DNA of 64,000 nt from Pseudomonas mandelii (GTDB lineage Bacteria; Pseudomonadota; Gammaproteobacteria; Pseudomonadales; Pseudomonadaceae), in contig NZ_JAMYDU010000004.1 of assembly GCF_024138395.1 (NCBI RefSeq), positions 1 through 64,000 on the forward strand, in the 5' to 3' direction. Position 1 is the stretch's first letter. Every line of letters starts with the position of its first letter. Under the pieces are notes generated by a model that was given only the letters and a program-made list of their open reading frames with translations, made no database searches and had not been told where the DNA came from. The translations under genes were made by a program, and so were the position numbers. Shown one piece after another: positions 1 to 64,000 of the stretch.

Positions 1-213
1 GCAAGCCAGCTCCCACAGTTGGAGTGGGTACATCCGGGGAAGATGGGTCGGCTGACAGGCCGCTTTCGCAGGCAAGCCAGCTCCCACAGTTGGAGTGGGT
101 ACATCCGGGGAAGATGGGTCGGCTGACAGGCCGCTTTCGCAGGCAAGCAAGCTCCCACAATTGAAGCGGGTACATCCGGGGAGGATGGGTCGGCTGACAG
201 ACCGCCATCGCAG
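1..213. repeat. Three tandem copies of a 71-bp intergenic repeat
   Basis: Units 1-71, 72-142 and 143-213 each begin with GCAAGC and end with CGCAG. The first two are identical and the third differs at several positions. The array may continue to the left of the window. Each unit holds the motif AGCTCCCACA, common in Pseudomonas intergenic repeats. There is no spacer diversity, so it is not a CRISPR array. Confidence 0.9.
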
Positions 214-608
214 CGATGCGGCGACCCGACAAGCCCACAAAAAATCAGCGCACATCCGCTCCGCTTTTCACCACTCAACAGGCCGAGCGTTAGCTCGCCT
301 GCAGCTGTTGATTTTGATGCACCGCCCCCTCGAGAGGCCGAGCGGAGGTTCTGCGAAGTGGGCAACCCGGCATGGATGCCGGGTTAGCCGCGCACGGCCA
401 GGGATGGCCGATCGCGGCGGGCCCACGGAGCAGGACCGGAGCGAGGGCATGCCGAGCCTAAGCGAGGCACCGAACGAAAGGGGCAGAAGCCTTTTGGTTA
501 CTTTGGGGCTTTTCCAAAGTGACTCGCTGTAAAAGCGAAACCAATAGAAGCCGTGACCGCAGAAACGGATATGTACACCATCAAAATCGGATAACCCATG
601 CCCCCCAC
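214..608. other. Gene-free stretch before the first secreted-protein gene
   Basis: No convincing gene is seen. The short open frames here are low in coding character. The part from about 400 to 540 (GGGGCAGAAGCC, then TTTTGGTTACTTTGGGGC and a complementary AAAGTGACTCGC) resembles a dispersed intergenic repeat of fluorescens-group pseudomonads. That identification rests on memory of the motif only. Confidence 0.4.
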
Positions 609-735
609 CAAGTAGTCTGAAACTCCCACCCCGCTTGGGAGTATCAGCCGATGCGCAATCACTGGCGCTTAGCCATAGTGGCGACCAAAGGTCAACGGTC
701 AGACCTCGATGACCGCATCTGCCCAGGAAAAAGTC
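609..735 (+). promoter_or_regulatory. Leader of the first DUF5801 gene, copy 1 of a duplicated element
   Basis: About 127 bp just before the start codon is nearly identical to 5085-5212 before the second gene. It contains a perfect hairpin, ACTCCCA (622-628) and TGGGAGT (636-642), around the loop CCCCGCT. A second small inverted repeat of GGTCA and TGACC type lies nearer the start. The element ends with the ribosome site AGGAAAA. It probably carries shared transcriptional or mRNA control of the two genes. Confidence 0.6.
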
Positions 736-3700
736 ATGACCATTGACGAACAAAACTCATTGCTGACAACGTCGATTACCGCCGCCGCCCTGAGCGTCAC
801 GGCGACCGGCGAGGACGTTTCGCTGGACGAAACGACCGGGTTGCAGAACGCCACCGCCACGCCAACCCCTGCGAGTGACGCTGACGACAACGACATTCTG
901 GTAACGGCTCTGCCCTCGGCCTTCGCTACCCGTTTGACCGCTCTTGGAGCAGGTACCGCAACGGGTGCGGCCTTGAGTGGCTATACCGGTGCCGCGGGCA
1001 ACACGGGCAGCAATGCGTTCACCCTCACCGACGCCACAAGCGGTACCGATGTCAGCTTCGTCGGCAGCGATGGCGCACCACTCAATGGCCTGGACAGCGG
1101 ACTGGATACCCTCGATGGCACCAACATCCTTCTCTATACGGATACGGTGAACAACAACATCGTCGTGGGCCGAGCCGGGAGCGCAACCGGCGCGATCGTG
1201 TTCGCAGCCTATATCGAAGAAACCGGATCGCCGGTCACGGGCGGCAAGATCTGGACCGTGGAATACCAACCGCTCAAGCATCCAGGAACGACGAACGCCG
1301 ATGACTCGGTCGATCTGACGGGTAAGGTCTTCATCGGAGCCAGTCAGAACCTGGAATTCAGTCTGGCCGGTGCGCCCTCCGGTCAGAACCTCTTCCTGAT
1401 GTTCACGAAAGCGGACCCGGCCACTGAAACGGTCAATGGTGTTGTGCGGATCACCGATCCTGCCGTCATTGCCACCGGCAAGGATCCGGCGAATCAGTCA
1501 ACTGGCGTCAATATAACCACTGGCGACACGATCAATACCAGCCAGGCAGGTGGGCCGACCACCTTCGGCACCAACAACCAGATGATTACGGAACAGGAAG
1601 GCATCCGTTTTTCGTTCGTCACGGGTGCCAGGCAGAATGTGACCATTCCCAACCTGGATCAGAACGAAGCCGATGTTGAAGCCAACATCGACTACACCGG
1701 CGTGGTCAATGTGAAGACAGTCAGTTTCGACGTCGTGCAGTTGCAAAGCGGCAAGAGCGCTGTCGTAAAAATCAGCGCATTCAGCACCGCTGTTGAATCT
1801 GGCACGCAATTCATCGACGGATATACGAATGATACGAAGGTTGACATCGTCAGCGTTCGCGTCCTCAACAGCGCCGGGACGGTGCTCGAGAATTCAGCCG
1901 GACCGGAGAATGATCTGACCATTGGCATCACCTTTACTAATGGGGTTGCAACAATCACCGGTATTAAAGCCGGCTACCTGATCGAATACACCACAACGTT
2001 GGATCACAACCGCGTGCTCATCGAGAATGGGGCGGCCCTCAATGCCAAGGGCAATGAGCACGCCGATTTTGATATCGATGGCCTCCACCTGCACCAAGCC
2101 TCTATTACGAGCACCGAAATCGGCTCCAAGATGATCTTCGACGACGATGGACCGGCGGCGACCGGGACCGCCGTGACGGGAACCGTTGACGAGGATGGCC
2201 TGGCCAATGGCATTGCCGGCGGTACAGACGATGTGGCTGGCGAGGCGACCACGGCCAGCGGCAGCGTGACCGGCATCTTCCAGTCCGGTGTCGACACGCC
2301 GCTGAGCTTTGCCTTGTCGAGTGATACCAGCGGCTTGCCGGCGCTGAGCTCGGGCGGAGTGGCGCTGGTGTACAGCGTCGCGGGCAACACGCTCACCGCC
2401 AAGGCCGGCGCAACCGACGTATTCACCTTCAGCCTCACCGCAGCGGGGGCCTACACCTTCACCCTGCTCAAGCCGCTGGATCACCCGGCAGGCAACAACG
2501 AGAACGACATCACCCTCAACCTGGGCTCGCTGCTCCAGGCCACCGACAAGGACGGTGACACGGTGACGGCCGCTGCCGAAAAACTGGTCATCACCGTCGA
2601 CGACGACACGCCGACGGCGACCGGCACCGCCGTGACGGGAACCGTCGACGAGGACGGCCTGGCCAATGGCATTGCCGGTGGTACGGGCGACGTGGCTGGC
2701 GAGGCGACCACGGCCGGCGGCAGCGTGACCGGCATCTTCCAGTCCGGCGCCGACACGCCGCTGAGCTATGCCTTGTCGAGCGACACCAGCGGCTTGCCGG
2801 CGCTGAGCTCGGGCGGGGTGGCGCTGGTGTACAGCGTCACGGGCGACACACTCACCGCCAAGGCCGGCGCTACCGACGTGTTCACCTTCAGCCTTACCGC
2901 AGCGGGTGTGTACAGCTTCACGCTGCTCAAGCCGCTGGATCACGCGGCAGGCAACGACGAGAACGACATCACCCTCAACCTGGGCACGCTGCTGCAAGCC
3001 ACCGACAAGGACGGCGACACGGTGACGGCTGCGGCCGAAAAACTGGTCATCACCGTCGACGACGACACGCCGACGGCGACCGGGACCGCCGTGACGGGAA
3101 CCGTCGACGAGGACGGCCTGGACAATGGCATTGCCGGTGGTGTGGGCGACGTGACTGGTGAGGCGACCACCGCTGGCGGCAGCGTGACCGGCATCTTCCA
3201 GTCCGGCGCTGACACGCCGCTGAGCTATGCCTTGTCGAGTAACACCAGCGGTTTGCCAGCGCTGAGCTCGGCCGGGGTGGCGCTGGTGTACAGCGTCGCA
3301 GGCAACACGCTCACCGCCAAGGCCGGCGCTACCGACGTGTTCACCTTCAGCCTCACCGCAGCGGGTGTGTACAGCTTCACGCTGCTCAAGCCGCTGGATC
3401 ACGCGGCAGGCGACAACGAGAACGACATCACCCTCAACCTGGGCACGCTGCTGCAGGCCACCGACAAGGACGGCGACACGGTGACGGCCGCGGCCGATAA
3501 ACTGGTCATCACCGTCGACGACGATACACCCGTTATAGGGACAGCCCCTGTGCAGGATGTCGATCCTACTTTGGGTGCGACGTTATGGACCTTCTCGGGT
3601 GACTTCGCCTACTCGATAGGTGCGGACAAGCGCGGGCCGACCTACTCTTCGGCAGCGGACAGTGATTTTGCCGAACTCGCCCTCTCTGGTTCGGCGAACG

Positions 3701-4863
3701 ATGTTGCGATCGTTGATCCAACGGTCACCTGGGGTTCAGAGAATCTCGACGCTGCCACGTTTAACGTGTCGTTCAAATACGATCACGATCGGAGTGCTGC
3801 CACCACGCCTGAACTGGTGGAAGGCACGCTGGTGTTTGACAAAGTCAATGACACCTATACCTTCGAGATGGACGCGCTGCAAACGACGCAAGACGTCACG
3901 CTGGGCGAAGGCACTGGATACGAAACGTATGACGTGGGTGGTACGAGCCCTTCCAGTGGCCCATCACCTGTGGCCACTGGGAGGCTTGGGGAAGGTTTCT
4001 TCATCCAGATCACGGGCTTCGAGGCACCACTTAGTGCCGGCGGCAATACAGTTGTGATGGCGGGTGAGCTTGTGAGCGGCACGCAGGCTTCTGTAACCTT
4101 GTCCAGCACTGCTCTGGGCGTCTCCGGAAATACGATCCAGGCAGGTGAAGCGGCCAACATCAATTTCTTCCAGACTGATCCGAAAGGAAATCTGGGCGCG
4201 AACAATTTTAGTTACGCGACCGATTTCTTTATCAAGTTCGATGGATACGAGACTGAAAGCGATGATCTTTTGCTTATAGTCAGTCTTGCTGATGCAAATG
4301 ATTCTTCCATCACTACAACACGTGCCATCTACGTCGACCAAGGCGATGTGTACGAGAACGATACGGTCAACACCGATCTTGTTGGAACCAAGTACGAGGC
4401 CCTTATCCTCAACGACCCAGCCGATCCGAACGACCCGTTCCTGGACAATAATGATGCTCTATTGATTGTTGAAAGCAATGATTTCAACATTCAGACCGGT
4501 GATAACTGGCTCATCAAGGGTATTCAGATTCTTTCGAATGATGCTGGCCTTACGGGCAGCGCGATAAATCTGAATCGCGATGTCGGTGCCGATGGCGCAA
4601 GCAGCACTTCCGCACAGCCGGTCAGTGGTCTCGTCGGGCCTGGAAACACGATTGCGGAGGATACGAGTACGAATCCGCTGAAGATCATCGATGCTGGTTT
4701 CTCCACCACCACGACTACACCAGCTACCCTTGATCTAGAGCTGGATTTCAAAGTCGTCGATAGAGATAGCGATTTCACCGATGTCCAGACGATTGATATC
4801 GAAAATCCTGTCGTGGTCGAACTGGTGGGATTAACTAACTTGGCACCGGTAGACCTCGTCTGA
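736..4863 (+). CDS. Large secreted DUF5801-type repeat protein, probable type I secretion substrate
   Basis: A 1375-residue acidic protein rich in Gly, Thr, Asp and Ala, with no N-terminal signal peptide. The start at 736 is preferred over 709 because AGGAAAA precedes it and the paralogue starts at the matching place. Residues about 25-470 match the paralogue at 5213-7924 almost throughout and look like the DUF5801 repeats-in-toxin region. Residues about 473-931 are three 153-residue repeats with VDEDGL and ITVDDDTP motifs, as in T1SS-143/VCBS-type adhesins. The C-terminal third is unique. No GGxGxD calcium-binding nonapeptides are visible, which is unusual. A complete type I exporter lies 5-9 kb downstream. 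It is likely exported by that system and acts at the surface or outside; adhesin is an inference. Confidence 0.75.
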   Translation: MTIDEQNSLLTTSITAAALSVTATGEDVSLDETTGLQNATATPTPASDADDNDILVTALPSAFATRLTALGAGTATGAALSGYTGAAGNTGSNAFTLTDATSGTDVSFVGSDGAPLNGLDSGLDTLDGTNILLYTDTVNNNIVVGRAGSATGAIVFAAYIEETGSPVTGGKIWTVEYQPLKHPGTTNADDSVDLTGKVFIGASQNLEFSLAGAPSGQNLFLMFTKADPATETVNGVVRITDPAVIATGKDPANQSTGVNITTGDTINTSQAGGPTTFGTNNQMITEQEGIRFSFVTGARQNVTIPNLDQNEADVEANIDYTGVVNVKTVSFDVVQLQSGKSAVVKISAFSTAVESGTQFIDGYTNDTKVDIVSVRVLNSAGTVLENSAGPENDLTIGITFTNGVATITGIKAGYLIEYTTTLDHNRVLIENGAALNAKGNEHADFDIDGLHLHQASITSTEIGSKMIFDDDGPAATGTAVTGTVDEDGLANGIAGGTDDVAGEATTASGSVTGIFQSGVDTPLSFALSSDTSGLPALSSGGVALVYSVAGNTLTAKAGATDVFTFSLTAAGAYTFTLLKPLDHPAGNNENDITLNLGSLLQATDKDGDTVTAAAEKLVITVDDDTPTATGTAVTGTVDEDGLANGIAGGTGDVAGEATTAGGSVTGIFQSGADTPLSYALSSDTSGLPALSSGGVALVYSVTGDTLTAKAGATDVFTFSLTAAGVYSFTLLKPLDHAAGNDENDITLNLGTLLQATDKDGDTVTAAAEKLVITVDDDTPTATGTAVTGTVDEDGLDNGIAGGVGDVTGEATTAGGSVTGIFQSGADTPLSYALSSNTSGLPALSSAGVALVYSVAGNTLTAKAGATDVFTFSLTAAGVYSFTLLKPLDHAAGDNENDITLNLGTLLQATDKDGDTVTAAADKLVITVDDDTPVIGTAPVQDVDPTLGATLWTFSGDFAYSIGADKRGPTYSSAADSDFAELALSGSANDVAIVDPTVTWGSENLDAATFNVSFKYDHDRSAATTPELVEGTLVFDKVNDTYTFEMDALQTTQDVTLGEGTGYETYDVGGTSPSSGPSPVATGRLGEGFFIQITGFEAPLSAGGNTVVMAGELVSGTQASVTLSSTALGVSGNTIQAGEAANINFFQTDPKGNLGANNFSYATDFFIKFDGYETESDDLLLIVSLADANDSSITTTRAIYVDQGDVYENDTVNTDLVGTKYEALILNDPADPNDPFLDNNDALLIVESNDFNIQTGDNWLIKGIQILSNDAGLTGSAINLNRDVGADGASSTSAQPVSGLVGPGNTIAEDTSTNPLKIIDAGFSTTTTTPATLDLELDFKVVDRDSDFTDVQTIDIENPVVVELVGLTNLAPVDLV
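2152..3528 (+). repeat. Three in-frame 459-bp repeats inside the secreted protein gene
   Basis: Units begin at 2152, 2611 and 3070, exactly 459 bp (153 codons) apart, and end near 3528. They are very similar at DNA level, with differences mostly silent or conservative. This points to recent expansion by unequal recombination and possible length variation between strains. Confidence 0.9.
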
Positions 4864-4901
4864 TCCCTTGATGTGCATGACCTCTTCAGGAGGTTCTTAT
4901 T

Positions 4902-4939
4902 GGAAAACCCCGCTGCCCACAAGGCAGCGGGGTTTTTCC
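4902..4939 (+). terminator. Rho-independent terminator after the first DUF5801 gene
   Basis: A stem built from GGAAAACCCCGCTGCC (4902-4917) and its complement at 4923-4939, with loop CACAA and a T-run on the right arm. It lies 40 bp after the stop codon, so the two DUF5801 genes are probably separate transcripts. Confidence 0.9.
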
Positions 4940-5084
4940 ATTTACGGTCTCCTTCCGGGTATTCAATGTCGGTGGCCAAACGGAATCGAGTCCTCAATAC
5001 CCTCTGACCAGGGCTTATGGTTTATCCATGCCCATCCACCACTCATCGCGCCATGCCTTCGCGCCCTCATCCCCTTTCCCCTCC

Positions 5085-5212
5085 CAAGTAGGCTGAAACT
5101 CCCACCCCGCTTGGGAGTATCGGCCGATGCGCAATCCCCGGCGCTTATCCATAGTGACGGCCGAAGGTCAACGGTCAGGCCTCGATGACCGCAACTGTTC
5201 GGGAGAAAAATC
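5085..5212 (+). promoter_or_regulatory. Leader of the second DUF5801 gene, copy 2 of the duplicated element
   Basis: Aligns with 609-735 with one single-base indel and few changes. The hairpin ACTCCCA (5098-5104) and TGGGAGT (5112-5118) with loop CCCCGCT is conserved exactly. It ends with GGGAGAAAAATC before the ATG. Confidence 0.6.
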
Positions 5213-7924
5213 ATGGCTATTGAAATCACCGGCGAGGACGCTGTGCTGGACGAGACACCCGGCTTGCAGAACGCCACCGCCACGCCCACCCCTGCGGGAG
5301 ACGCTGACGACAACGACATTCTGGTAGCATCCCTGCCCGCTTCCTTCGCTACCCGTTTGATCGCACTAGGGGCGGGTACCGCAACGGGTGCGGCGTTGAG
5401 TGGCTATACCGGTGCCGCGGGCAACACGGGCAGCAATGCGTTCACCCTCACCGACACGACCGGCATTACCGATATCAGCTTCGTCGACAGCGCTGGCGCA
5501 CCGCTCAATGGCGTGGACAGCGGACTGGATACCCTCGATGGCACCAGCATCCTTCTGTATACAGACACGAACAACAACATCCTTGTGGGCCGAGCCGGGA
5601 GCGCTACCGGCGCGATCGTGTTCGCTGCCTATATCGAAGAAACCGGATCACCGGTCACGGGTGGCAAGATCTGGACCGTGGAGTACCAACCGCTCAAGCA
5701 TCCAGATGCTACGAACGCCGATGATTCGCTCAATCTGCTGGATAAAGTATTCGTCGGAACCAGTCAGGACCTGGAGTTCAGTCTGGCCAATGCGCCCTCC
5801 GGTCAAAACCTCTTCCTGATGTTCACGACGGTGAACCCGGCCACTGAAACGGTCGATGGTGTCGTGCGGATCACGGATCCCGCCATCATCGCCACCGGCA
5901 AGAACCCCGCAGACCAGTCAACTGGCGTCAATATCAACACCGGCGACACGATCAATACCAGCCAGGCGGGTGGACCGACCACTTTTGGCACCAACAGCCA
6001 GATGATTACGGAACAGGAAGGCATTCGTTATTCGTTCGTCACCGGTGCCAGGCAGGATGTGACCATTCCCAACCTGGATCAGACCGAAGCAGATGTTGAG
6101 TCCAACATCGACTTTACCGGCGTCGTCAATGCGAAGACGGCCAATTTCGACGTCGTGCAGTTGCAAAGCGGCAAGAGCGCTGTGGTAAAAATCAGCGCAT
6201 TCAGCACCACTGCTGAACCTGGCGTGAATTTCATCAACGGTTATACGAACGATACGCCGGTGGCCATCACCAATGTGCTCGTTACCAACATCAGCACCGG
6301 GCAGGTGATTGAGAACTCAAACGGATCGGTGAATGATCCGGCCATTACCATCACCATTACTGACGGGGTTGCAACCATCACCGGCGTTTTGGCTGGCTAC
6401 CAGGTTCAATACACCACAACGGCGGATCACAACCGCGTACTCATTGAGAATGGAGCGGCCCTCGACGCCAGGGGCAATACTCACGCCGATTTTGACATCG
6501 GTGGTTTCACACTGCTCCAAACGGCTGTTACGACCGCCGAAATCGGTTCCAAGATCATCTTCGAAGATGACGGCCCGGCACTCGCCTTTGGCAACCTGAT
6601 CGGGACCGGTAGTGTCCTGCCGCAAACGGGGTTCTGGACTCAGTCGGCCGGCGCCGACGGGTTGAATGCGGCCGGTCTGGATATCTCGGTGAATAGCCAG
6701 TTCACCCTCGTCAGGCCAAACAACACGACCACGACCGGGACCGCCACGCTCACCGAGCTGGCGCTCTCGCCAGACGGTAATGGCGCGTACCAATTCGTAG
6801 GGACCTTGACCGGCGATTTCGACAACAACGCCGACACGGCGGATACCACCGTCGACTACACGCTGACCGCCTTTGACGATGGCAGCTATGCACTAGATCT
6901 GGTGCAAGGCTTCAGTTCGACAGTCGTACTCAGCACTGCCGATGGTTCGCTCAATGCCGGCGGCCCGGACCCCGTGCGCACATTGTTGATTCCGAAGCAG
7001 GATCCGCCGACTATTCCTTCGCCATCCGAGGAGGTTGTGTTCTTTTCCGCGAAAACAACTGCGTCGACTTCGGACATCCTGGCCGGTATCGGGCTCGGGG
7101 CACCCGACCCCACCGAAGCCGAGCTACAGACCAACCCCCTGCCCTCGTACATCGACCCGAGGGCCATGAACGTCAGCACGTCCGGCATCGGCGTCGCCAA
7201 TAACCTGCTTCAGGGAGACAACCTGGCGGCAATCGGCGCCACCGATGAGAGTTTCGTCGTCAACCCGGAGACCCTGCTGACGGCCATGAGGGTCTTCATC
7301 GACAACTCTGTAGCGGGTTACAACACAGCGACCGAGGACCTGTACTACAGGATCTACTACGAGGACGGCACGACTTCGAACCTGATCGAGGTGAATACCC
7401 TGACTCCAGAGCCCCGTGGACAGGTGTCCTTTCTCATTGAGCAGGAGGGCACGACACTGATCGACGCTGTTCAGCTCACGATGGGCCGAGGCGAGATCAA
7501 AATCCCGGTGATCCAGTTCATTCAGGAGACCGAAAGCCTGGCCAGCGACATCCAGTTGACGTTCAACGCGACGGTGACGGACAGAGATGGGGATTCGGCG
7601 ACGAGTACGTTCGACGCCAACTTGTTCGCCAACGACTTGGCCGGCGACTTCGACTACACGCTGGTGGGCACGGGCGGTGAACGTGATGCCTTCAACGTCG
7701 ATTTGTCATTCACCGAGAACCTGTACCAGGTCACCGGCTTCGATGCGGACGCAAATCTGCGAGACACCTTGGTACTCAACGGCGACCAGAGCGCTACTGT
7801 CCAGATCGACAACAGCGGCACAGACAGCATCGTGTCGGTTACCGAAACGGGCGGAGACGTGACGACTATCACCTTGGTCGGGGTCGATCTTCTGACCAGC
7901 GACATTGTTCTTGGCAGCGTCTGA
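5213..7924 (+). CDS. Second secreted DUF5801-type protein, paralogue of the first
   Basis: A 903-residue acidic protein. Residues 1 to about 455 are closely similar to the first protein, starting at the same relative position. It lacks the 153-residue repeats, and the sequence after EIGSKIIFEDDGP is unrelated to that of the first protein. The C-terminus ends with ITLVGVDLLTSDIVLGSV, the kind of hydrophobic and acidic tail seen in type I secretion substrates. No RTX nonapeptides are visible. Start supported by GGGAGAAAAATC upstream. A strong terminator follows. The pair probably arose by duplication followed by domain exchange. Extracellular or surface role inferred from the adjacent exporter. 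Confidence 0.72.
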   Translation: MAIEITGEDAVLDETPGLQNATATPTPAGDADDNDILVASLPASFATRLIALGAGTATGAALSGYTGAAGNTGSNAFTLTDTTGITDISFVDSAGAPLNGVDSGLDTLDGTSILLYTDTNNNILVGRAGSATGAIVFAAYIEETGSPVTGGKIWTVEYQPLKHPDATNADDSLNLLDKVFVGTSQDLEFSLANAPSGQNLFLMFTTVNPATETVDGVVRITDPAIIATGKNPADQSTGVNINTGDTINTSQAGGPTTFGTNSQMITEQEGIRYSFVTGARQDVTIPNLDQTEADVESNIDFTGVVNAKTANFDVVQLQSGKSAVVKISAFSTTAEPGVNFINGYTNDTPVAITNVLVTNISTGQVIENSNGSVNDPAITITITDGVATITGVLAGYQVQYTTTADHNRVLIENGAALDARGNTHADFDIGGFTLLQTAVTTAEIGSKIIFEDDGPALAFGNLIGTGSVLPQTGFWTQSAGADGLNAAGLDISVNSQFTLVRPNNTTTTGTATLTELALSPDGNGAYQFVGTLTGDFDNNADTADTTVDYTLTAFDDGSYALDLVQGFSSTVVLSTADGSLNAGGPDPVRTLLIPKQDPPTIPSPSEEVVFFSAKTTASTSDILAGIGLGAPDPTEAELQTNPLPSYIDPRAMNVSTSGIGVANNLLQGDNLAAIGATDESFVVNPETLLTAMRVFIDNSVAGYNTATEDLYYRIYYEDGTTSNLIEVNTLTPEPRGQVSFLIEQEGTTLIDAVQLTMGRGEIKIPVIQFIQETESLASDIQLTFNATVTDRDGDSATSTFDANLFANDLAGDFDYTLVGTGGERDAFNVDLSFTENLYQVTGFDADANLRDTLVLNGDQSATVQIDNSGTDSIVSVTETGGDVTTITLVGVDLLTSDIVLGSV

Positions 7925-7941
7925 GGAACGCGCATAAAAGG

Positions 7942-7971
7942 ATGCGAGGGTGGTGTAAACCACCCTCGCAT
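7942..7971 (+). terminator. Terminator after the second DUF5801 gene
   Basis: A 13-bp perfect stem, ATGCGAGGGTGGT (7942-7954) and its complement (7959-7971), with tetraloop GTAA and a T-rich tail. It could serve both strands, because the regulator gene ends at 8049 on the other strand. Confidence 0.85.
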
Positions 7972-8048
7972 TGTTTGGTCAGTTCCAATATTAGATCCGC
8001 ACGATCACATCAACCCCCGGCACCCAGCGGCAGACGCGCCAAAGGCTG

Positions 8049-8792
8049 TCAGAGCGTCTTGTTCCGACGTGAAACCAAATCCAGTTCCACCCACGTCGAC
8101 TCGGGTGGTTTTTCGTTGTTGGTGAGCCCGTGCTTCAGCGCATACATCAGCAAGTCGATGCGGTTGATGAGATTAAGCTTTTGATAGATGTTGCTGAGAT
8201 GGTTGTGCACGGTGTGCTCGCTGATCCCCAGGCGCCCGGCGATACTCATGTATTTGGCGGACGGGTCCCCCACAATGGCGCGAATCAGTTCCCTCTCGCG
8301 CAGCGTCAGCCGAGCCTGTTTTGCCTGCTCCAGATTGCATTTCAAATGTATATTCCCGGTCGCGGCATAGCCGGAAAGTCCGCCGGCCCAGGCTCTATCC
8401 AATCCGGTGTCACGGTGATGGACCGTGATGATGGCCTGGATGATCGATTCCGTCGGGTCTTCCGCCAGCACAATGCCGCGTGCGCCCGCCTCTATTGCCT
8501 GGGCAACGGGGACGGCTTCGTACAATCCCTTGAGCACCAGCACTTTCATCTCGGCGCTGCGAGTGAGTCCGGCAACGACCTCCAGCGGGTTCAACGCATC
8601 CGGAAAGAAACTGAAAAAAATCACATTGGGTCGCAACTGATCGGCTAGATCCAGCGCATTGGTATAAGTGGTGGCCTGGCCGCTCACTTCCATCTGAGGC
8701 TTTTTGGCATTGATCAAATCTTGAAGGCCCATGAGAACGAGGGGACGACAATCGATCAGCATCACGCGAATGGGTTTTCTATGGGTCGTCAT
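8049..8792 (-). CDS. LuxR-family regulator with a degenerate receiver domain
   Basis: 247 residues. The N-terminal 120 residues follow the response-regulator fold (VMLIDCRPLVLMGL at the start) but lack key residues. The phosphoacceptor Asp position reads VIFFSFFPDALNP, the conserved Lys near the end is replaced (GIVLAEDP), and the acidic pair is DC rather than DD. The C-terminal LuxR/GerE helix-turn-helix is intact (LTLRERELI, then ISEHTVHNHLSNIYQKL). It is therefore probably not controlled by phosphorylation. The start at 8792 has AGGACAGT upstream and overlaps the stop of the small ORF before it (TAATG), suggesting translational coupling. Placed between the secreted proteins and their exporter, it is the likely regulator of this module. 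Confidence 0.8.
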   Translation of the reverse strand: MTTHRKPIRVMLIDCRPLVLMGLQDLINAKKPQMEVSGQATTYTNALDLADQLRPNVIFFSFFPDALNPLEVVAGLTRSAEMKVLVLKGLYEAVPVAQAIEAGARGIVLAEDPTESIIQAIITVHHRDTGLDRAWAGGLSGYAATGNIHLKCNLEQAKQARLTLRERELIRAIVGDPSAKYMSIAGRLGISEHTVHNHLSNIYQKLNLINRIDLLMYALKHGLTNNEKPPESTWVELDLVSRRNKTL

Positions 8793-9046
8793 TACTGTCC
8801 TGACTCCCTTGAAAAATGAACTCTGACCTCCCTCCCTTGGCCTTCCTGAATCAGCAGCTCGCTCACCTGCCCTCCGTGATCGAAGGACAGATGCGAACGC
8901 CGACAGGCCTGAACGGTGCCTGCCCGGAGATTCACCTTTGGGGACACTTCCACTGGCTTCACAGGCAGGGGTTGCGGACATTTCCAAAAGCCGGGCAATG
9001 CCATCGAGGAAACATAAATAGGAATAATCATCAATAACTTGCGCAT
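8792..9046 (-). CDS. Small hypothetical protein coupled to the LuxR regulator
   Basis: 84 residues, not recognised. It starts MRKLLMIIPIYVSSMALPGF, which resembles a signal peptide or single membrane anchor, followed by a polar basic stretch ending GREVRVHFSRESGQ. A GAGGGAG site lies about 10 bases before the start. Its TAA stop overlaps the ATG of the regulator by one base. That overlap is the main support for its being real. Part of this region is also open in the regulator frame, so a longer regulator cannot be fully excluded. Confidence 0.45.
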   Translation of the reverse strand: MRKLLMIIPIYVSSMALPGFWKCPQPLPVKPVEVSPKVNLRAGTVQACRRSHLSFDHGGQVSELLIQEGQGREVRVHFSRESGQ

Positions 9047-9401
9047 GATGATGTGGCTCCCTCGAGCTGCTCAACTGAGTCTAGGCCAGCTCAGCGCGCC
9101 ATCTGCCCGCCCATCCGCCAGTCGTCGATTCAAGCCTTATGCGGGTCGCCCGGCAGATGTCGCAATAACCCCTCTGCCCTCGAAAATCAAGGTCTTAGGC
9201 TCGTCGGGGTGATCTGCGAACAAGGTCTGATTGCGATCAAAATCGTCAATTAACCGACGAGTGGTTTGTGCACGGGCGTAATTTCAATACTGACGTCAAT
9301 TTCTCGGCAAAACGTGCCTCGCCGGGCCATACGAATGCACCCAGTCTGCTCGGATTGGCGTCCAGTGGTAACGAGGATACATAGTCGGTATGCGAGCAGG
9401 A
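9047..9401. other. Gene-free stretch between the TolC-like gene and the small ORF
   Basis: No coding region is supported. It must hold the promoter of the small ORF and regulator on the minus strand. No clear operator or hairpin was seen. Confidence 0.4.
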
Positions 9402-10781
9402 TCAGGGGGATGTGAAGTTTTGGCTAGAGCTGCCGGGGCTCAACCAGCCATTAACGCTTTCGACACTTTCGGCGGGCAGCTTTCCCGCCCAGCGATTGAG
9501 CGTGAGGACATTAGTGACGAACTCGTATTGCGTCTTGAGCAGGTCACGACGAGCCCGAAATTCGTTGCGTACGCTGGTCAGGACATCGACGGCATTGACC
9601 ATTCCGTAATCGAGCGCTTTTTCTGCCGCCACTCTGGACAGCTGTGCCGAGGTCAGGGCATTGCGGCTCGCACTGATCTTTTCTCCGCTGGAATTGGCGG
9701 TCAGGTAAGCGCTGGTGATCTCTTTGACCACCCGGCGCCGGATCGCTTCCAGTTCCTGCTCGGCGGTAATCTGATCCTGGTAAAGCCCACGGACCCGCGC
9801 CGAGGTCGAACCGCCGCTGTACAGCGGCACTTGCACGCCAATGCCGGCGACATAACTGTCGGTGCGCGGTGCCAGGGCATTGTTGTAGCCCTCGTTGGTC
9901 TGCTGCGCGCTCAGCGTAAGGCTCAGGGTCGGATAGTGCCCGCCCTTGCCGCTGCGCAACGCAGCGCCCGCTGCTTCGACACCGCTCTCGTTGGCCTTGA
10001 GCGCCGGGTTTAGCGCTATACCCTCGCGCACCCAAGTGTCCAGACTCTGCGCCGAAACCCGTAGTTGCACGTCATCGCGAATCCGGTTGAGCCTCTCCTT
10101 GACCGGACGGCCGACGATCTCTGCCAGTGCCTCGCGACTGATACTGGCCTGGTTGCGGGCATCCAGTTCCTGCGCCGCCAGCAAATCGACCCGGGCCTTG
10201 AGGTCGAGCTGATCAGTAATCAATGCCAGCTGCTTTTCGTACAACGCATTGACTCGGTCCAGACTCTTTTGCGTGGTTCGACGCTCTGCCTTCACCAACT
10301 CCAGTTCATCTTCGGCCGCCAACGCGGTGAAGTAACGCTCTGCCAAGTCCATTGTGGCCTCGGCCTGGGCATTTAGCGCTTGCGATTCGGACTGCCTGGC
10401 CAGGCTTTTGAATTTTTGGTAGTTATCCCAAGCGGCCTTGTTGTAGAGGTACTGACGCAGCACCAGGCTGTAGTTTTCGCTATCGTAACTGTGCTGTACC
10501 AGGTCGCTCTCCTGATGAATCCGATTCGTCCCGGCGTTCAGCGATACCTGCGGGAACAGCGCACCCATGGCCTCGCGCTGATGTTCCTTACCCGCCTGCG
10601 CTTGCGCATAGGAGGCCAAAACCCGCGGATCTTCCAGCCGTGACTCACGATACAACTGCATGAGGTCGGTGGAAAACGTCGAGGCATTGACCCCGGTCGG
10701 CGTTGTCGCAATGGCTTGCGCCAGGGCGGCACCCGCTGCCAGCATGAACACACCGCCCAGCAGAACTGCCGACCCGCTCAT
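9402..10781 (-). CDS. TolC-family outer membrane channel of the type I secretion system
   Basis: 459 residues with a signal peptide ending AAGAALAQA. The family pattern is clear: YRESRLEDPRVLASYAQAQA near the start, repeated long helices, and SGGSTSARVRGLYQD in the second repeat half. It forms the outer membrane exit duct that docks with the HlyD adaptor. It is the last gene of a three-gene operon. Its start lies two bases beyond the adaptor stop and its ribosome site GAGGAATAACC sits inside the adaptor gene, so translation is coupled. Order and strand match prtDEF/aprDEF-type operons. Confidence 0.92.
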   Translation of the reverse strand: MSGSAVLLGGVFMLAAGAALAQAIATTPTGVNASTFSTDLMQLYRESRLEDPRVLASYAQAQAGKEHQREAMGALFPQVSLNAGTNRIHQESDLVQHSYDSENYSLVLRQYLYNKAAWDNYQKFKSLARQSESQALNAQAEATMDLAERYFTALAAEDELELVKAERRTTQKSLDRVNALYEKQLALITDQLDLKARVDLLAAQELDARNQASISREALAEIVGRPVKERLNRIRDDVQLRVSAQSLDTWVREGIALNPALKANESGVEAAGAALRSGKGGHYPTLSLTLSAQQTNEGYNNALAPRTDSYVAGIGVQVPLYSGGSTSARVRGLYQDQITAEQELEAIRRRVVKEITSAYLTANSSGEKISASRNALTSAQLSRVAAEKALDYGMVNAVDVLTSVRNEFRARRDLLKTQYEFVTNVLTLNRWAGKLPAESVESVNGWLSPGSSSQNFTSP

Positions 10782-10783
10782 GG

Positions 10784-12109
10784 TTATTCCTCGATCATCG
10801 ATTGAGCCATGGCATCGCGGGCCGGCTGCATCAAGTACTGCAACAGCGTGCGTTCCCCGGTGATGATCAATACGTCCGCCGGCATCCCCGGCAACAACTT
10901 GCGCTCACCCAAGGTGCGCGCACCCTCCTCGGTTACCCGCACCCGCGCCAGGTAATAGGCCGTCCCGGTCTTTTCGTTGGTCAGCCGGTCAGCCGATACA
11001 CTGCTGACCTCGCCTTCGATCACCGGTGTGGTCGAGCTGTTGAACGCGCCGAAACGGATATCGGCGCGCTTGCCGATGGCGATACGATCGATATCCACCG
11101 GTGCCACCTGGGCCTCTATGACCAGTTCGGAAACCGATGGAACGATGTCCAGCAGCGGCGTCGCCGGGCTCACCACACCACCAATGGTGTGCACAGTCAT
11201 GCCAATCACCATGCCCGCGTCGGGTGCGCGGATGACGATACGACTGAGCCGGTCTTCCAGGGAGGAGGTTTTTTCTTGCAGGTCGTACATCCTGGTCTGA
11301 ACCTCGGCCAGTTGCTTGGCGACCTCGGTAGTGAAATCCTTGTCGACTTGCAGAATCTGCAGCTGTGTTTCGTTGATCTGCAGACGAGTCTTGTTAATCG
11401 CGGAACGGTGATCAGCCACCTCCGACCTGAGCATCCCCAGCTTGCGTTCCTGCTCGAGCAGACGTTGTTTATCAACGAACCCTTGCTTGAGCAGGTCGGT
11501 CAATTCATTGATTTCACCGCTGTAGGATTTCTCCAGATGAGCCTTGGCACCGATCATCGCCTCCAGTCCCTTGATCTGTTGACTCAACTGACCAATGCGC
11601 TCGCGCAGCACCGCTATCTGGCCCAGCCGTGATCCCCGTTGCGCGTTGAATACCTGGGTCTCGCCCTGACGCGCTTCGACACCTCGCAGACTGTCGGGGT
11701 CGGTTATATCGCCAAAGCTGATCGCCGACTGTGTGTCGCGCTCGGCTCTGAGTCTTGCCTCCATGGCTTGGGTCGCGACCAGTTGGCCTCGGGTCATTTC
11801 GTATTCGAAGCGCAACTGGGCATCATCAAGAATGATCAGCGGGTCATCACGCTTGACGATGTCGCCGTCATGGACCAGTACCGCTTTGACAATGCCCCCT
11901 TCAAGATGCTGGACCGTTTTGCGGTAAGCCTGCACGGTGACCACTCCCGGCGCATAAGCGGCACCGTCCAGGGGCGCAAGCGCCGCCCAAGTGCCGAACA
12001 GGCCGAAGATCACCCCTACAATGCACACGCCCAAGCGGCGTACTTTACGATCAGATGTCGGCAGGCCGGCGAAGCTTTCAATTTGACGATTGGGCATCGT
12101 AGGGTTCAT
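10784..12109 (-). CDS. HlyD-family periplasmic adaptor of the type I secretion system
   Basis: 441 residues. A short cytoplasmic N-terminus is followed by one membrane segment (VCIVGVIFGLFGTWAAL), a lipoyl-like half motif (TVQAYRKTVQHLEGGIVKAV), a long coiled coil (residues about 130-290), and the closing beta-barrel region ending near LLPGMPADVLIITGERTLL. This is the standard membrane-fusion layout that bridges the ABC exporter and TolC. Start 12109 is chosen over 12115 or 12097 because AGGGG lies at proper distance. It overlaps the end of the ATPase gene by 32 bases. Confidence 0.92.
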   Translation of the reverse strand: MNPTMPNRQIESFAGLPTSDRKVRRLGVCIVGVIFGLFGTWAALAPLDGAAYAPGVVTVQAYRKTVQHLEGGIVKAVLVHDGDIVKRDDPLIILDDAQLRFEYEMTRGQLVATQAMEARLRAERDTQSAISFGDITDPDSLRGVEARQGETQVFNAQRGSRLGQIAVLRERIGQLSQQIKGLEAMIGAKAHLEKSYSGEINELTDLLKQGFVDKQRLLEQERKLGMLRSEVADHRSAINKTRLQINETQLQILQVDKDFTTEVAKQLAEVQTRMYDLQEKTSSLEDRLSRIVIRAPDAGMVIGMTVHTIGGVVSPATPLLDIVPSVSELVIEAQVAPVDIDRIAIGKRADIRFGAFNSSTTPVIEGEVSSVSADRLTNEKTGTAYYLARVRVTEEGARTLGERKLLPGMPADVLIITGERTLLQYLMQPARDAMAQSMIEE

Positions 12110-13862
12110 CGGCATCGCCCCTGCTGGTTTTGACCGAAGCCATGCTGGCGCCTGCCGACATGGCGTGCTTTTGTGCCTGCTGTCTCTGCGCGTTGAGTTC
12201 GGCGAGCACCTGCTCGCGTGGCCCGTAGAGACTGATAACCCCTGCGTTCATCACCATGAGCCGGTCAAGTTGCGACACGATGTTGGTTCGGTGGGTTATG
12301 ACAAACAGCGTCGCGCCGCTCTGCTTGATCTGCTGGATGGCTGCCACCAAGGCGCGATCACCAACTTCGTCAAGATTGGAATTGGGCTCGTCGAGAATAA
12401 TCAGTCGCGGGCTGCCATACAGGGCACGGGCCAGTCCGATGCGCTGGCGCTGCCCTCCCGACAGCGTGAGGCCCTCGCTGCCAATGACAGTGTCGTAGCC
12501 ATCGGGCAACTGCAAAATCATTTCGTGAACGCCAGCGGTCCTGGCAGCCAGAATGACCTTGGCCGAGTCGACCTCGGTGAAGCGGGCAATGTTCTCGCTG
12601 ATGCTGCCTTCGAATAGCTCGATGTCCTGGGGCAAATAACCTATATACGGCCCAAGTTCATGTTTGTCCCACGCGCTGATGTCTGCGCCATCGAGCCGGA
12701 CCACCCCATGCAGCGGCGCCCATACCCCCATCAGTGCCCTGGCCAGGGTCGACTTGCCCGCGGCACTGGGACCGATGATGCCGACAACGCAGCCGGCCGG
12801 TACGCTGAAACTTATGTTGTTGATGATCGGGGTTCTCGAACCAGGTGCCGCGACGATCAAATTCTCCACCTGCACGTGCCCCTGAGGCGCAGGCAATGAC
12901 ATACGCTCGGGCTGAGCCTGTTGTTTGTCGAGGATGTCGTTCAGACGGCCATACTGCGAGCGAGCTGCAATGAAGCCCCTCCAACTGCCGATGATCAGAT
13001 CGATAGGGGCCAATGCGCGCCCGAGCAGCACAGCCCCGGCAAACACCAGGCCTGCCCCCACCTGATGGTCCACGGCCAGGTACGCCCCCAGGCCAAGGAT
13101 CAGTGATTGCACCAGAATCCGAAAGGTCCTGGAAAGCGTGCTGACGATGGCACCTCTGTCGCTGGCCTGGGCCTGTAGCAGCAGAACGTTTCGTTGACGA
13201 AGCCCCCAACGGTCCATCAGGGTTTCAAGCATGCCCATGGATTCGATGACTTCGGCGTTGCGCAGGTTCTTCGTGGTGTAGAGCGTCGCGCCGATATGTT
13301 CCTTGTTGGCCTGGGCCAGCGCCGGCCCTGTCAGCTTCTCATTGATAAATGCGAGCAATAACAACAACAGCGCACTGCCCGTCGCCACCCAGCCAAACCA
13401 GGGATGAAACATGAACATCACAGCGATATAGATAGGCAACCAGGGCGCATCGAAAAAGGCGAACAAACCGTTACCGGAGAGAAACTGTCTCAATCCCGTC
13501 AAGTCGTTGAGCGACTGGGCCGAAGCATCCATGCCACCACTGTCCAGAGCCCGTTTGAAACTGGCCTTATAGACCTGGCGACTGAGCAACACATCCAGTC
13601 GGGTACTGACGCGAACCATGATGCGCGAACGGATCCATTCCAGGGAGCCGAGCGTGATGATCAGCCCGGTCATGATCAGCGTCAGCATGGCCAGGGTTGT
13701 CAGGCTTCCGCTGGCCATCACTCGCCCATACACCTGAAGCATATAAAAGGTAGGCACGAGCATGAGCGCATTGATGAAAAAGCTGAAAAAACCAACAGAA
13801 ATAAAGCTGTCTTTACAGGCTTTCAATGCATTTTTCAGGCTGTTTTCAGGTGTACTTCGCAT
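12078..13862 (-). CDS. Type I secretion permease/ATPase (PrtD/AprD type)
   Basis: 594 residues. Transmembrane domain over the first 300 residues with no C39 peptidase, then an ABC ATPase domain with Walker A GPSAAGKST, signature LSGGQRQRIGLARAL and Walker B RLIILDEPNSNLD. This form exports unprocessed proteins with C-terminal signals. Start 13862 has AGGGGTTTCA before it and removes eight doubtful upstream residues. First gene of the exporter operon. The most likely substrates are the two DUF5801 proteins nearby. Confidence 0.93.
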   Translation of the reverse strand: MRSTPENSLKNALKACKDSFISVGFFSFFINALMLVPTFYMLQVYGRVMASGSLTTLAMLTLIMTGLIITLGSLEWIRSRIMVRVSTRLDVLLSRQVYKASFKRALDSGGMDASAQSLNDLTGLRQFLSGNGLFAFFDAPWLPIYIAVMFMFHPWFGWVATGSALLLLLLAFINEKLTGPALAQANKEHIGATLYTTKNLRNAEVIESMGMLETLMDRWGLRQRNVLLLQAQASDRGAIVSTLSRTFRILVQSLILGLGAYLAVDHQVGAGLVFAGAVLLGRALAPIDLIIGSWRGFIAARSQYGRLNDILDKQQAQPERMSLPAPQGHVQVENLIVAAPGSRTPIINNISFSVPAGCVVGIIGPSAAGKSTLARALMGVWAPLHGVVRLDGADISAWDKHELGPYIGYLPQDIELFEGSISENIARFTEVDSAKVILAARTAGVHEMILQLPDGYDTVIGSEGLTLSGGQRQRIGLARALYGSPRLIILDEPNSNLDEVGDRALVAAIQQIKQSGATLFVITHRTNIVSQLDRLMVMNAGVISLYGPREQVLAELNAQRQQAQKHAMSAGASMASVKTSRGDADEPYDAQSSN

Positions 13863-14081
13863 TGAAACCCCTGCTCGCAAAAACATCTTCTGGAGCTTAG
13901 ATCATGCCGAACGCGTGTGGGGAACCATTGGCCGGATTGCTTCAGGCAATGGGTATTATCCGACAGCGACCCGGTGGTGAAGAGCGCAAGATACCGGCGA
14001 TTTCGAGGCCAAGAGGCTCTACGACGTGCTCACATATCCATCCGCGACGCCAACGAGCTTCTACCAGTCAAGGGACAGGGC

Positions 14082-15098
14082 TCATTCAGAACCCTCCTGA
14101 AACCGCGCCCGATACCGCCCCGGGCTCTCCCCCGTCCACTTCTTGAACGCCCGATGGAACGCACTCGGCTCCTGAAACCCCAACTGTTCGGCAATATCGC
14201 TGATGCTCGCCTTGCTCTGGCGCAGCCGTTCAAACGCCACCGCGCGCCGCACTTCATCCTTGATTTCCTGATACGAACAGCCTTCACGTCCCAGTTTGCG
14301 GCGAAAGGTGCTGGGGCTCAGGTGCTGTTCCAGGGCAAAGGCCTGCAAGGTCGGCCATTCGCTGTAATGGCTGTGGCGCAGGCGCTGATGAACCTGCGAC
14401 GCCAGCCCATGCTGGTTGCGAAAGCGGATCACCAGCCATTGCGGCGCGGTGCGCAAAAACACTTTCAGCGAGGCAAGGTCTTGAATCACCGGCAGCCGCA
14501 GGTAGTCACTGGCGAACTCGATTTCGGTGCGTTCGGTGCCGAAGGTCAGGTTGGGTCCCCAGAGCAAGGCATCATCACGCAGCGACAAACGCTGATGACG
14601 AAAGTCTGCACGATCGATCGGAATGCGCCGCCCGCCCAGCCAGCACAGCAGACTGATCATCAGCACCAGAAACGTTTCTTCACCCAACCGGCTGACCTCG
14701 TTGTTCTGCGCACAGGTCTGCAAGCTGATGACCGCACGCTTGCCACGCACACTCAACGTGCCGCGAAAATCACGCAGGAACAGGGCGAAATTGGCCAGGC
14801 ACTGCCGCATGGCTTTTTCCAGCGTCGGCTCCTGAATCAATGCCCGACAGATCAAGGCAAAACTGCCCGGTGGCATTCCATGGGAGTCCAACCGGAAAAA
14901 TTCGTCGTTCAACTCACGAATCTGCACCAGCCACAACGCGGCGAACGCCGTGGCCGGCACCCGTGCCGTCGGCTGATCGATCAGTGCCGGATCAATTCCC
15001 ACTTGTTCGAGTACTGCCCGCAGACGCTGCGGTTCCTCACGTAACGCATGGATCATGGGGTACATGAAGTAAACCGCCACCGAATCCGTTTCCCGCAT
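14082..15098 (-). CDS. AraC-family transcriptional regulator
   Basis: 338 residues. N-terminal arabinose-binding-like domain of the OruR/ArgR-type subgroup (residues about 20-200), then two helix-turn-helix motifs in the AraC domain (LSPSTFRRKLGREG, then ISDIAEQLGFQEPSAFHRAFKKWTG split across the second helix pair). AGAGGCATTCA precedes the ATG. It is transcribed away from the thiolase gene with 130 bp between starts. It probably controls the thiolase/dehydrogenase operon; the inducer is unknown. Confidence 0.85.
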   Translation of the reverse strand: MRETDSVAVYFMYPMIHALREEPQRLRAVLEQVGIDPALIDQPTARVPATAFAALWLVQIRELNDEFFRLDSHGMPPGSFALICRALIQEPTLEKAMRQCLANFALFLRDFRGTLSVRGKRAVISLQTCAQNNEVSRLGEETFLVLMISLLCWLGGRRIPIDRADFRHQRLSLRDDALLWGPNLTFGTERTEIEFASDYLRLPVIQDLASLKVFLRTAPQWLVIRFRNQHGLASQVHQRLRHSHYSEWPTLQAFALEQHLSPSTFRRKLGREGCSYQEIKDEVRRAVAFERLRQSKASISDIAEQLGFQEPSAFHRAFKKWTGESPGRYRARFQEGSE

Positions 15099-15228
15099 TG
15101 AATGCCTCTCTCGTCACATCTGAACATGGCAAAAAACGCCATCACCCTTGAACAGTTTTGGCATAGGCCCGTAGCGCTGCTGATTCTAGACTCGTGCCCA
15201 ACAAAAAAGACCTATTCAGAGAGCCAAC

Positions 15229-16413
15229 ATGAACCATTCCGATATTTTTGTAGTGAGCGCCGTCCGTTCTGCCATCGGCAGCTTTGGCGGTTCACTCAAG
15301 GATGTGCCGCCTATTCAGTTGGCAACCGACGTTTGCCGCGCCGCTATCGAACGATCAGGCCTGGCCCCCGAGCACATCGGTCATGCGGTGATGGGCCATG
15401 TGATCCCGACCGAGGCACGTGATGCCTACATCTCCCGGGTCGTAGCGATCAATGCCGGCCTGACGAAAGAGACTCCTGCCTTCAACGTCAACCGTCTTTG
15501 TGGTTCGGGTTTGCAGGCGATTGTCAGTGCCGCGCAAAGTTTGATGCTGGGGGATGCGGGCGCTGCGCTGGCAGGCGGCGTCGAGTCCATGAGCCGTGGC
15601 GCATACTTGTTGCCGCAGGCGCGCTGGGGCGCACGCATGGGCGACATGCAGGCCATCGACTACATGCTCGGGGTACTGCAAGACCCATTTGCCGGTTTCC
15701 ACATGGGTATCACCGCTGAAAATATCGCCGAGCACTATGGCATCACGCGTCAGACCCAGGATGAATTGGCGCTGCTCAGCCAGCAGCGTGCTGCGCGGGC
15801 GATTGCCGAAGGGCGTTTTGCCGGGCAAATCGTGCCGATCGAAATTGCGACCCGCAAAGGGACGGTTTCGTTTGCCACGGATGAGCATGTACGGGCTGAG
15901 GTCAATGCCGAGCAATTGAGCCGCATGAAACCCGCCTTCAAAAAGGACGGTAGTGTCACCGCCGGCAACGCATCCGGCCTCAATGATGGTGCCGGCGCAC
16001 TGATCATGGCCACGGGTCAAACTGTTCAGGAACAAAACCTCAAGCCTATGGCCCGACTGGTGGGTTATGCCCACGCTGGCGTTGAACCTTCGATGATGGG
16101 GCTGGGGCCGATTCCCGCCACTCGCCTGGTGCTCAAGCGCGCCGGTCTGACCGTTGCCGACCTTGATGTGATCGAGTCCAACGAAGCCTTTGCCGCCCAG
16201 GCCTGTGCCGTCGCGCAAGAACTGGGTTTCGATCCGCAGAAGGTCAACCCCAACGGTTCGGGTATCTCGCTGGGCCACCCGGTGGGCGCCACTGGCGCGA
16301 TCATCGCCACCAAAGCCATTCACGAACTGCATCGCTGCCAAGGCCGTTATGCCCTGGCGACCATGTGCATCGGCGGCGGCCAAGGCATCGCCGTGTTATT
16401 CGAGCGGGTTTGA
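15229..16413 (+). CDS. Acetyl-CoA acyltransferase (thiolase)
   Basis: 394 residues, full length. The nucleophile Cys is in NVNRLCGSGLQAI. The C-terminal signatures NEAFAAQA, NPNGSGISLGHPVGATG and CIGGGQGIAV provide the active-site His and second Cys. It condenses or cleaves short 3-ketoacyl-CoA esters. It forms an operon with the 3-hydroxyacyl-CoA dehydrogenase (13 bp apart) and a TetR gene. The order suggests short-chain acyl-CoA or 3-hydroxybutyrate-type metabolism under the divergent AraC regulator. The exact substrate cannot be told from sequence. Confidence 0.92.
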   Translation: MNHSDIFVVSAVRSAIGSFGGSLKDVPPIQLATDVCRAAIERSGLAPEHIGHAVMGHVIPTEARDAYISRVVAINAGLTKETPAFNVNRLCGSGLQAIVSAAQSLMLGDAGAALAGGVESMSRGAYLLPQARWGARMGDMQAIDYMLGVLQDPFAGFHMGITAENIAEHYGITRQTQDELALLSQQRAARAIAEGRFAGQIVPIEIATRKGTVSFATDEHVRAEVNAEQLSRMKPAFKKDGSVTAGNASGLNDGAGALIMATGQTVQEQNLKPMARLVGYAHAGVEPSMMGLGPIPATRLVLKRAGLTVADLDVIESNEAFAAQACAVAQELGFDPQKVNPNGSGISLGHPVGATGAIIATKAIHELHRCQGRYALATMCIGGGQGIAVLFERV

Positions 16414-16426
16414 TAAGGACGTGCGC

Positions 16427-17278
16427 ATGAATCTTCAGAACATTGGCGTCATCGGCGCCGGCACCATGGGCAATGGCATCGCGCAAGTCTGCGCACTGGC
16501 CGGCCTCAACGTGACCTTGATCGACATCAGCGAAAGTGCCTTGCAAAAGGCAATCGCGACCGTCGATAAAAACCTCGATCGGCAGGTCGCCAAAAACACG
16601 CTGACGCACGAGCAAAAGCTTGCTGCCCTCGACAAGATTCGCACCAGTACCGATTACAGCAGCCTGCAAAACGTGCAAATGGTGATCGAAGCCGCCACCG
16701 AAAACCTCGACCTGAAATTGCGCGTATTGCAACAAATCGCCGCGCAGGTCAGCGCCGACTGTGTGATCGCCTCGAACACGTCATCGCTGTCCATTACTCA
16801 ACTCGCTGCCAGCGTCAGCCAGCCTGAGCGCTTCATCGGTCTGCACTTTTTCAACCCGGTGCCGGTGATGGGCCTGATCGAAGTGATTCGTGGCCTGCAA
16901 ACCAGCGATGCCACCCACGCCCTGGCGCTGGACATGGCGACCACACTCGGCAAAACCGCAATCACCGCGGGCAACCGTCCGGGGTTCGTGGTGAACCGGA
17001 TTCTGGTGCCGATGATCAATGAAGCGATCCTGGTGTTCCAGGAAGGCCTGGCCAGCGCCGAAGACATCGACGCCGGCATGCGCCTGGGCTGCAACCAGCC
17101 GATTGGCCCGCTGGCGTTGGCGGACCTGATCGGCCTGGACACCGTGCTGGCCATCCTTGAAGCCTTCTACGACGGCTTCAACGACAGCAAATACCGCCCC
17201 GCTCCACTGCTCAAGGAAATGGTCGCCGCCGGCTACCTGGGACGCAAAACGGGGCGCGGCTTCCATGCCTATGCCTGA
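16427..17278 (+). CDS. 3-hydroxybutyryl-CoA dehydrogenase
   Basis: 283 residues, the usual length for the single-domain family. NAD-binding motif GVIGAGTMGNGIAQ at the N-terminus, catalytic His in GLHFFNPVPVMGLIE, the stretch GFVVNRILVPMINEA, and the C-terminal LADLIGLDT region. It interconverts 3-hydroxyacyl-CoA and 3-ketoacyl-CoA, feeding the thiolase encoded just upstream. AAGGA precedes the start at 16427; the open frame extends further upstream but overlaps the thiolase. Its end overlaps the TetR gene. Confidence 0.92.
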   Translation: MNLQNIGVIGAGTMGNGIAQVCALAGLNVTLIDISESALQKAIATVDKNLDRQVAKNTLTHEQKLAALDKIRTSTDYSSLQNVQMVIEAATENLDLKLRVLQQIAAQVSADCVIASNTSSLSITQLAASVSQPERFIGLHFFNPVPVMGLIEVIRGLQTSDATHALALDMATTLGKTAITAGNRPGFVVNRILVPMINEAILVFQEGLASAEDIDAGMRLGCNQPIGPLALADLIGLDTVLAILEAFYDGFNDSKYRPAPLLKEMVAAGYLGRKTGRGFHAYA

Positions 17279-17894
17279 GCGTTGCTCACGCTTCGCCGAA
17301 TACCGGGACAAGGTACTGGAGCTCTTTGCCAGCAAGGGTTTCGGTCAAGTTGGCATGCGTGAGCTCGCGACGTGCCTGGGGCTCGCCCCGGGCTCGTTGT
17401 ATCACCATTTCCCCAGCAAGCAGCACTTGCTGCTCGACCTGATCGAGGAGTTCTACGAAGAGCTGCTGGCCACTCTGGGGCGCATCGAAAAAACGGCCCC
17501 GACAAAACGCGACAGACTTAACCAATTGATCCGCGCGCACCTGAATCTGCATCAGGAAATGCCCTGGCATTTCCGTCTGGTGGAGCGCGACAGTGGCTGC
17601 CTGAATGAAGAGCAGCAGGAACGCGTTCGGCAACTGCGCGAGCAGTACGAACGCAAGTTGCTGCTGATACTCGGCGTCCGCCTCCGACTCAGTGAACAGG
17701 GCCTGTTGGCCGCCGGTCATGCCATTGCCGCCTTGCTCAACAGCGCGCCCAGTTGGCTGACGCACTATCCGCTGGATGAACAAGAGCGCGATAACCTGAT
17801 GGAAAACATGCTGAGTGGCGCCATCGAGCGATTGCTGGCGCCAAGACGCACACAGGAGGCGATAAGCCTCGCACCGCCTCTAGAAAGGCGTTAA
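17265..17894 (+). CDS. TetR/AcrR-family regulator
   Basis: 209 residues. N-terminal helix-turn-helix: FASKGFGQVGMRELATCLGLAPGSLYHHF, the family hallmark, here split by a usual Gly turn. The C-terminal ligand domain is helical and not recognisable. The ATG at 17265 or 17271 overlaps the dehydrogenase stop, so it is co-transcribed with the acyl-CoA enzymes and may give feedback control by an acyl-CoA intermediate. No ligand can be assigned. Confidence 0.85.
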   Translation: MPMPERCSRFAEYRDKVLELFASKGFGQVGMRELATCLGLAPGSLYHHFPSKQHLLLDLIEEFYEELLATLGRIEKTAPTKRDRLNQLIRAHLNLHQEMPWHFRLVERDSGCLNEEQQERVRQLREQYERKLLLILGVRLRLSEQGLLAAGHAIAALLNSAPSWLTHYPLDEQERDNLMENMLSGAIERLLAPRRTQEAISLAPPLERR

Positions 17895-17954
17895 CCGCCG
17901 CGCCACGGCTGGCGCACTGATACGATCGCAAGCAGCTTTACGCTGATAGGGCTG

Positions 17955-19361
17955 CTATGCACTTTCCGCCGACACCGCACGCTGCGGCTGCCCATGCTGG
18001 CGCGCGGTCACAAGGCCGATAAAGGAAATCACCAGCGCCAGGCCGATGGTCGAAGACACTTCCATACGGTGCTCGGGCGTCACCATCATCAACGCCAACG
18101 CTGCGCAGATGAAGGCAATAACCAACCAGGTGAGCCAGGGAAACAACCACATCTTGAAGGTCAGCGGGACGTTCTGCCGACGCAGAATCTTGCGCATGCG
18201 CAGTTGCGACACTGCGATAACCAGGTACACCACCAAGGCAATGGCGCCGGAGCTGGCGAGCAGAAACTGGAACAGTCCGGCGGGCATGAAGTAGCTGAAC
18301 AAGGTCACACCGGCACCCAGTACGGTGCTGGCGATCACCGCAGCCCTCGGCACGCCAGCCGACGACGTTACCTTCAGCGGCTTCGGTGCATCACCTCGCT
18401 TGCCCAGCGAGAACAACATGCGCGAGGAAATATAGATCGACGAGTTCATGCAGCTGGCCACGGCAATCAACACCACCATATCGACCAGCAACTTGGCATG
18501 GGGAATGTTCATCAGCTCCAGTGCCCGCTGGTAAGAGCCCACAGACGCCAGCAACGGATCATTCCAGGGCACCACGGAAATGACCACGAAAATGGACAGC
18601 AGGTAGAACACCCCGATACGCCAGATCACCGAGCGTGTGGCTTTGGCGATGTTCTGCGCAGGGTTGCTGGATTCGGCCGCAGCAATGGTCACGGCTTCTG
18701 TACCGATGAAGCTGAACATGATGGTGATGAATGCCCCTACAACCGCTGACAAGCCGTTGGGCGCAAAACCGCCATGTTCCTCCATGAGTCGACTCAACCC
18801 GCTGGCTTCGCGCTCTGGAATCCACCCCATCAACACCGCAAAACCAAGGCCGATAAAACCGATGATCGCCACGACCTTGGCCATCGCGAACCAGAATTCG
18901 AACTCACCGTATTTGGACACACTGAACAGGTTAGTCACGACCAACAGAATGATCGACACCAATGCAAACAACCAGGTATCGATCTGCGGGAACCATTGAT
19001 TCAATACATGCCCGGCCGCGAGCGCTTCGATGGGTATCACCAGCACCCAGAACCACCAATAGAGCCAGCCGATGGTGAAGCCTGCCCAACGCCCGATTGC
19101 CTGGTCGGCATAGGTAGAGAAAGATCCGGTGTCCGGGTTGGCAACAGCCATTTCGCCCAGCATGCGCATGACCAGAACGACCAGCAGGCCGGAAAACAGA
19201 TAAGCCAGCAATACCGCCGGACCCGCCGCAGCGATGGCATGTCCGGAGCCGACAAACAAACCGGCGCCGATAATCCCCGCGATAGAAAGCATTGTGACGT
19301 GACGCGGCTTGAAACCCTGCGCCAACTGACCGTTCGACTCTTTGGAGTTCAGGCTATTCAT
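17955..19361 (-). CDS. gabP: GABA/amino-acid permease (GabP type, APC superfamily)
   Basis: 468 residues with about 12 membrane segments. The family stretch HVTMLSIAGIIGAGLFVGSG and the amino-acid permease signature around residues 35-65 are clear. WYWW-like GWLYWWFWVLVIPIEA and EFWFAMAKV segments match GabP more than aromatic or lysine permeases. It takes up 4-aminobutyrate or a similar amino acid by proton symport at the inner membrane. The leader before the ATG is A-rich (AACAAAAAAACA), like Crc/Hfq sites. Substrate assignment is by family resemblance only. Confidence 0.75.
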   Translation of the reverse strand: MNSLNSKESNGQLAQGFKPRHVTMLSIAGIIGAGLFVGSGHAIAAAGPAVLLAYLFSGLLVVLVMRMLGEMAVANPDTGSFSTYADQAIGRWAGFTIGWLYWWFWVLVIPIEALAAGHVLNQWFPQIDTWLFALVSIILLVVTNLFSVSKYGEFEFWFAMAKVVAIIGFIGLGFAVLMGWIPEREASGLSRLMEEHGGFAPNGLSAVVGAFITIMFSFIGTEAVTIAAAESSNPAQNIAKATRSVIWRIGVFYLLSIFVVISVVPWNDPLLASVGSYQRALELMNIPHAKLLVDMVVLIAVASCMNSSIYISSRMLFSLGKRGDAPKPLKVTSSAGVPRAAVIASTVLGAGVTLFSYFMPAGLFQFLLASSGAIALVVYLVIAVSQLRMRKILRRQNVPLTFKMWLFPWLTWLVIAFICAALALMMVTPEHRMEVSSTIGLALVISFIGLVTARQHGQPQRAVSAESA

Positions 19362-19737
19362 TGTTTTTTTGTTCTCTGGTGATCGACGTTAGTGCGTACT
19401 GACTGAGGGTCAGGCGATCATCATTTCTCCCTGTTGCCGCGTCCGAACGCGGCGCACCTCAAACGCTCCCGGGTTTCTAAATCAGGCATCACGGCTGCAC
19501 ACGCCATGAAGTGACGCGCCACCTTACGCGTCTTGTCTTGAAAGCCAGTAGCCCGAATGCGCCACTGACGAGTCTGATTTCGACACGCGTTGCGCGTATC
19601 GCCTCTGGTGAAATATCGTCCGATAACTAGCGCAAACTTGCCGCTACGTGACGACGTCACTCACGCCCGGCTCTCCATTCGCGCGCCAACAGCACTTGTC
19701 CTATCCTTTCATCCACCCAACAACTCGGGACATCGAA
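19362..19737. other. Divergent intergenic region between gabP-like gene and methyltransferase gene
   Basis: No gene is supported. It contains a 13-bp palindrome GTGACGACGTCAC at 19648-19660, 78 bp before the methyltransferase start, which could be an operator. Nothing else stands out. Confidence 0.4.
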
Positions 19738-20418
19738 ATGCCTGCCCCCGAATCCACGCTCCTCCAGAGCTGGCACTACAACGCCCAATCCTGGATCAAG
19801 GCTATCCGCACCGGCGCCATCGAAAGCCGCCTCAAGGTCACCGACCAGGCAATCCTGCTGGCGGTACTGGGCCGCCAACCCGAGCGTGTGCTCGACCTGG
19901 GCTGCGGCGAGGGTTGGCTGTTGCGGGCGCTGGCTGAGCGGGCCATAGAGGCGGTCGGTGTGGATGGCGATGCGACGCTGGTCGAAGCGGCGCGGGCGGA
20001 GGGCTCTTCGCGGGTGCATTTGGCGAGCTATGAAGAGTTGGTGGAGGCGAAGATGGACATCGGCAGCAACTACGACCTGATCTGCGCCAACTTCGCCCTG
20101 TTGCACCAGAACATCATCCCTCTGCTCGCCGCCATGAACGCCCTGCTCGCCCCTGACGGCGCGCTGGTGATCCAGACGCTGCATCCATGGACCGCGGCGG
20201 CTGGCGACTATCAGGATGGTTGGCGGGAAGAGACCTTCATTGGGTTCCAGGGGCAGTGGCAGCCCATGCCGTGGTACTTCCGAACGTTGTCCAGTTGGCT
20301 CAATGCACTGGACATGGCCGGGTTTCGGCTGGCCAGCCTGCAGGAGCCACAACACCCGCAAAGTCCTGTACCGCAGTCGTTGCTGTTGGTGGCTGAGCAA
20401 CAGGATGATTGTGATTAA
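19738..20418 (+). CDS. Class I SAM-dependent methyltransferase
   Basis: 226 residues. Motif I is VLDLGCGEGWLLRAL (residues about 50-64), followed by GVDGDATLVEAAR and NYDLICANFALLH, the usual SAM-binding pattern. The later stretch LVIQTLHPWTAAAGDYQDGW is typical of small UbiE/Tam-like methyltransferases. Start 19738 follows a GGGA site; the frame is open further upstream but lacks a good start. Stand-alone gene, substrate unknown. Confidence 0.85.
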   Translation: MPAPESTLLQSWHYNAQSWIKAIRTGAIESRLKVTDQAILLAVLGRQPERVLDLGCGEGWLLRALAERAIEAVGVDGDATLVEAARAEGSSRVHLASYEELVEAKMDIGSNYDLICANFALLHQNIIPLLAAMNALLAPDGALVIQTLHPWTAAAGDYQDGWREETFIGFQGQWQPMPWYFRTLSSWLNALDMAGFRLASLQEPQHPQSPVPQSLLLVAEQQDDCD

Positions 20419-20462
20419 CCCGGGGCAAGCCCTAATGCCAGTCAGTTAAGGGCACATCGGAC

Positions 20463-20685
20463 CTGTAGGAGCCAGGCTTGCCGGAATGCCAGTCAGTTAA
20501 GGCGGAATCTGTAGGAGCGAGGCTTGCCGTAATGCCTGTCAGTTAAGGCGGAATCTGTAGGAGCGAGGCTTGCCCGCGAAGAACGATGACGCGTAATACC
20601 TGAAAAACCGCGGTGCATTCTTCGCGGGCAAGCCTCGCTCCTACAGAAATTTCGCTTAACTGACCGGCAAGCCTGGCTCCTACAG
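20463..20685. repeat. Cluster of REP-like elements, nested inverted repeats
   Basis: Three plus-oriented copies of TGTAGGAGC(C/G)AGGCTTGCC (starts near 20464, 20510 and 20556) are followed by two inverted copies (20621-20646 and 20664-20685). The outermost pair carries GCCAGGC and the inner pair GCGAGGC, so the cluster is nested. This is the standard Pseudomonas REP/BIME form and may mark or protect the methyltransferase mRNA end. Confidence 0.9.
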
Positions 20686-20721
20686 AAAGGCAAGGGCAAG
20701 CCCAGCAAATAACGCACAAAC

Positions 20722-20750
20722 AAAAACGCCGCTCAAAGAGCGGCGTTTTT
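20722..20750. terminator. Bidirectional terminator
   Basis: Stem AAAAACGCCGCTC (20722-20734) and its complement (20738-20750) with loop AAA. A-run on one side and T-run on the other let it act on both strands, between the methyltransferase and the polyamine operon. Confidence 0.9.
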
Positions 20751-20802
20751 GCGTTTGGAGCGAAATACAAGTTTCACCTGTATTCTGCGCGCCTCAGGCG
20801 TT

Positions 20803-22038
20803 TCAGCTCCAGGGACGGTCTCCATTCTCGTCCTTGATGCGGGTCGGCAGGCCCATCACATCCAGTGCCTTGAGGAACGGCTCGGCTGGCAGCTCCTCGA
20901 CGTTGGCCATGCGCTGCACATCCCATTCGCCACGGGCGACCAGCAGGGCTGCCGCCACCGGTGGCACGCCAGCAGTATAGGAAATACCCTGGCTGTCGGT
21001 TTCTGCGTAAGCCTCTTCGTGGTCGGCCACGTTGTAGATGAACACTTCGCGCGGCTGGCCATCCTTGGTGCCTTTGACCAGGTCGCCGATGCAGGTCTTG
21101 CCCGTGTAGCCAGGCGCCAGCGAGCTCGGATCAGGGAGCACGGCCTTGACCACTTTCAGTGGCACGACTTCCAGGCCTTCAGCGGTTTTGACCGGTTGCT
21201 CGGAGAGCAGGCCGAGGTTCTTGAGTACGGTGAACACATTGATGTAGTGCTCGCCAAAGCTCATCCAGAAACGCACGTTGGGCACGCCGAGGTTCTTCGA
21301 CAGGGAGTGCACTTCATCGTGGCCGGTCAGGTACAGGTTCTGGGCCCCTACGACCGGCAGGTCGTCGGTGCGTTTGACTTCGAACATGGTGTTGCTGGTC
21401 CACTGACTGTTCTGCCAGCTCCACACCTGCCCGGTGAATTCGCGGAAGTTGATTTCCGGATCGAAATTGGTGGCGAAATATTTGCCGTGGGAACCGGCAT
21501 TGACGTCGAGTATATCGATCGAATCAATGTGGTCGAAATACTGTTGTTGCGCCAACGCTGCATAGGCGTTGACCACACCCGGGTCGAAGCCCACACCGAG
21601 GATCGCGGTGATGTTCTTCTCTTTGCATTCCTCGAGGTGCTTCCACTCGTAGTTGCCATACCAGGGCGGCGTCTCGCAGATTTTGCCCGGTTCTTCGTGA
21701 ATGGCGGTGTCCAGGTAGGCCACGCCGGTATCGATGCAGGCACGCAGCACCGACATGTTGAGGAAGGCAGAACCGACGTTGATGACGATCTGCGATCCGG
21801 TCTCGCGGATCAGCGCCTTGGTCGCCTCGACATCCAGAGCGTTGAGCGAGAAGGCTTTGATGTCAGCGGGCTCTTTGAGGCTGCCCTTGGCCTTGACGCT
21901 GTCGATGATGGCCTGGCATTTGGAGATGTTGCGCGACGCGATAGCAATACGACCGAGTTCATCGTTGTGCTGCGCGCACTTGTGGGCCACCACCTTGGCG
22001 ACACCTCCTGCACCAATGATAAGTACGTTCTTCTTCAA
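20803..22038 (-). CDS. Carboxynorspermidine synthase (saccharopine dehydrogenase-like)
   Basis: 411 residues. N-terminal Rossmann motif VLIIGAGGVAKVVAHKC, then the saccharopine dehydrogenase family core (AIHEEPGKICETPPWYGNYE and LGVGFDPGVVNAYAALA). It condenses a diamine with aspartate semialdehyde to a carboxy-polyamine, the substrate of NspC encoded just upstream. The start reads TTG at 22038, after AAGGAGAGAG; no better ATG is in frame. It is second in an operon, 27 bp after nspC. The pair provides the alternative route to norspermidine or spermidine, acting in the cytoplasm. Confidence 0.9.
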   Translation of the reverse strand: MKKNVLIIGAGGVAKVVAHKCAQHNDELGRIAIASRNISKCQAIIDSVKAKGSLKEPADIKAFSLNALDVEATKALIRETGSQIVINVGSAFLNMSVLRACIDTGVAYLDTAIHEEPGKICETPPWYGNYEWKHLEECKEKNITAILGVGFDPGVVNAYAALAQQQYFDHIDSIDILDVNAGSHGKYFATNFDPEINFREFTGQVWSWQNSQWTSNTMFEVKRTDDLPVVGAQNLYLTGHDEVHSLSKNLGVPNVRFWMSFGEHYINVFTVLKNLGLLSEQPVKTAEGLEVVPLKVVKAVLPDPSSLAPGYTGKTCIGDLVKGTKDGQPREVFIYNVADHEEAYAETDSQGISYTAGVPPVAAALLVARGEWDVQRMANVEELPAEPFLKALDVMGLPTRIKDENGDRPWS

Positions 22039-22065
22039 TTTTTCTCTCTCTCCTTCTCTGCCAGC

Positions 22066-23163
22066 TTACGAAAGGCTGGACATGTAGTCGTTGTAACCAA
22101 ACTCACGAACCACCTCGACACTACCATCGAGTTGTTTCACTACGATGGACGGCATCTTCAGGCCGTTGAACCAGTTCTTCTTGACCATGGTGTAACCCGC
22201 TGCGTCGATGAACGACAGCCGATCGCCGATGGCCAGAGGACGATCAAATTGATACTCACCGAAAATGTCGCCGGCCAGGCAGGATTTGCCACAAACCATG
22301 TAGGTGTGTTCGCCTTCGCTGGGCGCCAGCTTGGCATTCAGGCGATAGATCAGCAGATCGAGCATGTGCGCCTCGATGGAGCTGTCCACTACGGCCAGGT
22401 GTTTGCCGTTGTAGAGGGTGTCGAGCACGGTGACTTCCAGCGACGCGCTCTGAGTGATGGCGGCTTCGCCCGGCTCCAGGTAGACCTGCACGCCGTATTT
22501 CTGCGAAAAGGCCTTGAGCCGCGCGCAGAATTCGTCGATCGCATAGCCTTCACCGGTGAAGTGAATGCCGCCGCCCAGGCTGACCCACTCGACCTTGTGC
22601 AGCAGATGGCCGAAGCGCTCTTCGATGGTGCACAGCATCTGGTCGAACAGGCCGAAGTCGGCGTTCTCGCAGTTGTTGTGGAACATGAAGCCCGAGATCT
22701 GCTTGATGACCTGCTCGATCTTCACCGGATCCCACTCGCCCAGACGGCTGAACGGCCGCGCCGGATCGGCTAGCAGGTAATCCGAGCTGCTCACCTGCGG
22801 ATTGACCCGCAGACCGCGCACCTTGCCTGCTGAAGCTTCAGTGTAGCGCTGCAACTGGCCGATGGAGTTGAAGATGATCTTGTCGCAGTTGTCGAGCATC
22901 TCCTCGATCTCGTCGTCGGCCCAGGCCACGCTGTAGGCGTGGGTCTCGCCAGCGAACTTCTGTCGACCGAGCTTGAGCTCGTAGAGCGACGACGAGGTAG
23001 TGCCGTCCATGTATTGCTGCATCAGATCGAACACCGACCAGGTGGCGAAGCACTTGAGTGCCAGCAGGGCTTTCGCCCCGGACTGTTCGCGCACATAAGC
23101 GATCTTCTGCATGTTCGCCAGCAGCTTTTGTTTGTCGATGAGGTAGTACGGCGTCTTGATCAT
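22066..23163 (-). CDS. nspC: Carboxynorspermidine decarboxylase
   Basis: 365 residues. PLP-dependent fold III decarboxylase. The start TPYYLIDKQKLLANM, the Lys-bearing stretch AKALLALKCFATWSVF, and VSLGGGIHFTGEGYAID are NspC hallmarks. CGKSCLAGDIFGEY provides the second-subunit Cys motif. It removes CO2 from carboxynorspermidine or carboxyspermidine. GGAGG lies 7 bases before the ATG at 23163; the 20 residues open upstream are not needed. First gene of the operon with the synthase. Its promoter region lies next to the vanA promoter on the other strand. Confidence 0.93.
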   Translation of the reverse strand: MIKTPYYLIDKQKLLANMQKIAYVREQSGAKALLALKCFATWSVFDLMQQYMDGTTSSSLYELKLGRQKFAGETHAYSVAWADDEIEEMLDNCDKIIFNSIGQLQRYTEASAGKVRGLRVNPQVSSSDYLLADPARPFSRLGEWDPVKIEQVIKQISGFMFHNNCENADFGLFDQMLCTIEERFGHLLHKVEWVSLGGGIHFTGEGYAIDEFCARLKAFSQKYGVQVYLEPGEAAITQSASLEVTVLDTLYNGKHLAVVDSSIEAHMLDLLIYRLNAKLAPSEGEHTYMVCGKSCLAGDIFGEYQFDRPLAIGDRLSFIDAAGYTMVKKNWFNGLKMPSIVVKQLDGSVEVVREFGYNDYMSSLS

Positions 23164-23265
23164 TTCGAGGCCTCCGGCAAGGCCAGCCAAAAAAAGGATG
23201 CGCATTGTGCCTTCACTGGCCACATATCGAAAGAGCAGAGAGCGCAGTTCGCTGAGACGTCCTTA

Positions 23266-23389
23266 ATTGGATCCAGAAGCCGGCGACAGTGCGGCGGCGC
23301 CCGTTCAAACCCGCTAATGGATCCATTGAAAAGTGACACAAGGATTAAATTTGACATTTATGGCGACAATCTACATTAATGGATCCATA
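23266..23389 (+). promoter_or_regulatory. vanA promoter with three VanR-type operators
   Basis: Palindromes with core TGGATCCA occur at 23266-23275 (ATTGGATCCA), 23316-23327 (AATGGATCCATT) and 23378-23389 (AATGGATCCATA). They match the known VanR site ATTGGATCCAAT closely. A -35 TTGACA at 23351-23356 is followed 17 bp later by a weak -10 (CATTAA, 23374-23379) that the last operator covers. Repression by VanR at this site, relieved by vanillate, is the expected control. AACAACAA at 23389-23396 looks like a Crc/Hfq motif near the vanA ribosome site. Confidence 0.8.
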
Positions 23390-23415
23390 ACAACAAACAG
23401 CCTTGGAGAATCTCC

Positions 23416-24462
23416 ATGTACCCCAAGAACACCTGGTATGTCGCCTGCACGCCCGATGAAATCGCCGACAAGCCGCTAGGCCGTCAGATCTGTGGTGAAA
23501 AGATGGTTTTTTACCGCGGGCACGAAGGCAAGGTGGTAGCTGTCGAGGACTTCTGCCCCCATCGCGGCGCACCGCTGTCTTTGGGCTATGTGGAAAACGG
23601 CAATCTGGTGTGCGGCTATCACGGCCTGGTGATGGGCTGCGACGGCAAGACTGTGGAAATGCCCGGGCAGCGGGTTCGCGGCTTTCCGTGCAACAAGGCA
23701 TTCGCCGTGGTCGAGCGTTACGGATTTATCTGGGTCTGGCCCGGCGATCAGGCGTTAACCGACCCGGCGCTGATCCATCACCTGGAATGGGCGGTCAGCG
23801 ATGAATGGGCCTACGGCGGTGGCCTGTTCCACATCCAGTGCGACTATCGCCTGATGATCGACAACCTGATGGACCTGACTCACGAAACCTACGTTCACGC
23901 GTCCAGCATCGGCCAGAAGGAAATCGACGAAGCTCCGCCGGTGACCACGGTCGACGGCGACGAGGTAGTCACCGCCCGCCACATGGAAAACATCATGGCC
24001 CCGCCCTTCTGGCGCATGGCTCTGCGCGGCAATAACCTGGCCGACGATGTGCCCGTGGATCGCTGGCAGATCTGCCGCTTCACCCCGCCCAGTCATGTGC
24101 TGATCGAAGTCGGTGTGGCCCATGCCGGCAAAGGCGGTTATCACGCCCCCCAACAGTTCAAGGCCTCGAGCATCGTCGTCGATTTCATCACGCCGCAAAC
24201 CGACACCTCGATCTGGTACTTCTGGGGCATGGCGCGCAATTTCAACCCGCAGGATGAAGCCTTGACCGCGAGTATTCGCGAGGGTCAGGGCAAGATTTTC
24301 AGCGAAGACCTGGAGATGCTCGAACGCCAGCAACAGAATCTGCTCAGCCATCCCCAACGCAACTTGCTCAAGCTCAATATCGACGCTGGCGGCGTGCAGT
24401 CGCGCCGTGTTCTGGAGCGCCTTATCGCCCGGGAACAAACGCCGCAGGAGTCAATGGCATGA
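23416..24462 (+). CDS. vanA: Vanillate O-demethylase oxygenase subunit
   Basis: 348 residues. Rieske motif CPHRGAPL...CGYHG (residues about 48-72, C-x-H and C-x2-H) and a mononuclear iron site DLTHETYVHAS (residues about 155-165). It demethylates vanillate to protocatechuate and formaldehyde together with VanB. Start supported by TTGGAG upstream. Overlaps vanB by four bases. Three VanR-type operators lie before it. Confidence 0.95.
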   Translation: MYPKNTWYVACTPDEIADKPLGRQICGEKMVFYRGHEGKVVAVEDFCPHRGAPLSLGYVENGNLVCGYHGLVMGCDGKTVEMPGQRVRGFPCNKAFAVVERYGFIWVWPGDQALTDPALIHHLEWAVSDEWAYGGGLFHIQCDYRLMIDNLMDLTHETYVHASSIGQKEIDEAPPVTTVDGDEVVTARHMENIMAPPFWRMALRGNNLADDVPVDRWQICRFTPPSHVLIEVGVAHAGKGGYHAPQQFKASSIVVDFITPQTDTSIWYFWGMARNFNPQDEALTASIREGQGKIFSEDLEMLERQQQNLLSHPQRNLLKLNIDAGGVQSRRVLERLIAREQTPQESMA

Positions 24463-25409
24463 TCGAAGTGCTGGTGGTATCGCGCAACAACGAAGCCCAG
24501 GACATCTGCAGCTACGAGCTGGCCAGTGTCGATGATCGACCGCTACCGACCTTCAGCGCCGGCGCCCATATCGATGTGCACCTGCCCGGCGGCTTGATCC
24601 GGCAATACTCCCTGTGCAACCACCCCGAGGAACGCCATCGCTACCTGATCGGCGTGCTCAACGACCCGACCTCTCGCGGCGGTTCGCTGGCCATGCACGA
24701 GCAGATCCACCCCGGCACGCGGCTGTCTATCGGTGAGCCGCGCAACCTGTTTCCGTTGGCCCATGAAGCCAGGCGCAGCCTGCTCTTTGCCGGCGGTATC
24801 GGCATTACCCCAATCCTCTGCATGGCCGAGCGCCTGGCCCACAGTGGCGCGGATTTCGAGCTGCACTACTGCGCCCGTTCTCGAGAGCGCGCGGCCTTTG
24901 TCGAACGCCTGCAACACTCGCCATTTGCCGACCGGGTATTCCTGCATTTCGATCAGGAACCCGAGACTGCGCTGGACGCGGCCAAGGTCCTGGCCACGCC
25001 ACTCAATGACGTTCATTTATATGTGTGTGGCCCCGGCGGTTTTATGCAGCATGTGCTGGACACGGCCAAGGCCGAGGGTTGGCAGGAAGACTGCCTGCAT
25101 CGCGAGTACTTCGCCGCGGCACCGGTCGACAGCAGCAACGATGGCAGTTTTTCAGTCAAGGTCGGCAGCACCGGCCAAGTCTTCGAGATCCCGGCAGACA
25201 GGTCCGTGGTGCAGGTTCTGGAAAGCCATGGCATCGAGATTGCCATGTCTTGCGAGCAAGGGATTTGCGGCACCTGCCTGACGCGGGTGCTGGAGGGTGT
25301 GCCGGAACATCGCGACCTGTTCCTCACCGAGGATGAACAAGCCCTCAACGACCAGTTCACCCCCTGCTGCTCGCGTTCGAAAACGCCGCTGCTGGTGCTG
25401 GATATCTGA
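24459..25409 (+). CDS. vanB: Vanillate O-demethylase reductase subunit
   Basis: 316 residues. FMN-binding stretch IRQYSLCNHPEE, NAD-binding LLFAGGIGITPILCMAE and a C-terminal 2Fe-2S plant ferredoxin domain with SCEQGICGTCLTRV and a later CC pair. It passes electrons from NADH to the VanA Rieske centre. ATG overlaps the vanA stop (ATGA), so the two are co-translated. The vanR gene converges from the right with only six bases between ends. Confidence 0.95.
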   Translation: MIEVLVVSRNNEAQDICSYELASVDDRPLPTFSAGAHIDVHLPGGLIRQYSLCNHPEERHRYLIGVLNDPTSRGGSLAMHEQIHPGTRLSIGEPRNLFPLAHEARRSLLFAGGIGITPILCMAERLAHSGADFELHYCARSRERAAFVERLQHSPFADRVFLHFDQEPETALDAAKVLATPLNDVHLYVCGPGGFMQHVLDTAKAEGWQEDCLHREYFAAAPVDSSNDGSFSVKVGSTGQVFEIPADRSVVQVLESHGIEIAMSCEQGICGTCLTRVLEGVPEHRDLFLTEDEQALNDQFTPCCSRSKTPLLVLDI

Positions 25410-25415
25410 AGGGCA

Positions 25416-26129
25416 TCACTCCGAGCGGAGAATCACCTTCATCCGCTCTTCGGCCGTCGCCGAGCCGAATATCTCGGCATAACGCAACGTGGCGTTGGCG
25501 TGCTCGCGCATGATCGCTTCGGCACGTGCGCCCTGGCGGTTGACCAAAGCATCGAACACCGAATGGTGTTGCATATGGGCATAGTTGAAACGCCGATATT
25601 CCCGGACCATGTCGTTGCGGTCCACTGCCAGGGCTGTCACCGACGCAAACGGCAGGTGGTCATTGCGCGCCAGGGCGTCGGCGATGGCCGGGTTGTGGCT
25701 GCCTTCGACAATCACTTCGTGAAAACGCATGTTGAGGTCGTGGTAGACCTCCAGGTCCTCGATGGTCACAAACCCCTTGTCGAACAGCTGATCACCTTGC
25801 ATCAGGCACTGTTCAAGGGTCGCCCGGGCCTCGTCCGATAGCCCGCGCTCGGCGGTCTGGCGCGCCGCCAGGCCTTCGAGTACACCCCGCACTTCAACCG
25901 CACCGGCAATGTCATCGGGGCTGACCGAACGCACCTGAAACCCGCGCCCGCCAAAGCGCACCAGCAAGCCTTCCTGCTCCAGCGTGCGGAACGCCATGCG
26001 CACCGGCATTCGCGAAACACCGAACAATTGCGCCGTGGGAATTTCCATCAAGCGCTCGCCAGCCGCCAGCTCGCCCGAGGCGATCATCTTGCGCAACGCG
26101 ACCAGCACCGTTTGACCGGGCTTACTCAT
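25416..26129 (-). CDS. vanR: GntR-family (FCD) repressor of vanillate demethylase
   Basis: 237 residues. N-terminal winged helix (VALRKMIASGELAAGERLMEIP, VSRMPVRMAFRTLEQEGLL split over the motif), C-terminal FCD ligand domain with metal-type His residues (MRFHEVIVEGSHN). It most probably binds the three TGGATCCA sites before vanA and is released by vanillate. Start 26129 is chosen at SKPGQTVLVALRK because GGAAG lies upstream; the frame is open for 47 further codons that overlap repeat DNA. Converges with vanAB. Confidence 0.88.
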   Translation of the reverse strand: MSKPGQTVLVALRKMIASGELAAGERLMEIPTAQLFGVSRMPVRMAFRTLEQEGLLVRFGGRGFQVRSVSPDDIAGAVEVRGVLEGLAARQTAERGLSDEARATLEQCLMQGDQLFDKGFVTIEDLEVYHDLNMRFHEVIVEGSHNPAIADALARNDHLPFASVTALAVDRNDMVREYRRFNYAHMQHHSVFDALVNRQGARAEAIMREHANATLRYAEIFGSATAEERMKVILRSE

Positions 26130-26225
26130 CCAGGCAACTTCCAGAAAAGGTGGGTCACCATAGTAACGCAAGGTTTGAGCTAACTGCAGGGCGCTCTTTG
26201 CGGATTTGTCAGGTCGCTCAAACAG

Positions 26226-26329
26226 CAAAAGATCGCAGCCTTCGGCAGCTCCTACATGGAGCGTGTTCACCCCGATTATCGGGATTCACCACGCACCCCG
26301 TAGGAGCTGCCGAAGGCTGCGATCTTTTG
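26226..26329. repeat. Perfect 30-bp inverted repeat with REP core
   Basis: Left arm 26226-26255 (CAAAAGATCGCAGCC...CTCCTAC) and exact complement at 26300-26329, with 44 bp between. It lies between the vanR start and the fcs end. A close copy of the same element occurs at 31743-31831. RNA from it would form a strong hairpin, possibly a transcription stop or decay barrier after fcs. Confidence 0.95.
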
Positions 26330-26343
26330 ACCTTAGCTGTGTT

Positions 26344-28236
26344 TTATCGCCCGGCACGCAAGATAGAAGGTTCTTCGCCGCGATACAGCGCCTCGACTTT
26401 GTCGGCGCGCCACTGCAGCACCGCGCGCTGGTTGATCGAGCCCTTGTCGGTGATTTCACCGCGGTCGATGGAGGCGGGTTCGTCGAGCAGCGCGATCCAT
26501 TCCAGGCGGCTGGCATTCCCGGTGGCGTCGCGGTTGAGCCGTTGCAGCCAATCGCCGAACCACTGACGCACCGGCGCGCTGGCCAGAACCTCGGCGTCGC
26601 TGGCGTGTGGGCTCAAGCCGGCCAGGCGTCGGCATTCATATAGCCGGGGAAAGACCAGCGCACCCAGGCACTCGCGATCCGGCGCCGCCACCACCAAGTC
26701 CTGAACATAGGGCGAACCTTCGATCACCGCGCGATTGCGCAACGGGCCGACGCTGACAAACACGCCGGAGCTCAGTTTGAAGTCTTCGGCGATGCGCCCG
26801 TCGAACATCAGCCCCAGTTGTGGATCGCGGGCGTCGGCCAGTTTCAATGCGTCGCCGGAACAGTAGAAGCCCTGCTCGTCGAACACTTCGGCGGTCTGCT
26901 GTGGCGCACGCCAGTAACCCGGCATGATGTGCGGCCCGCGAAAACGTCCCTCCAGCTTGCCGTCCACCGGCACTAGCCGCACTTCGCAACCGGGTGCCGG
27001 CAGGCCAATGTAACCGGCCATGGACAGTGGCCCGGTGGTGAACGTGCAGGACGGTGCCGCCTCGGTCATGCCGAGCCCGGCCATCATGCGAATGCGTTCG
27101 CCACAATGCTGTTCGGCGATACGATCCAGGCGATCCCAAACGCGTTGGGACAAACCGGCGGCCGCGAAGAAGAACAGCTTCATGCGCGAGAAGAAACATT
27201 CGCGCAACTCTTCGTCCTGCTCCAGCGCGTTGACCAGCTCTTCCCAGCCCTTGGGCACAGTGAGGTACGCCGTGGGCGATATTTCCTTGAGGTTGCGCAG
27301 AGTCTCAGCAAACCCCTGGACGGTCGGCTTGCCGTCGTCCAGGTAAAAAGTGCCGCCGTTGTACAGCACGATGCCGACGTTGTGACTGCCGCCGAAGGTG
27401 TGATTCCACGGCAGCCAATCCACCAGCACCGGTGGTTCTTCGCCGAACACCGGGAAGGTCTGCAACAGCATCTGCTGGTTGGCGCAGAGCATGCGCTGGG
27501 TGGTGATCACGGCCTTCGGCAGCTTGGTGGAGCCTGAGGTAAACAGGAACTTGGCAATGCTGTCCGGCCCGGTAGCCGTGAAAGCACAATCGGCCTCGGC
27601 ACCGCCGGGCTGCTCCAACAGGCTGGCAAAACTCGCCTGATTGCGGCCGGGGATTTGACCGTGCACGGTGATCAGCGGCGTTTCGGCCGGCAGCACCGCA
27701 TCGATCGCCCGCTGATAGGCCGCGGCGTCGCTGACGAACACCAGGCCCGGTTGCAGCAGATTGCAGACATGCTTCAGCTTGGCGAAATCCTGGGACAACA
27801 ACGAATAGGCAGGAGAAACCGGGCTGTAAGGAATCCCGGCATACATCGCGCCCAAGGCAATCTGCAAATGCTCGATGTCGTTGCCCGAGAGGATCGCCAG
27901 CGGTCGCTCGGCCGAAAGCCCATAATTGAGCAGGCGTTGGGCAATGGCACGGACGCTGGTCAGCATCTCGGCGTAACTCACCCGGCGCCAGTCGCCGCCG
28001 TTCTGGCGAGCCGCGATAAAGGTCTGTTGCGGGCGCACATGGGCCCAATGCACCAGGCGATCGAGCAAGCGATTGGGCAACTTGGCCAAGGGTTCCAGAG
28101 AGCGCATCTGCAGAATGCCCTGCTCTTCGCTGACCTCGACCGCAGGATGACCGATGGACACTTGGCGATAGCGCGGCGCATTAGCGTCGGTCTGGGTTGG
28201 CGATCTGAATTCGGAACTCACGTGCTTGCTCTCCAT
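26344..28236 (-). CDS. fcs: Feruloyl-CoA synthetase
   Basis: 630 residues. AMP-binding signature FLFTSGSTKLPKAVITT, adenylation motifs GLGMTEAAPSCTFTT and YCSGDALKLADARDPQ. It activates ferulate (also p-coumarate or caffeate) to the CoA ester. Vdh and ech lie upstream on the same strand, the standard ferulate gene set, and vanAB follow. The ATG at 28236 overlaps by one base the stop of a 14-codon ORF (TGATG). An A-rich Crc-like stretch precedes that small ORF. A 128-bp gap separates it from vdh. Confidence 0.92.
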   Translation of the reverse strand: MESKHVSSEFRSPTQTDANAPRYRQVSIGHPAVEVSEEQGILQMRSLEPLAKLPNRLLDRLVHWAHVRPQQTFIAARQNGGDWRRVSYAEMLTSVRAIAQRLLNYGLSAERPLAILSGNDIEHLQIALGAMYAGIPYSPVSPAYSLLSQDFAKLKHVCNLLQPGLVFVSDAAAYQRAIDAVLPAETPLITVHGQIPGRNQASFASLLEQPGGAEADCAFTATGPDSIAKFLFTSGSTKLPKAVITTQRMLCANQQMLLQTFPVFGEEPPVLVDWLPWNHTFGGSHNVGIVLYNGGTFYLDDGKPTVQGFAETLRNLKEISPTAYLTVPKGWEELVNALEQDEELRECFFSRMKLFFFAAAGLSQRVWDRLDRIAEQHCGERIRMMAGLGMTEAAPSCTFTTGPLSMAGYIGLPAPGCEVRLVPVDGKLEGRFRGPHIMPGYWRAPQQTAEVFDEQGFYCSGDALKLADARDPQLGLMFDGRIAEDFKLSSGVFVSVGPLRNRAVIEGSPYVQDLVVAAPDRECLGALVFPRLYECRRLAGLSPHASDAEVLASAPVRQWFGDWLQRLNRDATGNASRLEWIALLDEPASIDRGEITDKGSINQRAVLQWRADKVEALYRGEEPSILRAGR

Positions 28237-28280
28237 CAAGGCATGCCACCGGTCCGCCGGGAAGCGATCAACCGGGGCAT
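28236..28280 (-). CDS. Possible 14-residue leader peptide coupled to fcs
   Basis: A short frame MPRLIASRRTGGMP with AACAAGG six bases before its ATG. Its TGA overlaps the fcs ATG. The fcs start itself has only a weak ribosome site, so coupling would explain its translation. The A-rich stretch AACAATAACAA just upstream fits a Crc/Hfq site. It could equally be chance; no experimental or homology support is available. Confidence 0.3.
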   Translation of the reverse strand: MPRLIASRRTGGMP

Positions 28281-28364
28281 GGCAGCCTTGTTATTGTTAT
28301 GTCTGGCCCGCACGCGGGCGGCAATCACTCTCAAGCGTTCGTCGCCCGGCGCTGCGAAGGCTAC

Positions 28365-29813
28365 TCAGATCGGGTAGTGCCGCGGTCCGTTCTGCAAGGT
28401 CACCCAGCGTAACTGGGTGAAGTGCTCGATAGACGCCTTGCCGCCAAAACTGCCATAGCCGCTGGACTTGACTCCGCCGAAGGGCATCTGCGCCTCGTCG
28501 TGCACGGTCGGGCCGTTGATATGGCAGATGCCTGACTCGACTCGCTGGGCCAGGGCCAGAGCACGGCCGGTGTCACGGCTGAAGATCGCCGCCGACAGAC
28601 CGAACTCGGAATCGTTGGCCAGGTGCAGCAGTGCTTCATCGCCCTCGCCGCGCAACACCACCGCCACCGGGCCGAAGGACTCTTCGCGGTACAGGCGCAT
28701 GGCATCGGTGACGCCGTCGAGCAAGGTCGGCTGCAAAATGCTGCCCTCCAGCTGACCGCCCGCGACCAGGGTGGCGCCCTTGTCGAGGGCATCGTCGATC
28801 AACAGCTTGATGCGTTCACCGGCGCTGCTGTCCACCAGAGAACCGAGGACCGAACCTTCGGCGTTGGGGTTGCCGGCAGGCAAGGTGGCGATCTTCGCCG
28901 CGAGTTTGGCGACAAAGGCATCGGCCACTTTGGCATCGACGATCAGGCGCTCGGTGGACATGCAGATCTGCCCCTGATTGAAGAAGGCGCCGAAGGCCGC
29001 AGCCTCCACCGCCGCATCCAGGTCTGCATCCTCCAACACCAGGAACGGCGCCTTGCCGCCCAGTTCCAGCAACGCCGGTTTGAGATGACGCGCCGACAAT
29101 TCACCGACGATGCGCCCGACATGAGTCGAGCCGGTGAAGTTGACCCGTCGCACCGCCGGGTTGGCGATCAGCCGCTCGACAATCGCCGCGGCATCCTGAG
29201 GCGCGTTGCTGATGACATTGACCACGCCATCACCGAGGCCGGAGTCTTGCAACACCTGGCCGATCAGCCGGTGCACCGCCGGGCTCAGCTCCGAGGCCTT
29301 GAGCACCACGGTATTGCCGCAGGCCAACGGCATGGCGATGGCGCGGGTGGCGAGGATCGCCGGGGCGTTCCAAGGCGCGATACCCAGCACCACGCCGCAG
29401 GGTTGACGCAAGGCCATGGCGAAGCTGCTGGGCACATCGGAGGGAATGATTTCGCCGGTGATCTGGGTGGTCATGCACGCGGCTTCGCGCAGCATGTTGG
29501 ACGCCAGATGCACATTGAAGCCGTACCAGTTGGCCATGGCGCCGGTCTCGCCCGCCGCCGCGATGAATTCCGCGCTGCGGGCCTGCAACTGCTCGGCCGC
29601 ACGCAGCAGCCGGGTGCGTCGTTCATTGGGAGTCAGGGCCGCCCAGGCGGGGAATGCCGCTTTGGCCGCGGCCACGGCGGCGTCGGCATCTTCCAGGGTG
29701 GCGGCGGCAACCCGCGACACGACTTCGCCGGTCACCGGATTACGCCGTTCGAAGGTTCGACCGTCTCGGGCGGGGCACGACTGGCCGCCGATCAGCAGGG
29801 GCACGTCCAGCAT
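28365..29813 (-). CDS. vdh: Vanillin dehydrogenase
   Basis: 482 residues. Aldehyde dehydrogenase fold with catalytic Cys in FFNQGQICMSTERL and Glu in LELGGKAPFLVLED; NAD-binding GNTVVLKASELSP and VNFTGSTHVGRI. It oxidises vanillin (and related benzaldehydes) to vanillate, the substrate of VanAB. GAGGAATCACC precedes the ATG. Lies between ech and fcs on one strand, probably one transcript from the ech promoter. Confidence 0.92.
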   Translation of the reverse strand: MLDVPLLIGGQSCPARDGRTFERRNPVTGEVVSRVAAATLEDADAAVAAAKAAFPAWAALTPNERRTRLLRAAEQLQARSAEFIAAAGETGAMANWYGFNVHLASNMLREAACMTTQITGEIIPSDVPSSFAMALRQPCGVVLGIAPWNAPAILATRAIAMPLACGNTVVLKASELSPAVHRLIGQVLQDSGLGDGVVNVISNAPQDAAAIVERLIANPAVRRVNFTGSTHVGRIVGELSARHLKPALLELGGKAPFLVLEDADLDAAVEAAAFGAFFNQGQICMSTERLIVDAKVADAFVAKLAAKIATLPAGNPNAEGSVLGSLVDSSAGERIKLLIDDALDKGATLVAGGQLEGSILQPTLLDGVTDAMRLYREESFGPVAVVLRGEGDEALLHLANDSEFGLSAAIFSRDTGRALALAQRVESGICHINGPTVHDEAQMPFGGVKSSGYGSFGGKASIEHFTQLRWVTLQNGPRHYPI

Positions 29814-29940
29814 GGTGATTCCTCTTTATTGTCTTTATCGGGAATACGTTCGAGGGGCTCACAGTAGCGCCGGGGCGCCGGGGCGAACAGCTGGCGGACG
29901 CTCGATCGCCCGGCCAGCTCGCCTTGATGCAACGCCAGCT

Positions 29941-30771
29941 TCAGCGTTTGTATGTCTGCAAACCAGGCTTGATGCTCTTGTCGTCGAGGAACTGCTTCAT
30001 GCCCTGCTCGCGGCCACCTTCGGTGTCCAGCAGGCGCGACTGATCGAGTTTGGCGTAGAGGTAATCTTCGTTCTGCTCCCAGGTCAGTTCGCGGCAACGC
30101 TTGAAGCCGTGCTTGGCCGCCCGCAGCACCACCGGGTTTTTCTCCAGCAGGTTACGCGCCAGCTCGATCGTCACTTCACGCAGTTGCGCAAGAGGTACGC
30201 TCTCGTTGACCAGGCCCATCTCGGCGGCTTTCTGCCCGCCAAAGGTCTTGCCGGTCATGATGTAGTACAGCGACTGGCGATGGCCCACGGTGTCGGCCAT
30301 GGCTTTGCTCACGAGATTGCCTGGCGGGATGCCCCAGTTGATTTCCGACAGGCCGAAGGTCGCTTCATCGGCGCAGATCGCCAGGTCACAGGCCACCAGC
30401 GGGCTGAAACCACCACCGAAGCACCAACCGTTGACCATGGCGATGGTCGGCTTGGCGTACATGCGCAGCAGTTTCCATTGCCATTGAGAGGCTTCGCGGC
30501 GGATTTTTTCCTGAAGGATTTCCGGGCCAGCGTCCACTTCGCGGAAGTATTCCTTGAGGTCCATGCCGGCGGTCCAGGCTTCGCCCGCACCGGTCAGCAC
30601 CAGCACACCGGCGTCCGGATCCTGCTCCAGGGTTTCCAGAACGTCGATCATCTCGCGGTTCAGCGTCGGGCTCATGGCGTTGCGTTTTTCCGGGCGGTTG
30701 AGGATGACCCAGGCAATGCCTTCCTCGATTTCCACTTTGACCGTTGTCCAGCGACCCTCGTAATTGCTCAT
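29941..30771 (-). CDS. ech: Feruloyl-CoA hydratase/lyase
   Basis: 276 residues, crotonase fold. Oxyanion stretch CFGGGFSPLVACDLA, catalytic Glu region FGLSEINWGIPPG, and the aromatic-substrate stretch SNYEGRWTTVKVE at the N-terminus identify the hydroxycinnamoyl-CoA hydratase-lyase group. It splits feruloyl-CoA to vanillin and acetyl-CoA. Start 30771 is at SNYEGRW; 18 extra open codons upstream cover the promoter. First gene of ech-vdh-fcs. The promoter is overlapped by a palindrome. Confidence 0.94.
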   Translation of the reverse strand: MSNYEGRWTTVKVEIEEGIAWVILNRPEKRNAMSPTLNREMIDVLETLEQDPDAGVLVLTGAGEAWTAGMDLKEYFREVDAGPEILQEKIRREASQWQWKLLRMYAKPTIAMVNGWCFGGGFSPLVACDLAICADEATFGLSEINWGIPPGNLVSKAMADTVGHRQSLYYIMTGKTFGGQKAAEMGLVNESVPLAQLREVTIELARNLLEKNPVVLRAAKHGFKRCRELTWEQNEDYLYAKLDQSRLLDTEGGREQGMKQFLDDKSIKPGLQTYKR

Positions 30772-30808
30772 GGCGATGCTCTCTTGTTCTTGGCTTGAAG
30801 ATGAGCAA

Positions 30809-30844
30809 AAACTAAACCCCAACATTAGTTATGTCAATTAACTA
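30809..30844 (-). promoter_or_regulatory. ech promoter with overlapping palindrome
   Basis: On the minus strand a -35 TTGACA (30837-30832) and a -10 TAGTTT (30814-30809) are 17 bp apart. The inverted repeat TAGTTA (30826-30831) and TAACTA (30839-30844) covers the -35. This is the expected site for the divergent MarR regulator (FerR type), which would block transcription until feruloyl-CoA is present. Confidence 0.65.
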
Positions 30845-30922
30845 TTAATGAAATTAACCAAATTTTTTCGCCCTGATAACAGGTGCAACACCCAATGCGA
30901 TTCAGTTAAGCCGTATTGCGAT

Positions 30923-31073
30923 CTGTAGCAGCTGGCGAAGCCTGCGTTCGGCTGCGTAGCAGTCGTAAAATCAGAACCCGCGGTGCGTCAGGCCGGCCGC
31001 GTCAACAGAACATACGACTGCTTCGCAGCCGAACGCAGCCTCGCGGGCTCGGCAGCTGCTACAAAGAGTGCGT
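30923..31073. repeat. Long imperfect inverted repeat, REP-like
   Basis: CTGTAGCAGCTGGCGAAGCC near 30922 is mirrored near 31073 by GGCAGCTGCTACA. Inner arms TTCGGCTGCGTAGCAGTCGT and its complement pair around 30950-31030. It lies between the ech promoter and the MarR gene and differs from the GTAGGAGC-type clusters. Confidence 0.8.
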
Positions 31074-31196
31074 CGCGGCTGAACTGACTGGCATTAGACG
31101 CAACGCCCAGAGATCTGAAAGAGGCCATGGCTATCCCCGGCCAATCTCGGCAAACTAGATAGTCTTCTTAACCGCCAGCTGAGGATTCACCCTGCA

Positions 31197-31685
31197 ATGG
31201 CCAAGTCTTCCAAGATTGCCGCCGCCCCCGAGGCCACTGCCGACAGCGCCGAAACCCAGGCGCCGCTGGATTCAGCCCTGGACGATCTGATCGGTTACGC
31301 CCTGCGCCGGGCGCAGCTGAAACTGTTTCAGAACCTGATCGGCCGGCTCTCGGCCCACGACTTGCGACCAGCCCAGTTCTCGGCCCTGGCGATCATCGAC
31401 CAAAACCCCGGGCTGATGCAGGCCGACCTGGCCAAGGCCTTGACCATCGAGCCACCGCAGGTGGTGCCGCTGCTGAACAAACTGGAAAGCCGGGCATTGG
31501 CGGTGCGGGTCCGCTGCAAACCGGACAAGCGCTCCTACGGGATTTTTCTCAGCAAGACCGGCGAGACGCTGCTCAAGGAATTGAAGCAGATCGCTGCCGA
31601 GAGCGACATGGATGCAACGTCCAACCTCGACAGCCAGGAACGCGAAGAACTGCTCAGGTTGCTGAAGAAGGTCTATCAGGCCTGA
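31197..31685 (+). CDS. ferR: MarR-family regulator of ferulate genes
   Basis: 162 residues. Winged-helix core: RPAQFSALAIIDQNPGLMQ, DLAKALTIEPPQVVPLLNKLESR and the wing RVRCKPDKRSYGIFLS. It starts with a disordered Ala-rich stretch. Divergent from ech, whose promoter carries a palindrome of the right form. By analogy with hydroxycinnamate repressors it should respond to feruloyl-CoA. Gene symbol is by position and family, not proof. Confidence 0.75.
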   Translation: MAKSSKIAAAPEATADSAETQAPLDSALDDLIGYALRRAQLKLFQNLIGRLSAHDLRPAQFSALAIIDQNPGLMQADLAKALTIEPPQVVPLLNKLESRALAVRVRCKPDKRSYGIFLSKTGETLLKELKQIAAESDMDATSNLDSQEREELLRLLKKVYQA

Positions 31686-31742
31686 AACGCCAACGCCGGC
31701 GCGTTCCTGGGGAACGGCCGGCCTTAGCCTTGCCGGCTTACC

Positions 31743-31831
31743 GTAGGAGCTGCCGAAGGCTGCGATCTTTTGTTCTTCAGCGGTCCCTCGGCCATCAAAA
31801 TCAAAAGATCGCAGGCTTCGCCAGCTCCTAC
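31743..31831. repeat. 30-bp inverted repeat, second copy of the GTAGGAGC-type element
   Basis: Arms 31743-31772 and 31802-31831 are near-perfect complements with 29 bp between. The left arm is identical to the arm at 26300-26329. It lies between the convergent ends of the MarR gene and the OprD gene and may work as a two-way stop. Confidence 0.92.
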
Positions 31832-31864
31832 GGGAGATTGTGTAGAGACCTGCTCATGACAGGC

Positions 31865-33157
31865 TTACCAGATCGGCAAGGTGTAAAGCACCAGAAAGCG
31901 GGTCTGGTTTTCATCGCGAAACGCCGCGCCGGCGGGAAAGTCATTGCGATAAATCGACTTGCGCGCCATCAGCCCGACGTTCTTCAGCGGGCCACTCTGG
32001 ATCACATACCCCAGCTCCATCTGGAATTCCCGTTCCTTGCGGTCCTCGGCATTCAGCGCCGTCAGCTCGATATGGTCACCGCGCACATAACGCAACCGAC
32101 TCTTCAGCCCGGGCACCCCGACGGCGGTGAAGTCATAGTCGTACATCGCTTGCCACGTCCGCTCCTTGGCATTGAGAAAGTCCGAACTCATGGTCAGCTC
32201 GCTCATGCCCATCAACTCGGTGCCTGACACATAAGGCGTCGCCGTATCGCCACTGGCGTGCATATAACCCAAGCTCAGACGATGACCGCCAAAACGATAG
32301 CCGAACAGCGCCGACAGGTTGCGGTTGTCCACCTTGCCAGCCTTGGCGCTACCCTCTTCGTCGCTGAAAAAACTGCGCAGGTCAGTGGTAAACACGCCCT
32401 CGCCCACCGGCAGATTGTGCAGCAAGGCCAGGGTGTTTTGTTGGTACAGGTCCGCCACTTCGGCGTGATAGGCACGCAGGCTAAGGTCCTTGTTCACCTG
32501 ATAATCGCCGCCGACATAGGCCATATGCGATGAGGTGGCCGCGCCGTTGAAACGCCGGTTCGGCGAGGCGATGCTCATTGGCTGGTAGTCGGTGGAATCA
32601 CGCTTGTTGATGCGATCGATGTAGCCGGTATTGAGGGTCAGTCCATCGATGTCCTTTGAGCTGAGGGTGGTGCCGCGAAAAGTCTGCGGCAAGAGCCGCG
32701 ACGGGCTGGCGAAAGCGAACGGCAGGAAGATCGACACATCGCCGGTCTTCACCGTGGTCTGGGCAAAACGCATCTTGGCGGTCATGGCCAAGCGCGAATA
32801 CTCGTCCGCCGCGCGCTTGTCGCTGCTGGATACCGGCAGCAATTCGGTGCCGCTGCGGTCCGGCGACGAGTCCAGCTTCACCCCCATCAGTCCGCGGGCA
32901 TCCAGTCCGAAGCCGACAGTCCCCGGGGTAAAGCCCGACTCCACATTCATGATGAAACCCTGAGCCCATTCCCTGGCCGCGGTTTTCGCCCCGTCATCCT
33001 TGTAGTCGCGATCCAGGTAGTAATTGCGCAAGGTCAAGGTGCCATGGCTGTCGTCGATAAAACCTTCAGCCAGCGCCGGGGAGGCAATCACACTCAAGCC
33101 CGACAGGGCCAGTAAGGCTGAGGTCGCCGCAAGGGCGTCCCGAGGGAGCTTTGGCAT
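31865..33157 (-). CDS. OprD-family outer membrane porin (vanillate/ferulate type candidate)
   Basis: 430 residues. Signal peptide ends at SPALAEGF, followed by the OprD opening FIDDSHGTLTLRNYYLDRDY, a repeating beta-strand pattern and a C-terminal aromatic end (LYTLPIW). Start 33157 at PKLPRDAL; the 42 codons open upstream are not signal-like. Beside the ferulate/vanillate genes it is most likely an OpdK/VanP-like channel for aromatic acids. An AACAACAATAA stretch lies before its ribosome site. Confidence 0.85.
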   Translation of the reverse strand: MPKLPRDALAATSALLALSGLSVIASPALAEGFIDDSHGTLTLRNYYLDRDYKDDGAKTAAREWAQGFIMNVESGFTPGTVGFGLDARGLMGVKLDSSPDRSGTELLPVSSSDKRAADEYSRLAMTAKMRFAQTTVKTGDVSIFLPFAFASPSRLLPQTFRGTTLSSKDIDGLTLNTGYIDRINKRDSTDYQPMSIASPNRRFNGAATSSHMAYVGGDYQVNKDLSLRAYHAEVADLYQQNTLALLHNLPVGEGVFTTDLRSFFSDEEGSAKAGKVDNRNLSALFGYRFGGHRLSLGYMHASGDTATPYVSGTELMGMSELTMSSDFLNAKERTWQAMYDYDFTAVGVPGLKSRLRYVRGDHIELTALNAEDRKEREFQMELGYVIQSGPLKNVGLMARKSIYRNDFPAGAAFRDENQTRFLVLYTLPIW

Positions 33158-33374
33158 GTTCGATGTCCACTTATTGTTGTTGTTTTTTTGAACGAGATTG
33201 CCGGGTGGCCCCAGTGATCTACAGCCAGAGAATGGAAACAGCCAAGGGGTGGCGTCAATCCATAATGACCGATAAACGAACATTAATATTCTTATCTATT
33301 TTTCCAATCGAACCTCCAGTACCCCTTATGACATTGATTTTAATGCGATTAACGCCGTTTATTGACCATAAACC

Positions 33375-33408
33375 TTGACCGTTCATTTTTTAGTTATCTT
33401 TGTTAATC
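33375..33408 (+). promoter_or_regulatory. Possible promoter and operator before the MFS transporter
   Basis: TTGACC at 33375-33380 could be a -35. TAGTTATCTTTGTTAATC at 33391-33408 shares TAGTTAT and TTAA at the same spacing with the ech palindrome, so it may be a second site for the MarR regulator. No convincing -10 was seen. Confidence 0.35.
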
Positions 33409-33492
33409 TTAATTCCAGCCTGTCATCGCTTGATGCGGGCAGGCTCGCGTTCACCCGTCAGCACACCAACAAAAACAATAATGAGGTTCGCC

Positions 33493-34710
33493 ATGGACAC
33501 CCCATCACGTCGTACGACGCTGACCATTGCCCTGTGTTTTATCGTTGCATTGATCGAAGGCTTCGACCTGCAAGCTGCCGGCACTGCCGCCGCGGGCCTG
33601 CGCCAGACCTTTGCCCTGGACCCGAAAATGATGGGCTGGGTGTTCAGTACCGGCATCATCGGCTTGCTCCCGGGCGCCTTCTTTGGCGGCTGGATTGCCG
33701 ATCGCATCGGTCGCAAGAAAATCCTCATCGGCGCCGTGCTGCTGTTCGGCGTGTTCTCGCTCAGCACCGCCTACGTCAGCACTTTCTCCGGCCTGCTGCT
33801 GGCGCGTTTCATGACCGGCCTGGGCCTGGGCGCCGCCCTGCCCAACCTGATCGCCCTGTGCGCCGAAGCCGTGGGTGAACAACGCCGTGGTACCGCCATC
33901 AGCATCATGTATGCCGGCGTGCCATTGGGTGGAGCACTGGCGGCGGTGGTCGCCATGCTGTTCACCGATCATTGGCAGACGACCTTTATCATCGGCGGTC
34001 TCGCACCCTTGCTGGTGGTACCGCTGATGATTCTGCTGCTGCCTGAGTCCAGCGCCTTTCGCCAGCAACAAGGCATCGCCAGCGTAGTGCGCGCTTCGAC
34101 CGGCCGTGCACTGTTCGGCGAAGGCCGGGCTCGCGTCACCCTGGCGTTGTGGCTGAGTTACTTCTTCACCCTGACCGTGATGTACATGCTGCTCAACTGG
34201 CTGCCATCACTGCTGCTGGAACAGGGTTTCAGCAAACCCCAGGCTGGCCTGGTGCAGATGCTGTTCAATATCGGCGGCGCCCTCGGTTCTCTGCTCGGCG
34301 GAGTGCTGCTGGATCGCTGTAACGGCATCAAGGTCGTGTTGTTTGTCTATGCCGGATTGCTGGTGGCGCTGGCCGGGGTCGGATTGTCGGTGGGCATTGT
34401 CCCTATGGGCATCGCCGGGTTTGCCGCAGGGTTGTTTGTGATGGCTGCGCAACTGGTGCTTTACGCGCTGGCACCACCGTCGTACCCGACTTCAGTGCGT
34501 GCCACCGGCGTCGGCGCGGCGGTGGCCATCGGCCGCCTGGGATCGGTGGCCGGGCCGTTGGCCGCGGGGCAGATTCTGGCGGCTGGCGCCGGCACCACCG
34601 GGGTATTGCTGGCGACCTCCCCCGGGTTGGTGATTGCAGCACTGACCATCATCAGCGTGATTTCCCGTTCGGCTCCGCTGACTGTATCGATGGATAAGGC
34701 CAAGGCCTGA
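33493..34710 (+). CDS. MFS aromatic acid transporter (AAHS/MhpT-like)
   Basis: 405 residues, 12 membrane segments. The family stretch VALIEGFDLQAAGTAAAGL, GGWIADRIGRKKILIG between helices 2 and 3, and SSAFRQQQ in the central loop match aromatic acid:H+ symporters. It probably imports ferulate, vanillate or another hydroxycinnamate. Start 33493 has TGAGG six bases upstream; the ATG at 33481 is less good. The leader AACAAAAACAATAA resembles a Crc/Hfq site. Divergent from the OprD gene. Confidence 0.85.
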   Translation: MDTPSRRTTLTIALCFIVALIEGFDLQAAGTAAAGLRQTFALDPKMMGWVFSTGIIGLLPGAFFGGWIADRIGRKKILIGAVLLFGVFSLSTAYVSTFSGLLLARFMTGLGLGAALPNLIALCAEAVGEQRRGTAISIMYAGVPLGGALAAVVAMLFTDHWQTTFIIGGLAPLLVVPLMILLLPESSAFRQQQGIASVVRASTGRALFGEGRARVTLALWLSYFFTLTVMYMLLNWLPSLLLEQGFSKPQAGLVQMLFNIGGALGSLLGGVLLDRCNGIKVVLFVYAGLLVALAGVGLSVGIVPMGIAGFAAGLFVMAAQLVLYALAPPSYPTSVRATGVGAAVAIGRLGSVAGPLAAGQILAAGAGTTGVLLATSPGLVIAALTIISVISRSAPLTVSMDKAKA

Positions 34711-34819
34711 TGCCTAAGTGCCCATGGCAGGACCGAATACAACAACAGGCATCACAACCATTCGCAAACGAACGATGGACTGATAGCGCCTGTGGCATTG
34801 CGTCAGCCCGTGATAATTC

Positions 34820-36709
34820 TTACATCTCAACCTGTGTGCCCAGTTCTATCACCCGATTCAACGGCAACTTGAAGTATTTCAGGTTGCTATTGGCGTTCTT
34901 GAGCAAAAACGCGAACAGCGTTTCTCGCCAGCGCGCCATACCCATGCGTTTGGTTGGGACAACTGTCTCTCGGCTCAGGAAATAGGTCGTGCGCATCGGA
35001 CTGAAATCCAGCTCAGCCAAGTGACAGAGACTCAATGCCAGGGGCACATCGGGCTCCTCGATAAAGCCAAAGTGCAGACTGACCCGGAAGAAGCCTTCAC
35101 CATAGGCTTCAACCTCAAACCGTCGGTCAGCACTCACCCGAGGGCTGTCTTCAGACACCACGGTGAGTAATACCACCTGTTCGTGCAGCACCTGGTTATG
35201 CAACAGGTTGTGCAGCAACGCATGCGGAACAGCATCAGTCCTGGCCGTCAGAAATACTGCGGTACCCTGCACGCGATGGGGTGGTTGCGAGCCTATGCTG
35301 CTGATGAATAACGGCAGAGGCAGCGCAGTTTCGTCCAACCGTTCAACAATGATCTTCCGACCCCGTTTCCAGGTGGTCATCAAAATGAACAGGCCAATAC
35401 CCGCAATCACCGGGAACGCACCGCCCTGGAAGATCTTCGGTGCATTGGCCGCAAAGTACAGACTGTCTACCAGCAGAAAACCGAGCAGCATCGGAATCGC
35501 CAGCCAGCGCGGCGTTTTCCATAGCAGCAGGACGACCGCCGAGGACAGGATGGTTGTGATGAACATGGTCCCCGTCACAGCGACGCCATAGGCTGCGGCC
35601 AAAGCACTGGACGATTCGAAGCCAATCACCAGTAGAACAACACCGACCATCAACGCCCAGTTAACGGTACCGATGTAAATCTGCCCCTGCTCCTGGCTGG
35701 AGGTGTGCTGGATAAACATGCGAGGAACATAGCCAAGCTGGATGGCCTGGTGGGTCAGGGAGAACGCGCCGGAGATCACGGCTTGGGAAGCGATGATGGT
35801 GGCCAGTGTGGAGAGCGCGACCATCGGCAGCAGTGCCCAGCCAGGCGCGAGCAGATAAAACGGATTGCGCACCGCCTCCGGGTTCTCGAGGATCAAGGCA
35901 CCTTGGCCAAAATAATTAAGTACCAGTCCCGGCAATACCAAAATGAACCAGGCGCGGGCAATGGGCTTGCGACCGAAGTGGCCCATGTCGGCATACAGCG
36001 CTTCGGCGCCCGTTAATGCCAACACCACGGCGCCTAGAATGGCCACGCCAATGCCCGGATGAACGACGAAGAAATTTACTGCCCATGAAGGATTGAGTGC
36101 TTGCAGTACTTCCGGACGCTGCAAGATGCCATAGATCCCCAGCGCACCTAACACGACAAACCACAACACCATCACGGGGCCGAACAGGATACCGATGCGA
36201 GCCGTGCCGTGTTTCTGTATCAAGAACAGCGCCACCAGCACGATCACGGACAACGGCACAACCCAGTGCTCGATTCCGTCAAACGCCAACTGCAGTCCCT
36301 CAACCGCAGAGAGCACCGAAATGGCCGGTGTGATCATGCTGTCCCCGTAAAAAAGTGCCGCACCAAAGAGACCCAGCAGAACGAGTACTTTACTCATGTA
36401 CGGATAGGGAGCGGCCGCCCGACGAGCCAATGCCGTCAGCGCCATGATGCCGCCTTCGCCCTGGTTGTTGGCGCGAAGAATAAACAGCACGTACTTGATC
36501 GAAACCACCCAGATCAATGACCAAAATATCATCGACAGAATGCCCAACACGCCATCGTGGTTGGCCTGAACACCGTAATGACCGGCAAACACTTCTTTGA
36601 GGGTGTATAGAGGACTAGTGCCAATGTCCCCGTAAACCACTCCGACAGCCGCGATGAGCAACCCCACTCCTGATGTTTTGGAATGGGAGTCTTCGTGTGC
36701 ACCGGTCAT
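34820..36709 (-). CDS. kup: Low-affinity potassium transporter Kup
   Basis: 629 residues, the usual length. Twelve membrane segments with the family opening [22 protein letters not shown], then [34 protein letters not shown] and [13 protein letters not shown], and a soluble C-terminal domain of about 180 residues. It takes up K+ with protons at the inner membrane. Start 36709 at TGAHEDSHS fits the family; the frame is open 27 codons further. It appears to be the last native chromosomal gene before the candidate att site at 37125. Confidence 0.93.
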
Positions 36710-37082
36710 TGTTTCACTCAAGGGTCGGATCTCTGAAATTGCCAGGGGAAGTGCATGCCGTCCTTGGGCGATACGATTTGCCAGTGCCATGGGAACTGCA
36801 AGGCATATAGAGGATCTGGAAAATCGCAGCCAGTATCGGTGCAGGTAAAAACACCTACCGTAAAAAAATCGTAAAAATTCAGGTGAGTAACATCGTATCT
36901 AAAACGACGCCCAGAACTCACCTCCCGCGTAGCTCCTCGAAATCTGGTGCTGTCTGCGTCAGGCGACCTCGCCCGCTGCCGAGCACCGGATTGATGTACT
37001 GGAAAATGTGCCCATGGGGCTGGATCGGAGTGTTTTCAGGGGGGGGCGCGGCAAAAGTCAAAGAAAGACTTTTCTCTGGACG
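36710..37082. other. Gene-free stretch between Kup and the att-like site
   Basis: No complete gene is supported. The part up to about 36900 is AT-rich and must contain the kup promoter. On the minus strand an open stretch near 36925-37025 (PVLGSGRGRL, QTAPDFEEL) might be the end of a lost gene, but it is too short to name. Confidence 0.35.
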
Positions 37083-37118
37083 AAAAAAAATGGACCTCTT
37101 TTCAGAGATCCATTTTTA
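37083..37118 (-). terminator. Terminator hairpin directly after the tRNA-Gly 3' end
   Basis: On the minus strand AAAATGGA (complement of 37109-37116) pairs with TCCATTTT (complement of 37087-37094), with three more pairs inside and a run of T at the end. It lies seven bases beyond the CCA-type end of the tRNA-Gly match, where a tRNA gene would have its own terminator. Confidence 0.75.
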
Positions 37119-37124
37119 AATACT

Positions 37125-37145
37125 TGGAGCGGGAAACGAGACTCG
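37125..37145 (-). other. tRNA-Gly 3'-end fragment, candidate ICE attachment site
   Basis: On the minus strand 37142-37125 reads GTCTCGTTTCCCGCTCCA, identical to the 18-bp 3' end of tRNA-Gly used as target by ICEclc and PAGI-2/3 elements. Three further bases (to 37145) also match tRNA-Gly. The rest of the tRNA is absent on the right side, while a terminator follows on the left. That is the layout of the distal att copy, with the element on the right and the old chromosome on the left. The intact tRNA and integrase would lie beyond the window. Confidence 0.75.
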
Positions 37146-37516
37146 CATCTGGTGTCCGACCCATTGAAATTTAAGGGTTTATTAATGTTCCCTCAGCGGG
37201 AATGGACTTATTTTTGGACTTGTTCGGAGGGCATGTCAAGAACAGGAAGAATATAAATCCAAGCCGCGCTACCGAATGTTTTCTACATCCAGCCGGAGAA
37301 GCAACCATCAGGCTGTCAGTATCAATTCCCGCGTAAGCCCCGTCGCCAGCGGCGAAATCATCAGCGTTCAACTGACATTGCCCATCAATGAAGAGAAGCC
37401 GCCAAGCGCGCCATTGTGCTTGAGCACGACACCGAACAGAGCTTCTTACCCTGACCTTGTTTTATAGAAGAGCGCGGGCCGTTTCAGCCACTGAAGATCC
37501 TTGAGGCCAGCGCACG
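37146..37516. other. Gene-free stretch right of the att-like site
   Basis: About 370 bp with lower GC than the flanks and no convincing gene on either strand. If the att reading is right, this is the extreme end of the inserted element. Confidence 0.4.
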
Positions 37517-38785
37517 TCACTCATCTCGCACAAGTCGTGGCGCCAGAGGACCTGGCCTTTCTCGCGTACTCTCGCTCGGCGGCGATTTATGCCACGGATA
37601 GCCCATCGCGCTGAGTTGAAAGGCGTAATCGAATAAACGCTTCATGTACTCGCCATCGAATTTCTGATTGTGAGGAAAGTAAAAGTCGGAGCCGATGTAT
37701 GCAAGATTGAAGTCTGCCCCATCCTGCTGCGCGATACGGTAAATTCGATCCAGGTCGCTGATCCCCTGAATTTGAATCAATGTACTGATGGCTCGACCGC
37801 CGATGCTCAACGTACGGCGCTTCGTTCCAGACCACTGCGGCTCCAGTTTCCCATTGCGAATGACATAGAAACGACGTTCGCGGCGCAAAAGTGCTCCGGG
37901 GACTCTGCTCAGCGCCATCACGGTCCCAGGCGGGTAAAGGAACACCTGAGTGATTACCCCTCCGTCCACGTGCATTTCCTGAAACTGTTTGCCGTCAACC
38001 TCCACATCGATCATGACGGGTGAGACTGCGCCGGGAATACTCATCGACGCGATCATGATGTTGCGAAAGAGGTCGAGCGCTCCCGCTGCATCGCTTGCGG
38101 CAATCGCGCCCATGTTCCAAGTGACTGGCCGCCCTGAATCAAGGTCGGTCGTGCCGATCAGCAGGATTCGTCCTTTGGCGTATTCCGACGCGATCGCCGC
38201 AAGAATCTCGGCAGTGACGTATTTTGTAATGAGCCGCGACAGTGGCTTGCTGTCCGCTATACCGTCGCTGGCAAGACGGGTTAGCACGTTTCGCGAATGG
38301 AAAAAATCTTTTGGACCGATTGCGTTGGCGATATACCGAATGACGCCGTCGTACTCAGATCCCAGGTAAGCGAACGGGGCGACCAGGGCGCCAGCGCTAA
38401 TGCCCGTCACGACCTTGAACAGGGGGCGAGTCCCATGCGCGGTCCATCCCGCAATGAGTCCTGCTGCGAATGTGCCTGCGTCGCCGCCCCCCGAAACTGC
38501 CAGCATATTTGCCAGCGGCAGGATGTTGTTCAACTTCCCAGCCTTGGCGAGAACCTCGCTCTCGCGTTTGTTGGACTCAATTGCATCCTGAATGTACGGA
38601 GTCAGGTCGTCGTCCAACCTGTAGCGAGCATTGGGAATGCCTGGGATGACAGCTTTTTCCGTTAAGGTTGGCGGAACAGCGTCACGGCGTTGCAGGCACC
38701 CTTGAAGCAACATGTTCAGCGTTGAGGCACCGGATCTGAGCAGGAATGGTTTCAAAACGCCTCCTCCGACAGCGAGCGCGCTCAT
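37517..38785 (-). CDS. Patatin-like phospholipase, probable lipoprotein
   Basis: 422 residues. Oxyanion loop AVSGGGDAGTFAAG, nucleophile motif VTGISAGALVAPFAY (G-x-S-x-G) and the dyad Asp in HVDGGVI give a complete Ser-Asp active site. The N-terminus carries a hydrophobic stretch and LLQGC (Cys near residue 30), a plausible lipobox, so the enzyme may be anchored to a membrane. It would hydrolyse acyl chains of phospholipids or lipids. The ribosome site is weak. It stands alone near the candidate element end; no link with the catabolic genes is evident. Confidence 0.8.
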   Translation of the reverse strand: MSALAVGGGVLKPFLLRSGASTLNMLLQGCLQRRDAVPPTLTEKAVIPGIPNARYRLDDDLTPYIQDAIESNKRESEVLAKAGKLNNILPLANMLAVSGGGDAGTFAAGLIAGWTAHGTRPLFKVVTGISAGALVAPFAYLGSEYDGVIRYIANAIGPKDFFHSRNVLTRLASDGIADSKPLSRLITKYVTAEILAAIASEYAKGRILLIGTTDLDSGRPVTWNMGAIAASDAAGALDLFRNIMIASMSIPGAVSPVMIDVEVDGKQFQEMHVDGGVITQVFLYPPGTVMALSRVPGALLRRERRFYVIRNGKLEPQWSGTKRRTLSIGGRAISTLIQIQGISDLDRIYRIAQQDGADFNLAYIGSDFYFPHNQKFDGEYMKRLFDYAFQLSAMGYPWHKSPPSESTRERPGPLAPRLVRDE

Positions 38786-38964
38786 CGCACTCGAGAAATG
38801 TCCTTACCCATGGTGCCCGAGATGGCTACACGCTAGCCGACTGCGACACGTCATTCGAACGTCCGGTAGCTCATTTTGCGCTCCTTTACGTGATAAACAA
38901 ATTCTTTGGCCGCGTGCCCCCAAGTTCTGTACGAAAGCCCTTGAAGCCTCCAGCATGACAACAT

Positions 38965-40356
38965 TCACTTTCGCTGCAACACCACCTCCCCGGCCGACGG
39001 CAGCAAACGTAGGTTGTCCAGCAACGCAACGCCCGCAATCACTGCGACCCAAAGAAACGTCAGCTGAAAGTCAGCGGTAAGCGCTTGTTCGGTGTTGTCA
39101 TGGACGTTCATTGCAAGGCGCAGCAGTAACGCGCCAACGGCCACGCCTAACCCCATGCTTAGCTGGAAGAACATGCTGAACAGAGTCGAGGCTTCGCTCA
39201 TTTGCTCCTTGGGCACGTCGGCGAAACCCAGGGTATTGAAGGCAGTGAACTGCATGGATCGTGACAAACCACCAACGAACAGAATGAACAGAATCAGCGC
39301 CCAACTCATGCGCTCATCCAGCAACGCACATGCCGCAATCGCCAGTACGCCGAGGATGCCATTGATCATCAGCACCAGACGAAATCCCCAACGCCGCATC
39401 ACCCTCGTGGTGAACGGTTTCATTGCCAGATTACCGGCAAATATGGCCAGCACCAGTAGCCCCGCATCGAATGCAGAAAGACCGAAGGCCAGTTGAAACA
39501 TCAGCGGCAGGAGAAACGGTAAGGTGCTGATGGCGATTCGAAAAATCGAACCGCCACAGAGGCAAACACTGAAGGTGCGGACGCCCATAACACCCAGCGC
39601 CAGCAACGGTTGCGCATGCCGGTGCATATGTCGCCAGGCAAAAACACCGAGAATCACACCGGTACCGCTTAGTGACAGGCCCTGCAATAAATTGGCACGA
39701 CTTTGCCCCAGCATCTCTACGCCGTACAACAGCGCAGCGCTGGCAACGCCGACCAGCAGAAAGCCACTGAAATCGAATGTCCGGGAACTGACGTCATCCT
39801 GTTTCGGAATCAGGACCAGCGCGGCAATCAAGGCCAGCACGCCCAACGGTAGATTGAGGTAGAAAATCCACGGCCAAGAAGCGTGGGTGACGATGAAGCC
39901 GCCCACGGGAGGTCCAAGTACCGGCGCGACCAGACCGGGCCAGGTGATGAAGGAGATCGCCCGCACCAGGTCTTTCTTCTCGGTGGTGCGAAGCACCGCC
40001 AGGCGCCCCACCGGTACCATCATCGCTCCGCTGATACCCTGCAGCACGCGCGCGGCGACAAAGGTTTCCAGGCTGTCACTCAACCCGCACATCAACGAAG
40101 ACAGACTAAACAGCACGATCGCAGAACTGAATATATGGCGCGATCCGAAGCGATCGGCCAACCATCCGCTGATGGGAATGAACACTGCAACGGCGAGCAT
40201 GTAGGCGCTCATACCAATGTTCACGTCCACCGCCGCGACGCCAAACGTCCTGGCCATGTCTGGCAGCGCGGTAGCGATCACTGTGGCGTCGAGGTTCTCC
40301 ATAAAGAACGTGACGGCCACCAACAGAGCAATCAATGTTGAGCGGCGTTGAGACAT
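38965..40356 (-). CDS. MFS drug/metabolite efflux transporter, DHA2 (14-helix) type
   Basis: 463 residues. LDATVIATALPDMARTFG in helix 1 and RVLQGISGAMMVPVGR in the antiporter motif, with many membrane segments, mark the DHA2/EmrB group. AGGGATGACCA precedes the start. It lies 78 bp after the shikimate dehydrogenase gene on the same strand and may be co-transcribed. A role in exporting an aromatic intermediate is possible but unproven. Confidence 0.85.
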   Translation of the reverse strand: MSQRRSTLIALLVAVTFFMENLDATVIATALPDMARTFGVAAVDVNIGMSAYMLAVAVFIPISGWLADRFGSRHIFSSAIVLFSLSSLMCGLSDSLETFVAARVLQGISGAMMVPVGRLAVLRTTEKKDLVRAISFITWPGLVAPVLGPPVGGFIVTHASWPWIFYLNLPLGVLALIAALVLIPKQDDVSSRTFDFSGFLLVGVASAALLYGVEMLGQSRANLLQGLSLSGTGVILGVFAWRHMHRHAQPLLALGVMGVRTFSVCLCGGSIFRIAISTLPFLLPLMFQLAFGLSAFDAGLLVLAIFAGNLAMKPFTTRVMRRWGFRLVLMINGILGVLAIAACALLDERMSWALILFILFVGGLSRSMQFTAFNTLGFADVPKEQMSEASTLFSMFFQLSMGLGVAVGALLLRLAMNVHDNTEQALTADFQLTFLWVAVIAGVALLDNLRLLPSAGEVVLQRK

Positions 40357-40434
40357 TGGTCATCCCTGTTCAGCTACGACATTGCTCGACACTTTACAGT
40401 CGACGAGTGGGTAAATCGCGCTATGCCATGAAAG

Positions 40435-41319
40435 TTAAAGCTGACCCACAGTGTCGAGGAAATGCTTTTCCATACGTGCAGCGTCAGGCGTAATACCGGT
40501 AAACAATTCAAAACACTTCACCGCCTGAAACACGTTCATTGCGCCGCCACCCAGCGTGCGGCAACCCAAGGCTCGGGCGGTTCTCAACAGTTCGGTTTCA
40601 ATGGGAAAGTACACCACGTCGGCAACCCACAAATCCGCGCGCAAGAACTCGAGTGGCACAGGCATGCCCGGAAGTTTTGCCATACCGATAGGTGTGGTGT
40701 TGACGAGGCCGTCGGCGCAGTTCAGCGATCCTTCAAGATCGCGACCAAACACGGCACGCCCATCGCCGAAGCTCGCATTCAGATTGTTGACCAGCGCCAT
40801 GCCCCGCTCTTCTTCAATATCAAAAATGCTCAACTGCTGAACGCCCTGTTGCAGCAATCCATAAGCCACCGCCGAGCCCGCACCGCCCGCGCCCATTTGC
40901 ACGACGCGCTCACGCTTGGCCCCTTCCAATCCGCGTTTGAAACCTTCGGCGAAGCCTAAACAATCGGTGTTGTAACCGATGGTTTTTCCATCCTTGATGA
41001 CTACCGTGTTCACTGCGCCAATACTGCGTGCTTCGTCGGACAGCTCATCGAGCAGCGGCAGTACTGTCTGTTTGCAAGGGAACGTAATATTCAGTCCGTT
41101 GAAACCCATGCGCTTGGCAGAATCCATCAGCGCCGGCAATGCGCTGGCATCCAGACCCAATTGGTCCAGATCAATCAATTTGTATAAGTAGACCAGGTTC
41201 TGTGCAGCGCCTTCGCGCATATGCAAAGTCGGGCTCATGGACGACTGAAGCGCCGCACCGATCAAACCGATCAACACGTTCGGCGCTACTGGATGCTGGG
41301 CTGATGAGGAGGTGGTCAT
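40435..41319 (-). CDS. Shikimate/quinate dehydrogenase, probably NAD-dependent and catabolic
   Basis: 294 residues. Substrate motif SSMSPTLHM, catalytic Lys in GLNITFPCKQ, Asp in GYNTDCLGF, and cofactor loop QMGAGGAGSAVAYGL followed by LSIFDIEEER. The Asp at the end of the second strand, where NADP enzymes carry Asn-Arg-Thr, points to NAD+ and thus to oxidation of shikimate or quinate rather than biosynthesis. It would give 3-dehydroshikimate or 3-dehydroquinate for AroQ and the dehydratase. AAGGATAATAACA precedes the ATG and overlaps a Crc-like motif. In line with GntR, OprD and MHS genes. Confidence 0.85.
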   Translation of the reverse strand: MTTSSSAQHPVAPNVLIGLIGAALQSSMSPTLHMREGAAQNLVYLYKLIDLDQLGLDASALPALMDSAKRMGFNGLNITFPCKQTVLPLLDELSDEARSIGAVNTVVIKDGKTIGYNTDCLGFAEGFKRGLEGAKRERVVQMGAGGAGSAVAYGLLQQGVQQLSIFDIEEERGMALVNNLNASFGDGRAVFGRDLEGSLNCADGLVNTTPIGMAKLPGMPVPLEFLRADLWVADVVYFPIETELLRTARALGCRTLGGGAMNVFQAVKCFELFTGITPDAARMEKHFLDTVGQL

Positions 41320-41455
41320 TGTTATTATCCTTGGGTATCAGTGGTGTTGCTTCTTTTGCAAGCAGCCGAGTACCGCGCCGCTAACTGCTGCAGGGCGATT
41401 AATGTTTTTGTTTAAGGACGCCCGGACCGCACAGGGTCGAAACGTCAGTGTTTGA

Positions 41456-42181
41456 TCACGCTTCCAGCCCGGTTTCCTGGCGATGAAGAGTGATACAAAT
41501 ATTTTGCGTGGTGCGTTGAATATGCTGAGCAAGCAGCGCACACGCCAGATCGGCATTGCGTTCCAGAGTGGCTGCAACAATAGCTCCGTGCTCGGAATTA
41601 ACGTCCCGGTCAAAAGGGTTTTTCGCCAGAAACAGTCGACGGTAGCGATCGTTCAGATCATGCAAGGTGTTGCAGTAATTAAGCAGCAACGGCATGGCGC
41701 TGGCTTCAAGCAGTTTGAGATGAAAATCTCGGTGCGCCAGCTCCCATAGCTCCTGCTGAGCAGAGGACATGCAATCGGTACGTTTGATGTTGCGCAGTTT
41801 TTCTTCCGCCGCCCGGACCGAATCTGCCCAAGCCTGATCGCCTTTGGTGATCGACTCTCGCAATGCGAGACCTTCGAAATGCACCCGCAGCTTTGCAATC
41901 TCCTGAAGGTTTTTCTCAGACACAGGAATAACCCGGTATCCTCGCTTGTCCTCGATCAGTACCAAGCCTTCGGCGCCCAGTCGGGAAAGCGCCTCCCGAA
42001 GAGGACTTCGACTGATGGTGAGGCCGAGCTTTTCACGCAATGCATCCAGACGCAGCTTGCTGCCCGGGGCTAATTCACCGGTCATGATCGCCAAACGCAG
42101 GCGCTTCACCAAAGAAGTTGCGTGAGTCGTGGTGCTGTCTTCCTGAGCAGACAAGCTTTCGTCCGCTAACATATTGTTCAC
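41456..42181 (-). CDS. GntR-family (FCD) regulator, paralogue 1
   Basis: 241 residues from a GTG start. Winged helix KRLRLAIMTGELAPGSKLRL then LTISRSPLREALSRLGAEG; FCD domain with HRDFHLKLLEA. About three quarters identical by eye to the regulator at 52590-53315. Both have GTG at the same place with GGAGGCCTGTGCA or AGAGGCCTTTGCA upstream, which fixes the start and gives equal length. It sits at one end of the island. A TGCATGCA palindrome lies 115 bp before its start. Confidence 0.88.
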   Translation of the reverse strand: MNNMLADESLSAQEDSTTTHATSLVKRLRLAIMTGELAPGSKLRLDALREKLGLTISRSPLREALSRLGAEGLVLIEDKRGYRVIPVSEKNLQEIAKLRVHFEGLALRESITKGDQAWADSVRAAEEKLRNIKRTDCMSSAQQELWELAHRDFHLKLLEASAMPLLLNYCNTLHDLNDRYRRLFLAKNPFDRDVNSEHGAIVAATLERNADLACALLAQHIQRTTQNICITLHRQETGLEA

Positions 42182-42295
42182 TGCACAGGCCTCCCACCCA
42201 AAACACTCTCTACTGGTGACATACGTCACCTCTTATCGACAATACTAGCGTTTTCGCTTACTAAAACCACGCCAGAAGCAAAAAAATCTTATTTA

Positions 42296-42303
42296 TGCAT
42301 GCA
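42296..42303. promoter_or_regulatory. TGCATGCA palindrome between OprD and GntR1 genes
   Basis: TGCATGCA with A-rich flanks (ATGCATGCAAAAT). Three copies with similar flanks lie in the divergent region 46974-47141, so all four are probable sites for the GntR pair. Here it would give control of the GntR1 gene itself. Confidence 0.6.
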
Positions 42304-42308
42304 AAATC

Positions 42309-42332
42309 AAAAAAAAGCCTGCCGGAGCAGGC
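42309..42332 (-). terminator. Terminator after the OprD gene
   Basis: On the minus strand GCCTGC and GCAGGC pair around the tetraloop TCCG, followed by eight T residues. It lies 22 bp after the stop of the OprD gene. Confidence 0.92.
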
Positions 42333-42353
42333 AAAGATTTGCTGGAGGAGCAA

Positions 42354-43661
42354 TTACAGAATCGAAAGCGGATATTGAATGATCAGACGGTTCTCATCGA
42401 AGCTGTTGGTATTGCCGTAATTTCGACGCAGGGTCGAGTTACGCCAGCGCACGCTGAGGTTTTTCAACGCACCGCTCTGCAGGACGTAAGCCACTTCGGT
42501 CTCACGACCACGGTCCTCACCATCGGTGACAGCTCCGGAATGGACATTGGTACCTTTGATAAACCGGTTCATCAAGGTCAATCCCGGAACGCCCAAAGCC
42601 GCGAAGTTATAGTCGTGGCGCACCTGCCAGGAACGCTCCTTGGCGCCGTCATAACTCCAGCCATAACTGTCGTTAGCCAAGGTCCCACCGCTTGTTCCTG
42701 CAACGCGCTGCCAACCCGTGTCACCCGTGAGGCGCTGCAAACCTACGTAGAAAGTACTGCCGCCCGTCTTGAGCGAAAACAGGCCCGAGAGCGTGCGGTT
42801 GTCCTGGTCGCCGGCCAGCGCTGAACCATCCTCCTCTCCAATGAAGTAGCCAATGTTGGCGCCCAAGGTGAGGTTGTCGTTGATTGGTTGCGAGTGCAAA
42901 AGCTGGAAATATTTCTGTTGGTACACATCTTCGAGTTGAGCGTACCAAGCCCCGACCATTGTTCGGTTGTCATTGAAGCTGTACTCGCCACCGGCAAAAT
43001 TGAAATGATCAGATTCGATCGTATTTTTGCCATGCACCACGGTACCAACGCCGTTTTGCGAGAGTTTCTCCATGCTTGCATCGTTGCGCTGGCTGTTCCC
43101 ACGGAACTGGCCGCCATACAGAGTGACATTGGTGAATTCCTTGGAGGTGATTTGCGCGCCCTCCAGGGTTTGAGGCAATGAGCGACCATCATCGGCGCGC
43201 AAAATAGGCAACACCGGCATCCACTCACCAACTTTCAGTTCGGTCTTTGAGAACTTCATTTTCCCGGCTACAGCCAGTCGCCCAAAATCATCGGCAGGCC
43301 GATTGCCATCGTGTACCGGCAGCAGTTGTGTGCCATAGGTACCTCTTCCCCCGTCCAGTTTGACGGAAAGCATACCCAGTGCATCTACACCAAAACCGAC
43401 TACGCCTGCGGTGTAGCCAGACTTCGCATCAAGGATGAAGCTCTGCGTCCACTCCGCTGCTTCGCCACGCTTGGTGGGCCCCGGAACAGCTTTGGAAGGA
43501 CCGTTATCGACAAAATTACGGTTCATGTAGAAATTGCGTAAGTTAAGGGTGACCTTGGCATCTTCGACGAAGCCCTCCGCCTGGACAAAGGGCACCAAAC
43601 TTGCGGCGCCAATGGCAATGGCCAACGTATTGCGAGTCACCCGGGTCAGTTTGAGGTTCAT
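42354..43661 (-). CDS. OprD-family porin of the quinate/shikimate island
   Basis: 435 residues. Signal peptide ends at FVQAEGF; OprD opening FVEDAKVTLNLRNFYMNRNF; beta-strand repeats and a C-terminal LIIQYPLSIL. Start 43661 is at NLKLTRVTRN with GGGAACAATAATA before it, which also fits a Crc/Hfq motif. It probably lets quinate, shikimate or a related hydroxy acid through the outer membrane, together with the MHS transporter just upstream. Confidence 0.87.
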   Translation of the reverse strand: MNLKLTRVTRNTLAIAIGAASLVPFVQAEGFVEDAKVTLNLRNFYMNRNFVDNGPSKAVPGPTKRGEAAEWTQSFILDAKSGYTAGVVGFGVDALGMLSVKLDGGRGTYGTQLLPVHDGNRPADDFGRLAVAGKMKFSKTELKVGEWMPVLPILRADDGRSLPQTLEGAQITSKEFTNVTLYGGQFRGNSQRNDASMEKLSQNGVGTVVHGKNTIESDHFNFAGGEYSFNDNRTMVGAWYAQLEDVYQQKYFQLLHSQPINDNLTLGANIGYFIGEEDGSALAGDQDNRTLSGLFSLKTGGSTFYVGLQRLTGDTGWQRVAGTSGGTLANDSYGWSYDGAKERSWQVRHDYNFAALGVPGLTLMNRFIKGTNVHSGAVTDGEDRGRETEVAYVLQSGALKNLSVRWRNSTLRRNYGNTNSFDENRLIIQYPLSIL

Positions 43662-43766
43662 TATTATTGTTCCCAAGGAAGATCAATCGACAAAAAGAGA
43701 GTGTCGCGAGGACTTGTATAAAGATCCCCACGTTGTGTTCTTCAGATCTCTAATGCGCGACGCTAA

Positions 43767-43795
43767 TTTATGGCCAACTTAGCGTGGCCATAAAT
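43767..43795. terminator. 11-bp perfect inverted repeat after the MHS gene
   Basis: ATTTATGGCCA (43767-43777) and its complement (43785-43795), loop of seven bases. No T-run follows, so it could be a weak terminator of the MHS gene or a protein-binding site in front of the OprD gene. Confidence 0.45.
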
Positions 43796-43822
43796 GACCA
43801 CACTAAATTGCGCTAGTGGATA

Positions 43823-45220
43823 TCAGGCGGCTTCAACTCCACTTAACGCCTTTGAGCGAGCCTCTTCATAGCTTTGCCTGGATACTGGCCGAGCATCCGC
43901 AGCTCCCAAGTCCTGCATCGGGACCCGGTAAGTTTCCGGCGCACAGTAGGCAGCAAAAGCCGCGATACAGGTCACACCTAAAGTGATGGAACCGATAATC
44001 AGGGGGATATTCTCAGTGCCTGGCGGGGCCGCCAGTGTGAAAACAGCGGGCAGCATGGCGGTAAACAAGGTACCAACGTTCTGCGAGATCGCCATGGCCG
44101 AGCACCGATAACGGGACGGGAACTGCTCCGGGTAAAAGCTTGGGAAGATGGCGTTGTAGCCTTGATAGACGATGCCCCACATCAGTACGGACATGATGAA
44201 TGCCATGGGCAAATTATGAACGCTGATTGCATACAGGTAAGCAAACGAGAGCAACCCGGAACCCAACGCCCCACCGATAATCATTGGTCGCCGGCCGATT
44301 TTGTCGGACAGATTACCCACGAAAGGAATAATCAAGACCGCCACGATGTTGCCAATAACCGGGATCCACAAGTACACACTTTTATCAAACCCGACTCCGT
44401 AAACCGGCTGCACCGCATAGACCGCGCCGAACACCGTAGTCACAACTGGAATAACGTTCATCAGTGCAACACAGACCACGATCAGCATACTTTTCCAGCT
44501 GTAACGGAAGGCTTCTGAGATCGGTGAACTGGTAATCTTGTTTTTCGCTTCAACCTCAGTAAATACAGGGGTTTCACTCACACCTCTGCGGATGAAATAC
44601 CCGGCGATCAGCACACCGGCACTCATCAGGAACGGTATACGCCAGCCCCATGAGTTGAAGTCCTCAGCCGGCATGAAATAGGCCAGTGGCAGGAAGACCG
44701 CGGCGGCAAGCACCTGCCCGAATTGGACGCCTTGCAAGGTGAAGCTTGCAAAGTACCCTCGTCGTCCGAATGGCGCATGCTCGAGAATCATCGAACTGGC
44801 ACCCGAGATCTCCCCCGCCACTGCGAAGCCCTGCACCAGGCGGAGCAGCACTAGCGCAATCGGCGCCCAAATGCCGACCTGATTATAGGTGGGCAGTAAG
44901 CCAACACCCATGGTCGCAATGCCCATCAGGAACATGCACAGCAACAGTACGTTTTTTCGACCGCGAGTATCGCCCCAATGCCCAAGGAAAAATGCACCGA
45001 CTGGTCGCGCCAGGTAACCCACGCCATAGGTCGCCAGTGAGAGTGCGATGGCGACTTTCGGATCGGTCGCGGGGAAAAAAAGTGCCGGAAAAATCAACGC
45101 TGCCGCTTGGGCATAGATGAAAAAATCGTAGTACTCCAATGCAGACCCAATCCAACCGCTGGCGGCCGCTTTCTTGGACTGGTGTGTGCTATTGGTTTCT
45201 TGAATCGTGGAATTACTCAT
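43823..45220 (-). CDS. MHS-family (metabolite:H+) symporter, shikimate type candidate
   Basis: 465 residues, 12 membrane segments. Opening ASGWIGSALEYYDFFIYAQA, motif GHWGDTRGRKNVLLL and RLVQGFAVAGEISGA are typical of the MHS group that includes ShiA, KgtP and ProP. AroQ and shikimate dehydrogenase neighbours support shikimate or quinate as substrate. Start 45220 at SNSTIQE with GGTGA upstream; AACAATAATAAC lies further up. Gap of 83 bp to aroQ. Confidence 0.87.
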   Translation of the reverse strand: MSNSTIQETNSTHQSKKAAASGWIGSALEYYDFFIYAQAAALIFPALFFPATDPKVAIALSLATYGVGYLARPVGAFFLGHWGDTRGRKNVLLLCMFLMGIATMGVGLLPTYNQVGIWAPIALVLLRLVQGFAVAGEISGASSMILEHAPFGRRGYFASFTLQGVQFGQVLAAAVFLPLAYFMPAEDFNSWGWRIPFLMSAGVLIAGYFIRRGVSETPVFTEVEAKNKITSSPISEAFRYSWKSMLIVVCVALMNVIPVVTTVFGAVYAVQPVYGVGFDKSVYLWIPVIGNIVAVLIIPFVGNLSDKIGRRPMIIGGALGSGLLSFAYLYAISVHNLPMAFIMSVLMWGIVYQGYNAIFPSFYPEQFPSRYRCSAMAISQNVGTLFTAMLPAVFTLAAPPGTENIPLIIGSITLGVTCIAAFAAYCAPETYRVPMQDLGAADARPVSRQSYEEARSKALSGVEAA

Positions 45221-45303
45221 TGTAATCACCGTTATTATTGTTATCGGATACAGAGTGTTGGCGGCCCTTTCAAAGCAGTCGCCAGCAAACTATTTCTTTG
45301 ATT

Positions 45304-45747
45304 TCAAGCCCTGGCTTTTGCTGCGCTTACACCCGCCCGTAAACCGAGCAAGTAGCTGTCTGCACCGAACCCACAGATTTGTCCTGTCACGATCTGGCCA
45401 AATACCGAATGATGACGGAACTCCTCGCGGGCATGGATGTTGGACATATGGATCTCGACCACTGGCACCGTAAGGATCGCCAATGCGTCACGGATGCCGT
45501 AACTGTAATGAGTCCAGGCACCTGCGTTGATGAGTACTGCATCCACGCCGTCGAAATAGCCCTGATGGATGCGCTCGCACATTTCGCGTTCGCTATTGGT
45601 CTGAAAACTTTCAATCGTTACGCCCAACTCTTCACCCAACGAGCGCAAGCTGGCGTCAATTTCGTTCAAGGTGATTGTTCCGTATTGCTTCGGATCACGC
45701 TTACCGAACATGTTGTGATTTACACCATGGAGCATCAGGACTTTCAT
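45304..45747 (-). CDS. aroQ: Type II 3-dehydroquinate dehydratase, catabolic
   Basis: 147 residues, usual length. Catalytic Tyr in KQYGTITLNEI, Asn in LINAGAWTHYSYG, His in EIHMSNIHAREEFRHHS. The opening LHGVNHNMFGKRDP differs from the common LNGPNLNLLG, which may mark a specialised catabolic branch. It converts 3-dehydroquinate to 3-dehydroshikimate. GAGGAACAAGC precedes the ATG. 13 bp after the Gfo/Idh gene, thus co-transcribed. Confidence 0.92.
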   Translation of the reverse strand: MKVLMLHGVNHNMFGKRDPKQYGTITLNEIDASLRSLGEELGVTIESFQTNSEREMCERIHQGYFDGVDAVLINAGAWTHYSYGIRDALAILTVPVVEIHMSNIHAREEFRHHSVFGQIVTGQICGFGADSYLLGLRAGVSAAKARA

Positions 45748-45760
45748 GCTTGTTCCTCAA

Positions 45761-46813
45761 TCAACTCAGATTGACTTCGATGACGCGCCCGGTCTTTGCA
45801 GCCCGGACAATGGCGTCGGTGATTTCCAGGTTAAGCAGTCCATCGCGGGCGCTGACCAATGGCTGAGTCTCGCCCCTGACTACAGCGCCGAAATGCTCCA
45901 TCTGATGCATGATCGGGTCTTGCCGGATCATGCCGACAACGCCGACTTCAAATGGCTTCCACCACGAGCGATCCTCGGACCGCGGATAGGTTTTCAAACG
46001 CATGGTAGGAATTGAGAGACTGCCGTCGGTCCCGGAGACCACGTAGCAGTCCTCATCTTCGTAGGTGGGATAGGCCATGTTTTCCTGGGAGGTTTGCTCC
46101 CAGCTACGCGGTGAGGCGGCGGTGTCAGACAACATGAATGTGCCCAACGCACCATTCGCGAATCGCAGATTGATCGCGACGGTGTCTTCGACCGGGAACT
46201 CTCGAACTGCATGGGAGGAGAAAGCCTGAACGGCGACGATTTCCCCACAGAGCATGCGCAGGTTATGCACCTCGTGAATCATGTTGAGGAGGATGGGCCC
46301 CGCCCCAACTTCTCGACGCCAAGGTGCATCCACGTAGTAGTGATCAGGTTTGACGAATTGCGCACTGCCCATCACTGAGACAAGCCGCCCCAGCACACCG
46401 CTTTTAATCACCTCGCGTGCTTTAGCCATGATCGGACTGTGTGCACGGTGATGACCGATGAGAATGCGAGCGCCCTTCTCATCAGCCATCTGCACCAGCG
46501 CACGCCCTTCTTCTACCGTCGGAGCAATTGGCTTTTCCAGCAGCATGGCCAAGCCGGCGTTCATGCACAGCTCAGCATGAGCGACGTGCAGTTGATTAGG
46601 CGTAGCGAGTACCACTGCGTCAGGACGATCTTTTTCAATCATCTCTTCCAGTGAGGCATACAGCGCAACACCAGCCTGCGCGGCAAGCACGTGGGCGGCC
46701 GGTGATGGGTCGATGACAGCGGCAAGTTGGCATGTAGGGCTTTGCAGTAATGCCGCCATATGCGCCTGACCGATGTAGCCAGCGCCGGCTACCGCAATTC
46801 GAGTCGTGATCAT
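45761..46813 (-). CDS. Gfo/Idh/MocA-family oxidoreductase
   Basis: 350 residues. Rossmann motif IAVAGAGYIGQAHMAAL, AVVLATPNQLHVAHA, and the family Lys in LLEKPIAPTVEEG; then the C-terminal alpha/beta domain with NMIHEVHNLRMLCG. First gene of the minus-strand operon, directly facing the meta-pathway operon. Two roles are plausible: a second quinate/shikimate dehydrogenase, or oxidation of the ring-cleavage semialdehyde in its cyclic form, as LigC of this superfamily does in the 4,5-cleavage pathway. Start 46813 at ITTRIAVAG; a GTG 12 bases upstream is possible. Confidence 0.85.
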   Translation of the reverse strand: MITTRIAVAGAGYIGQAHMAALLQSPTCQLAAVIDPSPAAHVLAAQAGVALYASLEEMIEKDRPDAVVLATPNQLHVAHAELCMNAGLAMLLEKPIAPTVEEGRALVQMADEKGARILIGHHRAHSPIMAKAREVIKSGVLGRLVSVMGSAQFVKPDHYYVDAPWRREVGAGPILLNMIHEVHNLRMLCGEIVAVQAFSSHAVREFPVEDTVAINLRFANGALGTFMLSDTAASPRSWEQTSQENMAYPTYEDEDCYVVSGTDGSLSIPTMRLKTYPRSEDRSWWKPFEVGVVGMIRQDPIMHQMEHFGAVVRGETQPLVSARDGLLNLEITDAIVRAAKTGRVIEVNLS

Positions 46814-46973
46814 GATGGCGAGCACTCAATGCAGAGGGCCCGAGGAAGGATGTTCATAGCGCTACCCGTAGTAATTGTATTTGTCGGGATTCATCAATCG
46901 CTGCTTTGCATACAGCGCCGTGAGACAAAAGGTAAGCAGGACCAAGAAGCCTGTCAACGAACATTTGATTTTT

Positions 46974-47141
46974 TGCATGCACAAAATAAACGACAGAATC
47001 AAAAACATCGATAAACCCCAATAAAATCAGCAATAAACTCAGAAGATGTATGCGATTATTTTTTCAATATGCGATTTTGCATGCATTTTCTTGACGCTAC
47101 CGAAGAGAAAGCTTAGGGTTTGATCAGTCGATTTGCATGCA
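46974..47141. promoter_or_regulatory. Divergent control region with three TGCATGCA operators
   Basis: TGCATGCA occurs at 46974-46981, 47078-47085 and 47134-47141, each with T-rich left and A-rich right flanks. The spacing is 104 and 56 bp. The region is AT-rich and lies between the two operons that start at 46813 and 47175. The likely binders are the two GntR paralogues. AAACAAGAAG between the last site and the CMD-family gene fits a Crc/Hfq motif. Confidence 0.7.
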
Positions 47142-47174
47142 AAACAAACAAGAAGCCAAACAGGAACGCTCAAC

Positions 47175-47627
47175 ATGTCTAAAGCTCCAGTCGATCTCAG
47201 CGCGATTACCCGGTCGGCAGGCCTGGATCCCGCCATTCAGAAACATTCATTGGAAACCTTCGGGCCGGCCTACCGCGATCTGCTGGGTTACGTTCCGCCT
47301 CGCATTCAGGCGCGTTTCGGTACAACCGGTGTGCTCGACCCCGAGCTGGTCAAGCTGCAAGAAGCCATGCGCAGTCACGCAATGAATACGCCGCATCTGG
47401 ATCCGAAAATGGTCCAGATCATCCTGTTCGGGATGTTGCTGATGGATGGCAACGATGCCGCCGAAACCCATTGCCTCGCTGCTCGCCGTTGCGGCGCCAG
47501 CTGGGAAGAATTGCAAGCCACTATCAGCCTCTGTTTCCTGTTCCGGGGGCTGCCAGCGGCAAACCGTGGCGCTGACCTTCTGGTCCGTGTTGCTGCTCGT
47601 GAAGAGCCAGTCGTCTACCCAACCTGA
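47175..47627 (+). CDS. Carboxymuconolactone decarboxylase-family protein
   Basis: 150 residues. CMD fold pattern: [20 protein letters not shown] then [17 protein letters not shown], with the conserved His and following Cys. There is no pcaB or pcaD partner, so it is not placed in the beta-ketoadipate route. As first gene of the meta-pathway operon it may decarboxylate the protocatechuate 2,3-cleavage product. Start 47175 with AGGAA eight bases upstream. 11 bp before the hydratase gene. Confidence 0.82.
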
Positions 47628-47638
47628 GGAGCGTCGCC

Positions 47639-48442
47639 ATGAACAATTCGAATGTGCAGGATGCGGCCGACTTGCTTGACCAGGCCGCTCAAAGCGGTGA
47701 ATGGATAACGCCTCTGCGTGATATCCAACCCGCATTCAGCATCGACGATGCTTATGCGATTCAACAGATCAACACTGATCGTCAGTTGGCCAAGGGGCGA
47801 CGCATCGTCGGCCGAAAAATCGGCCTTACGTCGAAAGTGGTACAGAAGCAACTGGGCGTGGATCAGCCTGATTTCGGCGCCCTGTTCGATGACATGGGTT
47901 ATGGCAGTGGTGAAGTGATTGCCTGGGGTTCTTTGCATCAACCCAAGGTCGAAGCAGAAATCGCCTTTGTCCTCAAAAACAATCTGGACATGCCAAATCC
48001 TGGCTTGGTGGATGTGCTCGACGCCATCGACTACGCCTTGCCTGCGATTGAAATAGTCGGCAGTCGCATCGACAAGTGGAACATTCGCATCGTCGACACC
48101 GTCGCCGACAACGCCTCTTCGGGCGCCTACGTATTGGGCACCACTCCCCGGAACGTCAAGGACATCAACCTCGACCTGTGCGGCATGGTCATGGAACGTC
48201 GTGGCGAGCCGGTCTCTACCGGGGTCGGTAAAGCCTGCCTCGGCAACCCACTCAACGCAGTGGTATGGCTGGCACGCAAGATGGTCGAAGTGGGCCAACC
48301 ACTGCGCGCGGGTGACTTGGTGCTGTCTGGCGCCCTTGGGCCGATGGTCGAAGTACAACCAGGCGATATCGTCGAGGCACGCATCAACGGTCTGGGCTCG
48401 GTCACCGCCGTGTTTGGCACTGCACAAGAGGTATCAGCATGA
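47639..48442 (+). CDS. 2-oxopent-4-enoate (2-keto-4-pentenoate) hydratase
   Basis: 267 residues, close to MhpD/XylJ. Stretches [60 protein letters not shown] and [13 protein letters not shown] are all typical. It adds water to 2-oxopent-4-enoate to give 4-hydroxy-2-oxovalerate for the aldolase encoded downstream. GAGGAGCGTCGCC precedes the ATG. Overlaps the decarboxylase gene by four bases, fitting the known complex of these two enzymes. Confidence 0.92.
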
Positions 48443-49206
48443 GCAACATCGCAGAATTCGCCGCGCGCCTGGACGAGGCCGCCCGCACAGCAACCGCCAC
48501 CCAACAGATCGATCCCGAGTCGGTGATGAGCCTGGAACAGGCCTACCAAATCCAGGCCGCCAACATTGCTCATCGGGTCGAACGCGGGGAGAAACTGGTC
48601 GGCGTGAAGATGGGTTTTACCAGCCGCGCCAAGATGATTCAGATGGGTATCGACGACGTGATCTGGGGCCGTCTGACCAGTGATATGCGAGTCGAGGAAG
48701 GCACAGCGCTGAAATTGTCCGATTACGTCCACCCGCGGGTCGAGCCTGAAATTGCGTTCCTGCTCAAAGCCCCCTTGGCTGGCGACGTGAGTGCCAGCGA
48801 AGCGCTGGCAGCGGTCGAGGCCGTGGCCCCGGCACTGGAGATCATCGATTCGCGCTACAAGGACTTCAAGTTCTCACTGCCTGACGTCATTGCCGACAAC
48901 GCCTCATCTTCAGGATTCGTGATCGGCAACTGGCATGCTCCGGACACTGACCTGAGCAACTTGGGCATGGTCATGAGTTTCGACGGCAAGGTACAACACG
49001 TTGGCTCCAGTGCGGCGATTCTCGGCAATCCGGTGCGCGCACTGGTGGCTGCTGCACGCCTGGCGGCTGAAGCAGGCATCCCGCTGCAGGCTGGCTCCAT
49101 CGTCATGGCTGGCGCAGCGACCGCGGCCGAATGGCTGTTACCGGGGACTTATGTTCGCCTGGAAATGCAGAACCTGGGCTCTATCGGTTTCCACGTTCAG
49201 GAGTAA
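48439..49206 (+). CDS. 4-oxalocrotonate decarboxylase
   Basis: 255 residues, homologous to the preceding hydratase but of the XylI/DmpH type: [48 protein letters not shown], and [16 protein letters not shown]. It converts 2-oxohex-3-enedioate to 2-oxopent-4-enoate. ATG overlaps the hydratase stop. With the tautomerase next to it, it shows that the oxidative (oxalocrotonate) branch is used, not the hydrolytic branch. Confidence 0.92.
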
Positions 49207-49209
49207 GTC

Positions 49210-49413
49210 ATGCCTATCGCCATCATCAATATCATCGAAGGCCGCAGCGACGAGAAGAAGCAGGCGTTGATCGCCAGCGTCTCCCAAGCCATCGCGCAAA
49301 GCCTGGATGCTCCGCTGGAAAGCGTTCGGGTCCTGGTCCAGGAATACCCAGACAACCTGTGGGCCGCCGGCGGCGAAACTATCCGCGAGCGACGCAGCAA
49401 GGCCAGCCAATAG
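49210..49413 (+). CDS. 4-oxalocrotonate tautomerase
   Basis: 67 residues. After Met removal the catalytic Pro is first (PIAIINIIEGRSDEKK), Arg follows at the expected site (EGR), and SVRVLVQEYPDNLWAAGG gives the second Arg and the aromatic residue (Trp). It isomerises 2-hydroxymuconate to 2-oxohex-3-enedioate. Three bases after the decarboxylase stop. Confidence 0.94.
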   Translation: MPIAIINIIEGRSDEKKQALIASVSQAIAQSLDAPLESVRVLVQEYPDNLWAAGGETIRERRSKASQ

Positions 49414-49458
49414 CTCCGATCCCGACGCGGCAACGCACAGCACAAGAAGGACAATAAG

Positions 49459-50400
49459 ATGAGCAAGCCTGTAAAAGTCGCCATCATCGGTTCCGGTAAC
49501 ATTGGCACCGATTTGATGATCAAAATCCTGCGTCATGGCAAGTACCTGGTAATGGGTGCCATGGTGGGTATCGACCCGGCCTCCGATGGCTTGGCCCGTG
49601 CCGAGCGCATGGGTGTCGCAACTACCGCGGGGGGCATTGAAGGCTTGCTGGCGATGGAAGGCTTCAAGGACATCAAGATCGTGTTCGACGCCACTTCCGC
49701 CGGCGCCCATGCTCACCACAATGCCTTGCTTCAACCTCACGGCATCAAGGTCATAGACCTTACGCCAGCAGCCATTGGCCCCTACGTGATTCCAGCGATC
49801 AACCTGGATTCGGAACTCGATGCCAGCAACCTGAATATGGTCACCTGCGGCGGCCAAGCCACGATTCCGATCGTCGCTGCGGTATCCCGCGTGGCCAAGG
49901 TTCACTATGGCGAAATTGTTGCCTCGATCTCCAGCAAGTCAGCAGGTCCGGGGACTCGAGCCAATATCGACGAGTTCACCGAAACCACCACCGCCGCCAT
50001 CGAGAAACTCGGTGGTGCTACCCGTGGCAAGGCGATGATTGTACTTAACCCGGCCGAGCCGCCGCTGATCATGCGCGACACTGTCTTTGTGCTGTCCGAA
50101 TTGGCTGACCAGGATGAAATCGAACGCTCGATTCTCGACATGGTGTCGAGCATGCAGAGCTACGTGCCGGGTTATCGCCTCAAACAAAGCGTGCAGTTCG
50201 AAGTGATCCCGCCTGAAGTACCGGTCAATGTCCCGGGCCTGGGCTACCTGAGTGGCCTGAAAACTTCGGTGTTCCTTGAGGTGGAAGGCGCAGCGCATTA
50301 CCTGCCCGCCTACGCCGGCAACCTGGACATCATGACTTCGGCCGCCATGGCGTGTGCCGAACGCATTGCCGCCACCCGCCTGAACGCAGTCGAGGCCTGA
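49459..50400 (+). CDS. Acylating acetaldehyde dehydrogenase
   Basis: 313 residues, family length (MhpF/DmpF). NAD motif [16 protein letters not shown], catalytic Cys in [16 protein letters not shown], and [20 protein letters not shown]. It makes acetyl-CoA from acetaldehyde, channelled from the aldolase. AAGGACAATAAG precedes the start. Stop lies three bases before the aldolase gene, as usual for this enzyme pair. Confidence 0.95.
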
Positions 50401-50403
50401 CGC

Positions 50404-51417
50404 ATGGACATCAAGAAAAAGCTCTACATCTCAGACGTCACCCTGCGCGACGGCAGCCATGCCATTCGCCACCAGTATTCGATCAAGAATGCTCAGGACA
50501 TCGCTCGCGCACTGGACAAGGCAAAAGTCGACGCCATCGAAGTCGCACACGGCGACGGCTTGCAAGGTTCGAGCTTCAACTATGGTTTTTCAGCGCACTC
50601 GGATCTGGAATACATCGAGGCGGTGGCGGATGTCATCAGCCACGCCAAAATCACCACGTTGCTGTTGCCCGGTATCGGTACGGTTCACGACCTCAAGGCG
50701 GCTTACAACGCCGGCGCTCGCGTCGTTCGAATCGCCACTCACTGCACGGAAGCAGACGTGTCACGCCAGCATATCGAGTACGCTCGTGAACTGGGCATGG
50801 ATACCGTCGGCTTCCTGATGATGAGCCATATGCTCGCACCGCAAGACCTGGCTAAACAGGCGAAGCTGATGGAGAGCTATGGCGCCACCTGCGTGTACAT
50901 GGCCGACTCTGGCGGCGCGATGAACATGCAGGACATTCGCGAGCGCTTCCGCGCGTTCAAGGCTGTGCTCAAGGCTGAAACTGAAACCGGCATGCACGCT
51001 CACCACAACCTGTCGCTGGGTGTCGCCAACTCGATCACTGCGGTGGAAGAAGGTTGTGACCGCATTGATGCCAGCCTTGCCGGCATGGGTGCCGGTGCGG
51101 GCAACGCGCCACTGGAAGTCTTTATCGCTGCTGCCGAGCGCCTGGGCTGGAACCACGGTACGGACCTCTACACCCTGATGGACGCCGCCGATGACATCGT
51201 CCGTCCCTTGCAGGATCGCCCGGTACGGGTTGATCGCGAAAGCCTGGCCCTGGGATATGCCGGGGTCTATTCAAGCTTCCTGCGACACGCTGAAGTCGCG
51301 GCAACCAAATACGGCCTCAAGACTGTCGATATCCTCGTTGAACTGGGCAAGCGCCGCATGGTTGGGGGGCAGGAAGACATGATCGTCGACGTGGCTCTGG
51401 ACCTGCTTCGTCGTTGA
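50404..51417 (+). CDS. 4-hydroxy-2-oxovalerate aldolase
   Basis: 337 residues (MhpE/DmpG). TIM barrel with metal Asp in [13 protein letters not shown] and HAHHN in [15 protein letters not shown], plus the C-terminal communication domain. It splits 4-hydroxy-2-oxovalerate to pyruvate and acetaldehyde and forms a complex with the dehydrogenase encoded just before. Confidence 0.95.
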
Positions 51418-51447
51418 ACCTGAACAATAAAAAGGTGAGTTGAATCC

Positions 51448-52476
51448 ATGAACAAAACCAGCAAGTTTCATCCTGAACCTCTTTATGACGTTTCGAACCT
51501 CGGTCATGTCGAGCTTAATACTCCTGACCTGGCCGCCAGCGTGCGCTTCTTCACTGAAGTTTACGGCCTGGATCTGGTCACTACCCAAGGCGACTCGGCT
51601 TACCTGAGAGCGTGGGGCGACCACGATCTCACCTCGCTGAAACTGACTCAGGCTCGGCAAGCAGGCGCCGCGCACATCGGCTGGCGCGTCATGAGTCCGC
51701 AGGCACTGGAACGTCGTGTCGCGGCACTGAAAGCCTATGGTGTTGAAGGAAAATGGATCGATGGCGACGTCGGTCATGGCGCTGCCTACAGCTTTATCGC
51801 ACCGAGCGGGCACCGTATGGAGGTCTACTATGAGGCCGAAAAGTATGTGCCGACCGCGGACAAGAAGCCGTACCTGCCCAACCAGCCGCAAAAATTCAGC
51901 GGCCGCGGCGTGGCGGCTGCACGCATCGACCACATCAACATTCTGACTCAGGATGTGGTCAAGACTCGCGAATTCGCAGACCAGACCATGGGCTTCAAAT
52001 TGCGCGAGCATTTGATCCCGGGCGGCCAAGGCGAAGAAGTCGGTGCCTGGATGAGCCTGATGAACAAGGCCCATGACTTGGCTATCACCAAGGAGCCGAG
52101 TCCGACTGCCAGCGGTCGACTCCATCACTTGGCCTATGCCGTTGAAAATCGGGAAGACGTATTGCGCGCTGCAGATATCTTCATGGAGAACGACGTCCAC
52201 ATCGAATTCGGCCCGGCCAAGCATTCGCGTACGCAAGGTTTCTTTCTGTACGTGTACGAACCGGGCGGCAACCGCATTGAAGTCTTCTCCGGCGGCATTC
52301 ACATCTTCACTCCCGATTGGGAACCTGTGACCTGGGGCACCGAAGTCAAAGGCCGTTCCACCGCGTGGGGCCTTGGCGTACCGGAGAGCTTCCACAAGTA
52401 CGCGACACCCGATGTACAGGTGCCAGAGGCAACCCCCGCGGCCAAAGCTGCTGCGATGGCTGCGTTAAGCGAGTGA
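51448..52476 (+). CDS. Extradiol ring-cleavage dioxygenase (type I, VOC fold)
   Basis: 342 residues, two VOC domains. Metal ligands His162 (RIDHINIL), His227 (RLHHLAYAV) and Glu278 (GGNRIEVF); His209 and Trp201 (GAWMSLMNKAHD) match second-sphere residues of homoprotocatechuate 2,3-dioxygenase, and Asn164 is also kept. The closest remembered relative is that enzyme group, whose substrates carry a carboxylate, rather than XylE. Given a dehydroshikimate dehydratase in the same operon, protocatechuate (2,3-cleavage) is the best substrate guess; catechol is the alternative. AACAATAAAAAGGTGAG precedes the gene. Confidence 0.9.
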   Translation: MNKTSKFHPEPLYDVSNLGHVELNTPDLAASVRFFTEVYGLDLVTTQGDSAYLRAWGDHDLTSLKLTQARQAGAAHIGWRVMSPQALERRVAALKAYGVEGKWIDGDVGHGAAYSFIAPSGHRMEVYYEAEKYVPTADKKPYLPNQPQKFSGRGVAAARIDHINILTQDVVKTREFADQTMGFKLREHLIPGGQGEEVGAWMSLMNKAHDLAITKEPSPTASGRLHHLAYAVENREDVLRAADIFMENDVHIEFGPAKHSRTQGFFLYVYEPGGNRIEVFSGGIHIFTPDWEPVTWGTEVKGRSTAWGLGVPESFHKYATPDVQVPEATPAAKAAAMAALSE

Positions 52477-52589
52477 GGTCTGAGCCTGTCGGCGAATAGC
52501 TGACAGGCCGCCAGACATCGCGGATGATAGGGCGTATCGAGACGGCAATGTTTGCCGTCTCTCGAGTGATTGGGTCAGAGGCCTTTGCA

Positions 52590-53315
52590 GTGAACGAGAT
52601 GTTGATGGAAGAGAGCCTGCACGCGCAGGAAGACAGCACGACTACCCATGCCACCTCCTTGGTCAAGCGTCTGCGTATGGCGATCATGACCGGTGAGTTG
52701 GCCCCGGGTAGCAAGCTGCGCCTGGATGCACTGCGCGAAAAGCTGGGTCTGACCATCAGTCGAAGTCCACTGCGCGAGGCCCTTTCCCGGCTGGGCGCTG
52801 AAGGCCTTGTCCTCATCGAGGACAACCGCGGCTATCGGGTTATCCCGGTTTCGGAAGAAAACCTTCAGGAAATTGCGAAACTGCGGGTGCACTCCGAAAG
52901 CCTGGCGTTACGCGAAGCGATTGCCAAGGGTGATCAAGCTTGGCTCGACGGTGTATGCCAGGCCGAAGCCGCCCTTCGCGAAATCAAGCGCAGCGACCAG
53001 GCGGTCGCTGGGCGCCAAGAAGCCTGGGAGCACGCTCATCGTGACTTTCACCTGAAGTTGCTCGAGGCCTGCGCCATGCCGTTGCTGCTTAACTACTGCA
53101 ACACCTTGCACGACCTGAACGATCGTTACCGTCGCATGTTCCTGGCCAAGAACCCTTTTGACCGGGATGTGAACGGCGAACATGCGGCCATCGTTGCTGC
53201 CACCAAGGAACGTAACGCCGACCTGGCATGCGCCCTTCTGGCCCAGCATATCCAGCGCACCACGCAGAACATCTGCCGGAGCCTGGTCGCTCAAAATCTC
53301 CAGACACCCGGTTGA
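52590..53315 (+). CDS. GntR-family (FCD) regulator, paralogue 2
   Basis: 241 residues from GTG at 52590, preceded by AGAGGCCTTTGCA as in paralogue 1. The DNA-binding half is almost identical (KRLRMAIMTGELAPGSKLRL, LTISRSPLREALSRL), so both should bind the same operators. Differences gather in the ligand half (LRVHSESLALREAIAKG against LRVHFEGLALRESITKG), so they may answer to different intermediates. Located inside the plus operon between the dioxygenase and the dehydratase. Confidence 0.88.
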   Translation: MNEMLMEESLHAQEDSTTTHATSLVKRLRMAIMTGELAPGSKLRLDALREKLGLTISRSPLREALSRLGAEGLVLIEDNRGYRVIPVSEENLQEIAKLRVHSESLALREAIAKGDQAWLDGVCQAEAALREIKRSDQAVAGRQEAWEHAHRDFHLKLLEACAMPLLLNYCNTLHDLNDRYRRMFLAKNPFDRDVNGEHAAIVAATKERNADLACALLAQHIQRTTQNICRSLVAQNLQTPG

Positions 53316-53394
53316 TTCGCTCCAGAACGACCCTGCGGTAGATTCAAACACAATAAATAATACGACGCCGTCATGGCCGTCGTAGGGAGACTCT

Positions 53395-54903
53395 ATGCGC
53401 CATTCAATCGCAACAATGGTTCTGTCCGGTAGCCTGCCAGAAAAAATGAAAGCCGCAGCCCATGCCGGTTTCGACGCCATTGAGTTATTCGAAAACGACC
53501 TGATTCAATGCGACCTCAGCCTTGCCGAAATACGCGAACTTGCGTTGCAATTGAACCTGAGGCTGGACATCTATCAGCCTTTACGGGATTTCGAGGGCGT
53601 ATCGGCCGCGCAGCTGGCACGTAACCTCGACCGGGCGGAATACAAATTCGACATCATGCAAGAGTTGGGCATCGACTTGATGGGGGTTTGCTCCAACGCG
53701 CAAGCCGATGCACTGGGTGATCGCCAATTGATCGCTGATCAGCTGGCTGAACTTGCACAACGTGCAGCTCGGCGGCAACTGCGAATCGGTTTCGAATCGT
53801 TGTCGTGGGGCACTCACTGCAATCGCTGGAGCCATGCCTGGGAGGCGGTGCAACGCGCCGATCAGCACAACCTCGGGCTGATTCTGGACAGCTACCATAC
53901 GCTGGCACTGCACGATGACTACAGCGCCATTGTTGAAATCCCCGGTGAGCGGATCTTCTACTTTCAGCTGTCCGATGCCCCCTTCGAGATCGGTTCACCT
54001 CCCCTCTATACACGGCCATTGCGAACCCTTCCTGGACTCGGTCAATTCGACATGGTCGGCTTCACCGATACCGTTTTACAAACCGGCTACCAAGGTCCTT
54101 TATCGCTGGAAATATTCAGCGACGAATACCGCGGCGCTCCAGCAGAGTCGACTGCACGTGGCGCCAAAGCCTCACTTTTATGGCTAGAGGAACGTGTGCA
54201 AGAGCGGCGCCTGGCTCGCGGTGAACCCTCCTCGCCAATTCTCAAAGCACCGGAGCCTTCGCGTGAATTGTCTCCTTACTCGTTAATCAGCGAATCCCCT
54301 GAGGCAAACGAGTTGCAGCATCTCCTGGGTTTGATTGGACCATGGAGCACAGAGGCAGTAGCTCAGGCCGTTCCGGCCGGCGAAATGGAAACCTTCAGTG
54401 CCGAGTACCGCAGACGCTTCGCCATGCAGCGCCAGATACCGATCCTCAAGCACGATCCCAAGGGTGTGATACGTGGCAGGACTCTCTTCACTGATGTCTG
54501 CGCCATCGAGCTGGAAACCTCCATTCACAGTGCCACGCTGGTAGCAAACGCCAGCAAGGACCGCCGCTTTACCCGCCTGACCATTGCCGTCCCAGACCTA
54601 CAGAAAGCGCTAATGGCCATTGGCGGCGACAGTCAGCCGCCACTGGTTCTGTCGGCTCATTACTACGACGACCTGCGTGCCCGCTTCTCCCTGAGCGAGG
54701 ATAAGACCAACAGCTTGCGCAAACTAAACGCTGCCTATGACCGGCAAGGTGATGGCGAGCTCTTACAAGCCTTCGTTCCGGTCGGTACCGATGGATTTTG
54801 CCTGCACGTGGTTGAGCGTCGACCTGGCTATCCATCCCAGTCATGGGACATGGCCAACGCTTACGTGGTGAACGCGGCGCTGAAGGCCCGCCTGTCTAAA
54901 TAA
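53395..54903 (+). CDS. quiC: 3-dehydroshikimate dehydratase with degenerate HPPD-like C-terminal domain
   Basis: 502 residues. Residues 1 to about 280 form a sugar-isomerase-like TIM barrel (AGFDAIELFENDL, GFESLSWGTHCNRW, LILDSYHTLALHD, LEIFSDEYRGA) with metal-type Glu, His and Asp. Residues about 300-502 resemble only part of a VOC/HPPD domain, ending CLHVVERRPGY. QuiC proteins of P. putida have this fusion but are longer (about 630 residues), so a sub-domain seems lost. It makes protocatechuate from 3-dehydroshikimate. GTAGGGAG precedes the ATG. Last gene of the plus operon. Confidence 0.85.
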   Translation: MRHSIATMVLSGSLPEKMKAAAHAGFDAIELFENDLIQCDLSLAEIRELALQLNLRLDIYQPLRDFEGVSAAQLARNLDRAEYKFDIMQELGIDLMGVCSNAQADALGDRQLIADQLAELAQRAARRQLRIGFESLSWGTHCNRWSHAWEAVQRADQHNLGLILDSYHTLALHDDYSAIVEIPGERIFYFQLSDAPFEIGSPPLYTRPLRTLPGLGQFDMVGFTDTVLQTGYQGPLSLEIFSDEYRGAPAESTARGAKASLLWLEERVQERRLARGEPSSPILKAPEPSRELSPYSLISESPEANELQHLLGLIGPWSTEAVAQAVPAGEMETFSAEYRRRFAMQRQIPILKHDPKGVIRGRTLFTDVCAIELETSIHSATLVANASKDRRFTRLTIAVPDLQKALMAIGGDSQPPLVLSAHYYDDLRARFSLSEDKTNSLRKLNAAYDRQGDGELLQAFVPVGTDGFCLHVVERRPGYPSQSWDMANAYVVNAALKARLSK

Positions 54904-54990
54904 ATGCACCGCAGCCGTGAAATCTGCATCCGCAGGTCTGTTTAAGCGACATCCCGAACAATTAAAACAACTGTGCAGGAGCACGGGACA

Positions 54991-56145
54991 ATGTTGACTC
55001 ATTTGAAAGTCCGGACTGGCATGATCGGCGTACTGATCGCTTTTGTGTTCGCTTTGCTGCTTGCCAGTCTCAACGGGTTTTACGGAGCTCAAACAAGCGA
55101 TGAACAAATTAGGGACCTTAACCTGCTGACGGCGGTTCAGCTGGACAAGCTCGACAATGCTGCGATTTGGGTGACGCGAGCCAGCGCTACCAGCCACAGC
55201 TCATTGCTTGATCGACTGGCGGGCGCACCGAATCGGCCGATCAAGGCGCCGCTGCCGCCAAGGAGCGTCTGAACAACGCCCAAAAGCTGATCAGCGAAAT
55301 CATCCCCACACTGACCGCCCCGCAATTGATTGCCGCCGGGCGCGAGCTGGAACAAGTGTCTCTGAATACGCCAAGGTCGTGCAGCAACAAATCAATAGCA
55401 CCCGACTAGGAGACTTGGTCGAATACTCAAGGATGAATGACAGCGCCAAGACGCTCGGTCAACGTTATGGGCAAGTTCGTGATGCGTTTACGGCGCTCAT
55501 CACATCTCATATCGCGCAGACCATGGCTGATTCCCGCCAGCGCATCCATCAGGCACAACTCGCCACCGGCGCTCTGTTAGTCCTGACGCTTTTGCTCGCG
55601 ATCGCTTGTAGGGTGTTCATTTCAAATCGAGTACTGCTGCCTTTACGCCAAGCCGGTGAGCGCTTCAATGAAATGGCACGCGGGGACCTCAGCTAGCCGA
55701 TAACAGCTGTCAGTCGCAACGAGATTGGTCAACTGTTTGCCTCGTTGGCGAACATGCAAAAAAACCAGCGCAACACACTTTCCCAGCTCAGCAATACAGC
55801 AGCGCTCGTCTCTGACGCTGCGCACAACCTCAACGGTATCACTCGGGAGAGTTCACGCGATTTGCAACAACAGCATGCCGAGCTTGAGATGGCCGTAACC
55901 GCAGTCACCGAAATGACATCGGCGGTTGAGGAGGTATCACGTAACGCGGTGTCCACTTCCGAGGCTGCAACGGCATCAAATCGTCTAGCCAATGAAAGCC
56001 GTGAACAGGTTCGGCGAGTAAGGACCGAGATCGATTCAATGAACACCGACGTGCAAAGCACGGGCGAAATTATCCAGCGACTGGCGAGCCAGACCAGGGA
56101 CATTGGCAAGGTGCTGGATGTCATTCGGTCTGTCTCTGAACAAAC
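54991..56145 (+). pseudogene. Methyl-accepting chemotaxis protein, broken and truncated
   Basis: Start 54991 with AGGAG upstream; first helix VLIAFVFALLLASLNGFYGA. The frame is lost near 55210-55235, resumes as AAAAKERLNNAQKLISEII in another frame, and shifts again near 55365 to SEYAKVVQQQINSTRL. A TAG at 55694-55696 replaces a codon in GDLS-PITAVSRNEIGQ. The signalling domain stops at VLDVIRSVSEQT, where NLLALNAAIEAARA should follow. There the sequence joins a PQQ dehydrogenase fragment. At least four lesions make it non-functional. Confidence 0.92.
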
Positions 56146-56930
56146 CAAAATCGGTGGGCATGCCAGAGATCGGCGCGCAAACGCTGACCGAGTCGGACAT
56201 GTGGGGGGCGACGCCGTTCGATCAACTGCTCTGCCGTATCTCGTTCAAGAAAATGCGTTACGACGGGCTGTACACCGCACCAGGCACCGATATCTCGCTG
56301 AGCTTCCCGGGTTCGCCGGGCGGCATGAACTGGGGCGGTATCTCGACTGATCCGGTACACGGTTTCATCTTCGTCAACGACATGCGTCTGGGCCTGTGGA
56401 TCCAGATGGTGCCGCAGCAGAAAGATGCCAAGACCTCTTCCGGCGGCGAAGCGCTAAACACCGGCATAGGCGCGGTACCGCTCAAAGGCACCCCGTATGC
56501 CGTGAACAAGAATCGATTTCTGTCTGTCGCCGGTATCCCTTGCCAGGCACCGCCCTTTGGCACACTGACCGCGATCGACATGAAAACCCGGAAAGTCGCG
56601 TGGCAAGTGCCGGTTGGCACCGTCCAGGACAGTATCAAGATGCATTTGGCCTTGCCGATCGGCATGCCGACGCTGGGCGGTACACTCTCCACTCAAGGCG
56701 GTTTGGTATTCATCGCCGGTACACAGGACTACTACCTGCGCGCTTTCAACTCCGCCAACGGAGAAGAGGCCTGGAAAGCCCGGCTGCCCGTGGGCAGCCA
56801 AGGTGGCCCGATGACGTTTGTGTCGCCGAAAACAGGCAAGCAGTACATTGTCATCACCGCGGGTGGTGCGCGCCAGTCAGCCGATCGCGGCGATTATGTG
56901 ATCGCTTACGCGCTGCCTGAGAGCAAGTAA
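56146..56930 (+). pseudogene. C-terminal fragment of a membrane PQQ-dependent dehydrogenase (quinate/shikimate/glucose type)
   Basis: About 260 residues of an enzyme that is normally near 800. ESDMWGATPFDQLLCRI, GGMNWGGISTDPVHGFIFVN and YIVITAGGARQSADRGDY are family signatures of the C-terminal propeller. The membrane part and most of the propeller are missing. It is joined directly to the chemotaxis receptor remnant. In this context QuiA (quinate/shikimate dehydrogenase) is more likely than glucose dehydrogenase. The open frame starts inside the receptor sequence, so it is not a real gene. Confidence 0.88.
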
Positions 56931-56948
56931 ACCAGTAACACCTGAAAG

Positions 56949-56983
56949 CCGCTGCCGCCATGTGAGAGTGGCAGCGGTTTTTT
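56949..56983 (+). terminator. Terminator kept behind the PQQ dehydrogenase remnant
   Basis: CCGCTGCC (56949-56956) pairs with GGCAGCGG (56970-56977), followed by TTTTTTG. It lies 19 bp beyond the stop codon of the fragment. Confidence 0.85.
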
Positions 56984-56989
56984 GTTGGC

Positions 56990-57449
56990 TCATACGACCG
57001 ACCACCAGATCGACATCGCCCACCCGCAACTGCGACAACAAATACGCGCTCGGCCCGGTCACCACACTCACCATCAGCGCTGAATGGCGCTCGTGCAAAC
57101 GCCGCGCAACCTCAGGTACCAGCAAGCTTTCCACCGTCGACAACACCCCGAGTCGCACCCTGCCCGACGCATATTCGCCACCACGCAAGGTATTCACCCC
57201 ATCACGCAGCGCCTGCACCGAAGGCCCGGCATAACGCAAAAAGGCGACCCCGGCCTCGGTCAGGCTCACGCCACTTTTACTGCGCATAAAAAGGCTTGTC
57301 GCCAGCAGTGCCTCCAGTTCCTTGAGCGTCTTCGACATCGCTGGCTGACTCACTGCCAAGATATCCGCCGCCTGCGCCAGGCTGCCCTGACGAGCCATTT
57401 CAAGAAAGCATACGAGGTGACGGAATTTGATGCGGGTGTCGATGTTCAC
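56990..57449 (-). pseudogene. pcaQ-like LysR regulator, C-terminal half missing
   Basis: From a GTG at 57449 (NIDTRIKFRHLVCFLEMAR) the sequence follows PcaQ for about 153 residues: helix-turn-helix SLAQAADILAVSQPAMSKTL, then VRLGVLSTVESLLVPEV and RVGDVDLVVGRM. Homology ends near 56990, where it runs into the terminator of the PQQ dehydrogenase remnant; the open frame goes on to 56877 with unrelated residues. PcaQ normally has about 310 residues and activates protocatechuate 3,4-cleavage genes. The ligand domain is incomplete, so function is unlikely. Confidence 0.87.
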
Positions 57450-57646
57450 TGCAGAGCCCCGTGAAGTTGCCTCGACGGCGTCGAAACGTTTGCAGGCGAT
57501 CTTAGCGTGCGCTCAATTTGCTGGCGACCGGACTGGCGCATCGGCCAGGAGCCTTTTGCGAAGCACATGTGGACTGCTGCGGCAGATGCGCGCAGTAAGG
57601 GCGGAATCAAGTTTATAACCGACCTCGCTTTCTGAGAATGAACCAA

Positions 57647-57668
57647 TACTAGACGATATGGTCTAGTA
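57647..57668. promoter_or_regulatory. Palindromic operator before the efflux operon
   Basis: Perfect 8-bp arms TACTAGAC (57647-57654) and GTCTAGTA (57661-57668) around GATATG, ten bases before the first possible start of the efflux permease gene. Such a site is typical for TetR-type repressors. The TetR gene at 62575-63219 is the nearest candidate. Confidence 0.6.
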
Positions 57669-57677
57669 ATCCGCGTA

Positions 57678-59387
57678 ATGGGTCTTAAACCCCACCCCTC
57701 CTCCGATCTGAACGAGATGCCCCGTTTGCCTGAATATTTGGAACCGATTCCCAAATGGGAACCGCATGAACGTCCGTCCATGCCAGGATCGCCATCGACG
57801 CCATCGCACAGCCCGCCATTGCGCGTGGCGTTTGCGTTGGTTGCAGTCCTGTTAGGCATCACTGGCGGGCTAGGAAACGCGCTGATCAGTGCAAACCTGG
57901 CCAACGTTCAAGGCCACCTGGGACTCACACCAAGCGAAGGCGCGTGGCTGCCCGCAGCCTACTTGATGGTGAATATTTCAACGTCGCTGGTGCTGATCAA
58001 GTTTCGTCAACAGTACGGGCTGCGTCGATTCGCCGAAATAGGTCTGTCGATCTACGTCTTGCTGACGGTCGCTCATGTCTTTGTCGAAGGCTTCGCAATG
58101 GCGGTGTTTGTAAGAGCAGCTAGCGGCTTTGCCGGCGCGACGGTGAGCACGCTGGCCGTTCTCTACATGCTCCAGGCTTTCAAAAAAGCAGACATGGGCC
58201 GTGCTCTGGTGCTGGGAATTGGTATTTCGCAACTGGCGACGCCGTTGGCATGGCTTCTTTCCCCGGCGCTGCTGGACTTGGGCGAGTGGCATCGACTGTA
58301 CGTCTTTGAAGCAGGCCTGGCGCTGTGCAGTCTCTCCGCCGTCGTCGTTCTCAAACTGCCTCCGGGAGAGCGGATCAAAATCTTTGAATCGCTGGACTTC
58401 GTAACCTTCGCGCTACTTGCTCCGGGGCTGGCATTGATAGCTGCGGTGCTGGCCCAGGGCCGCGTGCAATGGTGGAACAGCCAGCCATGGATGGGGTATG
58501 CGCTGCTCGCATCGGTCATTTTGCTGACCGCTGCCTTCATCATCGAGTACAACCGCAAGAACCCATTGCTGCAAACTCGCTGGCTGGGATCATTGGAGAC
58601 TTTGCGTTTCGCCATGGGCGCAATGATGTTGCGCTTCATCCTCTCAGAACAGAACTTCGGCGCCGTCGGACTACTACAGACACTTGGTATGGGCGCAGAC
58701 CAACTGCATTCGTTGTATGCAGTCATGCTTGCAGGTTTGCTGGGAGGTATGTGCACCAGCGCTCTGACGTTCAGTCAGAAGGCGGTGATTCCGCAGATCC
58801 TGACGTCCATCGTCCTGATAGGCCTGGGTAGCTTCATGGACGCCGACGCAACCAATCTGACGCGTCCACACGATATGTTCCTCAGCCAGGGACTGCTCTC
58901 GTTTGCAGCCGGGATGTTCATGGGGCCGCTGATGCTGATTGGCGTAATGAGCGCCTTGAAAAACGGGCCGCAGTACATGGTCAGTTTTGCCGTGCTGTTC
59001 TCTCTCACCCAAAGCATAGGTGGGTTGGCGGGCCCCGCTGCTTTCGGCTCTTTCCAGGTGATGCGCGAAAAATTCCATTCGAGCCAGATCAATGGCCATC
59101 TCGACCCGACCAACCCAGTGGTGGCTCAGCGGTTGCAGATCCAGAACCAGATCTACAGCGCGACCCAGACCGACCCTGTTCTACGTAAGGCCCAAGGCAT
59201 CTCGCAACTGAGCCAGACAGCCAGCCGTGAAGCCAATGTGCTGGCATTCAATGACGTCTTTCGTGTTATCGGCTTGCTGACCATCAGCTTCTTGAGTTGG
59301 TCGCTATTTCATACCGTGCGTGCCGCACGGGCGGCAAAGAAGGCCGAACAGCCCAAGCCCGACATTACCCTTCCCGTGACTGTGTGA
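57678..59387 (+). CDS. MFS efflux permease of a tripartite pump (EmrB-like)
   Basis: 569 residues with about 14 membrane segments after a 50-residue polar head. LTPSEGAWLPAAYLMVNI in the first helices and RAASGFAGATVSTLAVLYM match DHA2-type pumps that work with HlyD-like partners. No strong ribosome site; starts at 57678 or 57717 (PRLPEYLEP) are both possible. Followed by the adaptor (7 bp) and the outer membrane factor in one operon. Substrate unknown; aromatic acids are a reasonable guess given the location. Confidence 0.87.
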   Translation: MGLKPHPSSDLNEMPRLPEYLEPIPKWEPHERPSMPGSPSTPSHSPPLRVAFALVAVLLGITGGLGNALISANLANVQGHLGLTPSEGAWLPAAYLMVNISTSLVLIKFRQQYGLRRFAEIGLSIYVLLTVAHVFVEGFAMAVFVRAASGFAGATVSTLAVLYMLQAFKKADMGRALVLGIGISQLATPLAWLLSPALLDLGEWHRLYVFEAGLALCSLSAVVVLKLPPGERIKIFESLDFVTFALLAPGLALIAAVLAQGRVQWWNSQPWMGYALLASVILLTAAFIIEYNRKNPLLQTRWLGSLETLRFAMGAMMLRFILSEQNFGAVGLLQTLGMGADQLHSLYAVMLAGLLGGMCTSALTFSQKAVIPQILTSIVLIGLGSFMDADATNLTRPHDMFLSQGLLSFAAGMFMGPLMLIGVMSALKNGPQYMVSFAVLFSLTQSIGGLAGPAAFGSFQVMREKFHSSQINGHLDPTNPVVAQRLQIQNQIYSATQTDPVLRKAQGISQLSQTASREANVLAFNDVFRVIGLLTISFLSWSLFHTVRAARAAKKAEQPKPDITLPVTV

Positions 59388-59394
59388 CCCTCTT

Positions 59395-60564
59395 ATGACC
59401 CGAAATGACAAATCCGGAAACGGACAGCCCAACCCGCAGAATCCAGCGACGCAAGACTCCACCTCGGTGCCAGATACTGGCAGTGCGGCCCAGGACCCGC
59501 CAAAAATCATAAAGCCCCGACGGGGTACGGTTTTCATAATGATTGGTGTGGCTTTGGCGGGTATTCTGGCGATTCTTTACGCTTGGCAATTCTGGCCTTT
59601 CAACAGCGCCATCACCACCACTGAAAACGCCTATGTCCGGGGACAGATAACGGTCATGGCACCTCAGGTCAACGGTTATGTCGCGAAGGTATTGGTGCGC
59701 GACTTCGAGGCTGTGCGTCGAGGCCAGACCCTGTTGCAAATCGATGATCGGATTTATCGCCAGCGAGTCGAGCAAGCACAGGCCGACCTTGATGCTCGGA
59801 AGGCAGAGCTGGACAACTCTGTGCAAACCCAGGCGTCAGACCAGGCGACACTCACCTCTCGAGGGGCGGAACTCTATTCGGCGCAAGCAGAATACGCCCG
59901 TGCGCAGGCCGACGAACTGCGGGTCAACGAGTTGGCCTCTCGTGGGTCGGTCTCTGTACGTGAACGCGACCAGATTCGCGCGACCGCTCGGGCCGCCAGT
60001 GCGAACGTCAAAAAAGCGCGAGCCGCCATCAACATTGCAGAAGAGACCGTCAAGTCCACCCGTGTGTCACGAGGGGTGCTCCAGGCGCAGGTCAGAACCG
60101 CACAAGCGGCTCTTCATCTGGCTGAGATCGATTTGGACAATACACAGATCAGGGCGCCGCGCGACGGCGTTCTCAGCGAGGTATCGGTGCGTCTTGGCCA
60201 GTATGTATCGGCGGGCTCGCAGCTGCTCTACCTGGTGCCGGAACAACTGTGGGTGATCGCCAATTATAAAGAAACCCAGATTCACCATATGCTAGTGGGC
60301 CAACCTGTCAGCCTTGATGTGGACGCACTGGACGGCGCACGTCTGACGGGGCGACTCGAACGTTTGGCCCCAGCCACCGGCTCGGAATTCAGCGTCCTGC
60401 GTCCGGACAACGCAACAGGCAACTTTACTAAAGTTGCACAACGCATTCCCGTTCGAATAGTCCTGGATCCAGAGCAACCCTTGTTACACCGGCTGCGTCC
60501 AGGCATGTCGGTGATCACCCATGTCGATACCAGCGACACCTCGAAGCGGAGTTCGGCGCCATGA
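59395..60564 (+). CDS. HlyD/EmrA-family membrane fusion protein
   Basis: 389 residues. Polar N-terminus, one membrane segment (MIGVALAGILAILYAWQFW), the EmrA-type stretch TTENAYVRGQITVMAPQVNG, coiled coil, then LDNTQIRAPRDGVLSEVSVRLGQYV and LWVIANYKETQIHHM. It links the MFS permease to the outer membrane factor. Overlaps the next gene by four bases. Confidence 0.92.
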   Translation: MTRNDKSGNGQPNPQNPATQDSTSVPDTGSAAQDPPKIIKPRRGTVFIMIGVALAGILAILYAWQFWPFNSAITTTENAYVRGQITVMAPQVNGYVAKVLVRDFEAVRRGQTLLQIDDRIYRQRVEQAQADLDARKAELDNSVQTQASDQATLTSRGAELYSAQAEYARAQADELRVNELASRGSVSVRERDQIRATARAASANVKKARAAINIAEETVKSTRVSRGVLQAQVRTAQAALHLAEIDLDNTQIRAPRDGVLSEVSVRLGQYVSAGSQLLYLVPEQLWVIANYKETQIHHMLVGQPVSLDVDALDGARLTGRLERLAPATGSEFSVLRPDNATGNFTKVAQRIPVRIVLDPEQPLLHRLRPGMSVITHVDTSDTSKRSSAP

Positions 60565-61949
60565 ATATCAAAGCGTATGGTGCGCTGCGGTGGATGTCGT
60601 TAGGTGCCGCATTAGGCTTGATTGCTTGCGCCCCGGTCAAAACGGCCTCACCCCAGGAGGCCAAAGTATTTGCCCCGGCGGCCTGGCGCGCACCCATCGG
60701 AGTCCCCGCACCGATATCCGGCACGTGGTGGCAAACGTTCGATGAACCAGCGATTAATGACCTGGTTGAGGCTGCTCTGGCCCATAACACTGACATTCTA
60801 GAGGCCATATCCAGAGTTGAAGAAGCCCGCCAGCAGATCAGGCTGTCCCACTCAGCGCTGTTGCCGACTCTGGACGGTTCGGTCGGCGGACAAACCAATC
60901 GCAATTTGGGGACTACCGGCATCACCCATACGCGGTCCATACAACCGGAGCTGCAGGCGTCTTATGAACTGGACCTCTGGGGCCGCCTGCGCACCTTGGA
61001 AAACGCGGCGCAGATGAGCTATCAGGCAAGCCAGTCTGACAGGGATAACATTCGCCTGTCCGTGGCCAGTACCACCGTGCGTGCCTACATTTCATTGCTG
61101 TCCCTGGACACCCAGTTGAAGGTTACCCGAGATACCGCACAATCACGCCGTGACGCATTGCGTGTCGCTGAGGATCGGGCAAACGAAGGCTACACCTCGC
61201 AACTGGAACTTACCCAGGCGCAGTCTGAGTACGAATCTGCCGCACAGATGATCCCCGAACTTGAGCAGGCTATCCGTCAGCAAGAGAACGCCATTCGTTT
61301 ATTAACCGGCACGCTGCCTGGCGATGTACACCGGGGACGAGAGTTTCAAACCCTTACACCGCCCACGGTGCCAGGACTCTTGCCCGCGCAATTGCTGCGC
61401 AGGCGCCCTGATATACAGCAGGCCGAACAGTTGGTCGCCGCTACTGACCTGAACCTGGATGCACGGCGTGACGAATTCCTCCCCCAAGTGCAACTGTCGG
61501 GTGGCATAGGACGGTTGTATGTAAATGCCTTGGATTTCGATCCAGTCAAAGTTTGGGATCTGGGGGCCAGCGTCTTGGCACCGATTTATAGCGCTGGTCG
61601 ACTCGAAGCCCAAGTCGGGGTCGCCACCGCCCAACGCGATCAAGCGGCTTATTCGTACAGGGCCACTGCGCTCAAAGCTTTTGGTGAAGTTGAAAATTCA
61701 TTATCTGGCGTCAAACGCCTCGAGGAGCAGATAACGCGAGTGCATGCGCGCCGGGTTACCTTGGCTCGCTCACTGGAAATCGCCAGGGATCGTTACCAAG
61801 GGGGCTACTCTTCGTACCTTGAAGTACTGGACGCTCAGCGCAATTTGTTTAACACCGAATTGTCAGCCATTCAGATTCGGGAGAACCAGCTTAATAACAT
61901 GATTTCTCTGTATCAGGCGCTTGGAGGGGGATGGGTGCCGGAAAAATGA
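60561..61949 (+). CDS. NodT-family outer membrane factor lipoprotein
   Basis: 462 residues. Lipobox LIACAP (Cys near residue 23), the family opening WWQTFDEPAINDLVEAALAHN, repeated SYELDLWGRLRTLENA and QAEQLVAATDLNLDARRDEFLPQ stretches. It forms the outer membrane channel of the pump. ATGA overlap with the adaptor gene shows one transcript. Confidence 0.92.
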   Translation: MNIKAYGALRWMSLGAALGLIACAPVKTASPQEAKVFAPAAWRAPIGVPAPISGTWWQTFDEPAINDLVEAALAHNTDILEAISRVEEARQQIRLSHSALLPTLDGSVGGQTNRNLGTTGITHTRSIQPELQASYELDLWGRLRTLENAAQMSYQASQSDRDNIRLSVASTTVRAYISLLSLDTQLKVTRDTAQSRRDALRVAEDRANEGYTSQLELTQAQSEYESAAQMIPELEQAIRQQENAIRLLTGTLPGDVHRGREFQTLTPPTVPGLLPAQLLRRRPDIQQAEQLVAATDLNLDARRDEFLPQVQLSGGIGRLYVNALDFDPVKVWDLGASVLAPIYSAGRLEAQVGVATAQRDQAAYSYRATALKAFGEVENSLSGVKRLEEQITRVHARRVTLARSLEIARDRYQGGYSSYLEVLDAQRNLFNTELSAIQIRENQLNNMISLYQALGGGWVPEK

Positions 61950-61995
61950 ACAGGGTCCCAGCAATGAACACCGCGGTCGAACAGGTCCCATCACC

Positions 61996-62508
61996 ATGAA
62001 GCAAATCCCCCTCACCTCTTGTCTCATTCTGATACTGACACCCTTCGCCCGAGCAGAAGTGACAGTTGTCGAGGATCTGTCCAGCGACTTCGCTCAAACC
62101 GCTCTTCGAGTATTCGATGCTCAGATGAATGGAGGGCGACCTAACGGACTTTTCCATGCCGAGGTCTCCCTGCTATCTGATGAGGCCTGGATGCTACCCA
62201 TCAGCAGTTCTCGGTTGAGCCCAGGCAAGATCACACCTCGAACCCTGGACATGCCTGGCCTGCCGCCCTTCTTTCTGGTGGGTGACGATCCAAAGTCACT
62301 GGCTTGGCTGCAGGAACGGGTCACAGTCCTGCGCGAGCTGGGTACGGTTGGCCTGGCTGTCGAAGTGGCTGATGTAAAAGCTCTGGCTCGGATTCGGGCA
62401 GCCGCTCCCGGGATCACTATTCTCCCGCTCAATGGCAACAGCATCGCAACACGCTTGCAGATCAAGCATTACCCAGTCCTGGTCACTGCCACCTCGCTGG
62501 AACAGTGA
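61996..62508 (+). CDS. Integrating conjugative element protein, PFL_4695 family
   Basis: 170 residues with a signal peptide (KQIPLTSCLILILTPFARA). Conserved family stretches: SRLSPGKITPRTLDMPGLPP, FFLVGDDPKSLAWLQER, GTVGLAVEVADVKAL and LQIKHYPVLVTATSLEQ. This family belongs to the conjugation module of ICEclc-like elements; its precise function is unknown. It lies 46 bp behind the pump operon with none of its usual conjugation neighbours. Start 61996 with AGGT upstream. Nearly full length, so it may still be made. Confidence 0.75.
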   Translation: MKQIPLTSCLILILTPFARAEVTVVEDLSSDFAQTALRVFDAQMNGGRPNGLFHAEVSLLSDEAWMLPISSSRLSPGKITPRTLDMPGLPPFFLVGDDPKSLAWLQERVTVLRELGTVGLAVEVADVKALARIRAAAPGITILPLNGNSIATRLQIKHYPVLVTATSLEQ

Positions 62509-62574
62509 ATCGAGGCAATGGCCTCCTACAGAACATCCTGCAAAAGTTTAGATTTTACAGGGGTGACCATCTCA

Positions 62575-63219
62575 TCAAGCGCCCTGCTTTTCTATTGCAT
62601 CAAGGTATGCAACCAAGGCGCGTGGCGCCTCGTTTAGAATAAGCAAACTTTTAAAATTATCATTTTCAAATGCTGCGCGACAAAGACCAGCAGGTAACGC
62701 CAACATTGCAACCGCATACACTTCACACATTTCAGTACTGACATTAGGAATGCGCAACATAACAACATGACTATAAATTTCTTTGAGCTGTACCTGTAAA
62801 TCAGAAGCCTGAAGCTGGCCAGCAGAGAAATTCGGGCTGATCATATGCAGAAAATCAGGATTTTTCTCAACATACTCCAGCAATGGAAGTACTAAATGTT
62901 TAACTGTATCCGCCGTACTAAATCCAATCCAGGTGGCGGGTTCAATAAGAAGAAGCTCACTGGCAATTTTGCCTAGCGCATCAATATGACGACGGCCCAA
63001 TGCGCTCAGTACCTCCTCCTTATCCCTAAAAAAATGATAAAGCGACCCAATGGAAGTACCCGCGTCCTTGGCAATACCATGCATGGTCAGACTGAGCACT
63101 CCTTTCCCCACCATGAGGCGTGCACATGCATCCAGAATCATCTCAACACGCTCATGGCCACGCATCTGTTGTGGACGACGTTTGGATCTCGGGGATGCGG
63201 ATGCCTGTGAGTCTGTCAT
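62575..63219 (-). CDS. TetR/AcrR-family regulator
   Basis: 214 residues. Helix-turn-helix LTMHGIAKDAGTSIGSLYHF after ILDACARLMVGKG; C-terminal ligand domain not identifiable. Start 63219 (TDSQASASPRS); a TTG nine bases upstream is possible. Base composition is more AT-rich than its neighbours, which suits mobile-element DNA. Probable repressor of the efflux operon through the palindrome at 57647-57668, although the distance is 5 kb. Confidence 0.82.
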   Translation of the reverse strand: MTDSQASASPRSKRRPQQMRGHERVEMILDACARLMVGKGVLSLTMHGIAKDAGTSIGSLYHFFRDKEEVLSALGRRHIDALGKIASELLLIEPATWIGFSTADTVKHLVLPLLEYVEKNPDFLHMISPNFSAGQLQASDLQVQLKEIYSHVVMLRIPNVSTEMCEVYAVAMLALPAGLCRAAFENDNFKSLLILNEAPRALVAYLDAIEKQGA

Positions 63220-63391
63220 GGTCTTCAAAATCGAGAGGGCTTTCCATTATGGCATGGCGTCCAGTCGATCACATCGTCGGCCAGGCAGGCAGCGAACAGG
63301 AAGCCTGCGGATCGCTACGCTCTCAGATCGTCGAAGGGCTTACTTGCGCATCAGTCATGTCAAACAGAGGGATGCCATTAAGCAAGCAGTA

Positions 63392-64000
63392 TCAATCGCG
63401 TATGCGGCCCATCCGCCAACATAGGCAGAGCACCACTAGAAACCCGCCTGCTGACATCAGTGCAGCACAGAGAAATATCGCAGCATAGCCAAAACCTGAG
63501 GCAACCAGGCCCATCACCGGGCCGGCGATCCCCACTGCAATGTCAAAAAATATTGAAAGGGCACTGAGCGCCGAGTTACGGTTCGCGGCCGGAGTGTTCG
63601 CCAATGTCTCCACGCCTAGCCCCGGATAAACCCATGACACTCCTATCCCGGTCAACGCCCCGCCGGCAATGGCCAGCGCAGGAGACGGCGCGAGCCATAT
63701 CAGCAGCATGCCCAAGGTCTGTACAAGCAGGCAGCCGCCCACCACCTTGTACCCTCTGAATCGCTGCAGTATTCCCGGCGACGATAATCGGGCAACGATA
63801 AAACCTGCCCCGAAGCCACTTAGACAGTAGGCGGAGTGATCCCAGCCCAGACTGTCGAAGTACAGTGCGATGAACGCCGTCAGCCCGCCAAATCCCACCG
63901 AGCTGCAAACCAGGACCAGGCCATTTGGCATGACGGCGAACAGGACTCGATAAAATGCCAGACGGGCGCCTGTCACTAATGGAGCTGACCGCTTGCCCAG
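63392..64000 (-). CDS. MFS transporter, C-terminal part, cut by the window end
   Basis: The frame is open from the stop at 63392 through the last base of the window, so the start lies outside. About 200 residues with six membrane segments (LVLVCSSVGFGGLTAFIALYF, then GFGAGFIVARLSSPGIL, GGALTGIGVSWVYPGLGVE), i.e. the second half of a 12-helix permease of the YfcJ/YhhS-like group. Substrate unknown. Confidence 0.75.
   Translation of the reverse strand: MGKRSAPLVTGARLAFYRVLFAVMPNGLVLVCSSVGFGGLTAFIALYFDSLGWDHSAYCLSGFGAGFIVARLSSPGILQRFRGYKVVGGCLLVQTLGMLLIWLAPSPALAIAGGALTGIGVSWVYPGLGVETLANTPAANRNSALSALSIFFDIAVGIAGPVMGLVASGFGYAAIFLCAALMSAGGFLVVLCLCWRMGRIRD

Follow-up and report, generated by a model that had tools for sequence, protein, structure and literature searches.

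We suggest that the gene cluster at 40435-54903 of the Pseudomonas mandelii window (the whole stretch of 64,000 nucleotides that was analysed) joins quinate and shikimate catabolism to extradiol ring cleavage. In the reading that we prefer, though with a confidence stopping just short of an even chance, quinate would be turned into protocatechuate, which would undergo extradiol cleavage, decarboxylation by a protein of the CMD family, and oxidation by an aldehyde dehydrogenase (ALDH) encoded away from the cluster. A ring-opening route of this kind would be unusual for Pseudomonas. The locus itself is a conserved module and not a chance assembly, because its core recurs in eight genomes, the window's own counted. 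The initial annotation had proposed a quinate/shikimate-to-extradiol module that follows the pra pathway of protocatechuate 2,3-cleavage; the module stands, with conserved counterparts in other genomes and a rare occurrence within the genus, but the pra steps are not as it stated them.

Gene content and conservation

Every gene named in the initial annotation is present, in two divergent operons (Table 1), together with a Gfo/Idh oxidoreductase and two GntR/FCD regulators that it had missed.

Table 1. Features of the cluster, with positions in the window and the matches behind each assignment
Feature	Position	Strand	Evidence
AroE-family quinate/shikimate dehydrogenase	40435..41319	-	NF009201 433.3 bits (cut-off 235); NF010631 284 bits
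GntR/FCD regulator 1	41456..42229	-	Pfam GntR + FCD
OprD-family outer-membrane porin	42354..43676	-	PF03573, E 4e-147
MHS-type MFS transporter, putative quinate/shikimate uptake	43823..45229	-	MFS_1/Sugar_tr
AroQ, type II 3-dehydroquinate dehydratase	45304..45747	-	PF01220 (DHquinase_II), E 3e-52
Gfo/Idh/MocA oxidoreductase	45761..46825	-	Pfam; first gene of the minus operon
Divergent promoter region with operator-like sites	46826..47174	.	Palindrome scan
CMD-family protein, proposed decarboxylase, proposed ATG start	47175..47627	+	PF02627
HydA, 2-oxopent-4-enoate hydratase-like	47639..48442	+	NF008461 346.5 (cut-off 350); TIGR03220 288.3 (cut-off 408.8)
HydB, 4-oxalocrotonate decarboxylase-like	48439..49206	+	Best match TIGR03218, 225.6 bits, below cut-off 350.6
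4-OT, 4-oxalocrotonate (2-hydroxymuconate) tautomerase, 67 aa	49210..49413	+	TIGR00013 75.4 bits, above cut-off; PF01361
Acylating acetaldehyde dehydrogenase	49459..50400	+	TIGR03215 463 bits, above cut-off
4-hydroxy-2-oxovalerate aldolase	50404..51417	+	TIGR03217 590 bits, above cut-off
VOC-family extradiol dioxygenase	51448..52476	+	TIGR03211 328.8 (cut-off 320.2)
GntR/FCD regulator 2	52524..53315	+	82.9% identical to regulator 1 over 246 aa
QuiC-like 3-dehydroshikimate dehydratase (DSD) paralogue: TIM barrel + shortened VOC remnant	53395..54903	+	NF042435 378 bits (cut-off 1200)

The three activities leading from quinate or shikimate to protocatechuate (quinate/shikimate dehydrogenase, dehydroquinate dehydratase and dehydroshikimate dehydratase) are all encoded in the cluster, the third by a divergent paralogue below the QuiC cut-off. 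The AroE-family dehydrogenase is probably of the NAD type, to judge by the Asp that follows its second Rossmann strand (FDIEEE). The annotated dehydroshikimate dehydratase is indeed a QuiC relative, but one from which some 150 residues of the VOC part are missing: it matches stretches 1-290 and 443-628 of the 635 positions of NF042435, and in its alignment the residues taken to bind the metal are conserved. In the three TIM barrels scanned from actinobacterial loci the likeness to DSD is only distant, with scores of 47-69 bits against NF042435. HydA and HydB are FAA-hydrolase-fold proteins, each falling below its equivalog cut-off in the profile search.

AroQ, a DSD-like TIM barrel, a CMD protein, a dioxygenase of the same clade and HydB occur together in all eight quinate-type loci, which come from two Pseudomonas, one other member of the order, four Streptomyces and one Saccharopolyspora; 4-OT is clustered with them in seven loci and an MHS-type transporter in six. 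The orthologous dioxygenase turned up in one of the 298 genomes searched from the window's genus, namely the window's own, and the viral contigs searched yielded no relative. In G662 the module forms a single operon ending DSD-AroQ-shikDH.

The CMD gene is the first of its operon in the window, in G662 and in TH31, lies directly upstream of the dioxygenase gene in the seven actinobacterial loci of the clade, and shares an apparent operon with it in all ten clade loci. It probably starts at the ATG at 47175; the alternative, an upstream TTG at 47133, falls inside an operator-like palindrome. A search of the Lysinibacillus family (151 genomes, threshold 1e-8), made without a positive control, gave no CMD relative.

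The GntR/FCD regulators are likely to act at TTTGCATGCAAA sites; a relative of regulator 2 occupies the corresponding position in G662. Operator-like sites TTGCATGCA stand at 46973, 47077 and 47133/47134 in the divergent promoter region and again at 42296-42304, upstream of regulator 1, and the same palindrome also precedes CMD in G662 and TH31. It is this shared position, rather than the palindrome counts, that leads us to regard the palindrome as a putative operator; the counts alone are weak, having been reached by 3 of 100 shuffles for the window, 19 of 200 for the G662 stretch and 1 of 100 for TH31.

The proposed pathway

We posit that quinate and shikimate would enter through the OprD porin and the MHS transporter, and that the AroE-family enzyme would convert quinate into 3-dehydroquinate, or shikimate into 3-dehydroshikimate. 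AroQ would take 3-dehydroquinate to 3-dehydroshikimate, which the QuiC-like TIM barrel would dehydrate to protocatechuate. The dioxygenase would then open the protocatechuate ring, most likely by 2,3-cleavage, which we favour because its product is a beta-formyl acid, readily decarboxylated. The CMD protein would strip the ring carboxylate to leave 2-hydroxymuconate-6-semialdehyde (HMS), an unlinked aldehyde dehydrogenase would convert HMS into 2-hydroxymuconate, and 4-OT, HydB, HydA, the aldolase and the acetaldehyde dehydrogenase would carry this to pyruvate and acetyl-CoA. Family matches support every one of these steps except the aldehyde oxidation. We found no precedent for a CMD protein as decarboxylase of this particular ring-cleavage product.

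Protocatechuate is the favoured, though putative, substrate of the dioxygenase, whose family and active-site residues are compatible with C2-C3 cleavage of that compound. The alignment places metal ligands at H162, H227 and E278, a catalytic His at position 209 and a clade-specific arginine at R261, the roles of these positions being presumably those of their counterparts in XylE and HPCD. At position 261 (XylE L248) all ten clade members have Arg and none of the 77 others do, making R261 a candidate carboxylate binder on the basis of its alignment position, not of a structure with substrate. The tree behind these counts is a quick one, with 87 rows and long outgroup branches, in which the order beyond the ten-row clade is unsure, and the partial sequence of L113 was left out of it. 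In L113, a 4-hydroxybenzoate 3-monooxygenase (NF006091 605 bits, cut-off 351; TIGR02360 533.5, just below 538.7) stands in divergent orientation to a CMD-dioxygenase pair belonging to a more distant branch; the product of such enzymes is protocatechuate.

It was too strong to say that the cluster works instead of the beta-ketoadipate route, as was first claimed: the genome keeps pcaHG (TIGR02422 and TIGR02423 above cut-off), a catA-like gene and, on another contig, a canonical full-length QuiC (1292.6 bits, above its cut-off), and in G662 pcaGH adjoin the module. Since canonical QuiC and pcaHG are already there, a second protocatechuate route looks redundant.

The aldehyde-oxidising step

To call the lower meta pathway complete was misleading, for the cluster contains neither an HMS dehydrogenase nor an HMS hydrolase gene. 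No HMS dehydrogenase is found in any of the eight quinate-type clusters. A true HMS dehydrogenase encoded elsewhere was also considered and set aside, none of the eight genomes (completeness being stated only for G000 and G662) having a match above the TIGR03216 cut-off of 693, a strict one that is also missed by the ALDHs lying among catechol-type genes in L108 (577) and L100 (611). Eight genomes with more distant CMD-type loci, seven of them Chloroflexota and one a Rubrobacter MAG, likewise have no match above it, one reaching 573 bits; the two controls, with 576 and 610, stay under it as well.

The ALDHs scanned by family, namely the leading match per genome, with two from G1047, plus nine among the 25 matches in the window's own genome, are BetB, BADH-like, StyD-like, PuuC-like, ExaC, aminobutyraldehyde dehydrogenase, SSADH-like or HpaE-like; the own genome's best TIGR03216 match, at 454 bits, is BetB by family. 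The G1043 match, which along a partial stretch scores 610.9 for HpaE against a cut-off of 638, could carry out HMS oxidation in that genome. Candidates for the missing oxidation do exist, since six of the nine own ALDHs scanned (L009-L013 and one at 28365-29813) stay below every equivalog cut-off. The gene at 28365-29813 has ORFs for enoyl-CoA hydratase and acyl-CoA synthetase as neighbours, a row that by eye resembles a ferulate/vanillin set. Embleya clusters with a dioxygenase of the same clade contain an aldehyde dehydrogenase which, among the nine own ALDHs, is nearest to this one (41.7%), so that its substrate may be an aromatic aldehyde earlier in the route rather than HMS. This likeness, together with the CMD match of TH31 being split over two frames, moved our confidence in the preferred reading from evenly balanced to slightly below.

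The Gfo/Idh/MocA oxidoreductase, considered as a LigC-like missing oxidising step, was rejected as a core step because it has no match in G662, L034, L036, L037 or L039 and its resemblance to PmdC is weak; its kinship to 4,5-dihydroxyphthalate dehydrogenase is weak as well.

Alternative routes

In the main rival, conceivable though on balance doubtful, the AroE-family enzyme would carry the oxidation of 3-dehydroshikimate a step on, the divergent TIM barrel would help it aromatise to gallate, CMD would decarboxylate gallate to pyrogallol and the dioxygenase would yield 2-hydroxymuconate. Opened beside its third hydroxyl, pyrogallol would give 2-hydroxymuconate directly, so that no aldehyde dehydrogenase would be needed; the stoichiometry (gallate plus O2 minus CO2 equals 2-hydroxymuconate) leaves room for every step beyond gallate within the cluster. 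This would suit the lack of HMS dehydrogenases above cut-off in genomes that nonetheless cluster HydB in eight of eight cases and 4-OT in seven, the provision already made for protocatechuate by the separate QuiC and pcaHG, and the dioxygenase relatives of 44-50% identity in OMA-type loci, as in L088 and L091, where a LigK-type aldolase and an OMA tautomerase adjoin the dioxygenase. Gallate formation is known for AroE-type enzymes of bacteria and putative for this one, while no CMD-family gallate decarboxylase is known to us. However, position 209 is Tyr in 23 of the 25 rows (of 87 in the tree) with a PIG-L and/or LigK match nearby, against His in all ten members of the quinate clade, a residue shared with XylE and the catechol-type rows, and the DSD-like TIM barrel with its conserved residues, present in all eight loci, points to protocatechuate. 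The fuller form of the proposal, an undescribed aldehyde-free quinate route with gallate from 3-dehydroshikimate, a CMD gallate decarboxylase, pyrogallol cleaved to 2-hydroxymuconate and HMS dehydrogenase dispensable in all eight genomes, strikes us as unlikely. The single LigB-fold match of the window's own genome was discarded as a gallate dioxygenase, being nearest to DOPA dioxygenase (189 bits, below the cut-off of 233).

CMD might instead convert protocatechuate to catechol before cleavage, leaving an ordinary catechol 2,3-dioxygenase and an unlinked HMS oxidation. NCBIfam TIGR03211 does give the dioxygenase that name, and it shares an apparent operon with CMD throughout the clade; but a Streptomyces orthologue falls below the same cut-off (310.7), R261 has no obvious role on catechol and the missing HMS dehydrogenase is required here too, and we think this improbable. 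We give still less weight to protocatechuate breakdown that avoids oxidation, in which an FAA-hydrolase-fold protein deformylates HMS or the semialdehyde is hydrated and cleaved, activities not known to us for any member of that family. The lack of any HMS dehydrogenase above cut-off in the eight genomes and the divergence of HydA and HydB, below the DmpE and DmpH cut-offs, agree with it, whereas 4-OT and a DmpH-like protein are better suited by a dicarboxylate intermediate. Slimmest of all is the chance that the cluster is a decaying or silent remnant, redundant beside the normal beta-ketoadipate route: the GntR gene is duplicated, the DSD VOC domain shortened, the TH31 CMD match split over two frames and an adjoining PQQ quinate-type dehydrogenase disrupted, but all pathway frames are open in the window, TH31 retains 94.6% DNA identity over 13.8 kb, and the plus-operon genes of G662 follow one another in the same order, their proteins being 57-81% identical.

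Should the preferred protocatechuate reading be correct, pseudomonads and streptomycetes would gain a quinate/shikimate route that ends in pyruvate and acetyl-CoA, not beta-ketoadipate, with a CMD-type enzyme as its decarboxylase. The puzzle is how 2-hydroxymuconate is reached without a recognisable HMS dehydrogenase, and either answer would be of use: one would yield a new decarboxylase together with an extradiol enzyme that accepts a carboxylated ring, the other an oxidation-free gallate route that could serve lignin-aromatic engineering.

Comparison with known systems

The pra genes of Paenibacillus sp. JJ-1b, reportedly ordered praR-praABEGFDCHI, share with our cluster the succession of extradiol dioxygenase, decarboxylation, tautomerase, decarboxylase, hydratase, aldolase and acetaldehyde dehydrogenase down to pyruvate and acetyl-CoA. 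PraI is a 4-hydroxybenzoate hydroxylase and PraR is of the IclR type, whereas the present cluster is fed by quinate/shikimate genes and has GntR regulators. The claim that exactly these lower steps recur here cannot be upheld: the five from tautomerase to acetaldehyde dehydrogenase are all present, with hydratase and 4-oxalocrotonate decarboxylase below their equivalog cut-offs, but no PraB-type HMS dehydrogenase was found in the eight clusters, and CMD, a protein of another family, stands where PraH would be expected. The query for a PraH-like decarboxylase, an Amidohydro_2 protein of Alicyclobacillus whose own likeness to PraH is a presumption, had no match at 1e-5 in L034-L037, L039, L049, G662 or the window.

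The gal pathway for gallate consists of GalA, GalD, GalB and GalC; relatives of our dioxygenase sit with OMA-tautomerase, PIG-L and LigK-type genes, whereas the cluster has a 4-oxalocrotonate branch instead, and no PIG-L or LigK-type match was found in L034-L037, L039, L049, G662 or the window. Canonical quinate/shikimate catabolism, with QuiC and pcaHG, has the same enzymes from quinate through dehydroquinate and dehydroshikimate to protocatechuate; in our case they are linked to extradiol genes, and a separate QuiC and pcaHG lie elsewhere in the genome.

According to the report on PTH10, PraH is 28% identical to OpaD, and OpaD 30% to the ACMS decarboxylase NbaD (PMC6362003), identities by which PraH looks to be of the ACMSD type. 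The same report describes, in this Pseudomonas, extradiol cleavage of a carboxylated catechol, decarboxylation and a lower meta pathway (PMC6362003), the sequence of events that we propose here. PTH10 differs from our cluster in its ring substrate and dioxygenase, in its NbaD/PraH-like decarboxylase OpaD, and in having the HMS dehydrogenase OpaE and the hydrolase OpaH (PMC6362003).

A quinate/shikimate module joined to extradiol cleavage

The cluster is a real, conserved and rare module in which quinate/shikimate feeding is joined to extradiol cleavage. Reading frames and family searches bear out the gene families named in the initial annotation, whose list lacked the Gfo/Idh gene and both GntR regulators. 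On the minus strand the operon consists, in order, of Gfo/Idh, AroQ, MHS transporter, OprD, GntR1 and AroE-family dehydrogenase; the plus operon, with intergenic gaps of -4 to 79 bases, runs CMD, HydA (2-oxopent-4-enoate hydratase-like), HydB (4-oxalocrotonate decarboxylase-like), 4-oxalocrotonate tautomerase (4-OT), acetaldehyde dehydrogenase, aldolase, dioxygenase, GntR2 and a QuiC-like protein. GntR1 and GntR2 are 82.9% identical over 246 residues. The palindrome TTGCATGCA also precedes CMD in Pseudomonas sp. TH31 and in G662, a genome of another family; shuffles reached its counts in 3/100 (window), 19/200 (G662 stretch) and 1/100 (TH31) cases, and for a putative operator this shared position is a better argument than the counts, which are weak alone.

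Features of the window and of the loci compared with it
Sequence	Position	Feature
Window	24459-30825	Row of reductase, GntR, acyl-CoA synthetase, aldehyde dehydrogenase and enoyl-CoA hydratase; ferulate/vanillin-like by eye (family scan for the aldehyde dehydrogenase alone)
Window	28365-29813	Aldehyde dehydrogenase, ~10.6 kb from the cluster
Window	40435-54903	Cluster; fifteen genes, all open reading frames
Window	42296	TTGCATGCA palindrome, before GntR1
Window	46973, 47077, 47133/47134	TTGCATGCA palindromes, divergent promoter
Window	54973-56930	Flank aligned with TH31 L049 13526-18012, without ~2.5 kb present there
Window	~56145	Junction at the missing ~2.5 kb; chemotaxis-receptor-like start fused to end of membrane PQQ dehydrogenase (TIGR03074, glucose/quinate/shikimate family)
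Window	57678-61949	MFS transporter, EmrA-like adaptor (below cut-off) and NodT-type outer-membrane factor (TIGR01845, above cut-off) in a row; looks like a tripartite efflux system
TH31 (L049)	18280-20488	Second AroQ, 72-73% identical to the cluster AroQ, with FAA-hydrolase-fold and SDR-like genes, ~5-7 kb downstream of the module
L041 (Chloroflexota)	11384-12466	MetE-like methyltransferase near CMD-dioxygenase pair; NF005085 268.6 bits, below cut-off 313
L113 (Chloroflexota)	2642-3733	MetE-like methyltransferase near CMD-dioxygenase pair
L088 (actinobacterial)	7540-10984	LigK-type aldolase, 4-oxalomesaconate tautomerase, VOC-type dioxygenase and PIG-L; looks like a gallate operon with a dioxygenase not of LigB type
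L091 (actinobacterial)	8254-10942	As L088, PIG-L apart

Conservation and distribution

The initial annotation had called for a search for the same arrangement elsewhere, and the quinate-type core does recur, at eight loci: the window, TH31 (L049; 94.6% DNA match to the window), G662, and L034, L035, L036, L037 and L039 from Streptomyces/Saccharopolyspora. AroQ, a TIM barrel like 3-dehydroshikimate dehydratase (DSD), CMD, dioxygenase and HydB are each found at all eight, 4-OT at seven (absent from L039), HydA at six (absent from L035 and L039), a transporter at six, and aldolase with acetaldehyde dehydrogenase at five (absent from L035, L036 and L039, a 50-residue aldolase match in L039 being left out of the count). 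The AroE-family gene is present at 5/8, the L049 stretch examined stopping short of its position. The CMD match in TH31 is broken across two frames of the record; the PQQ dehydrogenase gene downstream is itself read in two frames. The TH31 region with the second AroQ has no counterpart in window 36001-64000 by blastn besides the cluster AroQ. The G662 module is a single operon (CMD-HydA-HydB-4OT-ADH-ALD-dioxygenase-GntR-DSD-AroQ-shikDH). The Streptomyces loci have a different gene order, so the genes have stayed linked despite rearrangement.

The dioxygenase is rare. Among 298 genomes of the genus, the genome's own included, it has no orthologue beyond its own genome, the next-best relatives being 33-36% identical, and a class-level search (369 genomes, E 1e-70 or better) matched only this genome and G662. 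At order level (390 genomes) G662 stands at 75% identity and two further genomes at 45-46%, with no quinate genes in the stretches taken from the latter two. A pattern-based scan of genome contigs, whose pattern step makes its yield a lower bound, found at least 86 relatives, of which 80 were kept: TH31 at 100%, five Streptomyces/Saccharopolyspora loci at 69-74%, Embleya at 67% and the remainder at or below 56%. Titles and abstract openings, with subscription journals mostly outside their scope, yielded no described cluster joining quinate with extradiol, 4-oxalocrotonate or CMD genes.

The genome also carries pcaHG (TIGR02422 318.5 and TIGR02423 168.9 bits over the matched parts, both above cut-off), a catA-like gene and a full QuiC (1292.6 bits, cut-off 1200). 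The cluster's QuiC-like protein matches family residues 1-290 and 443-628 only, and its presumed metal ligands are conserved in the alignment. In G662, pcaG and pcaH follow the module on the opposite strand (TIGR02423 246 bits, TIGR02422 337 bits, both above cut-off).

Substrate of the dioxygenase

In a quick-method tree of 87 rows, the dioxygenases of the window, TH31, G662, the five actinobacterial quinate-type loci and two Embleya loci form one clade (SH-aLRT 100). The three metal ligands are identical in 87/87 rows; the roles of the residues are presumed to carry over from XylE and HPCD. All 10 clade members have Arg at position 261 (L248 of 1mpy by alignment), where the remaining 77 rows carry Ile, Val, Leu or Asn; Arg261 is a candidate carboxylate binder. 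The closest solved sequence, PDB 9wgj (47% identity to the window protein), is labelled 'Catechol 1,2-dioxygenase', yet is an extradiol VOC-family relative.

Our best reading, a tentative one held at nearly even confidence, is that protocatechuate is the substrate and that CMD performs the decarboxylation. A route through gallate or pyrogallol, the main rival and a less likely one, would dispense with the aldehyde dehydrogenase, and dioxygenase relatives of 44-50% identity do occur in oxalomesaconate loci (in L112 and L088, a LigK-type aldolase scoring above the cut-off of NF006731; oxalomesaconate tautomerase at 503 bits in L091 and 437 bits in L088, cut-off 440). Against the gallate route, however, a DSD-like TIM barrel is present at every quinate-type locus, and position 209 (1mpy H199 by alignment) is His throughout the clade (10/10), as in the other CMD-type (7/7) and catechol-type (14/14) rows, whereas 23/25 rows from loci of PIG-L/LigK type have Tyr; the other 31 rows have His (19), Tyr (10) or Asn (2). 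Since Tyr209 also occurs in three pra-like Alicyclobacillus rows, Tyr is no clean sign of gallate.

Protocatechuate as substrate carries a demand of its own: the decarboxylated ring-opened product would be an aldehyde, 2-hydroxymuconate-6-semialdehyde (HMS), and would therefore require oxidation before 4-OT and HydB. Two aldehyde dehydrogenase queries (1e-5) found no match in the stretches examined of the seven other quinate-type loci, and in the window only the gene ~10.6 kb from the cluster. Searched genome-wide with the HMS dehydrogenase profile TIGR03216, none of the eight quinate-type genomes exceeds the cut-off of 693 (best 437-494 bits), the top matches being BetB in this genome, G662 and TH31 and BADH-, StyD- or HpaE-like elsewhere; this is a strict threshold, since the aldehyde dehydrogenases that lie among catechol-type genes in L108 and L100 also fall below it, at 577 and 611. 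What these genomes lack is thus a recognisable HMS-oxidising enzyme, and several of the genome's own aldehyde dehydrogenases, which reach no equivalog cut-off, could carry out the step.

Both Embleya loci have an aldehyde dehydrogenase ~4.5 kb upstream of CMD and no quinate genes in the stretch examined; the TIGR03216 match of Embleya scabrispora (725 bits, above the cut-off) lies on another contig than its dioxygenase locus. The clustered enzyme was at first read as the HMS-oxidising step, a reading weakened by its kinship (41.7%) to the window's 28365-29813 enzyme, its nearest among nine enzymes of this genome. Given that kinship and the latter's neighbours, enoyl-CoA-hydratase- and acyl-CoA-synthetase-like ORFs (families by eye), the Embleya enzyme may instead act upstream, on an aromatic aldehyde.

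Comparison with the pra pathway

The initial annotation had proposed protocatechuate 2,3-cleavage with pra-type lower steps, as in Paenibacillus. That label does not fit in two defining steps, for there is no recognisable HMS dehydrogenase, and CMD takes the place of a PraH-type decarboxylase. PMC6362003 gives 28% identity between PraH and OpaD and 30% between OpaD and the ACMS decarboxylase NbaD. The solved structures closest to the cluster CMD are CMD-family proteins, at weak E-values. CMD lies directly upstream of the dioxygenase in the actinobacteria and is the operon's first gene in the window, TH31 and G662. At L113 a CMD-dioxygenase pair is divergent from 4-hydroxybenzoate 3-monooxygenase (NF006091 605 bits, cut-off 351), an arrangement that supports protocatechuate as substrate, although the branch is more distant.

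In three Alicyclobacillus loci, whose arrangement we take to resemble pra, an Amidohydro_2 protein (assigned by Pfam in L059 and by 56% matches in L067 and L075) lies next to the dioxygenase, aldehyde dehydrogenase and lower genes. All three also have PIG-L and LigK matches, placing two lower routes beside one dioxygenase. Where such pra-like loci have the Amidohydro_2 protein, the quinate-type loci have a CMD-family protein.
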